A stretch of 64,000 nt of DNA from Heliocybe sulcata (Eukaryota; Basidiomycota; Agaricomycetes; Gloeophyllales; Gloeophyllaceae): contig ML213510.1 of assembly GCA_004369045.1 (NCBI GenBank), positions 690,866 to 754,865 on the forward strand, given 5' to 3'. Positions 1 through 64,000 of the stretch are shown here, piece after piece (the stretch's first letter is position 1; the number at the start of each line of letters is the position of its first letter). A program made the position numbers and the translations under genes. Under the pieces are notes generated by a model. It was not told where the DNA came from, ran no database searches, and was given only the letters and a program-made list of their open reading frames with translations.

Positions 1-990
1 GCACCCCTTTGACGGAGCACAATGCTACTTAAGACGAGGCTGGATCCTCTGCGAAGCCATGAGTTCCTGCTGCGGCACGTCAGCATATAGACTCCGGGTA
101 TGGGCCGCTATTTCGCCGTCCAAGATATAGACCCAAACATCGTTACTCATTTCGTGGCCCGAGATGATGTCAAGGATCTGCTGCCTCATGCGATGATCAA
201 TATTCATACCAACTAGTTTGCAAGCAGCCTGCAATGACATATCGTTCAGGAATATTGAAGGTGTTTAAACGCGCATTTTCGGTTACAGTTCAAGGTGTTG
301 CTCTGCGGAAGAAAGCCGTCATATTCCAGGTTGAAAGTATCCGCTGTTTCTGACACTAAATATTAGGTGTTAACGGTCGTCTGTGTCGTCGCAGCCGAGA
401 GTTGTGTCACGGCGTAGGTGCCCCTCCTTTTGGAGGGGTTCTCCACCCTCGAATTCCGGCACACTTTTCGACCCACCATCACGGCATTTGCCGATTTTGC
501 TCGTATTTTGCCATTGTCATGCAGTATGTTGTGGAGGTGCCATTCGCTCCAGCACTGACGACGGCGATGCGCGGCCAACTGAGGGATAAATGCACGAGCT
601 CTGTATAAGTATACTACTCTCCGCATTCTGCGTGTCCGCAAGAGATTCGAAGTTGACCAGGCCGACCTTCAAACTTACCGCCGCGCATGCGCTCCGACCG
701 TCTGTAATTCTGACCGAATTGTCTAGAGATGACAGTTCAGGAAGACTCGGGCTAGCGAGAAACATCACTGCAGGCTACGTGTTCGCCGTTTCAGCGAACG
801 ACGAAATCACTACGCAGACTGGCCGTGGTGATCTCGGAATTGCCACAGCGCCCCGTAGTATTATTCCCACGCCTCAACAGCCTTGTTCACTGGCGGTCTT
901 CACTGGCGGTCTTGAAGCTTTGAAGCTTGAAGTTGTATCTTGCTCGCGTTCGTCTGCATATACACTCGACGTCCGTTCCGATAAGTGCAG
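1..990. other. Upstream region of PAF1; weak open frames only
   Basis: I see no gene I can name here. The minus strand carries short open stretches (25-240 and 363-641) with plausible splice signals, for example an acceptor-like cattgcag near 230 and a donor-like gtaagt near 687. These could be exons of an unrecognised minus-strand gene divergent from PAF1, but they do not join into one convincing frame. The right end, about 770-990, should contain the PAF1 promoter. Confidence 0.3.
888..913 (+). repeat. Perfect 13-nt tandem duplication upstream of PAF1
   Basis: The 13-mer cactggcggtctt occurs at 888-900 and again immediately at 901-913. It is followed by a second short repetition, gaagctttgaagcttgaag. 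The tract lies 80-100 bp before the PAF1 start codon, where core promoter elements would be expected. A replication-slippage duplication is the simplest explanation. Confidence 0.7.
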
Positions 991-2582
991 ATGAGTGTGA
1001 AGAAAAGGCGAGCGATCTTGTACGCTTTGACATGCTGCAAACTCATATCTCGTCAATGCTTGCATCAGTAAACTCGACCTGTTGGTCAGAGTTCGTTACT
1101 CCAATCCTCTCCCTGCGCCGCCATGTCCTCCAAAGCTATTAGACATTCCAACGAATCCAATGCGCTATACGAAGCCGGAATTCATTAATGCCGTAGCAGA
1201 CGCTACACCTCTTCCGATGATTGTAGACGCCGAGTGCGGGATGCCGCTCGATCTCGCGAAGTGGGCTTGTCTCTGGGAGGAGGGCGTCGATGATTCAGGT
1301 GAGTTATCCTCGCATCTGCTGATATAGGGCGTTCCTAAAGATATGGGCTAAAGAATTGAATCCCGACCCGAAAAATCAGCCGCAGCTGGATCCCGAGGAC
1401 CAATTCTTACTAGGTGATCCGAATGCCACTCCTGTACCTACAAGTTCTTCCATGCCCTTGACTCCACATACTGCCCACGTACCTTGGCTACGAAAGACGG
1501 AGTATCTCAGTCGTGAGGGGGTATCCAAGGCTTCACTATCTCAGGAAACGTGCGGAACGGTTTTCTTCTTCCTCGAATATATTCTCACAGGTCTTATAGA
1601 AAGCAGTTGGATGCACCGGTTGATATATCCCGCGCGGCACAGATACGGGATATCGAAGCGTCTTTCGTGTCGTCGAATGAGGCATTTGACCTGAGCAAGC
1701 TTCGTCATCCCAACAAGCCTCACGTTACCGCGGTTGAATCATATGAAATTTTCCCGGATGCTGATATTTGGGCAAATGCATACGATTTGTTCCGATTTTC
1801 TGAGCGTCCTGGCGAGCGACCCGTAGACGTGAGGCTGTTGATATACTGTTAGTACCTGATTCTTACGTGTTGTCTAGGTTGAAGATGCTCGCCTGAACAG
1901 CGCAATTCTTCGGCCGATGGAGTCAGATGGCGACCATTTCTTGGCATACTACCTAACAAAAGATGATGAGTCGGCAATCGAGTTTACCAGAGCCCGGGGC
2001 GACCGGTCCCATGCTTCTGTTGACGAAGAAGAGGTAGGGCTAGGAACATGGATACAAGACGGTCTGACTAAGTATTCCTCGATACTAGCCGACTGCGTTC
2101 CATTTCGTACGGGACTACGAGGTGGTTAAGGTTGAACAAGAAGTGCCCAATGAGTTCCTGCTTGTCATCGACGATGGCGACACGCAGGATGCATCCGACG
2201 CTGGCTCAGAATCGAGACCAGAGAGAAGACACAAAGGGGCTTACTACAAGAATATCGAGAGGAAAATGATGTTAAAGAAGAAGAGACAAAATGTGAGATT
2301 TCTTACCGCCTTAAAAACCTCTAGCTCTAACTTTGTCTCCTCTAGATTCACGAAGCATACCTGGACAAATGGCATGTTGTGAAGGTATCACACGTGCCAA
2401 TGAGCAAGGAAGAAGAAGACGAGCGGGACGAAACCATGGCGGAGGTCATGGACCCTATGTATCTTCTCTCTCGAGGAGACGCCGATGCTGAAGGTGAGGT
2501 GGATGATACGATCCTTGCTCCAACAGGACCCTCGGGATCGCACACTGGAGGAGAGTCAATAGATATCACGGGCACCTCCTAG
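991..2582 (+). CDS. PAF1: RNA polymerase II-associated factor 1 (Paf1 complex subunit)
   Basis: Paf1 is the core subunit of the nuclear Paf1 complex, which travels with elongating RNA polymerase II and promotes histone H2B ubiquitination and H3K4/K36 methylation. Seven exons join in frame to about 425 residues: 991-1007, 1069-1298, 1354-1549, 1591-1828, 1878-2033, 2089-2292 and 2346-2582. Recognition rests on the N-terminal block LVRVRYSNPLPAPPCPPKLL, the block DAECGMPLDL, the family motif WLRKTEYLSREG, the block SRAAQIRDIEASF, and an acidic Asp/Glu-rich C-terminus. The length is near that of yeast Paf1 and shorter than the human protein. Exon 1 may end at 1007 (GC donor, giving MSVKKSKLDLL) or at 1019 (GT donor, giving four extra residues); both keep the frame. 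Confidence 0.9.
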
Positions 2583-3225
2583 CGCCTTTCTACATACCAG
2601 TTGTCCTACGATTCTCTTGTCACTACATACACCCTGGACCGCGTGTATAACGTTCGACCAGTGTCCTCTGACGATTTTTTAGTTGAAACTGGCTATATGC
2701 TCTTGGCGATGCTCATTTCGGTGGCTTTGCGGGTGCGATACGTAGCATGCATCGGGAAGGTCACGTACCGTCTAACGGCGTGCCGTTCCATTTAACTAGC
2801 TGCTGTGAGTCATGAAACCTTGCGCCTCTAGCCCGTGCTTATGTGTACCCTCACAGCTCTATTTTGGTATACATCGCCAGTGCAGACATGGGGTCCACGT
2901 GACTGCAGTGAGTAGGGACGCGTGCCCTTTTCCTTCTCAGGCGCTACATTAACTGATTCCCGAATGACGTGCCTGCCCTGTCTCCGAGGATATGGAGCGC
3001 CCGGCTCATATCAGAACGAATTATAATAGCTCAGTCTCATCATTTGGCTGTGTACAGAGTCTCTGCCTCCCGGCCCCGCCCAAGCATGCTTCAAGCTCCA
3101 TTTACCTTTGGCCTGGGTCTGCACCTCTCGCATGGCTCTCGTATCTCATCAAGAATGATATGTTCATCATGGACGGGTCTGCGCAAATGTTAGCATCGTC
3201 CCGCAGGGAAGGAAAGTCTGTGGAC
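2583..3225. other. Intergenic region, no gene seen
   Basis: This stretch lies between the PAF1 stop codon and the 3' end of the minus-strand Cys-rich gene. Open frames are short, lack good starts and do not join across splice sites. The PAF1 3' UTR and terminator must lie in its left part. Confidence 0.4.
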
Positions 3226-3432
3226 TTACTGCTGCTGGCATGTTGCGGTACAGTCGTGCACATCAGACCTGTGGGACCTGCTCAAGCGGCAATTCTGCTG
3301 GTGGCAATCGACCTTTCCACAAGTCAGCCTCACTAGTCCGCCGGTGCGCTCCAATAAACCTACCACTTGTTCCCTAGTGACAATTTGATGGCCGCAAGTG
3401 TATTCAGCGTACTGTACGATTTTGATGCACAT
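3226..3432 (-). CDS. Small cysteine-rich fungal protein, about 50 aa
   Basis: Two exons (3432-3367 and 3312-3226) flank a 54-nt intron with a gtggta donor and an aag acceptor. They give a 50-residue protein that starts MCIKIVQYAEYTCGHQIV and ends CTATCQQQ. The pattern of Cys-Gly-His, Asp-Cys-His, Asn-Cys-Arg and a final Cys-x3-Cys resembles the short zinc-ribbon-like Cys/His proteins common in fungal genomes, whose function is unknown. There is no signal peptide, so it is probably intracellular. A TATA box lies at 3576-3582, and a leader intron (3489-3433) ends in cag directly against the ATG. Metal binding is inference. Confidence 0.65.
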   Translation of the reverse strand: MCIKIVQYAEYTCGHQIVTREQVVGLLERTGGLVRLTCGKVDCHQQNCRLSRSHRSDVHDCTATCQQQ

Positions 3433-3575
3433 CTGTTGGGAGCGTCGAGTCAGCTACCATGCGGGACGTCCTTATGGTGAAGAACATACGTTGTGTATGA
3501 CCGTGAAAGGTGAGCTGAATGTTGAGGAGGATGTACGATGTCGATGCTGAAGTTTTGCGTCTCCTGCATCAGTCT

Positions 3576-3582
3576 TATATAG
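3576..3582 (-). promoter_or_regulatory. TATA box of the small Cys-rich gene
   Basis: Read on the minus strand the sequence is CTATATAAGACT. It lies about 85 bp before the donor of the leader intron and about 145 bp before the start codon, as expected for a TATA box driving a short spliced leader. Confidence 0.5.
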
Positions 3583-3589
3583 CTGCATC

Positions 3590-4172
3590 TGCCAATGACG
3601 AAGTAATAAATCGCATAGGTAACGTGCCGTCGTCCTTGAGAAAAGCGTCTATTTGTTTCTCTTAATGATCGCGGTCATGAAACAAGGCGAATCCAGCTGT
3701 ACAACGCTGGCAATACTTCCCATCTAGATACTTTGATTTGAAGCGATCCGGTGGCACTAACAATGCATCGGCGCACCGTATTTTTGCTCGATCGACAACG
3801 GCGTGGATGTCCGGAGCACCTGGCTTAATGCCTTCGATCCGGTGAGTTGGCGCTGTGGTGCAATGCCACCTAGGCGACGGTTATGCCTCACCATAGCTTC
3901 CGAATCTTGGGAAAAGCGAGCTGCATATGTTGGTCCAACTTCCGGATAGATGATCGGAATATTTGAGCGTAGCTTCCAACTTGAAGCTTGACTGCCGCCG
4001 GTGCAGTGAGTACGTTCATATGAACCCGCTGCAATCTAAGCGGTAGGAGAACGAGACTTCCCGGTACGTCGGTCCGAGCCAGTCGCCGCATTCCTGGTTC
4101 CTGATGCATAGTCGCAGTGATCACAATCTGGCGGCTGGGTCTGTTTCTAGACAATCACGATATCGGGAGTAT
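3590..4172. other. Intergenic region, no gene seen
   Basis: No convincing gene. An 88-codon open frame on the minus strand (3888-4154) has poor continuity with neighbouring frames. It could be a downstream exon of the 4173-4562 frame, but no splice pair joins the two cleanly. Confidence 0.3.
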
Positions 4173-4562
4173 TCATTCTGGGCGCAGTAAGTGTTGCACG
4201 CCTTCTCCCGGACTTAAGCTGTACTGACCGAATCTCGTGGCATGGGCACTTCTTCTTGCATGCACGGCGCTGGCCGTCTCACTACGCTGTTGCCAGGCCT
4301 TCCGCAGTCGCGCGATCGCGTGGATGCAGTTCTCGCTAGTCCATGCAGGGGTGATGTCCAGACGGCTGACTCTGCATCTCGATACTGATATTGAATAGCT
4401 TGAGCGCTGCTCGTCCTCGGTTATAGTCTCATGGACCGCCCCGCTCTCTCTGATCTCCACCCGGTCATACACCCGAGTCTTCTCCAGACGACTCATATCG
4501 AGGTTGAGCCACCGCAAAGCCGCGTGCCTCGCTCGGATGCTTTCTTGATGATCTGCATTCAT
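4173..4562 (-). CDS. Hypothetical protein, 129 aa
   Basis: This is an uninterrupted ATG-started frame of 129 codons with codon use similar to nearby genes. It begins MNADHQESIRARHAALRWLN and is rich in charged and Ser residues. I recognise no domain, signal peptide or membrane segment. It may be one exon of a longer gene. The plus strand of the same DNA also has an open hydrophobic frame, so the coding strand is uncertain. Confidence 0.25.
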   Translation of the reverse strand: MNADHQESIRARHAALRWLNLDMSRLEKTRVYDRVEIRESGAVHETITEDEQRSSYSISVSRCRVSRLDITPAWTSENCIHAIARLRKAWQQRSETASAVHARRSAHATRFGQYSLSPGEGVQHLLRPE

Positions 4563-6170
4563 ATTCTCCCCAAGTATTGCGGGATCCGTTCTATTTCATT
4601 GCCATTCTGAATTCCTGGGATTCTGCATACGCATCGTGGTGCTGTAGGCTGCTATGCATCCACTCTGTTTTCAGAGTCCGTCCTTGAATCCCCTGTTACC
4701 TCTAGTCAGATGGAATATGAGGCAAGGTCGCCGATTCTGACACAGCAGCTATTTCATGAATGTTAGTCACCCGAAGATGGAAGTTTTCGCCGGATATGGG
4801 CCTCTAGTACAAGCAACTGCGCGGCACGGATGTGCCAGTGCCTTCCGCAGAGGACCCACATCATCTCAAGGTATCTTCCACTGCCGGCATCAAGTATGTC
4901 TCGGGGTCTTTCATTCTGTGCACTCGCCAGACTCGGTACGTCTTGTCCATACGGTGTTGATACAACGGAACTTTTACTACTGTCAGGCAGTGATATTGAA
5001 TCCTCAGGTTCGAGGTAATCTTTCGCAGTTCAAGGCGATGTGCGCCTTGTTTTATGTTCGTACCAGATTGCGCCACAGCGATTGCGCATGGGCATTGCAT
5101 GACGAAGAGCCTCCCATACAACCTCGTATTACCCACAGTATCCTCCCTCTGCGATGTTGAAGAGTCCATATTCAGACTGTTTAATGCATCTTCCGTTTCA
5201 TAGGGGTATAACTATCGAAACGCAGTCAAACGGGAGACTTTCTTCCTCCACCGGGGTCTGTCGGGCGTATGAACTCTCGGTCAAAGCAGGTGAAGTGATG
5301 CGATCATTGCCAGGACGCAGAATAGCTGATATATGGTTTCAGCAGGCCCCCATGCACTGCTGTGCTCGATTTCTCGGACATCCAAACCCCTCAATCTGTT
5401 CCGCGATCGCCTAAAGCTTGAATGTGGGGAGAATAGCATCTATCCGGATGTTCTGCTCCCATGAATGAGATAGGCTTAGATCGGTGGCAGTAGTCAGAAA
5501 ACGCGCCGCAGGAGTCACACGACTTGACGTTATCGTTTCTCAATGAACCGGCCAGCAGGTCTCCGGCAGCCTGAGCCAATGTAACTCGTTTCAGCACAGT
5601 ATCCCGGTTTCATCGGTGGGCAAGCATCGCAACCATCGAATATTCTCTCCTTCAGTCATAGGTGCAGGTTCTTTATCCCGGAGGTCTATGTATAAACGAA
5701 ACTGATGACGTCTAATGACCACAGGCTACTATCTGGATCTAATCGAGGAGAAGCGTATCCGTGATGCCACAGTGATAGCGTTTAAGGACTGGACGTCCAC
5801 ACCCATCGGGGCCACGATGCGAATGGGATCGTTACCGATGGATTGGTCCAGGGACTCAAAGACATGCTATTCTACTTCGATTCCCCCACGAGTCTGGTCT
5901 ATATTCACTACAAGGCCAGGTGACAATCCGGGGCACCTTCAGGTTCAGTGCAAGTGGACCTTATCGGCACGCCAATCGCAGCTTGCTTTAGCCGTTCGAG
6001 CTCTTGGGGAATGCCAGATTCTCTTCGACGGAGGCAATGTTAGTCTGGGGCCTTCTTCTGTCATGGCCTATCATAGTCTTTGCATTTACGATCGTTGCGT
6101 TAGGATCACTCCATGTGAAGGGGAATCCTGCCGACTCTTGTATGCGTAGGAATCCAAGCACGTGTCTCAG
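4563..6170. other. Region of fragmentary open frames
   Basis: Several plus-strand frames look partly coding: one at 4756-5160 (134 codons), one at 5154-5414, and a stretch at 5715-5930 that can be read in two frames, one giving DMLFYFDSPTSLVYIHY. A hydrophobic segment, WGLLLSWPIIVFAFTIVALG, lies near 6040-6100. Splice-like signals occur, but I could not join them into one protein. It may be a decayed gene or a rapidly evolving multi-exon gene. Confidence 0.25.
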
Positions 6171-6400
6171 GAATCGCCACTGGATCAAGGTCGATTCCCT
6201 TTATACCTCTTTCTACTCCGCTTGAATTTGAAGGGACTCTAGCGGAGCACCGTTGCGCTGATTGTGAAAGCCTGATAATTGAATATGGAAACGGAAATCG
6301 TGGGCTTCTGACTGTCTGGCATTTCCTCGTCGGAGTCAGATACTCTGGCCGTCCATCTGTGATCACAGGATCTTGCCTGAAGTTCTGGGATATAGCCTGA
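6171..6400 (+). CDS. Probable terminal exon of an unrecognised gene
   Basis: Downstream of a clean acceptor (gtctcag) is a 76-codon frame ending in TGA that reads like real protein: it includes STPLEFEGTLAEHRCADC, then a Gly/Tyr-rich part, then TVWHFLVGVRYSG, and ends SCLKFWDIA. It begins in phase 1 and has no start of its own, so earlier exons are required. These may lie in 5.7-6.1 kb. Function is not recognised. Confidence 0.35.
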
Positions 6401-6628
6401 ACACCTGTCCCTGTATGGCCAAGCTAGTGCACAAGGTAAGAATACACTACTCCAGTATATTATTTACCTGCAATGGCTGACGCGCTCGCGCTGACGTCCG
6501 GTAGTGCAATCGGAAATTCACGCCTGCGTCCAGTATCCACGGCTTAATCGTTGAAGTATATATTATTTGATTTTGTTTGTTACTGGACAAGACCTCGCGT
6601 CGAGTCTACGCAGAACGAGGCGCCTATC

Positions 6629-7306
6629 TCACTGCTTCATGATACCTCGGCAAGACCATATCGACGAGCGCCCCCTTCTGATGGAAGTTAGGTCAAAGGA
6701 TGCGTGGGACTTGTGGAAACGAGGTGGGTGGATGCCGTACCACGAGTTTTCATTCCTGTCACATGTTTCTGAAAGCGGGACTGAAGCAGGCTTTCGCATG
6801 TTTTCCCTGGTCACGTCTGGAGGCCGAACGTCAATAATCCGCCGGCCCTCTTTCCGTGTTGGAGCTTGACTCTGCGGGCGATCTACTCTGGGACTTACTT
6901 GTCGGATGTGGTCCTCGTCCGTATGGACGCCAGCGGGTTGAAATCCCTGGTCACCTATTGCTTCTTCCACCGTCCGGAAGAGTGCTGCGCCGTAAAGCAT
7001 CAAGACTTCGGTGAGCGACTTGCTTCGTGGCCCAGGCCGTGTCCACAAGAAGCAACCGCCCAAACCATCGGGCTCGCCGTCACAGCAGTCATCCCCTTCA
7101 CCCTCGATTGATTGTCTTGTCCGAACAAGCGCGTTGATCGTCGCGGACTGGAACCAAAGTAGCCGTGCCGCCTGGTAAGGGTCGCAAAGAACCAAGCTTG
7201 ACCGAGGAGCGCGGTGGCGGTAGAGAGGTGGAAGTGCATGCGGCTGGGATGACACTTTCGCATACTTGCCTGGTGTTCTTCGTGGCCCGCTTCGATCCGA
7301 GTTCAA
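6629..7306 (-). other. 225-codon open frame without early ATG
   Basis: A minus-strand frame of 225 codons has no stop, which is long for non-coding DNA of this composition. It opens with TTG, and the first ATG is far downstream. The plus strand over 6850-7160 also reads well in pieces, for example GDLLWDLLVGCGPRPYG followed by a strong donor, and later ALIVADWNQSSRAAW. One strand probably carries a multi-exon gene, but I cannot say which. Confidence 0.2.
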
Positions 7307-8008
7307 GCCTCACTGTATCACATATCGCCAGTGTACGAGAAGACGGGCGGCTCGTCCCTGCTTTACTCATGATTGGTACGCAGTGGAAGGATCGCGCACC
7401 TTACAACAACCGTGATGACTGCTGTGATTTGTGGTGGATAAGATCGGTCCGACACAGTCCTGTCGGGTACAGAAACGTGCCGCAGAAGTTGTGCGAGGAA
7501 ACCAAGAGATGCCTGCACCATATCGGTGCCTTTCCTCTGTGCGTACGATGACATCAATCACGAGCCTTGCGTTGCCCTGCCTGTAGGCTGCCTTGAATAG
7601 ACTGTGTGCCATCCTCAAACGGATATACCTTGAACCTTGAAGCAGCCCAATTCATTTTCGTGCCGCTGGAAGCGGAACAAAGCAAGCGGGGCGGAAAGAG
7701 ATGCATACAGGCTTTCTCGTCAGCGGAGATGCAGGTAGTCCCGAGCACCATCGAGGCCTTACTCAAAGGGCCACGTACCGCGAAAAGAGCGTGAAGTCTT
7801 GTCATGCAGGGCAGGAAGCTCGGAGCGGATGCAGTAAGGGAAGTAGTGTTCTAGCGATGCATGCGACGGGAAGATTACACATACCTTCACTGGTCCGTCG
7901 GATGCTGAGGAGTGCGCACCCGTCCTTCTTCGGGGACTGTAAAGCGTCCGCTGACCTTCGTGGCGGTAAGCATTAAACATCGCTGCGTCGGAATGTCGGC
8001 AGATGGAT

Positions 8009-8273
8009 CTAGTAGATCCTAGCAATAACGAATTCGGTGTGCGTAGATGCGAATTCGACGACCGCGCATTGGGAAATCAAGGAGCGTTGCCATATAACCA
8101 TACGCGTCTCGAGTGTTGCCGTAATGGTCGTCTTGCAGTGGAGGTCTCTCCGCTGACATTTCTGGATTGACACCGCTTCCGCTGAATAGGCCCGGGCATC
8201 GCATAGTACGCACCTGCAGTTCACTGCTGGGATCCCGTTCCGAAGCCGCTCCCTTTCCGACGGACGTCGCCAT
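8009..8273 (-). CDS. Small hypothetical protein, about 70 aa, two exons
   Basis: Exon 1 (8273-8214) starts MATSVGKGAASERDPSSELQ. After a 52-nt intron with a gtgcgt donor and a ccag acceptor, exon 2 (8161-8009) begins KCQRRDLHCKTTITATLETR and ends FVIARIY. The second exon reads like structured protein. No family is recognised. It is divergent from the 8485 gene, with about 210 bp between start codons. The intron reading is preferred because read-through gives a less protein-like sequence. Confidence 0.35.
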
Positions 8274-8484
8274 CTCAAGCTTCGAGCTGGACCATAACTT
8301 GTCGGTCGTTAGCGACTCCCGAGGGTACAAAATTTGCTGTGTTCATTCACTTTATTGTTACCCTTGAATCTTTAATACCGGGGTCAATTCAGATGCCTTG
8401 GATCATTCCTGGATGGTTGGGAGTGGATCTTACCGGCAACTGCCACTCGGGATATCCCCGCAGACATATCCATAATCAGACTGA

Positions 8485-9000
8485 ATGGCGAACCTCCAAT
8501 TCGCAATTGGGTCAGATGTTTTTCATATACAGGGCAAGAACGCTCAACGTTGGTTCGTTCTATGCAACGACGGGAGTTTAGACACTCTGACGATGTGGCA
8601 TGGGCGGGAAGTTCTTCCTGTTCGATGTCAGACGTGAGCTAACTGTGAGACGTAGCCGAGAATACTGACACCAGACTTTCCGACTACCTCAGGAGCAGCG
8701 CACTGGAGAGGGTGGATTATCCCGACAGTAATACTGCCCCATATTGTTGGAGGATGACCGGCGGTGCACGTATCCACGGACAACCGCGGGGAGCTTTATG
8801 CGGGAAGCGTCATCTGTTTCAGGCTCCTGGTGAGTGTCTTGGGTCGTTCTGGACTGTGTTAGAGCCGCCTACCAAGTCTAGTGACCACTTTGTTCAAGAT
8901 TTACCTACAAGTCTTTGTTCAATACTCAGCCGTCCCCCTTCAAACGAGTACTGTTTCGGGCAACTCAGACTCAATGAGCATGGGGCATGTGTCGAGCTGA
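8485..9000 (+). CDS. Hypothetical protein, about 140 aa, three exons
   Basis: Three exons (8485-8633, 8675-8829, 8882-9000) join in frame through good GT-AG introns of 41 and 52 nt. The product begins MANLQFAIGSDVFHIQGKNA, continues with a compact Trp/Cys-containing middle (RWFVLCNDGSLDTLTMWHG), and ends in a Ser/Thr-rich tail STVSGNSDSMSMGHVSS. An in-frame stop directly precedes the ATG, which supports this start, although an upstream exon ending near 8463 is possible. No domain is recognised, and there is no signal peptide or membrane helix. The three phases agreeing through two introns is the main support. Confidence 0.5.
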
Positions 9001-9570
9001 AGAACTTCTGCTAGGGCTGTAAGGCCCTAAGGTAGAGGAATAATTGATCTCTTTGTTGCGCCATCCTGCTCACAGAAGTGTTTCTTCTGCAGATAAAGCG
9101 ATCAATACGGGTGCGCTGACGGAGAGGCTCACTGACAGCATCTAATATTTAGATGTCCACGACCCGCCTGGCACCGGAAGCTTGAAGGGCCTGACTGACG
9201 TCCGCCTTCGGGAAGATCTACTATATCATTCCATTGCTTCATCGGTTGCGTTGCCGTATAGATACTGGCGTCGAGCAGGGGCGCATCCATGGCTGAGTTG
9301 TGGCAGCCGAATTGATCCATCCGAGAATCAGCTCCGGGCTGTACATACAGACAAGCCAAATGTCAGCTACAGATCTGGTCGATAAAGTATACATCTCACA
9401 ACGTTTGATCAAGGCTGATATCCCCGCACGGCCTAGTCCAATTTCAAGTTCAAACGCAATCATTGAAATCGGGCCAAGTCCAGCGCCCACAACTCCTCGG
9501 CAACGACTTCACCCACGCCACCGCTATCTCAACCAAACACCCACAAAGCATCTGGTCCGTGCGCACCCTC
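9001..9570. other. Intergenic region upstream of U2, no gene seen
   Basis: Only short frames on both strands, none with supporting splice signals. The right end should carry upstream elements of the U2 promoter. Confidence 0.35.
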
Positions 9571-9575
9571 CACGG

Positions 9576-9582
9576 TATATAA
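9576..9582 (+). promoter_or_regulatory. TATA box of the U2 snRNA gene
   Basis: TATATAA lies about 25-31 bp upstream of the inferred 5' end of U2. This spacing fits a TATA-driven RNA polymerase II snRNA gene. Confidence 0.65.
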
Positions 9583-9606
9583 TCCGGCTCCATCCTCTCG
9601 ATTTCC

Positions 9607-9789
9607 TCACCACTCTGGCCTTTTGGCTTAGATCAAGTGTAGTATCTGTTCTTAATAGTTTAACCACTATTATGAGGGCACCGCCCTCATTATTGGTTAT
9701 CTAATTTTTGCCGCCCTTGTTCCCTGAGCTCTGCTTGCAACTCGGAGGCGCGATGACCTTGCCACTGCACTACCGGCTTGCGTCGTCGG
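9607..9789 (+). ncRNA. U2: U2 spliceosomal snRNA
   Basis: U2 pairs with the intron branch site during spliceosome assembly. The conserved 5' domain is almost invariant: GGCCTTTTGGCTTAGATCAA is followed by GTGTAGTATCTGTTCTT, which contains the branch-site-pairing GTAGTA. Next come stem-loop IIa (AATAGT pairing with ACTATT), a perfect stem-loop IIb (GAGGGC/GCCCTC), an Sm-binding site AATTTTTG at 9703-9710, stem-loop III, and stem-loop IV closed by cgatgac (9751-9757) and gtcgtcg (9782-9788). The total of about 183 nt matches the usual U2 length. The exact 5' and 3' ends are inferred by alignment to the known U2 plan, with an uncertainty of a few nucleotides. Confidence 0.93.
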
Positions 9790-11613
9790 GGGATCTTCCA
9801 TCTCTTTTCGACTCCTGGTACTGCCGTCTGTCAGTTGATGGGATGCAGCCAGAGCCGAATAGATTTTGGAGGTTCCTCCTTTGCGATTATAATGCATCCG
9901 CGAATCGTATCCAGGCAGCAACGACATGTCTTGGAACCTAAGAGTATACTTTAGGAAGTCTATTACACGGAAAGGGTTTTATAACAAATTATTTTGAAGT
10001 ACATCATAACCATCCGGTGCTCGCAGTGAGGGATATGAAAAGTTGTCTATAGGGCGTTGCGCTGGGCGGAACTTGCACTGGCCAGCGCTCAGTGGCTAAT
10101 AACACAGGGCTATGTTATTTCACATAATGTGGAAACCCGCAACAGTTCAAGTGCCCGTGGCAGTATTTATTGGATCTGGTGTGTCGACACCCGTAGTCGG
10201 CTTGGGAGGTACATGTGCCGAGGCTAGGGACCAGGCCGTAGGCATAGAGGGCCCTAGATTCAAAGGTAATAACAAGTCAACGCTGAAAATGCACGAAGGT
10301 ATCCGCTGCCGATGGAAGCACAGCTGCCGCTCGCATAGGGGAGCTTGCACTTCCAAGCTGTATCATTTAGGAGATAACTTGAGAGCGGTAAACTCGGTGG
10401 CAATGATACACACAGGGATACTTACGGGGTACGACCGTACAACAGACCTGCAGAACTCAACAGAGTCTATCACCATTTAATGGTACCGTGATCAGCAAGA
10501 CTCGGCGCACTGAGGGATATTAGTCGTCCACCGACCCCGAGTAAAGGCTCCGGCCCGAGGAGGTGTCTTCGGAACATGATAGGCTACAGTCTGGCATAGC
10601 GGCGACCAGCCTATTCCTCGGCGCGTACCGGATATGGAGTGCAGTCTACTTGACGTCTTTCAGTCGCGTGTTCTGCCGCCGCCTCGAGGCTTCTTCTCCT
10701 CATAGTTGATTTGACCAAGTGTATGCGTGGCACAGGGACGAGTCTGTTATGCGCTCCTGGCTCCGAGCTTCTCCTATCTTCTCCTGCAGCCGCTTGGTCA
10801 GAGCATCGATGACTGGCCGGAGGCTTACGTGGGTTGTCGGCCAGCATCCGCGGACTGAGGTGATCCAGCACCAGGCCGCCGCACAGTATATGGAATCAAG
10901 TGGCTACGCACGCTTCGCCATAGGAGCGTGCTTATGCGCATTCGTGGATTCGTAAGCCCCAGATGGGCAACCCTTGGACAAGTTTCTAAAATGACGTTGA
11001 AGTCTTGCTGGTCCCCGCGCCTGAAGTGAGCAATCCGAGAGCGACAAGGATGCAACTGCACGTAAAGCTGAGGTTATGCCGTCAGGTGGGTGGAGGAAAG
11101 GAGTAGAGGCATATCCTGGCCAGTTAGGCTCGGGTCACGGAGACGCGTTTCATTGTGCGTCGCGATCGCCGAAGGGAAGCCGGTGGCTGTGCACGAAGGC
11201 GACTCGATGGCCGAGTACAACCAATATCACCGGCGGCGTCGAGGCCGCGGCACCGGGGACTGCTTCATCACTTTACCCTCCGATAACCTCTGCTGTGGCG
11301 GCATCCGTGGCGACTTTGTGTGCAGTGTTCCGAGGGATATGCCACAGAGCAAGCGCAAAGGACTCTTTTTATTCATTCTGGGCCACAAGATGCAGTCCTA
11401 GATGTGTTCCGGGCGGGCGCCGTGCAATGGGCGACCGAAGCCGAGGTGAAGGTACTGAGTTGTCACAGACGACGAGAATAGAAGCAATTCTGAAGCCGTT
11501 GATGAGACTTACTAAGGACATTGGCCAGGGACCGGGTGCGGTATTTAGGAAGCCAGTGCAGTCTGTCCGAAGGATACCCTCCCCCGCCCCCGTCTTCCTT
11601 CTTCTTGCACATC
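9790..11613. other. Long intergenic region between U2 and the MFS gene
   Basis: I see no gene I can support strongly. An ATG-started frame of 122 codons at 10112-10480 is the best candidate and is listed separately. Frames at 10719-10955 and 11076-11669 show no splice support and biased composition. The 3' end, with a pyrimidine-rich tract (cttccttcttcttgc) just before the ATG at 11614, is the MFS 5' leader. Confidence 0.35.
10112..10480 (+). CDS. Hypothetical open frame, 122 aa
   Basis: An uninterrupted ATG-started frame begins MLFHIMWKPATVQVPVAVFI, continues with a Gly-rich part, and ends with a basic Cys-containing part. No family is recognised. The N-terminus could be a weak signal or membrane segment. 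No splice sites or conserved motif support it, so it may be chance. Confidence 0.2.
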   Translation: MLFHIMWKPATVQVPVAVFIGSGVSTPVVGLGGTCAEARDQAVGIEGPRFKGNNKSTLKMHEGIRCRWKHSCRSHRGACTSKLYHLGDNLRAVNSVAMIHTGILTGYDRTTDLQNSTESITI

Positions 11614-13279
11614 ATGAACGGTATGACATCCTACGCGCCCTCGACGACAGAGACAGTCTCGGGGGCTGATACTGAAAAGAGAACGTCGGTGGGGGAGACG
11701 GTCGAGACCATGAAAAGGGAGGCGAAAGAAGAGGCAGCGAAAGAGGACGTGGAATCGGCGCCGGCAGGCCCCCCAACGTACGAATTTCCCGACGGCGGGC
11801 GGGAGGCATGGAGCGTGGTCATCGGAGCCTGGCTCGTGTCCTTTTCCACCTTTGGGTACGTGCCACCCTTCATTTCGTGTCGCGTCTCAGCCCCAGTAGA
11901 TCTCAGCGGTCATCTATGCCACTCTTCGAATACGCGATGCTAACAAGGGACCCACTATCATAGGTACATTAACGCATACGGCGTCTACCAAGACTACTAT
12001 CAGACGCACCAGCTATCAAACTACTCCGCGTCCTCGATATCATGGATAGGTTCCCTCCAGCTCGCCTTCATCTTCTGGGGCGGCGTCATGACCGGCCGCC
12101 TCTTCGACAAGGGCCACATGCGCATCACAGTCTTCGTCGGCTCCGTCCTCAGCGTGTTTTCGTGCGTCCCACACTGTCTTATCACCGCTCTTCTAAATTA
12201 ATCATGATATTTGATTTACCGCTGTTAGGTTGATGATGACCTCCCTCGCCTCGACGTACTACCAAATCCTCCTCTCCCAAGGCGTGGGCCTTGGCCTCGG
12301 CCTGGGTTTGCTCTTTACGCCCGCGATCTCATGCATCTCGCACTGGTTCCGCCGTCGGAGAGCGCTCGCGAACGGCGTGCTCGCGTCGGGCTCGTCGACG
12401 GGCGGGATCATCTTCCCGATCATGCTCAATAAGCTCGCGAATAACCCGAATGTAGGGTATGCCTGGGCCGTGCGCGCGACGGCGTTTGTTGTGCTTGGGT
12501 GTCTTGTGTTGGCGAATTTGCTGCTCAAGACGAGACTGCCGAAGAGGGAGCACGGAATCATTGTAGATTTCAGTGTGTTCAAGGATAAGACATATACTAT
12601 CTATGTCTTGGGTTGTTTCTTCGTGCTATTCGGAATTTACCTGCCCTTTTTCTGTAAGTCTGTCCCGCATTCTGACCCTTTGTGATACTCATAGCACTGC
12701 GCATATAGTCCTACAGCAATACGCGATCCAACAAGGCGTCAATGAGAACCTCGCCTTTTACTCGCTCACCTTCCTCAACGCCGCGTCTGTCTTCGGGCGC
12801 GTGCTCCCGAACTTCCTCGCAGACTATGTTGGGCCGCTAAACGTGCTCATCCCCGCGTGCTTCGTGACGAGCATACTCATCTTTGTCTTGCTCGCGGTCA
12901 AGAGCGCTGCGGGTATGATTGTGTACGCCCTTGTGTTTGGGTTTTTCTCGGGGAGCTATGTGTCAGGTACGTGTTGGCTTCTGCCTCCTTCCCCCCCAGT
13001 TATCTGATTCAGAAAATCGTTGCAGTGATTCCAGCAGGGACCGCTTCGCTCACCACGGACATGGCGACGATCGGCATCCGCATCGGAATGTCGTTCTTCA
13101 TGGTTGGATTTGCAGGGCTCTTTGGCACCCCCGTGGTCGGGGCGATCATCGCGCACCAAGGGGGCTCGACGTACTGGGGCGCCACGACGTTCTCGGGCCT
13201 TGTGTGCTTTATAGGCGTCGGGTTCTTGGTATGGGCTCGGCAGCGGCAGGCGAGGAAGACTGGGTCGTGGCGGGTGTAG
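11614..13279 (+). CDS. Major facilitator superfamily transporter, monocarboxylate-porter type
   Basis: Five exons (11614-11855, 11964-12161, 12229-12653, 12709-12966, 13026-13279) join in frame to 458 residues. After an acidic cytosolic N-terminus comes the block PDGGREAWSVVIGAW, the signature of the fungal monocarboxylate transporter-like (MCT/SLC16) group. A first loop with YGVYQDYYQTHQL and about twelve hydrophobic segments follow. These include a Gly-rich helix (QGVGLGLGLGLLFTPAIS), the HWFRRRRALANG motif and a C-terminal RQRQARKTGSWRV tail. Such proteins sit in the plasma or organelle membrane and move monocarboxylates or related solutes. The substrate cannot be read from sequence. It is convergent with the Kei1 gene. 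Confidence 0.88.
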
Positions 13280-13916
13280 TCGCGCTGTTTGGTTCGATTC
13301 TGGCTCAAGGAGAGGGGAGGATCTTGGGGTTTTGTGTTGGAGCGGGCTGGGTCCCCACATCAATATTCACATCAACATCAACATTAACGTCAACGCCTGC
13401 TGTTCGGGTTCCGCTTGGACTTCGGAAGCTTTCACATGCACGAGACGCCATCTTGCATTATTTATCCTGTTCTTTTTTGTCACGTTCTCATGTTCATGTT
13501 CATCTTGTCTTCGCGGCCCTCATCTTTCCCACTCATCGTCACTTCTACGCGGTCCCACTCACCTTTACGCACCCCCACGGACTCGACTCGCACGTCCTAA
13601 TGCTGTTCAATTTCATCTTGCAATGTACCTGTATGCACCACGCAAGTAGAGGTCGGTAGAGTTACATTAGAGCTGTTAATAGAAACACTGAATGATGAGA
13701 TGATCAAGTCTTGTCAAGACTCGATGATCGATCCGGGGCGTAGTTATATCATACGAGGAATATTACTAGTGACAACAGCCAGCTGGAATGGATATGATAC
13801 AAATGTTCCCTGATGAGATGAGATGATGGAAAGGCGAATGACGTGTGTACCGACTACCGAGACCCAACGTCTCTATGACCTCTACTCTCCCGCGCTCCTT
13901 GCATGACCTTTACTCC
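13280..13916. other. Convergent 3' region between MFS and Kei1 genes
   Basis: It holds the 3' ends of two convergent genes. A degenerate repeat of atcaac/attcac words lies near 13358-13392, and a short atgag-type repeat lies near 13810-13825. No gene seen. Confidence 0.4.
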
Positions 13917-14960
13917 TCACCTGCGGCCTGCGCTGGCGTTCCTACTGCGCTCAGCCTGGGGCAGGAAGGGCGCTCGGTCGCCGTCCTCGTGCTCCGCATC
14001 GTCTTCCCTTGCCCCAGCCTCGAACAGCACCTCGGCGGCCCCGTCCTTGGCGCTCCCATTCCCTCTCCTTGTGCCCCCGTTCGCGGGCGGGCGCGGCGAG
14101 CGGAGGGGGAGGCGGTAGAAGTCGTCTGCGTGGTTCTCGTCGGGGTCTTCTTCGTCGGGGAGGGTGTCGTAGTTGGCCGGGAGGGCGGCGGGGTTGGGCC
14201 GGCTGAGGGGGAGGGAGCGGTAGGAGCCTTTGCGGAGGTGGGAGGCGTAGGAGTAGAGGAGGAGGGCGAAGTATATCTGCCACGCCAAGCAAAGCATACA
14301 TGTTGGCAAAATTGGAGAGCTGTGTATTGGCAGGCACGCACCTTTGCTAGCCAGCCTGCTATGACGAGCGCGAGCGCAGGTCCCTTCTCCTTATTCCAGA
14401 TCATCCTCGCTGCGCGAGAGCGCTCCTCAGGGGAGATGGTGATGTTGATGCCGGAGCGGTGGATAATGTCCTCCTGCGCGGACGAGGAGATGGTGCGCGC
14501 GCCGTCGTGCGGGGTGTAGACCCACCAGACGACGATGAAGAAGACGGTCCACGCGGTGGAGAGCATGTGGTCGGCAAAGAAGAGGTGCGCAAAGTAGAGG
14601 CTGCGCTTGGCGTCTTCCTGGGGGACGGCGGTGTCCGAGTGTTAAGAGTCGAGGGAGGATGGGAGGGGGAGACACGCACCGCTTGGACGGCTTTGAGCCC
14701 CCAGACGAGGGCGACGAGCCCGGCGACGGAGTAGATGTAGAGGCTGAGCTGGGCGAGCGAGCCGCCCGCGCCCATGAGGAACGCGAGCAAGCCGTAGATC
14801 CCCGCGACCTTATTCAGCAGCTGCGCAGATAGTCAGTGGACATTCTGCGGTCGAGGACGGGACTCACAGCGAAGAGGAGGGCGACGACGACGCCTGTTTT
14901 GAGGTCGAGGCAGCCGAGGAAGGACTGGAGGGGCCGCAGCCGCCATTCTGGCCGGAGCAT
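13917..14960 (-). CDS. KEI1: Kei1-like regulatory subunit of inositol phosphorylceramide synthase
   Basis: Four exons (14960-14868, 14820-14680, 14617-14342, 14276-13917) join in phase 0 throughout, giving 289 residues. Kei1 is a Golgi membrane protein that partners with the Aur1 catalytic subunit in making inositol phosphorylceramide, the core fungal sphingolipid. The protein starts MLRPEWRLRPLQSFLGCLDL and has about four hydrophobic segments. The second exon reads GIYGLLAFLMGAGGSLAQLS, the third contains FADHMLSTAWTVFFIVVWWVY, and the last has IYFALLLYSYASHLRKGSYR. A hydrophilic acidic and Pro/Arg-rich cytosolic tail follows. It is longer than yeast Kei1 because of this tail. It shares a 140-bp divergent promoter with the eIF4E-family gene. 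Confidence 0.85.
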
Positions 14961-15100
14961 AAGTTTCATCGAGAGACGCGCATTTCACGTCCACCGACGC
15001 ATTTCGGTGGCGTCGACGCGGTCTTCCGCGGACTGCAGAGTCGCACGCTGGGTCTACCGATCTTTGTCGCCCGAATTTCTGTACTCTATCCTGTACTCTA

Positions 15101-16122
15101 ATGGCCGGCTACTTCTCGAACCACTCCGCCTCCCGCTTCCTCGCCAACGCCTCCCAGAGCAACACCGCAACCGCCACCACAACCGCCGCCGTCCCCACCT
15201 CGCCCGTGCCACCCCGCTCCTCGCGCCTCCCGTCCTCCAAGTTCTCCGCCTCTGTCTCCTCCTCCGGCGACGAGAAGAGCCAGAGCAGAGAGCGCGAGTC
15301 CCACCCCCTGAAAAACACGTATGTTCGTGCATCCGCTTTGCCCCTCCATCCCCCGCATCTCGGTACTAACGCGCGACGTGCTGCAGATGGGTGTTCTGGT
15401 TCCGCCAGCAACGCGCGCCCGGTAACAAAATCACAAACTACGAAGAGGGTATCAAGAAAATATCCTCTGCTGGCTCCGTATGTCCCTTCCCCTCCCTCCC
15501 GCAACTCCTGACCCTAACCCCTCCCAGGTCGAATCCTTCTGGGGCCTCTGGACGCACCTTCACCCACCCTCCGCCCTCCTACCCACCACCGACTACCTCC
15601 TCTTCCACGCCGGTGTCCGCCGCCCCGTCTGGGAGGACCCCCTCAACATCACCGGCGGCAAGTGCATCGTGCGCCTGAAGAAGGGCGTCGCCGACCGCCT
15701 CTGGGAGGATCTCGTCCTTGCTATCATAGGGGAGCAATTCGACGACTGTTCAACTGGGAATGGCGATGGGTGGCCGGAGATATGTGGCGCGACGATCAGT
15801 GTACGGCAGAACGAGGACATCGTGAGCTTGTGGAATCGGCATGACGGCGATGCCAAGGTGAAGGAGAAGATCAGGTGCGTGGCATTAACCTCTGTTATAC
15901 GCACGACGTATGCATATATATACCATTTGCAGGGAGACACTGAGGAGAGTGCTCAACCTCCTACCAACCACCGTCATCGAATACAAGTCGAACAACGGTA
16001 CGTCATCCCTCTTCCCCCTCGTCCCTCTCACCTCACTAACCCTCCGTTCAGACTCTATGCAAGACAAATCCAGCTTCCGAACCACCACCACCACCGACCG
16101 AACACCCCTCACGCCGTCATGA
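15101..16122 (+). CDS. eIF4E-family cap-binding protein (4EHP/eIF4E2-like)
   Basis: Five exons (15101-15318, 15387-15477, 15528-15874, 15933-15997, 16052-16122) give 263 residues. A Ser/Thr/Ala-rich disordered N-terminus of about 75 residues precedes the fold. The core has TWVFWFRQQRAPG, SFWGLWTHLHPPSALLPTTD and GVRRPVWEDPLNITGGKCIV, then RLWEDLVLAIIGEQF. The first cap-stacking position of eIF4E is within the WFRQQRAPG segment and the second is the Trp of PVWED, so cap binding looks possible. The replacement of the usual Trp by Tyr/Phe in the first part is a mark of the 4EHP class, which tends to repress rather than start translation. The C-terminus is a Thr-rich tail. Confidence 0.85.
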
Positions 16123-16372
16123 TCCCTCCCGCCCTCTCCACCCCGAAGTGGCGTGCACTGGCCAAATATCCTTATGAACCGAAATACCAGTGACCGGTAA
16201 TTTTATTGTTGGACAAATGATGTAGCTCTACGCGACCTTTATATTGATGCTTCCTTGCTTCCGTGCTGCGATGGTCGTGGTGACTATTAACCCTGGTCTA
16301 CGATAGTTTTATGTACGGTGATGCGTGCGTGGTTGATCGTGAGCGCCACTTGCTCTGGCATGCGTACTGCAT

Positions 16373-17611
16373 CTACGCTGGCTGCTTCTCATTGATATTG
16401 TTCCCGACACCTTCCTTCGTTCCTGGATCTTCGTCCCCGCCGCGGTCGTGCAATGTCGGTGTGACGGAGCTGGTGCGCAAGCCTTCCTCGATCCGCGCGG
16501 GGACGTGCGTCGTAGCGGGGGACGACGTGTGTTGAGCGTTTTCTGCTGCTAGCTGGGCTTCCCTGCGTCGGCGTCGCCGCGCGAAGGGGTTGAGAATGAT
16601 GGCTGCGAGGATGACGATGCCGTCGAGGAACTAACAGTCTCCCGTGCTTAGTATTTCCCCGAGCAGACAATGAGGACCAGCAGGGAGGAGGGGGGACGCA
16701 CAATGACAAGCGAGTACGTTACGCCTGCGACGACGTCAAACTTCGGTTTGAAGACGAGCGAGAGGTCCGAGAAGACGCCGCCGAGGAGGTCGATGAGCAT
16801 GAACATGACCGAGATGCCGATGACCTCGCGGTGCTTGTAGATCTCGTAGTACTGCGGGCTGTCCACACCCACACCGTCAGTGTCCTCTCAACATGGGAGG
16901 CGGGGAGCAACGGAAGACTTACAACAGCCCAGCGGAGATCACCACCGCGCTGAAGACGCCGAAAAACTGGACAGGGCGCATGTTGCCTGCGTTATACGAA
17001 GGCTAGGAGCTGGAGTAGGATCATGATGGCGCGAATGGGAAAGGGGAGGGGGGACTTGCCCTTACTGCGAAGACCATCCCTGCTTCGAAGCCGCCTAGCA
17101 CGAGGGCGATCGATATGCCTAGGAGGATGCAGGTTTTGAGCGGGCGTTTGGAGCCGTAGTACTGGCACTGTTACACGTTCAAGCAAGCAGAGGAGGGGGT
17201 GGAGGCGGGGGGAGGGGAGAGGGCTGACCTGGGACCACGATATGAGGGAGAACGCGCCGAAAAGCTGCGGCTGAAGTATCAGAGGGATGTTCAGGTCCTG
17301 GACTATCACGTAGACGCCCAGGAATGCTGACGAGCACGTCCACAGGAGACTGCACACACGGGTGTCTCAGCAACTGGACGACCGGATGAATGGGGAGAAG
17401 TGCGCACACGAGCCAGTGCGAGAGTCCCTCGGTATCTTTCGAGCGCCACGTCTTCCATATCTGCGGGATGAGCTGCGCCGTCCAGCATACCGTACCTACA
17501 CCCCCCATTCACTCAATCAGTACATACTTTCGTATTACCGTTTAACCCCGAATAGGTGCGGCACTCACCCATAGTACCCAGGACATTTTCTGCGACCGCG
17601 TTAGCAGGCAT
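16373..17611 (-). CDS. PQ-loop repeat membrane protein
   Basis: The first exon (17611-17569) starts MPANAVAENVLGTMG and joins a second beginning TVCWTAQLIPQIWKTWRSKD, the first PQ-loop motif. The second PQ motif is in SAGLLPQYYEIYKHREVIGI. About seven hydrophobic segments are present in total, including a C-terminal one before NPFARRRRREAQLAAEN and a hydrophilic tail. Proteins of this family (vacuolar basic amino-acid exporters such as Ypq, cystinosin and relatives) move small solutes across vacuolar or lysosomal membranes. The particular substrate is not determinable. The start is chosen because it gives the correct phase into the PQ motif; an upstream in-frame ATG lies in a different frame. 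Confidence 0.82.
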
Positions 17612-18099
17612 GGACCTAAATTATCTATCGTACAAGAAGGAAAGACGGTGAGAAGGGGAGGCAAGAACAGCCGGCATGAATGGTGCAATACCGGACGACA
17701 TGACATACGGATTTCGCTCAGCCGTGCGCTCATTGTTTTATTTAACCGTGAAGTGATCGGCCGTCGTCGGGCCGTCGGCTTTTTAGGCGCTCGTAGAAGC
17801 GCGCGTTACGCCTGCTCTTATGTGCAGACCGATACGCATACTACTGGAGACTTGGAGGGTAGGGATCAGCATGGAACGTCAGCGGGCGGAATCCGTTGCA
17901 TGTTCTTACTATGGAATTCGAGAGGTGCAGTTTCATCTGCACGAGCACTTGCCTCTGATACCAGACAGCGTATTTACGAGACCGGCGCCAGTCATGGTCG
18001 ATACTGCAGATGAGCTGAGAGTGTTGTATAGGTAGCATATATGATGCGGTACTGTTGTACATGAGAGTCCTGGATAGATTCGGGGATAGCTATAGCCTT
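17612..18099. other. Upstream region of the PQ-loop gene
   Basis: No gene seen. On the minus strand a TATA-like ggttaaataaaac lies near 17731-17743, about 125 bp before the PQ-loop start codon. A short GC-rich doublet, ggccgtcgtcgggccgtcgg, lies at 17759-17778. Confidence 0.4.
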
Positions 18100-18563
18100 T
18101 TACTTCGACAGATTGTAGACAGTGTTGCCGTAGTACAGACCCGTGATAGTGGACGTCGCAGCAAGGACTTGGGGGACAGGACCTTTCGCCACTCGGGGAA
18201 GCGAGGACAGGAGAAGGAGAGCAGATGCACCTGAGCGTATGGTCAGTCTCCCAAGCAAGTACGAAGGCAAACGGGATGTGCGTACCGACAGCACCCTCGA
18301 GACCGTTCGCCATCCCCGTCCTAATCCTGTCTGCACTCCAAAGATAGAGGAGACCCACACTATTATACCCAGGTTAAGTCATGCCAAAACTGGAGAGCAG
18401 AGCTCCTCCTACCCTACGCCAGCGACCAAGGAGGGCACCGACCGAGTTCTGGTGAAGCCACTGACACCCCCGACGATGCAGAGGCCTCCCATAACATATG
18501 CAGGGTATGCGGACTACACCCTCGTCAGCGTCGGAGTCCTTCAACGCTGGAAGTACGCACCAT
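18100..18563 (-). CDS. TMEM14-family small membrane protein
   Basis: Four exons (18563-18561, 18513-18413, 18359-18286, 18230-18100) give 102 residues, the usual family length. The protein reads M, then SAYPAYVMGGLCIVGGVSGF, TRTRSVPSLVAGVGVGLLYL, and ends ATSTITGLYYGNTVYNLSK. Three to four hydrophobic segments and the Gly-rich first helix are typical of TMEM14/UPF0136 proteins. Animal members act in the mitochondrial inner membrane in haem precursor transport; the fungal role is less clear. The first coding exon is only the ATG, followed by a 47-nt intron. Without this intron the frame has a stop just upstream. Confidence 0.8.
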
Positions 18564-18743
18564 TGCTGTCGTCGTCAGCGAGTGGTTGGTAGCAAGGCGG
18601 TAGGAACACGGAGAACGTCAGGCCCGTCCAGGGGGACCTGGAATGCGGGGTGAATTACTCACGGCTCCGAGCGGATCGGCTGGATCTTCTGCTTACCGCT
18701 TAGATCCTTCGTAAGATCTCTTTCTGCTATTTGCCTCCTGGAC

Positions 18744-19786
18744 ATGGGTCTCGATATATTGCCGCAGAGTAACGAGGAATATGGAACGAAAGAATACTGG
18801 TATAACTCATCTGTCTTGCTATGAATTTGGCCGATACTTATGATGCAGGGACAAGAGATATGAAAGGTCAGATATTTATTGCCGGACTCGAAATGGAATG
18901 AAATAACTGATCAAAACACCCGTGCAGAGAATCGGACGAGAGCTCCTTCGACTGGTTCAAATCTTACGATGAGATAGCGCCTCTAATACGAGAGCTGATC
19001 CCCGACAAGTCCTCTCGGATACTGATGCTTGGATGCGGCAACTCCAGGCTCTCTGAACAAGTGAGCCATATTCACCGCGTACAGCAAAGACTACGAGGAC
19101 GAATAAAATACAGATGTATGATGACGGATACAAGAACATAGTCAATATTGACGTGCGTTAAGCAGCCTGGCTCTTGCCGCTAATGATTCATTTGACTGCC
19201 CAGTACTCTTCCGTCGTTATCCAACAAATGCGGGAGAGGCATGCAGCTGTGAGACCAGAGATGGAATGTCCGTATCATATTCACTACAGGGACCAGCTTT
19301 GAATTGACGCCGAGCAGGGTACGAGATGGATGTCAGAGCGCTGACATTCGACACCAATTCTTTCGATGTCGCCATCGACAAAGGTAAGGGGGTCGTGTCT
19401 CTCGTGTCATCCACGTTCTCATTTTGCCGCCGTTCAGGGACAATGGACGCTATGATGACATCCAAAGGTGACGTCTGGGTATGTTGAGACCACTCCTTCC
19501 TCTATGTCGTTTACACCGTTCTGTAGGACCCTCCAGAAGAAGTCATCCAAAATTGTACGAAAGAGGTGGACGAAGTCATCAGGTATGAATAAATGCTCCA
19601 ACCCAAGCAGTCGCTATGCCTGAGTACCTGCACAGAGTCCTACGCAAAGGAACAGGGACATTTATCTACCTGACGTTCGGGCAGCCGCATTTCCGTCGGA
19701 GATACCTAACAAGACCGGATACAACACTACAGATAAAAGAACTGGGAGAAGCATTCCATTATTATTTGTACATCATGAAAGTATAG
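18744..19786 (+). CDS. EEF1AKMT4-like class I methyltransferase
   Basis: Nine exons (18744-18799, 18849-18866, 18928-19060, 19114-19152, 19204-19267, 19318-19383, 19438-19478, 19527-19582, 19636-19786) join in frame to 207 residues. Landmarks are EYWDKRYE near the N-terminus, motif I LMLGCGNSRLSE, the acidic post-I block VNIDYSSVVIQQM, MDVRALTFDTNSFDVAIDKG, and the terminal HYYLYIMKV. This order matches the eEF1A lysine methyltransferase 4 group (the methyltransferase part of the human ECE2 locus). The substrate is therefore probably elongation factor 1A, acting in the cytosol. One exon is only 18 nt. It is divergent from the TMEM14 gene, and its stop is 52 bp from the convergent NDUFAF7 stop. 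Confidence 0.85.
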
Positions 19787-19838
19787 ACCATATGCGCCTA
19801 GAACACGTCTACATAAATATCGTCTATGCGGAAGGATC

Positions 19839-21569
19839 TCAGAACAGCACTTTGACGTTTTGATAATACTCCAACATGGGGTTCTCCCCCGTCCTTAGGC
19901 GAGTCTTGCTGAGATCCGCATACGTCTGGAGGAACTCCGCATGGGTGAAAACACTTGACTTGTGTTCACCTACGGGTAAGCCACTGGCAGAAACCACGCC
20001 ATCTACTGGCGTCCTTCTATCCTTCGGGTAATACGAAGAGAAGAAGTCCGAGCCCAGGGACAGGGATGACGCATTGGGCGCGTGCGGCAAGGCCCGACCA
20101 TCGTCAGTCCCGCTGGCCTGGGACGGCCCATGGGGCTCCGAGAGGACGAGCTCATACATGTCTCGCAATCGCTCAAAGTCGGTTGGGAAGAAGATATCAA
20201 AATAGCCTTGTTTGACGAGGAGCGTCGTACACGGCACAGTAGTGTTTCTGAACCTTGTCTGGACAACTGGGGCGTTGTAACCCGGTATGGTGTCAGGCAA
20301 CGAGTGGAAGTCGGAGAGCAGGAGGCGATGTCGGGGGAAGTAGTTGCGCAAAGCGAGGAGCAAGCTCAGAAGCCGTGTAGGAATATACTCTTCTTGGGAG
20401 AGGTTGGGTGCCAACGGCATGCTGGCATAGGCTCTGCGCAAGGCTGAGTACTTCTGGAGAACTGGCCGAATAGGCAGCGGGTGCTTCAAACGTCGCCGCA
20501 CGTCCAGGAATGAGCTGATCAAAGGATCAGAGACTCGCGTATAGTGCATGCCAAAGTCGCCGTTGTGGTCTATGGTAACCCAACCTTGATAAGGTTCAAG
20601 GGTCCGAAGATCATAGCGTATTAGATCATGCGCAAAATTATCCTATAGGTGCGGGTTGAATGCTGCCCACGGAAGATAGAGATTGTACTCACGATAACTT
20701 CCATGGCGATGAAGAAACAAGGAGCGGGCTCTCGTTTTGTCCAGTGGAAGACGCTCTGGTGGTTCACGGTGACACATGGATGGCTCTCGCACAGGCGCTC
20801 TTTCTGCACTTCCACCATTCTTCCGCTGATTTCTACGATATTATATCGAGTGCGATCGTAAACGTCTGGGTGGTTGTTACGGATGTAATCCAAGACGTTG
20901 CACGCCAACGTCCCGTTGCCTGCGCCAATCTCATAGATGACAAAATCCTCGTAAGGGAAGTACTTGAGGAGGTATTCTGAGACGAGGCATTTAGCAATGG
21001 CGTGACCGTACCATGGCTAAGACAATCTATTAGCACCGGGATACAAGGGCCAGCGGCGGAGTGAAGGCGACCTTGAAGAGCTCCGTCGGCGTATGCCATA
21101 TCTGCCTCCCTGGCCCACTCGTGTCATATCCGTAAGAGATGTACTTTTCGGTAACTTTCTTCTCGAAAGATGCGACATTCCGCAAAGAGGGAAAGTCAAA
21201 ACCGGCATCTGGTGGGTCGAGGATGACAGCCTGCCTCGGAAAGTAGCCATAATTGGGATTGTACAACGAATCTTCGATAAAGTCTCGAACAAGCATCCGC
21301 ACTTCTGTCGGTGGTGTGTCCCTGGAATCCAAATCATTGGCGGTCACCGCCGGGTAGCGCACTTGTTCGGGATTGGGTTCCTCCGTAAATAACAGCTCCG
21401 GATTGTAATTGAACTTGTCTTTATGCGCATCTTCTGGGTTGCGTATAGGTCGTTCGGGCCTCGTTTGCTCGTCCTTCCGAACGCGAAGAGATGTCGAGAA
21501 CGCAGAACGTGGGCAAGCACGGGGCGATCTTCTCGCCGCCAACCGAGCAGACCATGCCGCGCGTAGCAT
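19839..21569 (-). CDS. NDUFAF7-like mitochondrial protein arginine methyltransferase
   Basis: NDUFAF7 (MidA in amoebae) symmetrically dimethylates an arginine of the NDUFS2 subunit in the mitochondrial matrix and is needed for early complex I assembly. The start MLRAAWSARLAARRSPRACP is a typical Arg/Ala-rich targeting peptide. The conserved blocks follow: YNPNYGYFPRQAVI, PWYGHAIAKCL, motif I DFVIYEIGAGNGTLACNVL, FFIAMEVIDNFAHDLIRYD, and the C-terminal PDTIPGYNAPVVQTRFR and VKQGYFDIFFPTDFERL. At least four exons are used, with introns near 21077-21010, 20960, 20700-20640 and 20550. The last ~230 codons are one exon. It shares a 200-bp divergent promoter with MMS19. Confidence 0.88.
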
Positions 21570-21770
21570 GCCCCAAGGCAATCAAGGCTTAGTACAGCGC
21601 GCCCAAGAAGTCCGCGAGACCGTCGACAGCGCCTACAGACAGCAGAGTACCCTGAGTGCAGCTCGACGCAAGTAGAGGTCGTGCTATGGGAGCGGCCATC
21701 CGAAAAGCTTGAACCTTTGCCGGCAAAAGCCGACACCTCTTTACCTTCCAGATCTACCAGGGCATCCGCT

Positions 21771-24700
21771 ATGGACGGTTCAGAGAAGATTGAGCGGCTT
21801 GTGCGGACATGGATGGCATCGGGAAGAGAGCAGGATGTTGATGAGACAGTTGCTGGTACGCGACGTGCATTTCCAAATTGTAGAGACTTGCTCAGGTGCG
21901 CGTCAGTTATCTCCAATGGTCAAGGCGCACTCCTTGATGTAGTGAAGGCCCTGGGGGAGTATCTGACTTCGGAGGAAGATGAACTGAGGACGAAGGGTAC
22001 AGTGGGTAGTCTGGCTACACGATATCATGTCTTCACGTCCATGTCTTATGTAGGCGTCGAATTCATGTCGGCCGTCCTGTCCGGATGTCCTCCTGAGCAC
22101 TTCAATCGACAATCCGGTACGATGAGCTCCGAGTGCACTGGAATATCAGCTGACGAAGCAGGCGCAGTGAAAGTGCTAACATCGTTCCTCTGCGGGAAGC
22201 TGGACGACCCGGAAACAGTAGTGCCCGCTTTGAAGGGACTAGCCTCTCTCACTTACCTTCCAACCTTCACTTCTAGTGACGCCGTTGATGTCGTGAATGC
22301 GTGAGCAGACATCTCCCCACTTTATTAGAGCGCGACAGACAATCATCTTCAGAGTTTTCGCGCACGTCAAAATGAAGTCGCTGGTGCAATCCCAGCGGTT
22401 CATTGTCCTGTCTATCATCGATAACCTTCTTTCCAAACATAGAGATGGTGGGTGATGTCAACTACCGCAATGATGTGGATTCACTGAACCTCCCCCGCTT
22501 GAAAGCTCTAAAGAATATCCAGACACAATTCGTGCCCGCTTACATTGCCCTGGTAAATGGGGAAAAGGACCCCAGAAATCTGGTGTTATGCTTTGCAATT
22601 GACCGCGTGCTCCTGCTCGAGTTCAATGTCAAAAACCACATCGAGGTAAGAGGTTTCCGTCCGTTCACTGTGCGGCATGCCTAAGGCTCAGGCGGCAGGA
22701 CTTGTTCAACATCACATTCTGTTATTTTCCAATAACCTTCCGACCGCCTCCAGGCGACCCTTATGGGATTACGACAGATGATCTGAAGAAAGCTCTAAGG
22801 TGAGGATAAGTGAAAGCATGCGAGGGTACCCATCTTAAGTGAATCGAACAATGCAGGTCATGCTTGAGCGCAACGCCTGACTTTGGGACGCTCGGCATTC
22901 CACTCTTTTTGGAGAAGTTGACAGCTGGATCTCCCATGACCAAGGTGCGTCTCGTCCTGTGAACCACTGACTTGCAAATGAACTGACAGAGACATCACAA
23001 GAGAGATACCCTTCAGACTCTCGTCACTTGTCTCCCTGTCTACGGAGCGGCTACAGCTGAATCATTTGCCAAGAAGCTGTGGAATTGTCTACGCCTCGAG
23101 GCGAGTCTCTTGCCTCTTGACAGGGACACCTCTTACGTTAATTATGCCTAGATCTTCCAACCGACAGATTCAGAAACAGAGGACGAAGCTCTTAGGACTA
23201 CGCAAGCTCTTGTCAAGGTCATCTATGCTGACAGAGATTCAGGAGATGGCCCTGGCTTGGTCAAGGACGTCTGTCATGAATGTCTGGATCTTTTAAAGGA
23301 ACCGGAGAAGAGCCAGGCGAAGCCGGCTATCAGGACTTTGTCCGCGTTCTTGTCGACGACAGGTACAGCGACAATCACATTGTTTTGTCTTGAAACGTTT
23401 GACGTTTTCTTCAGAGGCGGTCTCAAAATACATCCTTGGGCGCGCCGTTCCTCACCTTACGGCACTCTTCCACAATCCAGACGAGGCATCGAACCGAAGG
23501 CCTACGCTGGCACTTCTCTCTGATCTTATCAAGGCAGCGCGTGACTCCACCCTTGACTCTACTCCTGGAGTGAAGTTAACCGCCTTCAAGGATGATCTAC
23601 TGGGGATCATGACAGTTGGCTTAAAGTCCGAGAGTTCGTGCACGGCATCACTGGATGGACTAAAGGCTATGGTAACCACGAATGGGCTTATTACAAGTGA
23701 GGAGTTAGGATATGTTGTGCACAATGTGAACGAAATCATCTCGGAACAATGGGCGAGTACCGAAGAGATTAGGTTAGTCATGTCACGGTGTGTCGACATG
23801 GCACGTGCTCACGATGTTCCACCTCAGCGATGCAACTCTGGATCTGCTGACAACGATATCCGCTCAATCACCCGCCCATGTCGAGGGCACCACTCTACCT
23901 CTTTTGTTCAGCACGCTCCCTGACCAAGCTCCTGCACGAGAAGCGGCGTCTGACAGGGCGAAGTGCTGGCAGCATTTGGCTTTCCTCGCGAAGCTCTGCA
24001 AACAGCCCACACTGTTCGAGACGCTCGTCATACGTCTGACCACGAAGCTGGATCTGATCTGTGGATCTACTGCTTACTCTCAGGAAGACCTTGAACCAAG
24101 CGCCGCTTACGCGCACTCGATTTTACTCACCTTGAGAAACGTCTTGAAAGAGAAGGTCGACCTTGGCCATGCGGATGTCGCGAAATATCTCGATCGGCTC
24201 GTGTGCCGCGTGTATAATTTGTTCATCTATTCGGCGTTGGAACCGACTGCTTTGCACATGCTTGCATCAGAGCCGCGACTACTCAAGACTGCAGGAGAGA
24301 TCATCACATTCGTTGTGCAGGTCACGCCGACCGCGTGAGCCCGTCTTCTTCGTTCAGTAATTCATAGTCTTTGTTAACAAGTGTAACTTTTCCTAGCAAA
24401 CAGCAGGTATTCGCCGCGAGCCTGGTGCATGCGTATTTGCATGGTAATATCAAGACTCTGGCAGCGGGTAGTCTCAAAGTTCCTGAGGACCAGAGGTTCG
24501 CTCCTTTTGAGGTCAGTTCGAGTTGAAGAACAATTTTGAAAGCCACTTAACAGAAACAGTCCAGTGCGCCTCTATTTCAAAAAGACTTGGTCGTCTTGTT
24601 TTCGGCAGCAGTCATTGCCTTGCACAAGGAGGTAAGCGACGTCACCTCGCTTACCGCTGTCACACAGACGACCTGTATCTTAGGTACCGGTGCCCGTGCA

Positions 24701-26005
24701 AGATACATCGGACTTCCTTCACTTGTTGTACACGTGGAGCGTGAAACATGCCGAAAGTTTGCTGCAACGAGAAGCTGCGTGGCATGCACTGGCAGCAATC
24801 CTCAATAAGAGGTCGGAAGGTCAGAGTCATCCCTGGTCGTTTACGTCATATGTTCAAATCAGCTATAGATGGCGCCCACTTCTTGACGACCTGCCAGGAG
24901 CAGATTTGGCCGGCCGAGATTAATGAGGCTAGAAGCGATCACTCCGTGCAAAATCGACGATACTCCATTTTAGCATGGACATGGGTGCGTGCTGCTTCTG
25001 TCTACCTGTTCTTTGATTACCTGACTATGCCTGGCAGGTCACAAAAGGACTTACAACCAGAGGCCATGCTTTCTCGGAAGTGTTTGTCGACCGTTTATTC
25101 GAAGTATTCGACGATACAGATATAAACTGGGATGCTGCCAAGGCTGTTGGTGACATTGTTGCCCCCGACGATGTCTTGACGAAGAAAAACCATGCTGTTG
25201 TCAAGGTGAGAAGCTCTTTGGGCCAGGGTGTCTCAGGCATGAATACTTGAATAGATTCTGTTTGCGCAACGATATTGCAGTAGGCTTCTTCCCCGTATAA
25301 TCGAGGGTGCTAAGGGTGCGGGCAGTATGTCGATTCACCTGCTCTTTTCTGGCTCATTCTAACCTTCCTTGAGATGACCGACAGCAAGTCGCCTACTTGG
25401 TTGCGCTTACTTCACTCATTAAGTCCGTGCCAAAATCGACTTACGCGTCCGAAATGCCTACGGTATGTCGTGCAACTTAGCGAACGAGCGATCATCCTCT
25501 CAATACTATTAATTTAGCTCATCCCTTTACTGCTGCGTGGTCTGCGTCTTCGCGATCCAGACATCCGCGCAAATGTCATCAGCACCCTTCACGCTGCGAC
25601 GGACGGTGACAACAATAGCTCTAACATAATTTCCGAGCATGTTGGAACCCTGGTCTCTGCGATGTTGGAGAACAGCAAGGTGCAAGACATGCCGTCATTC
25701 GTATGCCTTCCTTGCTTGCCATGATGAAAGCCCACTAATAGTGCCTAAAAGCGGGTGAGGGTCGCAGCCCTCAAGTATCTTGCCGCATTACCGAAGTCGA
25801 TTCGGTACGACAAGCTTCATCCGTACAAGACCACGGTAATCAAAGAACTGAGCAAAGTGTTGGATGACCCGAAGAGAGCCGTACGGAAAGAGGCAGTTGA
25901 GGCCAGGTATGTGCAATCCCAGTCCCACTCTCAAGAGCCGTATGTCGACGCTTTTTCAGATCCAATTGGTTTACATTCAGCGGTCAATTGCGTATGGACG
26001 TCTAA
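21771..26005 (+). CDS. MMS19: MMS19 (Met18) HEAT-repeat cytosolic iron-sulfur assembly factor
   Basis: MMS19 with CIAO1 and CIA2B forms the targeting complex that inserts Fe-S clusters into DNA polymerases, helicases such as XPD, and other nuclear proteins. The gene has many exons. The N-terminus is MDGSEKIERLVRTWMASGRE, and the middle holds leucine-rich helical HEAT repeats. The C-terminal third is recognisable: WHALAAILNKRSEG, then TWVTKGLTTRGHAFSEVFVD, then DVLTKKNHAVVKILFAQRYC, and finally YLAALPKSIRYDKLHPYKTT, VLDDPKRAVRKEAVEARSNW and the stop at 26003-26005. The last exon follows an intron at 25908-25966. The upstream GTG-started extension is ignored. Confidence 0.88.
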
Positions 26006-26210
26006 GACCAGAGAACCGTACGAAGAATGTGACAGTAGACAAGGCTGTAATGTACCATAGTATTCTAATAAACATGACAAAAGATACAGTGCTCGAGCTC
26101 GTGAGGTTCGTCAAATCAATAATACCATCGGGTATAGACAAAGCGAGTGTTTTCCAGCAAACTTATAGATAAAGAAACATAAGAATCAGTAAGGAATGTA
26201 TGTGTATGCA

Positions 26211-27581
26211 CTAGGCCGCCGCCATGATGGCTTGTGTTTTCTGGCTAGCTTCCAGGAGGACCTGCTCGAACCCTTGGAGGTATTCTTGCACGACTTTCCT
26301 GCCGTCCAGGCGTCTCCTGACACCAGGTGAAAGAGGAGTGACCGGGACTGCGCTGTCATCCGTGTCCTGGATACCAGCCTCCCATCTCTCTATCTTGACT
26401 CGACTCTGCTCCGCACTATCCCACTCAGTTCGCCAGTCGCCCAGTTTGTTCTTCAGAGCACGGATTCTTCGACCTGCATCGGCAGTGGCTGCGCCGTTTA
26501 CTTGAGCGTGCTCAGATATTGCTGTGAGAGACGTAACTAGCGACGCCGTGAATGTACGCAGATGCGCGAGTTCAGAAATCGTCTTGGCCGGAGTTGCGGG
26601 GCCGACAATAGGATGCGGTTGAGGGAATGTATCCCTGATAGCTGGGGTCTCGGGTTCATCGTCGTCTTCGTCCTCGTCTCCTAAATGGTTGTGGTCCGGG
26701 TCGGTCTCCCAATCATTAGCGTAAGACTGCGACTCCTCGACGAGTGTACCCAAACTCCTATCCGTTGCCTTCGGGTCATCCGTAGACGGCTGTTCGTCGC
26801 CATCTTCATCCAGATCCTCCAGTTCATCCAGCTGACCCAAGACGTCGTTGCCATTAACTTCCCCAGCAATCTTCCTGAATTGCCGCTCATACTCCAGCAG
26901 CTCGCGGACCTGTTCCTCCCGAGCGCGCTCTGTCTCGTTTATGCGGCGGATCACGTCGGACGCGATCTTTTCTAGAGGGGGCTGCGTGTGAGACGCGCTC
27001 GTCGTGTCCGAGTCAATATGGCGGAGATGGGATAGGAACTTCTCAGTTTTCTCGAGATCTTGGGCGAGTATGTCCATGGCATCTTGATCCGGCTTGGGTC
27101 TTCTCCTGCGCGTAGCCACTGGGCTACCGAAAGAGGGGTCGATCTCGGAAGGGATGTCTACAGACAACGCAGGAGGTTCATGCTCATCTTGAGCATCTAA
27201 GGGAACAGCACCCATCTGGTCAGCTAGCGTAGTGCTACCATCCACTGCAGGTGCCTCCTCTTCATGCTCCTCATCTATGCCTTCGGCCCCCTCATCATAT
27301 TCTATCCCGAACTCCTCCGCCAATAGCTTAGATCCAGCGCTGGGCTCTGGCATTAGTGCCACAGCTAATTCGTGGGCCAGAGAGTGCCTTCCATTTCCAC
27401 CGGCAGCGTCTTCACCCATCACTTGGGCTAAGCTAGACGAGGCCCGTAATGAAGTGGCTGAACGTGGGGGAAGTATGCTCTGTCGTGACGGGGACCGTCG
27501 AAGAGAAAGCGTGTTCGCGTGCGACATCCTTGAGGTTGATGTAGAGAAACCGCCGTCGTCGCTGTTATCAAGACCAGACAT
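26211..27581 (-). CDS. Conserved-looking acidic coiled-coil protein, 456 aa
   Basis: This is one uninterrupted exon, unusual among its intron-rich neighbours. The N-terminal ~100 residues are Ser-rich and basic (MSGLDNSDDGGFSTSTSRMS). Residues about 100-330 are strongly acidic with DEDGDEQ- and DEDEDDDE-type runs. A likely coiled coil lies at about residues 170-240 (RRINETERAREEQVRELLEY). The C-terminal ~120 residues form a second helical region that includes RRIRALKNKLGDWRTEWDSA. No enzyme motif or membrane segment is present. A role as a structural or adaptor protein is inference. I do not recognise the family; it may be confined to basidiomycetes. It ends 205 bp from the convergent MMS19 stop. 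Confidence 0.7.
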   Translation of the reverse strand: MSGLDNSDDGGFSTSTSRMSHANTLSLRRSPSRQSILPPRSATSLRASSSLAQVMGEDAAGGNGRHSLAHELAVALMPEPSAGSKLLAEEFGIEYDEGAEGIDEEHEEEAPAVDGSTTLADQMGAVPLDAQDEHEPPALSVDIPSEIDPSFGSPVATRRRRPKPDQDAMDILAQDLEKTEKFLSHLRHIDSDTTSASHTQPPLEKIASDVIRRINETERAREEQVRELLEYERQFRKIAGEVNGNDVLGQLDELEDLDEDGDEQPSTDDPKATDRSLGTLVEESQSYANDWETDPDHNHLGDEDEDDDEPETPAIRDTFPQPHPIVGPATPAKTISELAHLRTFTASLVTSLTAISEHAQVNGAATADAGRRIRALKNKLGDWRTEWDSAEQSRVKIERWEAGIQDTDDSAVPVTPLSPGVRRRLDGRKVVQEYLQGFEQVLLEASQKTQAIMAAA

Positions 27582-27814
27582 AGAAATGAGCGAAGGATTA
27601 CAGTGGCAAGAAACTGGACGAGAGCGTTAGGAAACAAAACCAAGGTAAGTAGACTAACGCAGTCTCGCGTCGGTGGCAACTCCCAGTCACTACGGAGACC
27701 ACGGCAGGCCTCCGATCTCCGCATTCGGCTTTCCCGGCTGATGCCACAAAGAATAATATCACTGTATTGATATTCCATATCTAGTATACAGTTGCAAGGA
27801 AGCGGAGTGACGGT

Positions 27815-30800
27815 TTAGCTGTAAGAATCCGGGTCTGGAGGAATAGCCAGTGCAGCCGCATGAGGGAAATCGGCGTTCAAGAAAGAAACCACGTCGGTCT
27901 TCGTCATCATGCCCGTCAATTTCCCTGACTGCGTGAACACGATGTGGCGAAGATTCTAGGTACAATCGGATAAGTATTGGAACGCAGGGATTTCATCTCG
28001 CAACACACCAGTTTCTGGAACATGTTGATGACGAGCTCCTGCGGGACTTCCTTTCGCAACTGAAATACCGAAGTCTCCAGGATAGGCGAGAGGTCCAGGG
28101 TCTCAGACCTGTCTGCCCTCACGGGCAGGAAGGAGCATGGGCGTTCAAGACGGCTAGACGCATTCATACCAGTGAAGTATGATTCTGAAATGCTGCTCAG
28201 TGAATGGGCTCAACATGCAAGGGAGAAGGTCGCACCTAGGGATATGTTCAGCTTGTCTCGCATGACGTAGCCTAACAGTAGACCCTCCTGAATGACTGGA
28301 AAACCGTGGAACTGGTGCGTCTTCATCATCAAATCTTGACGGGGGAAAAAGTAAGTTAGTGATATATACCGTCAGCTCAAACCATAGTCGTCGTACCCAG
28401 ATCCTTCAAAGTACAACCGCGATTTTCAATCACGACCAATTCCTGCACGGGCTTCATCATGTGGGCTGCTATCTCTCCCTTGTCCCTATATTCCACGGAT
28501 GGGATCCAAGGATATCTTCTCATCGCTATCCAGGCGGAATATATGCCACCTTCACCGAACGCATCGCCCACCCATTTAGACACCATCACAGATATCATAA
28601 TGGGGAGAACGTGCGATAATGCACCAGTAAGCTATGCTATATCAGAGTTAATGTACATCGCAAGGATACCTGAACGTACCTCGAATAAGATTACGACTAG
28701 CGAGACTGCGGACTCCTCTCAGCACTGATATCATCTCGTTGCATCGAGAACGTCCTTACTGGTCATTCGGGTAACACCACCGAGCATTGCTGAGGCGCCA
28801 ACCACAGCATAGAAGCCTGGAGATATGCATCGTACTGTAGGATCTGGAGGACAGGACGAGAAAACCCAGGCAGTTGGATGCGCTCGGTATAGCCCTTGCC
28901 TGTACATCGTTAGTCGTTGTAGAGTCGGGTTTGAATCGTTTGGCATACGTTAGAAGGCCGACAGCTCGACCAAGTGAAGCGCCTATGGCGATGGTCGGAA
29001 GGAAGATACCCGCAGGAACCTCAAGTTCGCTCAGCTCGTCCCACCACGAGTTGCAATAATGCGGACACTCACCATCATACCGAATGTCCAAGCTGTCAGC
29101 CCGATCTTGACAACTGCAGTCAGGAGCAACAGGAAGATATTGCGCCACATGGCAACCGGGCTACGCACGATGTCAAGTCAAGGTAGGATCACCGCCGACG
29201 GCTGGACTTACTTGCAAAGGCCATGGTAATCCCCTTTGTTCGCATCGCATTCTTGGAACAAATTGGCAACAAGCTCTGATGACTGGACCCTGAATAATAA
29301 TGCATCAGATAACACCAGATTACGAAGAATTCCAGTGCCACCTCAAGAATACCACAAGGTAGCTGACCGCTGCTGTGATGGCACTGACACCTATTACTTC
29401 CAGAACAGGCCACTCATGTAACACGCTGTTCCTGCGATACACAGCTGCTGCCACGTTCAACTTTATGAGGAGAGAGCCTAGAACACCCTGGAAAGCGGTG
29501 ACAATAGTTGTCAGTGTGCCCCGCCCTATCACGCACTTCCACTCACCCCAACGACGCCCAAGAAAAGCCAAGGGACCAACTCGAACGCTCGCCAAGTATC
29601 ACTGCCACTTGTCACCTACCAGCACAGATCAGTCACCATCTATATCCTTCAAAGTAACAGAGCACACTTGGAATAACACCAATTTCGCTGTCCCGAAAGG
29701 GTCGACGTACTGCAGGGAGACTGCCGCGATGACAGAGGTGACGAAACCTCGCCAGATGACATCGTTCTCGTTCGAGAACGTTTCTAATTCTAAACATGCC
29801 CAAGACATTATAGAGTGCCCGGTAAGCGTCACGAGAGCTTTGCGAACCTTCCAATCCGAACAAAACACCACCTAGAGGGCTACCGAAGGCGACGGATACT
29901 CCTGCTGCTGCGGCAGCTGCCAATAACTTCCGCTTCTGGGCTACGAGAACAAGCTGAGGAAAGCTATTCAAGCGTGGACAAGTCGCATACCTTCGTTGTT
30001 CCGGAATTGCTGGAAGACGCCTGATAGGTTGTATGCCATACAACAGGCTACATGGACAAGCGGACCCTGTACACAAATGAGAGGATGTAGGTCCTGTTGA
30101 ATAAAGCGACGGCACGATGCATCACCCACCTCTTTGCCGAGCGACAGCCCGGAAGCAACGGAAAGAGCGAGCCCAATACCCTTGATAAGGAGGGTCCAAG
30201 GGCTCAAAAATGCGTCCAAGACATAACCACCAAGTATCTGGGAGAGGCTTATGAGGAACCAGAGCATAGTACACGCAGAAGTGTACAGACCGCTTTGATT
30301 TCAGGTACTGCGGTATGGCGACGGTAAGGGAACAGATTAATAGGTTTCAGCGAATTGACGTACTCCCAGTATGAAATGCGCTAAGAACAAGATCAGTAGC
30401 AGGACTGGCTCTCGATGACACGACTTACTAGGGCGCGTAAGACTGAACCAGGATCGCAGCACTTCCAGCAAAGGCGACCTAGTATTCCCATAGTTACTGG
30501 CGTTATTCGACTGACGTTGGTCTGCATCACTTACGGCCAAAGCCATGTATACGAGTGACTGAAGCAATGATTGCCCGAGAATGGAGTGGATACGAAACCA
30601 CTCTGACCACGTTCGCCACTCCGTACAGATTTCACCAGCTATTACGCGGTGGCTCACGTTGGCCAGGCAAAAACGAGTCTATTGAGTAGACGGACGTACG
30701 GTCTAAGCCACTACAACATGCTACTTGATTATAGAAGAATCCATATGAGCAGCGGCCCTCCCGGAGGTCTCCCAGCCTAGGTATGGTTCGTTATCCAGGC

Positions 30801-31292
30801 AGTCAACTTGAATGAAGTGACAGGGCAGCTAGACATGAGACAAACGTACCATTTGACCAATACGTCCAGCCAAGCACCGGCCACCCCGACTCCGATGCCT
30901 GTCGCTACTATGACAAACCACATCTTCATAGTATCCAGGGTAGGTAACAGTATTCCTCTTGCTCCCCGCTGACTCCTCAGCCTCTGCTTCCTCTCGCGTT
31001 CCAAAGTTTCTTCATAGAGCCAGTCGATCGTACTTCCGTCTCGATACGTATGAACGGGGCGTTTTGCATCCGGCTGATCCGTCCATTGGGACAGCTCAGA
31101 GTTCAAAGCTTGTAATTCCGTATCTTGTGATTCAGATCCAAACCAGGCAGGAGAAATGCTTGTAGGTCCATAGAATAGCAGTAACTCTTCAACTGCCTGC
31201 GCTCACTGCTTACTCGAACCCTGTGCTCACCGAGCATTTTCCCAGTTTCTATCTGACGAGTCGGACTCAGAGTGCGGTACTCCTACAGCCAT
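27815..31292 (-). CDS. CLC-type chloride channel/antiporter with CBS domain
   Basis: It starts MAVGVPHSESDSSDRNWENA and continues WLYEETLERERKQRLRSQRG before the first membrane helix (TMKMWFVIVATGIGVGVAGA). CLC signatures follow in order: TGIPEIKAILGGYVLDAFLS, ALSVASGLSLGKEGPLVHVA with the gating Glu in GKEGP, AAAAAGVSVAFGSPLGGVLF, and PAGIFLPTIAIGASLGRAVG. The C-terminus carries CBS-domain sequence ending LRHIVFTQSGKLTGMMTKTD and PPDPDSYS. More than ten introns interrupt it. The gating Glu suggests a Cl-/H+ exchanger of endosomal or vacuolar membranes. The usual GSGIPE filter reads HTGIPE here, assuming a donor after GGGA at about 30343 and an acceptor at about 30312. Confidence 0.85.
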
Positions 31293-31680
31293 TGTAGCAC
31301 TGACTTCTGGTCTACGGCGAGAGGAGGAAGCTAGGAAGGGGCCCGAAGGGCAGAGGGCTAATTCTGCAACTCAAGAGTCGCGGCGTTGCGACAATAATTG
31401 GAGGTAATTGGTTATAGCCCGGCAATCACAAGGACTACTATTCGGTATCCTATCGACTAGCCGGATTTTATTGCTTATAATTATTCCCCGTCTTACACAA
31501 CGGTCCAAGGCGGGTCTGTCGTTTGTCATCATACTGCTTGCAGTTTGAGCTGGCACATCCGGTCTACCGTAGAAGGCTCTGGAGTTCCTCCCATAGTTCT
31601 GCCGGAAAGCTTATATAACCTGAATGCAACGGACGCTGTGTAGCGAGCCACACAGGCGAACGGTAGCAATCTCCAAAAGA
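31293..31680. other. Intergenic region between CLC and F-box genes
   Basis: It holds the CLC 5' leader/promoter (right of 31292) and the F-box 3' end, both on the minus strand. No gene seen. Confidence 0.4.
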
Positions 31681-33194
31681 TCATAATCGGGTAATTAGAA
31701 CCTGTTTGGACCAGTAAGCTCTCCAAGCTCGACCATCCAAGAGTGGAACTGCCCGCCGCAGTCCCCCTGAAGCGTCGTCTAGTTTATACCACCATCGATG
31801 ACTCGGATATTCCTCATTATCGACCGCTCGCAGGCCCAGCTCCAGAAAGCGAACCGACGGAAGAGCCTGAGCAAAACGGAGCGCCAGGGCATCTCGGAAA
31901 CGCTTGTTGTGTATCTGGAATAATGCTACCACTATCCCGATATGGATAGAGAGATACACGGCCGGGAGGCTATGGAGAGCATCTGGCATTGAGGTCTCCG
32001 GAGCGCGTCAGCTGCAACTGTCAAGATGAGTTTGGTGATAAGAGTTACCAGCATATTTAGAATATCGGCAGATGCACGGCCCAATGAGGACTTCCACTCC
32101 TCGGGTTCCAGGACCATGTGTAGGAAGCGGAGCCGCGGCGTGGACGACACAAGATCTCTCAGAAATTCTCCCGTAGGCCTTATGTTCGTAGTAAACGACA
32201 GAGACATCGGAGACGTTGCATTGATTATAGGATGTAGTAGCTTGTCGTCTCTAATGGTCGTGATGTGACCGGGAAGGAAGGGTCGAGGATGTCGCACCAC
32301 TTCTAGACAAGCGGTGGGACATACGACGTTCCCGTTGCGGAGTGAACCTGCGTCTCCGCGCAGGAAATCCAGGTTGTGCCAGCAAGGCATGTGGTCCTGC
32401 AGGTGGAGAACCTCCGTAGAGTTTGTGCCGAAGCCTTGATGCAAGGTAAGCCTTCGAACGTTCGGAAAACTACGTGCCAGGCGGCCTGCTGGTAATGTTG
32501 GGCCTAGCAATTGAAGATCCACAACAGACGGCATGTACAAGTCGTTTGACAATTGACTCGAGAAGGGTGAAGACAGTTTCAGGACCGTCGGGGCCGCCTG
32601 AAATGCTTGTGTTACTGCAGAGGATAGACGCGTACAGAGGTACAGATTGACTTCTTGAAGGTACCGCATTTGCTGCAAAGTCTCTATGCACAGAGGGGTA
32701 TCGAATAGCATGATCTTGATACTCGACAGACGAGGACACAAGTCGATAAGGGCTTTGGGTATTCTAGAGTTCCCTGCAAAGAGTAAATCCGCGTCGACAG
32801 CTTCGAATTCTTGCAGATTGAGGGCGTGCTCCAGCACTTCAGCTAGAGTCTCGTAGGCTTCCGGACTGAGCCGCTGCGTCTCCGTCACCACTTCACCTGT
32901 TGGCGCATTTCTGGGCGATTCTGAGGTCAAGGGACTCGGAAGACTCAGAGACTTAAGGTAGACGCAACGGTGATAGAGTCCAGCGGATGCAAATTGTCTG
33001 AAGCTCAATATCTTCTTCTCTATCCGTCGCACCTCGGATGCCCTGAAAGATACTGACGAGGTAAGGAAAGGAGCAACGACTTCCTGCGCTACCTTGCAGG
33101 TGCTGCTAAGACGCCCAAGATCAGGAGTATGAAGCTCATGGAGGATGATTTCCTGTATATCGAAGGGTAGATCAAAAGGACACAGAGCCGTCAT
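31681..33194 (-). CDS. F-box protein, agaricomycete type with leucine-rich repeats
   Basis: F-box proteins link substrates to the SCF ubiquitin ligase through Skp1. The start MTALCPFDLPFDIQEIILHE leads straight into the F-box helix DLGRLSSTCKVAQEVVAPFL. The rest has spaced Leu-rich blocks such as LYHRCVYLKSLSLPSP and PRLSSIKIMLFDTP. A 52-nt intron (32048-31996) joins NML to TSMPDALHSLPAVY, giving a C-terminus with LPSVRFLELGLRAV and RRAVPLLDGRAWRAYW, common in these expanded basidiomycete proteins. Without splicing the frame ends early at 31932. Its target is unknown. The open frame continues upstream to 33299 without another ATG, so the F-box ATG is chosen. Confidence 0.7.
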
Positions 33195-33542
33195 GAAGTG
33201 TCTCGAAATATTGAGATCAAAGCGTCTGTCGATCTGGCGTGAGTAGCAAATGAGAGCAAGTGTGGCGGACGCCTCGAGCAGCTTAAGCGCCGAAGCCACT
33301 CCTAGCTAGGGCGCCATGAGCCGCAAACAAAGTCAAACTTTGTGCATGTATTAACATGGTTGATAATACAGGGCCTGATATACTGGAACTGATCATAAAG
33401 CACGAGGGGAGTATACTGATGATATACAGGTCCTGCGAAGTTAGGAGTTGATATTGATATGACTGTCATACTAGAACGTAGTAGACAAACGCCGTCGCGA
33501 CATGAGGTGGTACACCTGGGACAGCAAGACTGTACCCTGCCG
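33195..33542. other. Intergenic region between F-box and helicase genes
   Basis: Both neighbours are on the minus strand, so it contains the F-box promoter and the helicase 3' UTR. No gene seen, and I find no clear similarity to the DNA just past the + helicase copy at 55052-55374. The duplication border therefore lies close to the stop codons. Confidence 0.4.
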
Positions 33543-36500
33543 TCATATCTCTTCAGCAAATCCGTATTCGTCGTCCATCACGAGCTCTGGAAGAGGCTTG
33601 CGCTTCGGGGGCGCCTTGGGTTGGACTATTCCTTTGTAAGCGAGCCGTGCATCCTTCTCGCAACTCTCGATCCCGCCGCCGGGCATCCTCTCGTCTCTGA
33701 TATACCCAAGGATTGTCTTAATGTCTGAAACGTGCTTGACGAGCTTAGAAACGTCGGCCGCCGCATGTAGACTAGACTTCGGCTGCAAGAGTTTCTGCAA
33801 CTCTACGACCCGCTTGAACACGTAGCTATGTGATGCTTGGTATCAGCGTAGTCCTCCGGGTCCGGCCATCTTTGGGGCTTACCTGAAATTCGTAGTGCGG
33901 TTCATCGCTTCGTCCAATTCCTGGTGTTGTGCGTGCCTCAACTTTTTCTTCGCCTTGTCCTTCCCCGATGAAGCGTAAGAATACAGCGATTCGAGGCAAA
34001 TCAGTGCATGTACGAAGGGCCCGAGGAACATGGCTCTGTAGAGCTTGCTCGGCCAGTCGTTTGCACCCGCAACCTCGAGGCACAAGTTCCAAGTACGACC
34101 TATGGGTGTGTATGCGCTTGCCTTCAACGCGTGCTGACGCCGGCGGAAACGTCGAGCGGCGCCTTGGATGATGGTCGCTGCGCGATTGCGTCGTTGATCT
34201 CGGATGCGTCGAAATGCGGTCTGGATAACAGTAGCAGCTCGTATTTCTCGAGGAGCAGCAGCGACTTCACCAGGGTTCATTTCCAAAGCCTCTTCTACCT
34301 TGTCCGGAGCGACTTCATCGTGAATCTCATCCGCATCGACTGCATTACCGCCGTCACCAGGAACAGCGGCCGAGTTCTCTTTTTCTTCTCGTTCCTCCGC
34401 TATCTTGGGCTTGAAAACTTCGGCATTCGCTCGTAGTGGGGCCGGTTTGCTGGATGAGGATGATATAAGGAGCAGATGCCGGATGTCTTCTATATTACTG
34501 TAAATAACCCGATGCACGCCGGGGACTGTGCTCCGTGATGGCCGCTCCCGCTTAGCGTCATGAAGGAGGATTAGCAGGTCCGGATAACTCTGTACTGCGG
34601 GCATAGTGTTGAGAGGTCGCCGCACTGCCCTGGCCAGATCTTCCCATTTGGTCGCACGTATGAATCTGAGCAGCGGAATGAGAACGAGACATCGACTCCG
34701 CAGTTGGAAGGCCTTACCTATCGCATATAAGCGGGAACTTGTACCCGCTTTTCGCGAATGAGGTAATGTGTTCCCTGATCCTGTCCCTGAGCCTAGGGTC
34801 GTACACGTTGTACCCAACTTGCAGGATCACTAGTAAGTACGGCACCAAGCTATGGTATCTCGGGAGACGTACGCAAACACATGCACCAAAATCTAGGTGT
34901 CCCGCGGTGTAAGTCTGAGCGCAGGAATGGATAGGTTGTTCACCTACGTGCGAACCACGAATACGTTACGGACTTGACGACTGTGATGAGAGATGCTACG
35001 GCCCTCGAGATGAAGATGAGCTGACGCAGATAGTTAATGAACCATAGTTAATGAACCCTGACATAGATGCTCATGCAGGATGAACATACATCTCGGCCCC
35101 GGGAATAGCACAGCCTTCACCAGGCTAGCCATAGCATCGATGAGAGGCCACACACCACCAGTGGCTTTGTGCTGCATATCCTCCAGCACAGGTATAAGTC
35201 GCAGCAGCCAGGACCGAGGTAGAGCGACGCCGTGGAGAGTACGTTTGTTCCCGTTTTGGAAATTTCGGCATATGATGAGTGAACCGCACAAGCTTTCCAT
35301 CAGACCGCATAACAGATTGAGGTCTATCTGAACGTTCATCTCAGCCCCGTATCTAAGTTACAACGAGTCAGATTGCATGCTAACCAATGATGTAACAATA
35401 CCACACTCACCTGAGAAATGTAATACCCTTGCTTAACGAGTTGTCAGTCTTGCTCAGCAAGAAGAGGCAGAGATCCAGTGGCGCGAGAGACAACACCGAA
35501 CCACGGTTTACGAAAGACTGCACCGAAGGAGCGCGGACCATATTATCGTAGGCTTGCTCTCGATAGAGCATGAACCCCAGACAAGCAGTAAGGGCAAAGT
35601 TCATGATGAATTCATCCGGCAGAGTATATAGACTGGGCGAATAGAGATGATTTGCCAGCCAGAACTTCAATACTGCCAGGCCCCTGCTTGCCTCCGGTAC
35701 GCGCTGGAGGTCCAGACTTGCCAGGCTACCTAAGGCAGAATGCGGCGGATTAAGCGTGTCGTAGAGTCGGTGGACCCAAGTCCTGTCAAGAATAATGAGT
35801 TCGACAGTCCGGCCGATTAGTACCGGTCGCTTCACCTTTGTCTGCGTTCACGCTCCTCCGGCGATAGATAATGCTGGATTGCATGCAAGATTTGGATCTG
35901 TTGCAGATGCACGGCAGCTCGCAGATTATAGCAGTGGCCAGCGGTATCTAAGATTTCGCTGTGATCACGGGGACAACTGTCTCCGGCGCTACAACGTCCT
36001 GAACCGAACATTGCAATCACGACACAGGGACGCAGAGCCTTGACCTCCAGACAGCACTCGTTCTCTTGTAGTACAAGAGACAGGATGTACTTGGTCACTG
36101 ACTGTCTGTACAGCTCGGTGAACTCCGCCTCGGACAAGCGAAGCCCTTGGTCGCGAGGTGCAAGGAGCCGTATCTTCTTCTGAGGTGCGGTCTTGAAGAA
36201 GAATGTACCTTTGGGCAAAATAATTGCATGATCGCCCGCTTCGACCTCGAATCCAAAAAGCTTTCGGATGGTGATACTAGACCATGGACTTTCCTGCTCG
36301 CCTACTTGGCGCAAAAGCTCGACATAGGCATGGAAATGACGCAGAACGTCAATTGCCTGTTCAAGAGACGTGTTCGGAAGTAAGGGTCTGGCCTGCGCAA
36401 CGAAAATCCGAGAGAAGCAGAGGAGCGCTGCAGCTTTGCGGTCACGATTGCATAGCAGAAGCGCCATTTTCCGTAACCTAGCAATATCTTGTGAACCCAT

Positions 36501-39500
36501 GGCCTTGAACATATGCAACTGATCGTGTTCTTGTGAGGCTCGTGGTACTACGAGCAGATGGATGGACTTACTTCGTCGTCGGACTCGCATGCTCCGCCAA
36601 CTCCCTCGATCTGGTTCGTCCACTCCAGTAGTTGGTTAAGTGGAGGGTGGACCGTGTCTTCTGGACTGGGATCTCGTCCAAAAGCAAAAGCACGCCAGAA
36701 GCAGTCCACGAGGCATTCCTTCGCTCGCTGCACAGACAAGACACTACTCTGATCCTTCAGGAGCGCACGCATTCCATCGGAAATGCGGCCTTCCATCAGA
36801 TGGACTTCACCCGCCTCTGCAAATCTTTTCATGCTTTCTAGCACGTCGGCCCTGGCATCATCGAATCCAAATTCTTCCATGAAGTCTAGTTGCTCGTCGA
36901 CGGATCCAAAAAGCTCGGCAGCCTTCCTACGTTTTCAGAAATTCGTCAAGGCAGGCACGGCGATCAGCGTACGAGCGACATACCTCAATTTCTTCTTCTG
37001 AATGTAGAAGAGGCGTGCTGTCCTTACCACCTTGTCCTTCAATCGTAGGTCTACCTCTCTGCCTCGGACGACTTCTACTGCTTCATCGAACAAGCCAGCT
37101 TTGTGGTACTGATGAGCGGCGCGATCAAATTCTTCAGCATCGTAGAAGGCTTGGCCTGCGCTTCTATCGTCCCCTGCTTCGACAAAACAGTCTGCAGCGT
37201 GCCTCATATACCTGCGCTTCAGGTTCGCTCTGCTAGCAGCATTCCCAACAGCAGCGAAAGCATCTGCGGCTTCTTTGAACGACCGCGCACGAACTGACGG
37301 TTCGCCTGCGTTGGCCTTGGCACGCTCTCGCAGGTGGAATGCGTTTGCAATCGCATATTCCTGCGGCATATCTGCACGTTCGAAGCAATGCATGGCTTGG
37401 AAATAGCGGCGGTTGTCGAACAGGGTTCTGCCCGCTTTGGACCACTCCTCTTGGGTTGAGACAACCGCAAGCTGTGGAAGCTCCATTTCTGGCGTATATA
37501 TGTCGACCAAACCCTCGCTGCGCCAGAAAAGCTGGTAAGCAAGGTGAGCACAGCGTCGAGCAAATATGAGACTTCATTCGCAAACCTGCATAGGTTCTGC
37601 GCGCTCCGACGGGTCAAATATCCATAGATTATTACGGGCTCGGGTTATAGCGACGTATAGAAACTTCAGCTAAATGGACCACGGAGTCTCGTAAGAGGAA
37701 ATCGTATATACTACAAGAGATAATTACGCACCTCGCTACAGATGCCAGCGTGACGGATCTCATCGAATGCTGGGACGGAGGTTCTCATTGCATGCTGTCG
37801 GGAGACCGCATTCAGGACTACGCGCCATTGAGATAGGTCCGATGTCGAATCTGTGAAGAACTTATACAAGAGCACCTAGCGCACAGTTAGCCGGAGACAA
37901 TTACGAACCACGGGACTTACATCGTCGAACTCGAGCCCTTTACTCTCATACAAGGTCCTGGCAGCGGTACTCGTTAATACAACAATCTACGCTGGCCAAC
38001 GGACATCGCACATGATTAGTCCTATATCACCGACTTGTCCTCGTAGCTCATCCCGCGCAGCTTCGTTTCGTACCAGAATGCCTGCGTCCAATAGAGGTGA
38101 TTAGCCCTCCACTGCGGACAGTAGTAGCATGGAATAAGGTTACATTGTCTGGCACCAAATTCAATGCGAGCTTTCCTGGAATCACAGTCAGACACTGAAG
38201 TAGCAGATCTTATACGCAAACCACTCACGATTCGCCAAACAAGAATTGCTCATAGCGGACGGTATCTGAATCTGAGCTTCCGAAGAAGATCGGGCGAAGA
38301 CCTTCTACTATACCGCGTTCTTCATTCAATGCATCGATTGCATATGGCCAGAACTTTGTGATAAGCTCAACGACCGAGTGCGCGCACTTCACAATCCCTG
38401 CGTGAGATCGATAGTTCACTGTCAATTGGAACATCCGTGGCTGTCGTGGCGGCGAGTACGACGAGTGGGCATTGCTAGTTTGCTGGGGAATGCCTTAACG
38501 TAAGATACCGAGGTCGACGTAGTATAACTTACTTCCAGACGATAGAGAAATGCTTTCAAATCATTGAACTTGAAGGAACTCCCGACAGAAATCGTTTGTG
38601 CCGTATCCCCGGCCCAGAAAAGTCCATTTGGATTCTTGCAGATAGAACGCAGTACTGATGTTACCCACTAGTCAGTCATGTCTACGAGGCAAGGGTATTG
38701 GGCCTACGGTATGCGTCAATGAGGTGATTATCTTGTACCTCATCGACATAGCTGACAAGAGATCAGCCAGTTCCTTACTCGTTGCTAGAGGACTCACAGG
38801 AAATCTATTCTCCTACCAACCACAATGCTCCCTTCTGCGAGTCTCATTAATAGTGCATGTGTTCTTGTTAAGGTCGATAGTCAGGGCAGAGCAAGGTAGG
38901 TTAGAAGGCAGGCGTTACCTATCCACACTGTCAATCTCCTGCGTTTGTCTCCGTAACTTCTGGTAGCTCTCGAATATGCTATATATCAGGTCTCTTTGAC
39001 TTGCGAAAGTCGACTGCGCTCGGTGAGATACGGCATTGTAAGTCTGTCTATCCAGGCATCGACTTGTACAAGTCAGTGACTGTTCGGATCCCTTGATGAC
39101 GCCTGGCACGAAAAGGTGTTAGAATAAGAATGTGTATCCTGCGGGAATAGGCCGAGTACCCATTATCTCGTTGAAAACGAGTGCCGGGTCTGGCAAAAAG
39201 ACATGAGCGAGTGTATGCGAAGATGATCTCGTCCCTACCTAATCCTTTTGTCAAGCCTTGAGGTAAATGAGTCCAATACGATTGCCTGAACTTGTCGTAT
39301 GAGACGATCCGATCCGAAGTACTATGTGCTATTGCGAAATTGTCGTCATTTGTAGGGATGGTGTCCTTCGCAAAGGTTGATGTGAAAAATGAAGCCGAAC
39401 AATCAAGATCTCCTTCTAGCAGTTGACAAAGCTGCACGTAGATAAGTGCGAGTGTAGGCCGAGTCGTCAGTTGACTCCAAATCAGATAGGATGCTTACAT

Positions 39501-42069
39501 GCTCAAACGTGATGAACAAAGGAAAGTGATCATCTTCCAAGAGGCTGAACCTCTTGGGGAGATCTACTCTCCACTCAGGGTCGTCCTCGGGATCCATGAG
39601 ATCGTCCTCATTTATTGCAGGTTCGCCCGATGCGGCTTGGATCAGCTTCTTGGGTTCCTCCGTCGAGAGGGCAAGAGACTTTATCAGCTTCGAGAAATAT
39701 TCCTCTACCTTTGTTGCGAGGATCCGAGAACTGGTGACGAACACCTGACGTGGTTTAGACACAGAATGGCTACCATGCTCCCAGGATCGTTGGATGCCAA
39801 GCATCTTGAAAAGCATGGTGGTCGTTTTGCTGCATCACACTTTAGCATTGGTGATCTATTGCGCGTAACCATAGTGTCACAGCTTACCCTGTCCCACTTC
39901 GGCCAAGAACATAGCAGGACAACGGATGTTCAATGATCTCTCGCTCTTGAGGCCTGATGATATCGTGAAACCAACGCATCATAGAGTATGAACTAGCCAC
40001 GTACGAGACAGCGAAGACGTGAGCGACATCACGGTCCGCAAGGATGCCTAATAATCGATTCCTCGCACACCGGAAACACAGGAATGATGTATCGGGTCCA
40101 CTCACTGTTCAGCAGCGCCTTGACATGGGGTAGTCAGTGCAGCTTCTACAGCGAAGGGGTAAGCGTACCTGAGACAGAGTCACGAACTTCTCTAGTCTAA
40201 AATCCGCTGCATGAGATATCTAACGACGGTCCACATTCGACACACGTACACTAGAAGCGAATGTATCTGTAGCATAAAGCGAGTTAGCACCGGGTCTCCG
40301 TTGTTAGCGTGGAAGCAACCTCTTGCAAGTACTGTCCCGGGATGCGGGGAACCACTTGAGCCGACTTGTCCGTCTCCTCGGTTTGCGGCGGAAAAGATGC
40401 TGGACTGATGACGTTGTCTCCGGTATGTACGGGCTTGTTCCGGAACGTACATCTGGATGAGTCAGAAAATACGAAAGCACCTTCCCAGAGGCAAACATAC
40501 CTCCTCTTGTATTCCTTTCCTTTGCACGCGAGCTGATGGCCTACATACTCCCAGAGCCGGTTGTCCATCTGGGCGTGAGTATATACGCCGAATACCTTGA
40601 TTACTAGCAACTGGAGTCAATGCCAAAAGCCGATAATCGTCGGCAGGCATAGACTAACCTTGGCGCTCAATCTACATACTCAAAGCATCAGCTAGGCACA
40701 GACTACGCCAATAGCAAGGACGTTCAGAATGATACACATACGTCACTATCAAACTCGGCGAGGCAGTCGATTTGGTACTATGGCTTACGCGTGAGGACTA
40801 ACCACTCAATACAGAAACAATAGACGTACCACGAGCCGGAGGTCTCGTGTCATCTTCGCTTCGTAAATTGGAATGTCCAGGTTAGGACCCGTAAGACGCT
40901 TCTGATTGTCGTCTGAGAAATGGCCCCTCGAGAGCTCTCTATAGCCAAATGTGAGCTAGCCATCGGTGCAGGGAAAGGAGCCGTTCGTACTGTATCTTCT
41001 TGACGATGATCTTAAAAGTCTTCAAATCCTTTCTTCGTGCTTCCCTCAAGTCACGGTCCGCTCGTGTGGATATGAATATATGCCAGTCTCCGAGGCCCTC
41101 GGCGCTCTCGAAATACAGCGCAGCTTTCATAGGTTGCACAATCGGGTAAGCCGACGGAGCAGGGGCTTCTTCTGATGTGTTCGCGACATCGTCAGTGTTA
41201 CCGGCTTCAGAAGCGTAACTGCTGTCAGCGACTCCCGCGGGATCCAATTGTTCGTTATACAACTTCTGGAGATGCTCGGCGAGACCGGGTCGGCGGAGGA
41301 TGGTCAAGTAATACTAAGCAGGCAGATTACAAGATGAAGATGGTACACACACAAGTTAGGTATTTGAAACGGGCTTACCGCTAACAACCCCTTTTGATCT
41401 TTCATAATGTCTTGACCTAGATGCTCCGCATCTTGAGGCGTCGTCGGTGCGTCGACGCCAAGGTTACGGAACACGGTCTCGTCATTGGTACTCTTACCAC
41501 CCTTCTTACTCCTTTTCTTCTGTCGCTGTGATTTCTGCTTCGTTTTTATCACAAAGGCTAGGTCATCTTCGTCCTCGTCCGGGTCTGGACCGACGGCGTC
41601 GCCAAAGACCAGCGTAGGAAGAGCTTCGAGAACCGGCTTGGACAACTCAACAGAGCGCCGGCATTCAGACAAGTTGCTCGGAACGTCGAAGTCCGGAGGG
41701 TATTTCAAGAAGAGGAGTGAAAGAGACAAGTGCGATAGCAGTTTTGACTGCAAGGACTCAGCGAAGCGCGCGGGCTTGTCCGTAAAGCTCTCTTGTAGCT
41801 TTCGATTCAAGAACGAGAAAAGGTCTTCACTTGCAGCTAGAAGTGACAATGGTCGGGAAACGGCTGAGAGTAGGCCTGAACCCCTTACCCGATATAAACA
41901 ATTGTAGGACACTGGGCTGAGAGAGCAATTGGGTTATGTATCGTTCGAAACTGCCCTGGTTCATCCATATGCCTCGTTCAAGCTGATCTATGGTGTCCCA
42001 AATGCGAGGAGATTTCCAGCAGTCGGGTTCCATGAAAGCTGAGTCTCCCGTAGCGAATCTGGCAGCCAT
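33543..42069 (-). CDS. TRANK1-like giant superfamily 1 helicase protein, minus copy
   Basis: A many-exon gene of about 2000 codons. It starts MAARFATGDSAFMEPDCWKS (homologous start in the other copy). The UvrD-like helicase core has Walker A GRSGTGKTTTMLFK with an intron between GRSGTG and KTTT (39884-39823), NYRSHAGIVKCAHSVVELIT (about 38360-38430), and motif VI LKFLYVAITRARNNLWIFDP (about 37620-37680). TPR-like helical repeats follow (36935-37510), then a CCCH finger of spacing C-x10-C-x5-C-x3-H near 35950-36020. Two IQ motifs, AATVIQTAFRRIRDQRR and AATIIQGAARRFRRRQ, lie at 34140-34240. The C-terminus is FKRVVELQKLLQPKSS to DDEYGFAEEI. Fungal relatives are called TRANK1-like; function is unknown, with nucleic-acid unwinding and calmodulin binding as inferences. 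No break is seen. Confidence 0.82.
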
Positions 42070-42164
42070 CGTGCGCAAAATGATTGTTGAGTGAGTTCGG
42101 TCGGCTAGAACACAGAGCGTCGTAATGTAAGCAAGAGAGTTGAGAGAGTTTTGTCTACGTCCTT

Positions 42165-42238
42165 GAGGAATACTATATATGATTCGCAGAACAAACGAGG
42201 CCAAAGCGTGCTCGTTCGTGAAAGGAGAAGCTAGAACC
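42165..42238 (-). promoter_or_regulatory. Core promoter of helicase minus copy, conserved in the paralog
   Basis: Read on the minus strand, this block starts ggttctagcttctccttt and includes ggcctcgtttgttctgcg and a TATA box in catatatagta (42182-42172), about 105 bp before the start codon. The + copy has nearly the same block at 46397-46470 with the TATA box at the same offset. Conservation of non-coding DNA alongside diverged coding DNA suggests regulatory function. Confidence 0.7.
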
Positions 42239-42350
42239 ACAGTTCACCGCGTAGAAGTTGCGCGGAGCCTCGGAATTTTCCGGCTTAGCGCTTAGCCCAT
42301 ATAGCCCGGGACTCACGTCAATTAATACCATGTTCAGGGTAGCCGGTGTG

Positions 42351-42485
42351 TATTAGAGTGTATCTGCACTGGTAATTACTACAGGTGGAGTCGCTCAATA
42401 AGGAAATTTCGAAGGATTTTTGCGACGTGATTGGCTGGGAGCCGCTCCACGCTGTAGGAATTACCACAGCAGATACACTCTATTG
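42351..42485. repeat. MITE-like palindromic element with about 47-bp inverted arms
   Basis: The left arm (42351-42396: tattagagtgtatctgcact, ggtaattactacaggtggag) and right arm (42439-42485) are imperfect reverse complements over about 47 bp. The runs agtgtatctgc, ggtaatt and cctacag/ctacag are shared, and a loop of about 42 bp carries no open frame. It could form a long hairpin. Miniature inverted-repeat transposable elements have this shape. No clear target-site duplication is visible. The matching interval near the + helicase lacks it. Confidence 0.65.
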
Positions 42486-42633
42486 ATCCAGATACTCACT
42501 AATTTCGCGGACCGCGACTTCATTAACCGAATGCATGCCTCAGACAGAACAATCTATGCGCAGGTCCTAATTATTGGGCAAACTGGAGGCGCCACAGGAG
42601 GAGGTTGAGCGCCTACTCTTACAAGAAAAGTTT

Positions 42634-45600
42634 CTATTCCTCTTTTACCTTTCCTCCTCCAGAGAGATCCGGCAAAGTGGCCGCAACCTCATCGATCTTC
42701 CTAAACTGCCACGGGAATCGGGACGGGTACAAGAAGGGCCGCAAGTCGAAACCTGCAGTTCATCAGCTACAGCTCCGGCCGCAACACACCGAAACTCACG
42801 ATTATCATCGGGACTGTATTGCTCCTAATGCATTTCTCAGCCCAGATGGCGGTAAGATCACTGTATATACGCACCGCATGGTAGGCAGGCGTGATAGTCG
42901 TCATCTTGTGCCTATTCCTGGCATACTCGAAGAAGAACAATTTCACCTTCTCCGCAATCTAAAGTGGCATATGAATAAGATCGCGGCTGCGGAACCTAGT
43001 AGAGGCGTACTTGGGTGGGAGACAAGAACGAGCCCCAGTCGTGCACGAGTTTCGTGAACGTGCTGTAAGGTCCGCATTTCTCCACCTTACGGAGCTTGCC
43101 AAAGATAGACAGCTCGTCGTAGGTCATGCCCATGTCCGCCTATCGCGATTCCGGTGAATAGCAAAAAGTCTTCGAGCGTCACACTACACTGACCTCATCG
43201 GACTGGACATAGGTTTCCGTGATCGGTTCCAGCTCCGCCGTCGGCGTGGCATCAAGAAACCTGGAAGAAGTCTGAGCTCAGACTCCCGAAGTTTCGATGA
43301 GGCTTACTTGGTCAGTATAGGAAGGTCAAACTTGTCTCGAGCGTAGGCAATAAACTTCTTCAGATCGGTCTTACTAATACCTCCGATAGGGTTCACGTCG
43401 GCTGGTGGACACGTGTAAGCACTAGATGTCCGATCAGAGCCTAGATTCCTTACCAGAGGAACAATCATATTTTGTAAGGTATCCTCGGAGACTGTGATAG
43501 GCATGAATCACTGCAAAAATGCAAGGGAGGCTCCATCGCACCTTTCATCCACATTCGCGCTCCCAAGGACAAGGAGCCCACCATACTTCCCTCTAACCCA
43601 CGGCAAGAGCTGCGCAAAAAGGTAGGCGAGAACCATGCGCAGCCGGGCCTGCCATCAATGAATATGGAATTCTTCCCTCTGTCCTCTCTATCCACTCACC
43701 TGAATGTTCTGTAAAGCCAAGTTCTCCGCGTCCGATCCTCCTTGCACTCGGAACCGCGGCTTCACACCTGTGACAAATCCGAAGAGGTCCCGAACAGAGG
43801 TCACAATAGTGTCCATGTTCAGATCGACGTGGTAGCTACTGGACATGAGCCCCAGATCCAGCACACAACTGTGCGGACCAGCACTCACCCCCCAATAGCT
43901 TTGGACAGTTCTTTAGCCCGTGACCGCGTTTCGATGCTGGAATTCTCGGTGCCCATGTAGCAAGTATGGAAGATCCTCTTGCAGAACTCCATTGGGTCGG
44001 TAGGAAGATACTTAGAGTCCGGCGGCTCGCCCGACATACGTCGTGCATCCTCGATGACTTGCTTATCTTCAGATACAAAACTAGTCAATACTGCGGTAAC
44101 ACGGGCTCGGAACCTCACTTACTTCCGTTGCGGGCAGCCTCTACAACAAGGCGGCACATGGAATACGTGATAACAGCAGTCGCACAACTATCGATACCGC
44201 CACTCAGAGGAATGAAGTACCCTACCGCACGAGAGCGACGCAGATAATCCCAAAGCCAGCACGCAGGACCGAGGCTACTCGCCATGAGCCCATATCACTG
44301 CAGCAGATTGGGAAACATACGCGATTTCCTCCTCCGGAAGATGGTACCTCGGCTCCAAATGCTTCCTCAAGCTGGGATCATGCACTTCGCTCCAGTGCTT
44401 ATTGGATAGTGCGAATGGCACCTCGACGCGGTGGTACCTCTCTGCCGCGGCAGCCTGCATGCTACGACTGCTCCTTGCCCTATGCGCGCGCACGTCCTCA
44501 AGGTCAACCGTAGCCGATACAACTTCGACCTCTTGCAACGAGAACTGCGATCCTTGAGCCACCAGCTGGCCATTGACCGCAATCATGGCGCAGCCGTCGT
44601 AGTAGAGACGATCACCGTCGCAGCCCTGCTGATTGGCGTACAAGTAAATGCCGCCAAGTTTTAGAGTCGCTTCTTTGATCAATTCAACGCGGGTGTATAG
44701 CTTCCGAAGTTCGTGGTGGCTTCCGCTCGAGTTGGTGAAGATCTCAACGCCGTCGAGACCCATTAGAATGTGAGGACTGTACGTGTTGTTAGACTCTGTA
44801 TAGTCGGACGACTGGGTGACGTTACCTCGCGGGAGTGAACAGTTCCTCGCACAATTCTACGCCTATGCAAGTGTCCTGAGTACTGACAACGGCGTCGCCG
44901 AAGGGCACCTTGACCTGAAAGAAAGCATGTAAATAACACACTGACGATGACGTTATTGTCAAGGACCTGTTCGGTGATCTTCTGTATCATCCTTGGTAAA
45001 TAATGGTCCTCCCATTGATGATGTTTGGTCCACGGCGTAAAATAGCGGAGTTCGCGATAGTTTCCGTCGTTTGCAAGCCACATTTTCGGACGAATGAGTA
45101 GGATCTTACGGTCATGAATGATGATGCGACAGTTGTATATGACGTTCTTGTGCACAACAGGCCTGTTGCCTTAAGTCTTGGACGAATCCAGCCTAGCAAA
45201 GAGGGATACACGCACATTCCAATATCGCACACAATTCCATCAGTTTCATCGGATTCTAGGATCTTGGCAAGAACCTCCCATGAATGGAGAATCGTGTCTC
45301 CTGTCGATGGATTATCATGAATTGTTGGTCCCAATGCGAGTAGACTTGCCTTCTAGGAAATGATCATAGCACCCGTAGCCTCTACCAGATTAGCAATATA
45401 TCTTGCAGACGAGGCGTTGAGACCTACGGGATTTCCAGCTCCGGACCGACGCGGAGGGTAGCTCCGCGCTCTTTCGCGATAGTAATGGACTTTATGATAC
45501 GCTCATAGTTGCCCTGTGTATAGTGACAGTTTAACGCCTCTCGAGAGTACATTATGAATACTACTTGCCTGAAAGTCCAAGGCCCACTGGTTCAGGGAAC

Positions 45601-45738
45601 TATATGGTTACGCAAGACGTTGAACGACTTGGGACATTTTGACTGCTGATTTCCTTACCAGCTAGTGAGAGGCCGTCAGATTTCCCTCGCGGTGAAAGAA
45701 AGCGTGGCTTACGTGGCAATGGTAATGAGATGGCCCAT
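42634..45738 (-). CDS. QNS1: Glutamine-dependent NAD+ synthetase
   Basis: It converts nicotinic acid adenine dinucleotide to NAD+ using ATP and glutamine. The start is [20 protein letters not shown]. The N-terminal nitrilase-like glutaminase has its triad in GPELEIPGYGCYDH (Glu), [15 protein letters not shown] (Lys) and [15 protein letters not shown] (Cys). The synthetase domain has the PP-loop [14 protein letters not shown], then [20 protein letters not shown], the [20 protein letters not shown] block, [20 protein letters not shown] and a C-terminus [20 protein letters not shown]. It has about ten introns. The second has a GC donor, cag|gcaagt (about 45569), paired with a normal acceptor. 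It lies between the two inverted helicase copies; its 3' end is the part that was partly duplicated. Confidence 0.92.
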
Positions 45739-45877
45739 CCCTGCCTCGTAGTCTCAGAACCAAATGCAAAGTGCAAAAGTGCAGTAAGTACTCCCGCTTA
45801 TCAGTTCGGACGAGCAGACAATATCGACAATCTCACACACGTCATATAATGAATACCGGCCAGATCCACTCAGATCT
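45739..45877 (-). promoter_or_regulatory. NAD synthetase leader and proximal promoter
   Basis: The short space between the NAD synthetase start and the duplicated segment must hold its leader. It has no open frame of note. Candidate TATA elements on the minus strand are cattatatgacg near 45838-45850 and catataaggg at 45911-45919. Confidence 0.4.
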
Positions 45878-45911
45878 GCCACAAACCCGCCACAAGCCCC
45901 GCCACAAACCC
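45878..45911. repeat. Three tandem copies of gccacaaaccc
   Basis: The unit occurs as gccacaaaccc, gccacaagcccc and gccacaaaccc without gaps. It sits directly upstream of a TATA-like element of the NAD synthetase gene (minus orientation) and at the border of the duplicated segment. A binding-site array or a junction-associated repeat are both possible. Confidence 0.6.
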
Positions 45912-45913
45912 TT

Positions 45914-46183
45914 ATATGACAAACTGTCACGCATGGTGCGGTGCGTATATTAATTCTTACTACCATATCTTGCTGAAGAGTGCTACAGGAGCAATATTCA
46001 GTCCCGATGATAATCGCAGGTTAATATTAAGGCCCGCATCCCTTGGATCACAATTTGCGGCCCTCTTGCACCCGTCGGCCGTCGCGTCTCCCGTGGCACT
46101 CAGGAAGCACGAGGAAGTTACAGCCAATTGTTTGGAAGAGGGAGGGCAAATGAGGAAGTACTAGAAACCTTCTTGTGAGGGCA
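45914..46183 (+). pseudogene. Decayed 3'-terminal fragment of the NAD synthetase gene
   Basis: On the plus strand this matches the last exons and introns of the minus-strand NAD synthetase (42620-42900) in order. Shared pieces include atgacaaactgtcacgc for MTTITP, gcggtgcgtatat at the donor of the penultimate intron, cagtcccgatgataatcg for the SPDDNR exon, ttgcggcccttcttg-like and cccgtggca-like pieces for LRPFLY...PWQ, and the stop region ctagaaaccttcttgt. Small insertions and deletions break the frame and the donor after SPDDNR is lost, so it cannot encode protein. It lies upstream of the + helicase exactly where the intact 3' end lies upstream of the - helicase. Confidence 0.8.
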
Positions 46184-46396
46184 GATGTTCGATCCGCGTG
46201 AGTCCATCTTCAAATTCTCGTGTCCCGCCTCCCGTGTACTTGATAATTAGAATAGGACCCAGACGATCCTCTCGATGAATGTGAACCTGCCCTGAGCGTA
46301 TCGACGTAAGTCCTGCTCGTTAGAGCACAGAGCCGGAAAGCCCGGTACTTCGAGCTGCGCGGCGTGCGCCTTTCATTCGAACGGTGACTGAGATAT

Positions 46397-46470
46397 GGTT
46401 CTAGGTTCTCCTTTCATGAACGCGCACGCGCTGGCCTCGTTTGCTCCACGAATTATATATAGTCCTCCGA
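46397..46470 (+). promoter_or_regulatory. Core promoter of helicase plus copy, conserved in the paralog
   Basis: The block starts ggttctaggttctccttt, includes ggcctcgtttgctccacg, and has a TATA box in aattatatatagtcc about 100 bp before the ATG. It aligns base for base with the block at 42165-42238 upstream of the - copy, with only scattered changes. An outer part beginning agccggaaa (near 46336) is weakly conserved as well. Confidence 0.7.
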
Positions 46471-46559
46471 CAAGACATTATAGATAAGCCCGTCACAGCC
46501 CTCTTGCCTGCATTCCGACGCGCTTTGTTCTAGTCGACTGCACTCAACAAACTCCTGTA

Positions 46560-49500
46560 ATGGCTACCGCACTCACTTCCGAGGCAGAAGAGAGACGTCT
46601 CATCGAACGCGACAGCTGGTCTCGCGATCGCATCGCGGATACAGTGGATTGGTTCGAGCAACGGTTTATGATCAACAAGAGCAGTTTCGAGCCATGCGTG
46701 ACGCTTCTGCTCTCCGAAGCTCACGTTCTAGAACTATTCCTTTCAGGTAGGGTATCCCCGAGCCGATGAATGTCTTGGCTTTATTCAACCCTCATCATTT
46801 TTAGCCGCCAGTAATGATTTTATCTCATTCTTCTGCAAGAGAATTCAAGAGAACTTCCCCGAGAAACCAGAACACTTTAGCACTTCCATACAGTCAAATC
46901 TTTTGGCTCATTTATCCCTTGCGTTACTCTTTCTCGACTATCCTGCAGGTTTTGACGTTCCAAGCAACCTCTCCGACTGCCGGCGGTCTGTCGAGTTATC
47001 AAAGCCGGTCCTCGAAGCTCTTCCAACCCTTGCTTTTCGCGATGAGCCGGTGGACCAAGGTGCCAGAGAAGACGATCCCTTTGTCCCGATAAGAACAAAA
47101 CAAAAGTCCCAGCGACAACAGAAAAGGAGCAGACAGCACGGTAAGACCAATAGTGATGATAGTGTATTTCGTATTCTGGGCGTCGATGCTCCGAATACCC
47201 CTCAGGACGCGGAGAAGCTCGGTCGTGACATCCTGGAAGAACAGAAGGAGATATTGTCGGTGAGTCGGCCTCAGAGAGCTGGTTCCGGCATCTTCCTGAC
47301 ACCATTATTCGTATCTTCCTCCTTTAGTACTACTTGACCATCCTCCGCCGACCAGGTCTCGCGGAGCATCTGCAGAAGGTATACGAGGAGAAGCTGCGCT
47401 TTGTCGACGGCGCTCATCATAGTCACCAATCTGCGCGCGACAATGCTGACGAAGCAGTAAACACATCAGACGAATCCTCTACCCCGTCAGCCTATCCGAT
47501 TATTCAACCCATGAGAGCTGCGCTTTATTTCGAAAGCGCCAAGGGCCTTGGGGATTGGCACATCTTAGTATCTTCTCGAGCAGACCGCGACTTGAGAGGC
47601 GCTCGCAGGAAGGACGCGAAGACTTTTAGGATTATCATGAAGAAGATACAGTAGGGTCATCTTCTTCGTCTAAGACGATGATTAACTCGCGTTTCGCTGC
47701 AGTGAGCTTTCGAGGGGCCATTTCTCAGACGACAACCAGAAACGCCTCACGGGCACTAATCTAGAAATCCCAATATACGAAGCGAAGATGACGCGAGATT
47801 CGCGCTTGGTGGTAAGTCCATGACTCCTGTCCTGCGTAGTCAATGTTCCGAAAGAAGCTTTAGTACCAGATTGACTGCATCCCTGAGTTCGACAGCGACG
47901 TAAGTGTGCATGTAGAGCGACCAAAGTTTATGTGCGTATGTCTGACAAACTCGCGTGTAGATTGAACGCCAAGGTCAATTTATCCCCGCTATCACGCCTA
48001 AATATTTGGTGCTAAGCTGGTACTCAGTCATCAAATTATTCGGCGTATATACGCACGCCGATATCAAGAAGAATAGCTTCTGGGAGGCCGTGGGACACCA
48101 GCTTGCTGGCAAAGGAAGAGAGTACAGAAGAAGGTAGGCTCGCATGTCATGTATGCATATTCGATACTTCCTGACAGGCTCAGATGTACCTTCCGAAATA
48201 AACCCATACATGCCGGAGACAATGTGATTGCCCCTGCGTCGTTCCCGCCGCAGAGGGAACCTGTCATCGGAGCTGATTCCTCTCAAGTGGTACCCCGCAT
48301 CCCGGGCGAGTATCTGCAAGAGGTAGCTTTGGATCGTCATACTGTGCGTTCTCTTGCTGACCTGCTCTTGGTCAGATTCACTCCCTCTTAGTGTACGTGT
48401 ATGGACTGACCTCCCGGGGCTCTTCTAACGTTGTAACGCAGATTGGAGAAGTTTGTGACTCTATCCCAGGTGCGTCCCGCTTTCAGTGATCTGATGATAG
48501 AGTATTAACTCATTCGCTGCAAGGCTCTTCTTAATAGTAGGTTTGTATATACGCACGCGAAATCATCCTGACGCATGTGTGTCAGGTATTCTCGCCGACC
48601 GCGACGTCGCTCATGTTTTCGCTGTTTCGTGCGTCTTCTATTTATATCCCGTAGTCAGAGACATCTTACAATATCAACACAGGCCCCAGGAGCGCGAGAT
48701 CATCGAGTATCCGTTATCTTGCTATGTCATCGGTCGAAGTGGGACGGGGTAAGTCCGCGTTCCTAGGCGCGCAGTTTGATACCAACGGTTTTGCAGCAAA
48801 ACGACCACCATGCTTTTCAAGATGCTTGGCATCCAACGATCCTGGGAGCATGGTAGTCATTCTGTGCCTAAACCACGTCAGGTTTTCGTTACCCGCTCGA
48901 GAGTGCTCGCGAGCAAAGTGGAGCAATACTTCGAGAAGCTGATGAAGTCCCTTGTCCTATCGACTCAGGACCCGAAGATGCTTGCGCAAGGTGTAGAGGA
49001 TGAGCATCAAGTTCAGGACGACGACCTTGTGGATAGCGACGACGACACGGAGTGGAGAGTTGACCTCCCTAAACGGTTTAGTCTCCTGGAAGACCATCAT
49101 TTCCCGCTATTTATTACATTTGATCATGTAAGTGCGAAATCGCCGTTACTTGAGCCGTTAACCAAAGTTCTCATTTGTATGGGAAGCTATGCTGTATGCT
49201 GGAAGGAGATCTCAGTGTCTCAACTTCCCGAAGTAGCGCATTGTCACCGGCGGATGATGCCCAGACCAATGGTGAAAGGCTAGAAGATGTCGAACTGGGC
49301 AAGACCGCATCCCATCTGGTCTTGTACGAGAAATTCCTGGAGTCTTACTGGCCTCATATGCCGCAATTTTTGACAAAGGGATTGGGTACGTGCGCAGGCA
49401 CTATATCAGTGAAACCTACTCTCATACTGTGACAGATCCCTCCCTCGTTTTCAGTGAGATCATGGGTAACTTATTCATGCCCTGGGTAGCTGTGCTACTG

Positions 49501-52500
49501 ACGACGCTCGTGTCCTAGGTGTCATCAAAGGATCGGAGCAGTCACTCAAGTTCCAAAGTTGCTGTTTGGATCGGGAGGCATATAATGCCGTATCTCACCG
49601 TTCGCAATCGACCTTTGCAAGCCAGCGCGATCTCATTTATAGCATCTTCGAGAACTATCAGAGTCTGAGAAGCCAACGACGGGAGCTTGACAATGTCGAT
49701 AGGTAGTGTGACTCCACTTCTCGTATTCTGATGCACCCTTATCAGGTCCCTCAACAAGGACGCATGATCTCATAGTGAAACTAGCCACGGAGAGCCGTGC
49801 GATAGGCGAGAAATTCGATTTCCTGTGAGGTGCTTGATTTCTTCGGGGTGAATTGCAGCTGAATATGCCCCAGCTATGTCGATGAAGTCCAAGACAATAA
49901 CCTTATTGACGCACACTGTATGTCATTTTATATAAACTACTGACGGGCTTACGAACGGTGATAGTGCTGAGGTCTCTGTGCAAGAATCCGAATGGATTAT
50001 TCTGGGCTGGTGATACGGCACAGACTATCTCAGTAGGGAGCTCTTTTAAATTCAACGATCTAAAAGCATTTCTCCATCGCCTTGAGGTAGGCATGCACTT
50101 GCTTCACATGAATTCTGCTCAAACATGAGGCAAAAGCGAAATGCTGATCCGGAACCCAAGTCGCGCTCTACCTCATTAACCCCTGAGCCCCGGACATTCC
50201 ACTTGGCGGTCAACTACCGCTCTCATGCGGGGATCGTGAAGTGCGCACATTCCGTTGTTCGGCTCATTACTAGGTTCTGGCCGTATGCTATCGATGTGCT
50301 GGGCGAAGAAAGAGGCATAGTTGAAGGTCTGCGGCCCGTGTTCTTCGGCAGCTCCCAATCAGACACTGTCCGCTATGAGCAGTTTCTATTCGGGGAATCG
50401 TAAGCGCTCTCAAATCTCCTTATGCTATTGCTGACGCGGACTTTAGGGGACATCGGATAGATTTTGGGGCGCGGCAGTGTATGTGTTTGTCTGCACGGTG
50501 CTCATCTTCGGGCAGAGACTGACCACTTTCGCAACAGGCATTCTTGTTCGCAATGAAGCCGCCAGGGACGAATTACGCAAAGAAGTAGGGCAAATAGGTC
50601 TGATTATGTAAGCTCATCATCTTTGCAGTGTAGGGCTGCAGAGTCGACCGCTTCGATTTAGGACACTATATGAAAGTAAAGGCTTAGAATTCGACGATGT
50701 AAGTGCTATATACCGTAAGAATATGCAGTTAACTCTGTTTGTAGGTCCTGTTGTACAACTTCTTCAAGGATTCGACGTCAGACTTTTCTCAATGGCGAGT
50801 AGTACTGAACGCTATGGTTGAAAGTCAAGGAGAGCACATCTCTGTCCCTTCCTTCGATGAAGTGCGGCATGCTAGTATCTGTAGCGAGGTATGCAAGAGA
50901 TATCGGGGCCGTATATGAACTGACTGATCGGTAATCTCGTTGCAGCTCAAATTCCTGTATGTTGCGATCACTCGCGCTCGTAACAATCTTTGGATATTTG
51001 ATCCCTCAAAACAAGCAGAACCTATGAAGGTATGGACACACGATGTGTCCCTGTGCGAGACTGTGCTCACTGGTATTCTAGCATTTGTGGTCTAGGGAAG
51101 GCTTGATTGACACTTACACCCCGAAAATGGAGCTTCCCCAGCTCGCCGTCGATTCCAGTTCAGAGGAGTGGAGACAAGCAGGCAGGAGCTTGTTTGAAAA
51201 CCGTCGCTATTTTCAGGCGATGCATTGCTTCAAGCGAGCACGCATGCGTCACGAAGCGGCTATTTCCAACGCTTTCTACCTTCGCGATTGCGCTAGATCC
51301 GTGCAGTCGAATTTGCCATCGCGCTCCAAGGCCTTCATGCTGGCTGCGGAGGCTTTCTGCGACGTGGCTTCCAGTTCGGGAAAAGACCATATCAAGAGAA
51401 TCTACATGAGGAACGCCGCCAATTGTTATCTACAAGGAGGGGACGACGAACGAGCAGCCAAAGCCTTCTACGATGCCGAGGAATTCACACTTGCTGCGCG
51501 GCAATATCACAAAGCGGGTCTGGTTGACGACGCAATCAGAGTTGTGCGTGATACCGAGGTCGAACAGGAGGTAGCAGAGAGAGTTGTCCTGACAGCTCGT
51601 TTATTCTACTTCCAGCAAAAGGAAATCAAGTGAGTACTATAGACTTGAGGAGATACATTGCATGCGCATCAATGACCGGGTCCTTCAGGAAAGCCGTCGA
51701 CCTTTTTGATTCGTCGAAAGAGGAGCTCCGCTTCATGGAAGATTATGGCTTCGACGACACAAGAGCTGACATCTTGGAAAGTATGGGAAGATTCGTAGAA
51801 GCAGGAGAAGTTCATCTTGCTGCGGGTAGACTTACCGATGGAATCAAGGTATTGCTCAAAGCTCCTAGCGACAGAGGTGCCGTCCAGCGAGCGAAAGACT
51901 GCTTGCTAGACTGCTTCTGGGACACCTTCTCTCTTGATCGAGACCATGGCGAGGAAGAGCAGCATTCAAGTTCACTGGAACAGTTGCTGCGCTGGGCTGC
52001 TGATCTTGAACATCTGACTGGTGCGAGCGATGATGAAGTGAGTGTTTTCCTCATCTGCATGAAGAACGACTAAATCGACGATCGCGCGCAGATCAGTATG
52101 TTTAAGGCCATCGCATCCCGTGATATCACCTCTCTCAAGCAGCTGGGACGTGCTCTGTGCTGCGCTGATCGAAAGGCAGCCGCACTGCTGTGCTATACTC
52201 ACGTATTCAAGCAAGGTGCATGGGTGCAGACTGCATCCTTGACTGACGCCAGTGCTCTAGTGGATCACTTCACCATCTATACGGGACTACTTCACGATAT
52301 GAGCGCTCATTCAGATCCATGCTCTGATAGCTCTATTCGCAGACTCTTCGGATTTCGGGTCGAACCGCAACACTCAGTCCTTTTACCTCGACGATCCTTC
52401 CTCTTTAGTTCTGTCCCAGAGAGACTGTTGCGCACACTAGGCCCCGAAGACCCAGCGATCCGCATATCGCGGGGCCAGTTCCTCTATATCTACAGGCAAT

Positions 52501-55051
52501 CCTTGAGGGAACATATCTTGTCCCTGGTCCTGAAAGAAGACGACGCTTGCCGGGATCTGCGAGTACTCCGTCCATGTCTCGTCTTTACTACTTTCGGCCG
52601 TTGCAGAGACCAATGCCCCAGAGGTCACTTCTCTGGCGCAGAACTAAGCGCCGAAGCTTACAACCTCCGAGTTCGCTTGCACCTACAGCAGATCCTGCTG
52701 CTGGGGTCCCTGTACCTAGTGCCATTCAGCCGTAGAGAGCGGTGGCAAAGGTACGTCGCTCAGAGATAGCCCTGGTTCATGCGAGTCTCATCGTAACCCC
52801 ATTTACAGGATGTGGCTTCAGCGACTTTACGAGGCGCTACATCCATCGCACCCTTTGTTAGGACATATCTCAGATTTGGATCTTTCACGAGTGCCCGAAG
52901 CAAGCGATGCTGTGCGGACATTGAAACGCTGGCTGCACGGCTACTCATTCCCTATCAAGCTTGAAAATATACGGGACGGTTTCCTCGCCAATTTCACGGT
53001 AGCAGCAAGCCTGGGCTTTCTATTCGACGGTGAACGAGCGGTGCAATACGTCCTGCGAGCACCCTGCGTGATCTCGTACAGGGAGGCATCATCGTCGCAA
53101 GTCCCCGTCTATGTAGCCAAGTTCCTGGAGACCTCTGATCCCTATTCGCTATCGGCGGGAATTTTCTTTCTACGGTGCGCTTTGCGTTCATCAATATCAC
53201 AGATTTGTCCTGAGTCGATTCCTCAGGGATGCGGCCAAGCGGACCTTCCGCATGGATATTGGGATACTATGTCAGATCATGGAAGAGCTCTGCGGCGCCC
53301 TGGTGCTGTGCCGCAATTACCAGAATGTTAGCGGACACGTGTGGTTGCAAATGCACATTCGCATGAAAAATATCAGTAATAACGACCGCCATACCTTGCA
53401 TGGCACTATGCTCCCTCAGACATGGCTGCAGACTCTGTTGGAACGACTGGATTGGCAGAAGATGTCAGAAAAGGATACTCGTCACCTGTGGGTTTTCAGC
53501 GACGCTATGGCTAGCATCTTGAAGGATGTCAAGTTCCCTGATGCCCAATGTGCGCCTCACTTCAGACTTACTCTGTTATCGCCGTCGCTCATGGATTGCC
53601 CTAGCGCAACTGATGTTTGAAGGTCGAAGCCTCTCGGAGCGTGGTGGCCTTATTCAGAATGCTTTTGTTCTTCGCATGTGAGCTCTTTACCTTGCTTCCG
53701 TGCATGATGTCAGACTAACTCGAAACAAGATGTCGATGCATGTGTCTGCGTAAGTGGCATGCAGTATCTCTGTGTGCATGAATTTACGCAACTGCTCCGT
53801 TCCAGTTGGCTACAACATCTTAGACTCTCGGCTGAGAACTAAGATCTTGGAGAGCATTGTCTCGCTGAAGAAGCCCGATTGGATGCCACCCGCTCTATGT
53901 GCAAAGTATGATTCCCGATTCCTTCGCGCTCTTTGTCTTATTGCTTGTTCTAGGTACATCAACGCTACTAGTTGGAGTGACTTATCGTTCGCGGTGCGAC
54001 AACGAAGCAGTAACTTGCACGCAGCAGATTCCGCTGCCAACAAGCTAATTCAACTGCATGATGCCCGGAAGGAGCTGCCGCTCGGGCGCATTCCCAGAGG
54101 TGTACATAAGGTTGTCTACAAAAGCATGGACGACCTTCCTCGACTATTTGCTACAAGCTCAAAGTCTAACGAAAGACGAGCCTTGGAACCCGTCGCCGAG
54201 GCTTGCGAGACGAGGTTAGCGGCCGTTCCAGTGCCTGAAGTGACACTAGAACAGATCAGCGAGGACATGGAACCTCAGGGCGGGACAGACCTTCCTGAGG
54301 ATATTGCACCAGACACAGTGGAGGAAATCGTCGAAGTAGATCAGAAGATGGTTGACGAAGCACTACCGGTCTTTACCTCTGCCACGGACCGAGAGATTCA
54401 GGCCGCGGCCGTGATCCAGTCCGCCTATCGGCGTGTTCACCGTCGTCGGACGGCGTTGGAGGCCAGCTTGAACACTCGCGATGGCCGTTGGTGGAAAGCT
54501 TGTATGGACGTTGCGAGGACTGTTCAATGGCCGAATTCCTACTACAAATGCGTCTTCTTGGGCCCGCTAGTGCATGGTTTGGTTTGCCTTGACATCCTCT
54601 ATTCATATGCATCAGCAGGGATAGAGAAGACGAAGAAGAGACTCAAAGAAGCGCAGTACCAGGAGCTCGAGGAGACTGGCAATCGGCTTACGCAGTTCAA
54701 GTGCGTGTATATCGTGTATCGTGTATTAGATGTGCTTACATAGGTCACAGCGACGTGCTCAAGCGCGTCAATCAATTACAGACGCAGCTGCACCCAAATT
54801 CAGATCTGCACAAGCGTTGCGAAATGCCCCTGCTTATTGCCGGAATATCGGACATTCAGCAAGTTGTGCGCGACATTCGCGAACAGCGCATGCCGCTAAA
54901 CAATATCGAAGATTGCCAGAATGAGCTCGATCTCGCTGTTGGGTGGATAGTGAAGCGTAAGCGACCGACAGTGCGCAAGCCCCTCCCGCAGGTGGTGTTG
55001 GATGATCCTAATTCCGATTTCTATGATGTGTCGAGTTTTGAAGAAGTATGA
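46560..55051 (+). CDS. TRANK1-like giant superfamily 1 helicase protein, plus copy
   Basis: Paralog of the 33543-42069 gene with the same start region (MATALTSEAEERRLIERDSW), domain order and many of the same intron sites. Walker A GRSGTGKTTTMLFK is again split by an intron after GRSGTG (48751-48797). NYRSHAGIVKCAHSVVRLIT is at about 50210-50270 and LKFLYVAITRARNNLWIFDP at about 50947-51006. TPR-like repeats cover 51085-51633, including RNAANCYLQGGDDERAAKAF. The CCCH finger has spacing C-x8-C-x3-C-x3-H near 52575-52626. One IQ motif, AAAVIQSAYRRVHRRR, lies at about 54405-54450, where the - copy has two. The C-terminus is VLDDPNSDFYDVSSFEEV. All recognisable motifs are present, so it appears functional. 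Confidence 0.82.
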
Positions 55052-55374
55052 TCGTCGGCCGGAGGTCTTCTCGTTTCACTTCTGTTTGTACAATATTATC
55101 GTAGGTTTGAAATACTAGTCATCGAGCCGGCATAAGATGGCGCACGTTGGCCCACTTAGTCAACGCTCCACGGTGCGCATCTCAACTCTAGAGGCTGAGA
55201 AAAAATGGAGATATATTTCTATGGTATCTACATTCTACTAGTAGTACGTGCATTATATAGAATCAAAGCCATGACAGCAAGATCGCGATGCAAGATGACA
55301 ACAACAAATATACTGGTACATATGATACTTCATGAGACGCCCTCAAATCCCTATGCAGCTCCCGTTCCTCCCGA
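55052..55374. other. Convergent 3' region between helicase and acetyl-CoA carboxylase
   Basis: It holds 3' ends of both genes. No gene seen; AT-rich words near 55200-55340 may include polyadenylation signals. Confidence 0.4.
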
Positions 55375-58300
55375 TCATGGATTCAGCTCGAAGTAGAGTT
55401 TGCGTATGACGGCGGCCCTATCGCCGACGTGAGCTTGGAGGCCATGTCTTACTGGGACCAAGTCACATACCTGGAGAACGATTGGACGCTTGGATGGCTG
55501 CGAGAAGGCTAGCCTTCTCGTCATCGTTGAGGTTATCGACAAGGCGAACGAGCCCATTGAGCGCAACTTTCCGGTCTTCCTGTACCATGGCAAGCATCCG
55601 CCGCTTCAGCGAGTCGCTCTTAAGCTGCAACAGTGTCTGCTGCAGATCCATCTTCTCAAGCTTTTCAGCGATGACCCTGTTGTCATCCGTCTCCTCGATG
55701 GCTGCTATACTGCCGAGTAGCTGCGAGCGGTACTCGAGGGATGACTCCGGACTTGCCTCCAGCAGCTTTTTCAATGCTGCTTGACGAGCAAGACGAGCAC
55801 GGAGCGCCCAGTAGAAGTGCCGCCTGGCGTCTTTCCATGTGGCCGGCTTCGCGCAACCCTTTGCCTCCATGCGGCCAACCCGACTACAAGGCATGTATCA
55901 ATAACAACTCCTTGATCAGAAGCGACAAGAGAACAACTCACTCGTGAAGATCAGCATATAGCAGGGCCATCTGCTTGTACGTAGGATGCAAGAGCGTTTC
56001 TCTGTCGGCCAGCTTCTGTGTTACCTCAGTGCGCTCATCGGAGGTCTTTGACGGGTCCTTGCTAGCTTGCTTCAGAGCAGCGTACTCAGGGTCCAAGCGC
56101 TCCATCAGGTTCAGCAACCTTTCCCTGCGGAACTTGATCTCAATGATACCCTCGGGCTCGAGTACACCTGCACGAGCGTCGACATCCGCATACATCTCCA
56201 TTTGGCCCTCCGCATTGATCGAGGGGTCCAACACCACCCAAGCACCACCACGGAGTTCGCCGTTAGGGACGATGTACACGAACACGGGCTGCTTGTAGCT
56301 CGACAAGCCATCGACGATCTTTGATCCCTGCTTGAGGATTTCATCGTACATGTCCTGCTGACCGCCGGAGAAACCACGCCAGTTGGCGAAGATGATGAGA
56401 GGTAAGCCTTCTCGGTTGAAATCGAATATGGCCTGGGCAGTCTTGTAGGCCGAATTAGGGTACCATACTTGACCAGCCTCCATTATACGCTGCTCAAAGG
56501 AGGCAGGATTGGCAGGATCCGCAGGAACGATACGCTCGATAGTCCGGGTTTCGACAGCAATGACACCCGTAGGAATGCCACCAAGGCGCGCCCGACCCAC
56601 GACGACCGTCTGAGCCCAACCGCTCAAGGTCTCCTGGAACGAGCCGCGATCGAAGAAGCCGCTAAGCCACTCTTCCGAGCTTTCGTCCGTCTTTCCTTCA
56701 ATGAACCATCTAGGATCGTACGGGCCCTTGGGGATCGAGTAACCAATTTCACGATCCCAGGAGTCAGCGGGCGACAAGACAGGTAATGGCTCGCCCTTGG
56801 CTTCCGGAACGTAAGTCAGCCACTGCAGAATCTGTGTGACACCCTCGAGATCACTGTTGGCAGTTAGGTGGGAGACACCATTCTTGAACATGATCTGAGT
56901 ACCACCAAGCTGGAGGTTGGACGTGTATACTTCACGGCCCAGGACCTTGTTCAAGGCCGGAGCACCTGTGAGAATGATAGGTTGCCCTTCGACTTGGACT
57001 GCACGCTCTCCGAGGCGGACGAGGTAAGCGCCGATACCCACCGAGCGAGCAGTTACGAGAGTAATCGTGAAGATGTCGTCGTAGGCACGAGACGTCTCTC
57101 CGGCAATGAGACCCGAGCCCTTCAGACATTCGACGCCGAGACCATCTTGAGCGCCGATGATGTCAGTAATCTTATAGCGCAACTCGTCGTCGTCCTCGAT
57201 CTCGATGGTGCGTACGGCGTCCGGAGCCTTCTCTTGCAGCGTCAAGTAGTTCTCGCGCGTCAGGTACAGGTAATTCACGCCCTTCTCAGGGTGATCCTTG
57301 TCGTTCCAAGCGGCAGAGAACAGCCCGATGGCTTCCTCGGCCAATCCAATCCGCGCACCTGAGTTCGCAGACAAGTAGATCCTAGGGAGACCGTGGTCAC
57401 GAGCGTACTGTGAGGCGAGGTAGAAGAACTGGTCTTCCTGTGGACCGAAAGATCCGATCTTGTAGGTAATGTCGTTGGCGATCACGACGATCCGACGACC
57501 ATGCGGATATTCGGGAGTGCATATAGTATACACCCATCCGACCATACCAAAGGTGTTGTTACCAGGAGCACGGTCGACCTCTACCAGCTGGTCGTTCTCG
57601 TCGAGAACCAACTCCTTAGATTCCAGGAGCTTCTTGGGCGGGAGAAGGTTCGAGTTCGTCTTGCGAGCCTTGGTCCATAGATCATGCAAGGCCTTACCAA
57701 AGAGTTCGGGGAAGTCATACACGTATGTGGTACCAACGAGGTGAGCTTGATGACGCTTGGGCTGGAGCGACTCCTTCATGGGGTATGGCTGGTGCACGGG
57801 CTGCAGATGCAGGGGACCCTTGTCGCCAATGGACTTCAAGATAGTCGTGCCCTTGTCCGTGGTGATCTCTTGGTATCCGTGGTAGTTCACGACGAAACCC
57901 GAGGCATTCTCAATGACGCAACGAAGCGGAGTAACGTGGCCCTCGCTATCCTCGAGAGTGATTCGAATTTCCGAGCTAGTGACGTGCAGGCGCCAGAGCC
58001 GCTTGCCGTGTCGCTCGATGAAACCGGAAATAGCCTCGAGAACATCCTCATACGTAACAGCGAGGTTATAGATGAAGTTCATAAAGATGTGGTTACCGTC
58101 AGCATTGCGGTATTGCGCGCTGACGACCTCGAGGGCATCCAGAGTATCTGTCACCAGTCGGTCGGTCTCGGAAACCAGGTATTCCGCAGTAGTGATGTTG
58201 CCCCGGTGGCGACCCGGGCGGACAAGAGCGCGGACAAAGAACCGCTGGTCAAGCTGATTATCCCTGGCCACAGCGTGGTAGATGTGAATCTGCTTGCTCT

Positions 58301-61300
58301 CCACGAAGCACGGCGTAAGGTTGTAGTTGGACATGCGGCTAAGCTCCAACTGGAAGGCAAGAGCCGGCTCGATATTACGGATAGCTTGCTCTTCCTTCCA
58401 ACTTCCGCTCACTTCCCGCAAGGTAAAGTAGACGGGGTACTGCCCTTGACGGCAGACAAGGATGGTGGTACGACGGACACCGCGGTGCGCCAGGGTGTCC
58501 TTCTTCTGGTTCACGAGCTCCTGGATCTTTTGCGAGAAAGCGTCGTCCGTCATGTCATCTTCTTGATTGAAGATGCGTAAAGCAAGGTAGAGAACATTGG
58601 GACGCTGGTTGTTCGATCCATAGCGCTGCGCATACTCGCTGTCATCGAACGGCGGCAAGTAAGCAGCAACCTTCTCAAATCCATGCGACAGAGATTCGGT
58701 GTTCGGGAAGGAGGCCATAACGCCCGTTCTTGTCGGCTGAGATTCGCTCTTGTTGAACATGTAGGCCAGATCACTGACGGAGCCAGAGCGACGAGCCTCC
58801 CTGAAAAAAATGTCAGATGTGCTTATGTGGAGAGTTAAAACAAAATTCTGCCTACCCTGCAGTGATACGAGGTGTGGACGGGGGCGAATGCGATTTGCCA
58901 AGGTTAAACCGCCATGTCACGGCAGCCGGTAGGTCCTCGTCGTCCGCATCAGGGTCGCCCTCCTCGTAGTCCAACGACAGCAGGTTATATGCGCGGTATG
59001 CGCGCCTGACGTACACGTCGAGTGACGCTAGAACACCGTCAGCAATCGCTCAAGGGACACAAACATGATCCACGTACCAAGCACAATCCAAGGGTCCTCA
59101 TGCTCAAAGAAGGCGGGCAGCACATCGTACACAGTGTACTGCGAATCCGTCAACTCCCTCAAAACCTCCCCAGAAGGATGCCTATGCGAAGCCCTCTGCT
59201 CGCCATAGAACTGGCTAGTAACAGCAGACTTGAGAATAGCCTCCATCTGCACCCTCCGCTCTTCATACGAAGGCATCTGGCAGTAAATGAGGACCTCCCT
59301 CGCCTTCAGCGACACCGCCGTCGACGACCTAGCCTCCAGCGTCGTCAACTCCTTCAACACCTTGTACAAGTTGCTCTCCGGGTCCGACACGGGCAACCCG
59401 CTCGACTTGACGTAGTCCAGGACAGCCAGCACAAGCTTCGCCTTGCTCTGGACCTTGATATGGCTCAAAACCAAGCTAACAACCTTGTCGAAGTCATCCT
59501 TGTGCTGGTCCCGGAGCATAAGCACCCGCGCCTCGAAGCTGCCACCAAATAGCTTCTCGTTCTCGGCATACCGCCCAAGGAGACTCGCCATCACATTGGT
59601 CTCGTACATCTTCAATCCGCCCAGGTACCTCTCCACCACGTCCACAATCGGTCCAACCTGCGTCCTGAAGGCTGCCCTATCCTGCGGGCGGATATTCTCC
59701 TGCATATAGTTATCAATCAACTTCTTCAGCCTCGCAGCAGGGAAGTCCGCATTCTCGTTCTTCGCCTTGGCCGCCTCGACCGCATGACGAACGTTCTCCT
59801 CCAGCTTCGCAGGAATACGCCCAGAGAGAACAGACAAGATCGAGAACATCTCGTGATAGGGCAGGTGCGGGTCGTGCAGCACCTCAATCAACTCCTTCAG
59901 CGTGGGCGCGAGCATAGTCTGATTGTCGAACCCGTCCAGGATGTCGTTCAAGATACCAAGGCACTTCTCAAGGCGCTGGTTCGGCTTGTTGCCAAAGACG
60001 CTCGGCATGCCCATGTCGGGAAGAAGACCCTCGAACGGCTTCGCGTGCTTGACGCGGCTGGGATCGTCCAAAGTAAGGATACCCAGGATATCACCTGGCT
60101 CAAGACTGACGCCCGGCTGTTTCACGAGCTGCACCACGCCATCCTCAGAAGCGACGAGAGGCATGTACATCTTCATGACCTGCAAAATCGTACCAATCAG
60201 CGCACTGCACTCCAAACGTCCATATATGCCAAAGCACGCACCTCTATCTCAGCATACGGCTCCCCAGCATTCACATGGTCCCCACTATCCACCAAGAACC
60301 TGACCAACTTCCCAGGAGACGGGCTCCGCAGCTGCGTCGGGTCATTCTCCTGCTCAATCAAGCACGTCTTCGCGTCCACCATCAACCTCAGCGCACCAAC
60401 CTCCTCTCTCCAATACACCGAGTGGCTCTTCCCATCCAACAACACCAGCAAACCGCCGTCCGCCAAGGGCCTCGCGCCCACGAGCGTCCGGCCCCCGTTC
60501 AAGAACAGGGTCCAGGTAGTGAGGGACGCCCTCGCAGCGGTGAACGAGTACCTCATATTATCGTAGATGAAGTCGATCACGAACACCGTCTTGAGGGTAT
60601 CGCGCGCCGGCACCTGTCCCTTATCCAAAATCCTCTTATACTCCGTCCAACACGCATCGCTCGCAATATGCGCCTTCGTCACCGCACCACAAATCACGGC
60701 CAACGTCGCATCCGGCCTCTCAGCCGTCAACTTGCTCGAGATCAGCGAGTCCAACCAGCCCGTAGTGATCGTATTCTCCTCAAACGCCTGCGTCTCGAGC
60801 AGCTTGATGAGGTACTCCACAGTCGTCCGGAAGTCACCCCGAATGCTCAGCTCCTTCAGCGCAACGACCATATTCTTCCGAGACTCCGACCGGTCCTGGC
60901 CGTACGCGAAGATATGCCCAAACTGCGAGTCCGCGAACTCGTGCAGACCACCAGCCGTGCCGACGGAGAAGTAACCCCAGACATTCGTGGAAGACCTGAA
61001 GTTCAGCTCCTGCAGTGACCCAGACGAGGGCTTGAATCCTGCGTCCGGGTTCTCGGCGGTGATACGGACGGCGACGACGTGCCCTTTGGGACGCGGCCGC
61101 CGCTGCACCTGCACAGCGTCCGGGTTCACCATGTCAAAGTCAATCTCAGAGGCGGTGTGAGGCTCGACGCCGTAGAGCTGGCGGATGTGGCGGATGCGGT
61201 GGAGGGGGATACCCATAGCGACGCAGAGCTGGGCGGCGGGTAAGTTGACACCCGAGACCATCTCCGTGGTAGGGTGCTCGACTTGGAGACGAGGGTTAAG

Positions 61301-62637
61301 TTCGAGGAAGTAGAAGTCGTCCTCGGCGTGGCTGTAGAGGTCTGTTGAATGTACATTAGAAGTTGAATAGAGAATGCGGAAGACATGTACGCACACTCTA
61401 CGGTACCCGCGCTAACATACCCAACGAGCTTGGCGAGACGCACCGCAGCGCGCTCCATCTGCTCGAATGTGTCAGGCTTAGCAATGGTAACGGGAGCCTC
61501 TTCAATAATCTTCTGGTGGCGACGCTGGACGGAACAGTCACGTCCGAAAAGCGAAATGGCATTGCCGTACTGGTCAGCAAGCAGCTGGACTTCCAAATGG
61601 CGAGCAGAGCCCGCGAGCTTCATGATGAAAATGGGCGATCCTAGGTGAGGTCGTCAGAGCCATTCTTACGAGCACTCGACGATCCTACTCACCTGGAATT
61701 TCGCCCATAACCGCGTGGAACGCATTCTTGAACTGGTCCGCCTTCTGGACCATCCGGATACCCTTACCACCTCCACCCTCACTGGCCTTGATCATGACCG
61801 GCCATCCAATCTCCTCAGCCTTCGTCAGACCCTCCTCTACCGTCGTAACACAAGCGGCCTTGTATATCTCGTCGGGGACCATCACATGGCCCTGCTCCGT
61901 CATAGCCGTTTCCGAAATGCCTGTCCCAGACCACGCCATCGTGGGCACCTGCGCGCTCTGCGCAACAATCGTACTGGATATCTTATCACCCAAACTCCTC
62001 ATCGCACTCCCCGGCGGGCCAATGAACACGATCTTGTGCTTGCTATCCCTAAGGCTGTCCGGAAGACGGGGGTTCTCCGAAGCGTGGCCCCACCCCGCCC
62101 AGACGGCGTGCACGCCCGCGCGTTCTGCGATATCGACAATGAGGTCGACGTTAGCGTAGTTGTTGTTGTTGGTGCCGCCAGGAACTTCCACGTAGCGGTC
62201 GGCCATGCGGATGTATTCCGCGTTCACCTTCAAATCTTCGGGCGTAGCCATGACCGTGAACTCGATGGCACGCTCTGTGCCAAACGTCTCGTAACTCCAT
62301 TGCCGAATAGAACGAATCTCCTTGACGGCGGCGATTCCTGAAGGCAAGTGTTCAGACGGTAATACCCCGGGCGCGGATGCAATCCAAACGTACCGTTATT
62401 GGCAATCAGGACCTACAATGCGAACATTAGCATTTAGAAACTGCTGATCCTCATGCCAAGCTCACCTTTGTGATAACAGTGTGCCCGCCATGATCTTTAA
62501 CAAAGTCGTAGACTCGGTCGTGGGGAGCCTTGTCGAGCGAATTACCGCCTGCAACGAGGAGATTAGCGGGCGCCGACGCGTCCGTGCTGGAGCATACCTA
62601 TGAAATGGGCGACTTTGGAATGGTCGTAGGCCGGCAT
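55375..62637 (-). CDS. ACC1: Acetyl-CoA carboxylase, multidomain cytosolic enzyme
   Basis: It makes malonyl-CoA for fatty acid synthesis. The start [20 protein letters not shown] leads into biotin carboxylase: [20 protein letters not shown], the ATP-grasp Gly loop [16 protein letters not shown], and [20 protein letters not shown]. The biotinyl domain carries VMKMYMPL with its Lys codon at 60171-60173; a 62-nt intron (60241-60180) falls between AEIE and VMKM. A large central region is followed by the carboxyltransferase domains with [15 protein letters not shown] and [20 protein letters not shown] in a 987-codon exon. About ten exons give roughly 2200 residues, the normal size. The C-terminus is uncertain: read-through stops at 55463, while splicing after NRSP ends at 55383 (53-nt intron) or 55375. 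Confidence 0.93.
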
Positions 62638-62680
62638 GGCTACGGAGGTCGTAGAGGAAGAGAAGAGGATTGTCGCTGGC

Positions 62681-62687
62681 TTTAAAT
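62681..62687 (-). promoter_or_regulatory. TATA-like element of the acetyl-CoA carboxylase gene
   Basis: On the minus strand the sequence is cgcatttaaagcc, about 45 bp before the start codon. This would imply a very short leader. A CRE-like tgacgtaag lies further upstream near 62773-62781. Confidence 0.4.
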
Positions 62688-62827
62688 GCGTTAAGACAGC
62701 GACCCACTGGGCCCACCAAATTTGCCCGATCCTGGGGCGTCCGTCCGCATCCCTCCCCCAAAGAATCCATGCTTACGTCAGCTATGCGGGCGTACATACG
62801 GACATCGAGCAGGTCTGCCGCGGCAGG

Positions 62828-63010
62828 TTATGTAGCAGAAATATCATTGGGATTGGCGCAGAAATAGTAGAGTTCGTCCAGAAGTTCGACGAGAACGACG
62901 GTGGAGAACTCGCGGAAGGATGAGTGGAGGGCGTGTCCACGCACAGTTGCCTTTCCCGGCGGCACATCCACTGTGCGTTCCGAAAGCCACAACAACGGCT
63001 TTGATGGCAT
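62828..63010 (-). CDS. Small open frame upstream of acetyl-CoA carboxylase, 60 aa
   Basis: An ATG-started frame on the same strand as the carboxylase starts MPSKPLLWLSERTVDVPPGK and ends REFSTVVLVELLDELYYFCA plus NPNDISAT. Codon use and the amphipathic C-terminal half look coding. It may be a separate small gene, the last exon of one, or an upstream reading frame if carboxylase transcription begins further upstream than the TATA-like site suggests. No family recognised. Confidence 0.3.
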   Translation of the reverse strand: MPSKPLLWLSERTVDVPPGKATVRGHALHSSFREFSTVVLVELLDELYYFCANPNDISAT

Positions 63011-63800
63011 TGCAGGGATGCAAAGTCCGTACTTACGCCTGCCATTACATGACCCCCCCTTTGCTTGGGGAAAGCAAGCTTAAGAGACAACGCATAAGTG
63101 GTGCGTATGTAGTTAAGGTTAATTAAGCATTCGCGTCCGTGACGCATACTTGTCGATCTGATTGGTTGATACGCCACCCTACCTAAACATAATTGCAGCG
63201 AGGAGAGAGCGCACTTACCGCAAGCAATGGCGTCCTGTGCCCGCTCCTGCATCGAAGCCCGAGCGCTTCATATTCATCAACATGATGCATGCAGCCATGC
63301 AATGTCCCGAGGCGACCTCCGAAATTGACAGATCTCGATGCCGCCGGTAAAGCCACTACAAATTACCATGCCGCCGGAGATCGACCTGCAGTACCTTTTC
63401 ATGATCGTCGAGTCCGACTCAGGCGGACGTTCAGGTGCCTTCATACAGCGGTTTATATGGTCGCCTGGGCGGTAAATAGACTGCATGCAATGGTCGGATA
63501 GATTGTTGAGATTGGGGAATATTCATGGTCAGCTATGGGAACGCTAACTTTAGGACCGCAGTGTACCATCACATCAGCAAATCCTCCCGCGGCTGGTAGT
63601 GGCTTGCGGTGTTGACCATAGTTTGGTCAGACTGGTAGACATGGCCAGCCGGTGATCAGCCGATGGTAACGACACGGTCAGACTTTCAGAAGTTGTCAGC
63701 TCTACCAGTCTGGCAGAGGTCTTGTCAGCGATTGTCATACCTCCGTCACATCTTTCTAAAGATAATGCCTTAGCAACTGGCGACCGATTCTGATGGGCTG
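63011..63800. other. Intergenic region upstream of acetyl-CoA carboxylase
   Basis: No gene seen. A 12-bp inverted repeat, cagactggtaga at 63629-63640 and tctaccagtctg at 63701-63712, lies here with a 60-bp spacer. Confidence 0.4.
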
Positions 63801-63803
63801 AGA

Positions 63804-63837
63804 TCACGTGAGTGTTCTGAGGTTGTCGCTTATAAAA
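63804..63837 (+). promoter_or_regulatory. Probable promoter of a rightward gene beyond the window
   Basis: A perfect E-box palindrome tcacgtga (63804-63811) is followed 19 bp later by a TATA box tataaaa (63831-63837). A transcript would start near 63860-63870 and run off the window to the right. No reliable coding start is seen before the window ends. Confidence 0.45.
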
Positions 63838-63886
63838 TCGAACTTTGCCTCTCAGTAGCACGCACACCTAGACGTCCCAGGCCATG

Positions 63887-63963
63887 AGCCTAAATAGGCT
63901 GGGTCACGCATCCGCCGGTTGAGCCTAGCTAGGCTCTGACCTACTCTCTGCTGACACCGGCGG
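63887..63963. repeat. Nested palindromes at the right edge
   Basis: It holds an imperfect palindrome agcctaaataggct (63887-63900), a perfect 16-bp palindrome gagcctagctaggctc (63921-63936), and an inverted pair ccgccggt (63912-63919)/accggcgg (63956-63963) that encloses the 16-bp one. The region lies just downstream of the predicted start site of the off-window gene, so it may fold in the leader RNA or be a protein-binding array. Confidence 0.6.
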
Positions 63964-64000
63964 TGGTACCGGCAGCTGGGGGTCCCTTAGCTGTAGAGTA

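What the first reader, a model, noticed from the sequence alone, without database searches (positions are those of the whole stretch)
33543..55051. Inverted head-to-head duplication of giant TRANK1-like helicase genes around NAD synthetase
Two ~8.5-kb genes with the same domain order, matching start regions and shared intron sites lie on opposite strands, with the NAD synthetase gene between them. An inverted repeat of such size with a unique ~3-kb centre is unusual in a compact fungal genome and could promote inversion of the NAD synthetase segment or gene conversion between copies. Both copies look intact, so both may be under selection.
Basis: partly seen in the sequence, partly recalled or inferred. 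Interest (0 to 1): 0.78.

Follow-up and report, generated by a model that had tools for sequence, protein, structure and literature searches.

The report
Old inverted pair of giant helicases
A fungal-looking chromosome carries two intact-looking, mirror-image copies of a giant helicase gene on either side of an NAD synthetase gene; they come from one old inverted duplication, and the protein is built like a little-known bacterial helicase that may start with a domain resembling an RNA-cutting toxin.

Summary
Two ~8.5-kb genes, A (42069-33543, -) and B (46560-55051, +), stand head to head around an NAD synthetase (45738-42634, -). Guided by each other they give 36 exons each, 35 of 35 shared introns and 58.6% identity over 2159 residues; unguided models share 22 introns of 28 and 27. 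No third copy was found.

So the duplicated unit was 'NAD synthetase tail + helicase', A holds the original place, and chance adjacency is very unlikely. Silent sites are near saturation, yet 65 bp over Walker A are identical (0 of 20,000 permutations): probable gene conversion. (2) The protein aligns collinearly (hhalign E 2.7e-42, 694 columns) with cyanobacterial RelE-like+UvrD+TPR helicases. The N-domain match itself is weak. An RNA-directed surveillance or defence helicase is my inference.

'TRANK1' homology was untested and no ankyrin repeats were found. Fungal synteny, inversion and the RelE fold remain unproven.

The parts
33543..42069 (-). Gene A, giant SF1 helicase, 36 exons, 2197 aa; ATG at 42069, TGA ends at 33543
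   Evidence: partner-guided model; introns GT-AG
46560..55051 (+). Gene B, inverted paralogue, 36 exons, 2208 aa
42634..45738 (-). Glutamine-dependent NAD synthetase, the only copy one search found in the genome
   Evidence: Pfam CN_hydrolase and NAD_synthase. Start 45738 chosen by eye; the script scored the ATG at 45552 higher
45929..46180 (+). Broken copy of the NAD synthetase 3' end (last exons and intron 12), upstream of B in the same relative order as NAD synthetase upstream of A
   Evidence: blastn 76% over 83 columns, E 7e-10 (45937-46016), and 67% over 138 columns, E 2e-5 (46055-46179), collinear; global alignment z 9.6, 0 of 300 shuffles; intron 13 alone shows no similarity
42070..42309 (-). 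A promoter/5' leader, alignable with 46316-46559 before B
   Evidence: 160 of 230 aligned columns identical, z 16.5, 0 of 300 shuffles
46316..46559 (+). B promoter/5' leader
40527..41121 (-). A: RelE/ParE-like N-domain (tentative), residues 278-399, introns included
   Evidence: PF05016 E 0.12, behind PF22756 at E 0.024; hhalign to the cyanobacterial N-domain E 0.0025, probability 12%, 0 of 300 shuffles; coordinates
47520..48107 (+). B: RelE/ParE-like N-domain (tentative), residues 279-401
   Evidence: 82% identical to A there; no Pfam hit of its own; HMMER -1.3 bits to the bacterial profile
37607..39952 (-). A: SF1/UvrD helicase core, motifs present
   Evidence: PF00580, PF13361 over cut-off; motif scan
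48684..51008 (+). B: SF1/UvrD helicase core, motifs present
   Evidence: PF00580, PF13361 over cut-off on the unrefined model
36785..37453 (-). A: post-helicase TPR-like region
   Evidence: collinear with the bacterial TPR start; PF07719 E 1.0 only
51160..51830 (+). B: post-helicase TPR-like region
39770..39834 (-). 65-bp stretch over Walker A identical to 48792-48856: probable gene-conversion patch
48792..48856 (+). B end of the identical 65-bp stretch
35961..36026 (-). A: CCCH-type cysteine/histidine motif (B: 52575-52628)
   Evidence: pattern; PF00642 E 0.56 only
34134..34238 (-). A: two IQ-like motifs; B keeps one (54402-54449)
   Evidence: pattern scan; PF00612 E 4.5 only
42354..42482 (.). 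MITE-like hairpin element in the A promoter, without counterpart in the B promoter

Best explanation
An old segmental duplication copied one block, the last part of NAD synthetase plus the complete helicase gene downstream of it, and set the copy in inverted orientation on the other side of NAD synthetase. A stands in the original place; B is the copy, and the copied NAD synthetase tail decayed into a relict in front of B (shown: relict, collinearity, one NAD synthetase found; inferred: the recombination route). Both helicases stayed functional under purifying selection while their C-terminal halves diverged most, and short patches, above all 65 bp over Walker A, were probably homogenised later by gene conversion. 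The protein is a probable RelE-like domain + SF1/UvrD helicase + TPR-like repeats with a long C-terminal extension, collinear with cyanobacterial helicases of the same layout (shown by profile alignment, strongly for helicase and linker, weakly for the N-domain, whose fold is not shown). Most likely it loads on RNA or RNA/DNA hybrids, the TPR and C-terminal parts recognise partners, and the RelE-like domain cuts or grips RNA, for surveillance or defence (inferred).
For: Inverted collinear DNA; 35 of 35 introns shared when guided, 22 of 28/27 unguided; 24 of 24 ORF pairs join the two genes; NAD synthetase relict; one NAD synthetase found; no third copy found. NG86 dN 0.323, dS 2.71. Longest identical codon run 20, 0 of 20,000 permutations; fourfold identity 72/150 N-terminal against 63/229 C-terminal, Fisher p 7e-5, patch excluded. 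hhalign of A+B with 10 cyanobacterial proteins E 2.7e-42 over 694 columns; the fungal profile scores 19.9-122.5 bits on 22 of 36 target rows, all of the class with a RelE-like N-domain (rows redundant), and at most 8.6 bits on the 12 other rows printed.
Against: The relict is still about 70% identical to NAD synthetase although silent sites of A/B are nearly saturated, so plain neutral decay does not fit; conversion or retained function must be added. Its intron 13 shows no similarity (z -0.3) and the spacer little (z 2.9). The RelE-like assignment is below every Pfam cut-off; for A an unrelated model scored better (PF22756 E 0.024 against PF05016 0.12) and B gave nothing; other hhalign runs of the N-domain were weaker (E 0.17; E 0.078 with set II); HMMER put B's N-domain at -1.3 bits; PDB searches found no relative. 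In one search ordinary cyanobacterial UvrD rows also scored 139-169 bits, close to the fungal 180-187, so that direction is not class-specific. Both AlphaFold models were poor. Exon models were refined with the partner copy. dS is saturated.
Confidence: 0.7

Rival explanations
1. A whole NAD synthetase + helicase block was duplicated as a palindrome, and one of the two head-to-head NAD synthetase genes was later deleted except for its tail.
For: Gives the same relict and the same order.
Against: blastn of the NAD synthetase gene against 45741-46600 listed only the two 3'-end pieces up to E 1; a larger old duplicate could have decayed beyond detection.
Confidence: 0.3
2. Two unrelated ancient paralogues came together by chance.
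For: High divergence (dS near saturation).
Against: The copied NAD synthetase tail lies before B, and the 5' leaders are alignable; no other member was found in the genome.
Confidence: 0.02
3. The 65-bp identity over Walker A and the better conserved N-terminal part reflect selection on the nucleotide sequence (splicing or regulatory signals), not gene conversion.
For: The patch starts 5 bases before an exon boundary and its amino acids are fully conserved. The N-terminal excess of fourfold identity is spread over several exons, not one tract; helicase and C-terminal parts do not differ (p 0.22).
Against: 20 consecutive identical codons, 0 of 20,000 permutations that keep amino acids; introns 3 and 4, with the highest z of the 35 introns (6.2, 4.2), lie in the N-terminal part.
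Confidence: 0.25
4. The N-terminal domain is not RelE-like but an unrelated alpha/beta domain.
For: All Pfam matches are below cut-offs, an unrelated model scored better on A, two of six bacterial N-domains matched nothing, and the structure models failed.
Against: Weak matches to several RelE-superfamily models (HigB, YoeB, Gp49, ParE_like, ParE_toxin) in different proteins; 0 of 300 shuffles reach the score (best shuffle 24.7 against 26.0); of 41 windows along A/B only three, all overlapping the domain, reached 25.9.
Confidence: 0.25

Closest known systems
Cyanobacterial 'UvrD-helicase domain-containing protein' with N-terminal RelE-like domain and TPR (WP_146297469.1, Euhalothece plasmid pEu1; WP_015205634.1, Crinalium plasmid; Trichodesmium/Okeania/Hydrocoleum loci L050-L056)
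   Same: Order N-domain, UvrD core with a shared inserted segment, 'W...G...Y.QA..CF' linker, TPR; hhalign E 2.7e-42 over 694 columns
   Different: Most complete-looking ORFs 860-1430 aa; no CCCH/IQ-like C-terminal extension looked for or noticed; about 26% identity; bacterial
TRANK1 (tetratricopeptide and ankyrin repeat containing 1) of vertebrates
   Same: By name and recall: giant protein with UvrD-type helicase and TPR
   Different: No TRANK1 sequence was available here, so homology is untested; no ankyrin repeats listed in A or B
Inverted paralogue pairs homogenised by gene conversion (recalled examples: Y-chromosome palindromes)
   Same: Head-to-head copies with a local patch of unusual identity
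   Different: Arms here are 65-74% identical, with only a short patch
GajB, PcrA and RecB-type UvrD helicases
   Same: SF1 motifs; PADLOC GajB E 5.6e-12, 43 bits, NCBIfam PcrA 40 bits
   Different: The fungal profile scores at most 8.6 bits on cyanobacterial UvrD rows of another N-terminal class; in the opposite direction the separation is small

Membership tests
SF1 (UvrD/Rep-type) helicases | Motifs I-VI of the UvrD core | tested here: met
   GRSGTGKTT, YVDEVQD, AGDTAQTIS, VNYRSH, YESKGLEFDD, YVAITRARNNLWIF in both copies (motif names recalled); Pfam over cut-off (A refined; B)
RelE-like + UvrD + TPR helicases of cyanobacteria | Collinear homology across helicase, linker and TPR start | tested here: met
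   hhalign E 2.7e-42; fungal profile separates this class from other UvrD rows
RelE-like + UvrD + TPR helicases of cyanobacteria | Homologous N-domain | tested here: inconclusive
   hhalign E 0.0025, probability 12%, 0 of 300 shuffles; but E 0.17 and 0.078 in other runs and -1.3 bits by HMMER for B
RelE/ParE toxin superfamily | Match over a family model's cut-off | tested here: not met
   Best fungal E 0.12, best bacterial E 0.0027, all below gathering scores
RelE/ParE toxin superfamily | RelE fold | tested here: inconclusive
   Low-confidence models; Foldseek no match at E <= 0.001, a RelK chain at rank 4 with E 0.24
RelE/ParE toxin superfamily | Ribonuclease activity | not testable with these tools
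   Needs biochemistry
TRANK1 family | Ankyrin repeats | tested here: not met
   No ankyrin model listed up to E 1 for the first models of A and B or up to E 10 for two parts of refined A
TRANK1 family | Sequence homology to vertebrate TRANK1 | not tested
   No TRANK1 sequence was at hand
Inverted segmental duplication | Shared non-genic or neighbouring-gene sequence at the duplicate edge | tested here: met
   NAD synthetase tail relict and 5' leader; nothing shared past the stop codons
Gene conversion between paralogues | Local identity far above the silent-site background | tested here: met
   proof needs related species, which were not available

The most novel reading that the evidence does not exclude
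The fungal giant helicases are eukaryotic descendants of a bacterial, partly plasmid-borne RelE-UvrD-TPR system, keep an RNA-acting RelE-type domain, and work as a paired RNA-targeting defence whose two mirror-image genes exchange sequence by gene conversion while their C-terminal sensor halves diversify.
Probability: 0.27. Interest if true: 0.75.

Novelty: new variant of a known kind. Interest (0 to 1): 0.45.

Why it matters
The relict NAD synthetase tail makes the history of a large inverted duplication readable from one genome. The match to cyanobacterial RelE-like UvrD-TPR helicases suggests a testable molecular activity (helicase-guided RNA cutting or binding) for a class of giant eukaryotic helicases. 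If vertebrate TRANK1 proves homologous, it would bear on a gene whose specific function in bipolar disorder one paper calls not clarified and which it describes as induced through type-I interferon signalling (PMC8278099, passages seen).

Tried and rejected
Third paralogue: the protein query (first 984 aa of the first B model) gave 23 matches, all in A or B (11 candidates scored); a DNA query gave A and B only. PF00580 gave four matches, on C20 and C6; it did not list A or B themselves, so a relative split by introns would escape it. tblastn of A/B on those regions gave nothing better than E 0.29. The direct repeat 35537/55090 is probably chance; no extended homology was seen past the stop codons. 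A first intron comparison with cheap gaps was uninformative and was replaced by a score-based one. Viral contigs: no relatives in three scans. The first genome-contig scan found nothing, the second 7 loci. PDB sequence searches with the N-domain found only chance-level hits or none. PHROGs gave an unknown-function family at E 0.005 for A only. Two AlphaFold models were poor and carry no weight. YN00 failed, so only NG86 is given.

Literature, one open-access library: TRANK1-like + fungi, TPR-and-ankyrin + basidiomycete, TRANK1 + UvrD + helicase, TRANK1 + RelE, and a six-term search on inverted repeats and gene conversion found 0 papers; UvrD + RelE + helicase + eukaryotic + fungi + conflict systems 3; UvrD + Agaricomycetes 1; RelE + UvrD + TPR + fused + cyanobacteria 2. 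Two broad searches held 3,457 and 80 papers, of which 12 each were listed. I saw passages of PMC3710099 and PMC8278099, and listings of the rest.

Full report
What is there. Gene A runs on the minus strand from ATG 42069 to TGA ending at 33543; gene B on the plus strand from ATG 46560 to TGA ending at 55051. A codon-usage/splice-site dynamic program, run on each alone, gave 28 and 27 introns with 22 identical in column and phase, and 56% identity over 2167 columns. Refining the discordant exons with the partner gave 36 exons each, 2197 and 2208 residues, 35 of 35 shared GT-AG introns and 58.6% identity over 2159 columns. The refinement leans towards sharing; the unguided count is the conservative one. 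The self-BLAST diagonal is inverted, collinear and interrupted. ORF-level self-comparison of the window lists 24 pairs at E <= 1e-4, all joining A and B. The neighbours differ: an F-box gene after A, acetyl-CoA carboxylase after B. The window lies at G000:C8:690866-754865 of a 31.63-Mb, 51-contig genome.

How it arose. Between the genes lies a glutamine-dependent NAD synthetase on the minus strand (CN_hydrolase E 5e-38, NAD_synthase E 7e-14), the only one found in the genome (12 matches, all at this gene, 5 candidates scored). Its 3' end lies upstream of A. Upstream of B, in the same relative order and orientation, is a broken copy of that 3' end: blastn 76% over 83 columns (E 7e-10, spanning intron 12) and 67% over 138 columns (E 2e-5), collinear. 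Over 42890-42634 against 45929-46180, 161 of 230 aligned columns are identical, z 9.6, 0 of 300 shuffles as good; piece by piece, exon 13 z 6.4, exon 14 z 5.7, intron 12 alone z 2.5 (2 of 300 shuffles), intron 13 z -0.3. The spacer aligns weakly (z 2.9) and the promoter/5' leader strongly (z 16.5). Past the stop codons no extended homology was seen. So the duplicated unit was NAD synthetase tail + helicase; the intron similarity points to a DNA-level copy, and A is in the original context. This makes chance assembly of unrelated paralogues very unlikely.

Age, selection and conversion. NG86 gives dN 0.323 and dS 2.71 overall; N-terminal 0.19/1.88, helicase 0.19/3.54, C-terminal 0.48/3.41; YN00 failed. 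Fourfold sites agree in 203 of 561 (0.25 expected at saturation), in the C-terminal part in 63 of 229. A copy decaying since the duplication would push pairwise dN/dS towards 0.5, so both look constrained, with the caveat of saturation. Against this background 65 bp over Walker A are identical (39834-39770 and 48792-48856), 20 codons in a row, reached by 0 of 20,000 permutations that keep amino acids; a search with the surrounding 121 bp found only A and B. Fourfold identity is higher in the N-terminal part (72/150) than in the C-terminal part (63/229, p 7e-5) and the helicase (56/167, p 0.012), patch excluded; helicase and C-terminal part do not differ (p 0.22). Introns 3 and 4 have the two highest z of 35 (6.2 and 4.2); the mean is 1.1. 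Gene conversion is the simplest reading; nucleotide-level constraint is the rival. Not explained: the relict keeps about 70% identity although silent sites are almost saturated, so it was either converted or is part of B's regulatory DNA. Inversion of the NAD synthetase segment could not be tested; the low arm identity makes it unlikely to be frequent.

What the protein is. The SF1 motifs are intact in both copies. A search of plasmid records with the N-terminal part of B found two weak hits (E 0.01 and 0.05), both over the helicase start and not the N-domain: cyanobacterial plasmid proteins of 962 and 1095 aa. Their first ~120 residues give weak matches to RelE-superfamily toxin models, followed by UvrD and weak TPR matches. 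Of six bacterial N-domains scanned alone, four matched HigB, YoeB, Gp49 or ParE_like at E 0.0027-0.089, none over the cut-off, beside two unrelated models at E 0.05 and 0.1; two matched nothing. Fungal copy A gives ParE_toxin at E 0.12 in the same place, behind an unrelated model (PF22756) at E 0.024; B gives none. A genome scan found 7 more loci, all cyanobacteria by title. In the phylum search 24 of 244 genomes have a match at E 1e-20 or better, 4 of them better than 1e-100; only 5 of the 28 matches listed begin inside the N-domain, the others mainly cover the helicase, and only the best candidates were scored. Of 39 loci read for ORFs, 6 gave none and 2 gave an ORF without a P-loop.

Test of homology. 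The A+B profile aligned to 10 of these proteins (several close relatives) at E 2.7e-42 over 694 columns, covering the N-domain, the helicase with a shared inserted segment, the linker and the TPR start. The N-domain alone gives E 0.0025 with probability 12%; 0 of 300 column-shuffled profiles reach its score (best 24.7 against 26.0), and of 41 windows along A/B only three, all overlapping the domain, reached 25.9. Other runs were weaker: E 0.17 with two sequences a side, E 0.078 with the more distant set. By HMMER the bacterial profile scores A and B at 187 and 180 bits, but B's N-domain at only -1.3 bits, and other cyanobacterial UvrD rows at 139-286 bits, those of another N-terminal class at 139-169, so this direction says little about class. 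In the reverse search 22 of 36 rows pass (19.9-122.5 bits), all of the class with a RelE-like N-domain (rows include duplicates and fragments; for L066, L067, L070, L072 and L073 the N-domain is called by alignment only). The 12 other rows printed score at most 8.6 bits; ten have another N-terminal part and two (L065, L069) are ORFs without a P-loop; two rows were not printed. Two structure predictions were too poor to use, so the RelE fold is not demonstrated.

Function. Proposed, not shown: an RNA-directed helicase whose RelE-like domain cuts or binds RNA, with TPR, CCCH-like and IQ-like parts (pattern-level evidence only) for partners and regulation. A shows two IQ-like motifs and B one, and the C-terminal halves diverged fastest, compatible with specialisation. 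TRANK1 is described as induced through type-I interferon signalling (PMC8278099, passages seen), which would fit a defence role if the families are homologous; that homology was not tested here, and no ankyrin repeats were listed for A/B.

Verdict. The locus itself is of moderate interest; the link to a bacterial RelE-UvrD-TPR class is the more novel part and did not appear in the listings (one open-access library; listings, and passages of two papers, only).

Noticed in passing
window 42354-42482; L026-L035: A ~133-bp hairpin MITE-like element with 31-nt arms and an apparent 3-bp ATT/AAT target duplication (judged by eye on six copies) sits in A's promoter but not B's; five other genomic copies are 91-94% identical, further ones more diverged.
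   Followed up: partly
L040:7519-9654 (own genome C6): A 711-residue open frame for another UvrD-like helicase, without tblastn similarity to A/B.
   Followed up: partly
window 55938-60248: Acetyl-CoA carboxylase gene (minus strand) lies directly beyond the 3' end of B.
   Followed up: no
window 31932-33305: F-box gene directly beyond the 3' end of A.
   Followed up: no
L074, L076-L084, L086 (L080 not seen in the printed rows): A second cyanobacterial UvrD class with a different N-terminal part of about 310-340 residues and at most 8.6 bits to the fungal profile.
   Followed up: partly
window 45929-46180 against 42890-42634: The NAD synthetase relict is more conserved than the saturated silent sites of A/B predict; conversion or regulatory constraint is needed.
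   Followed up: partly
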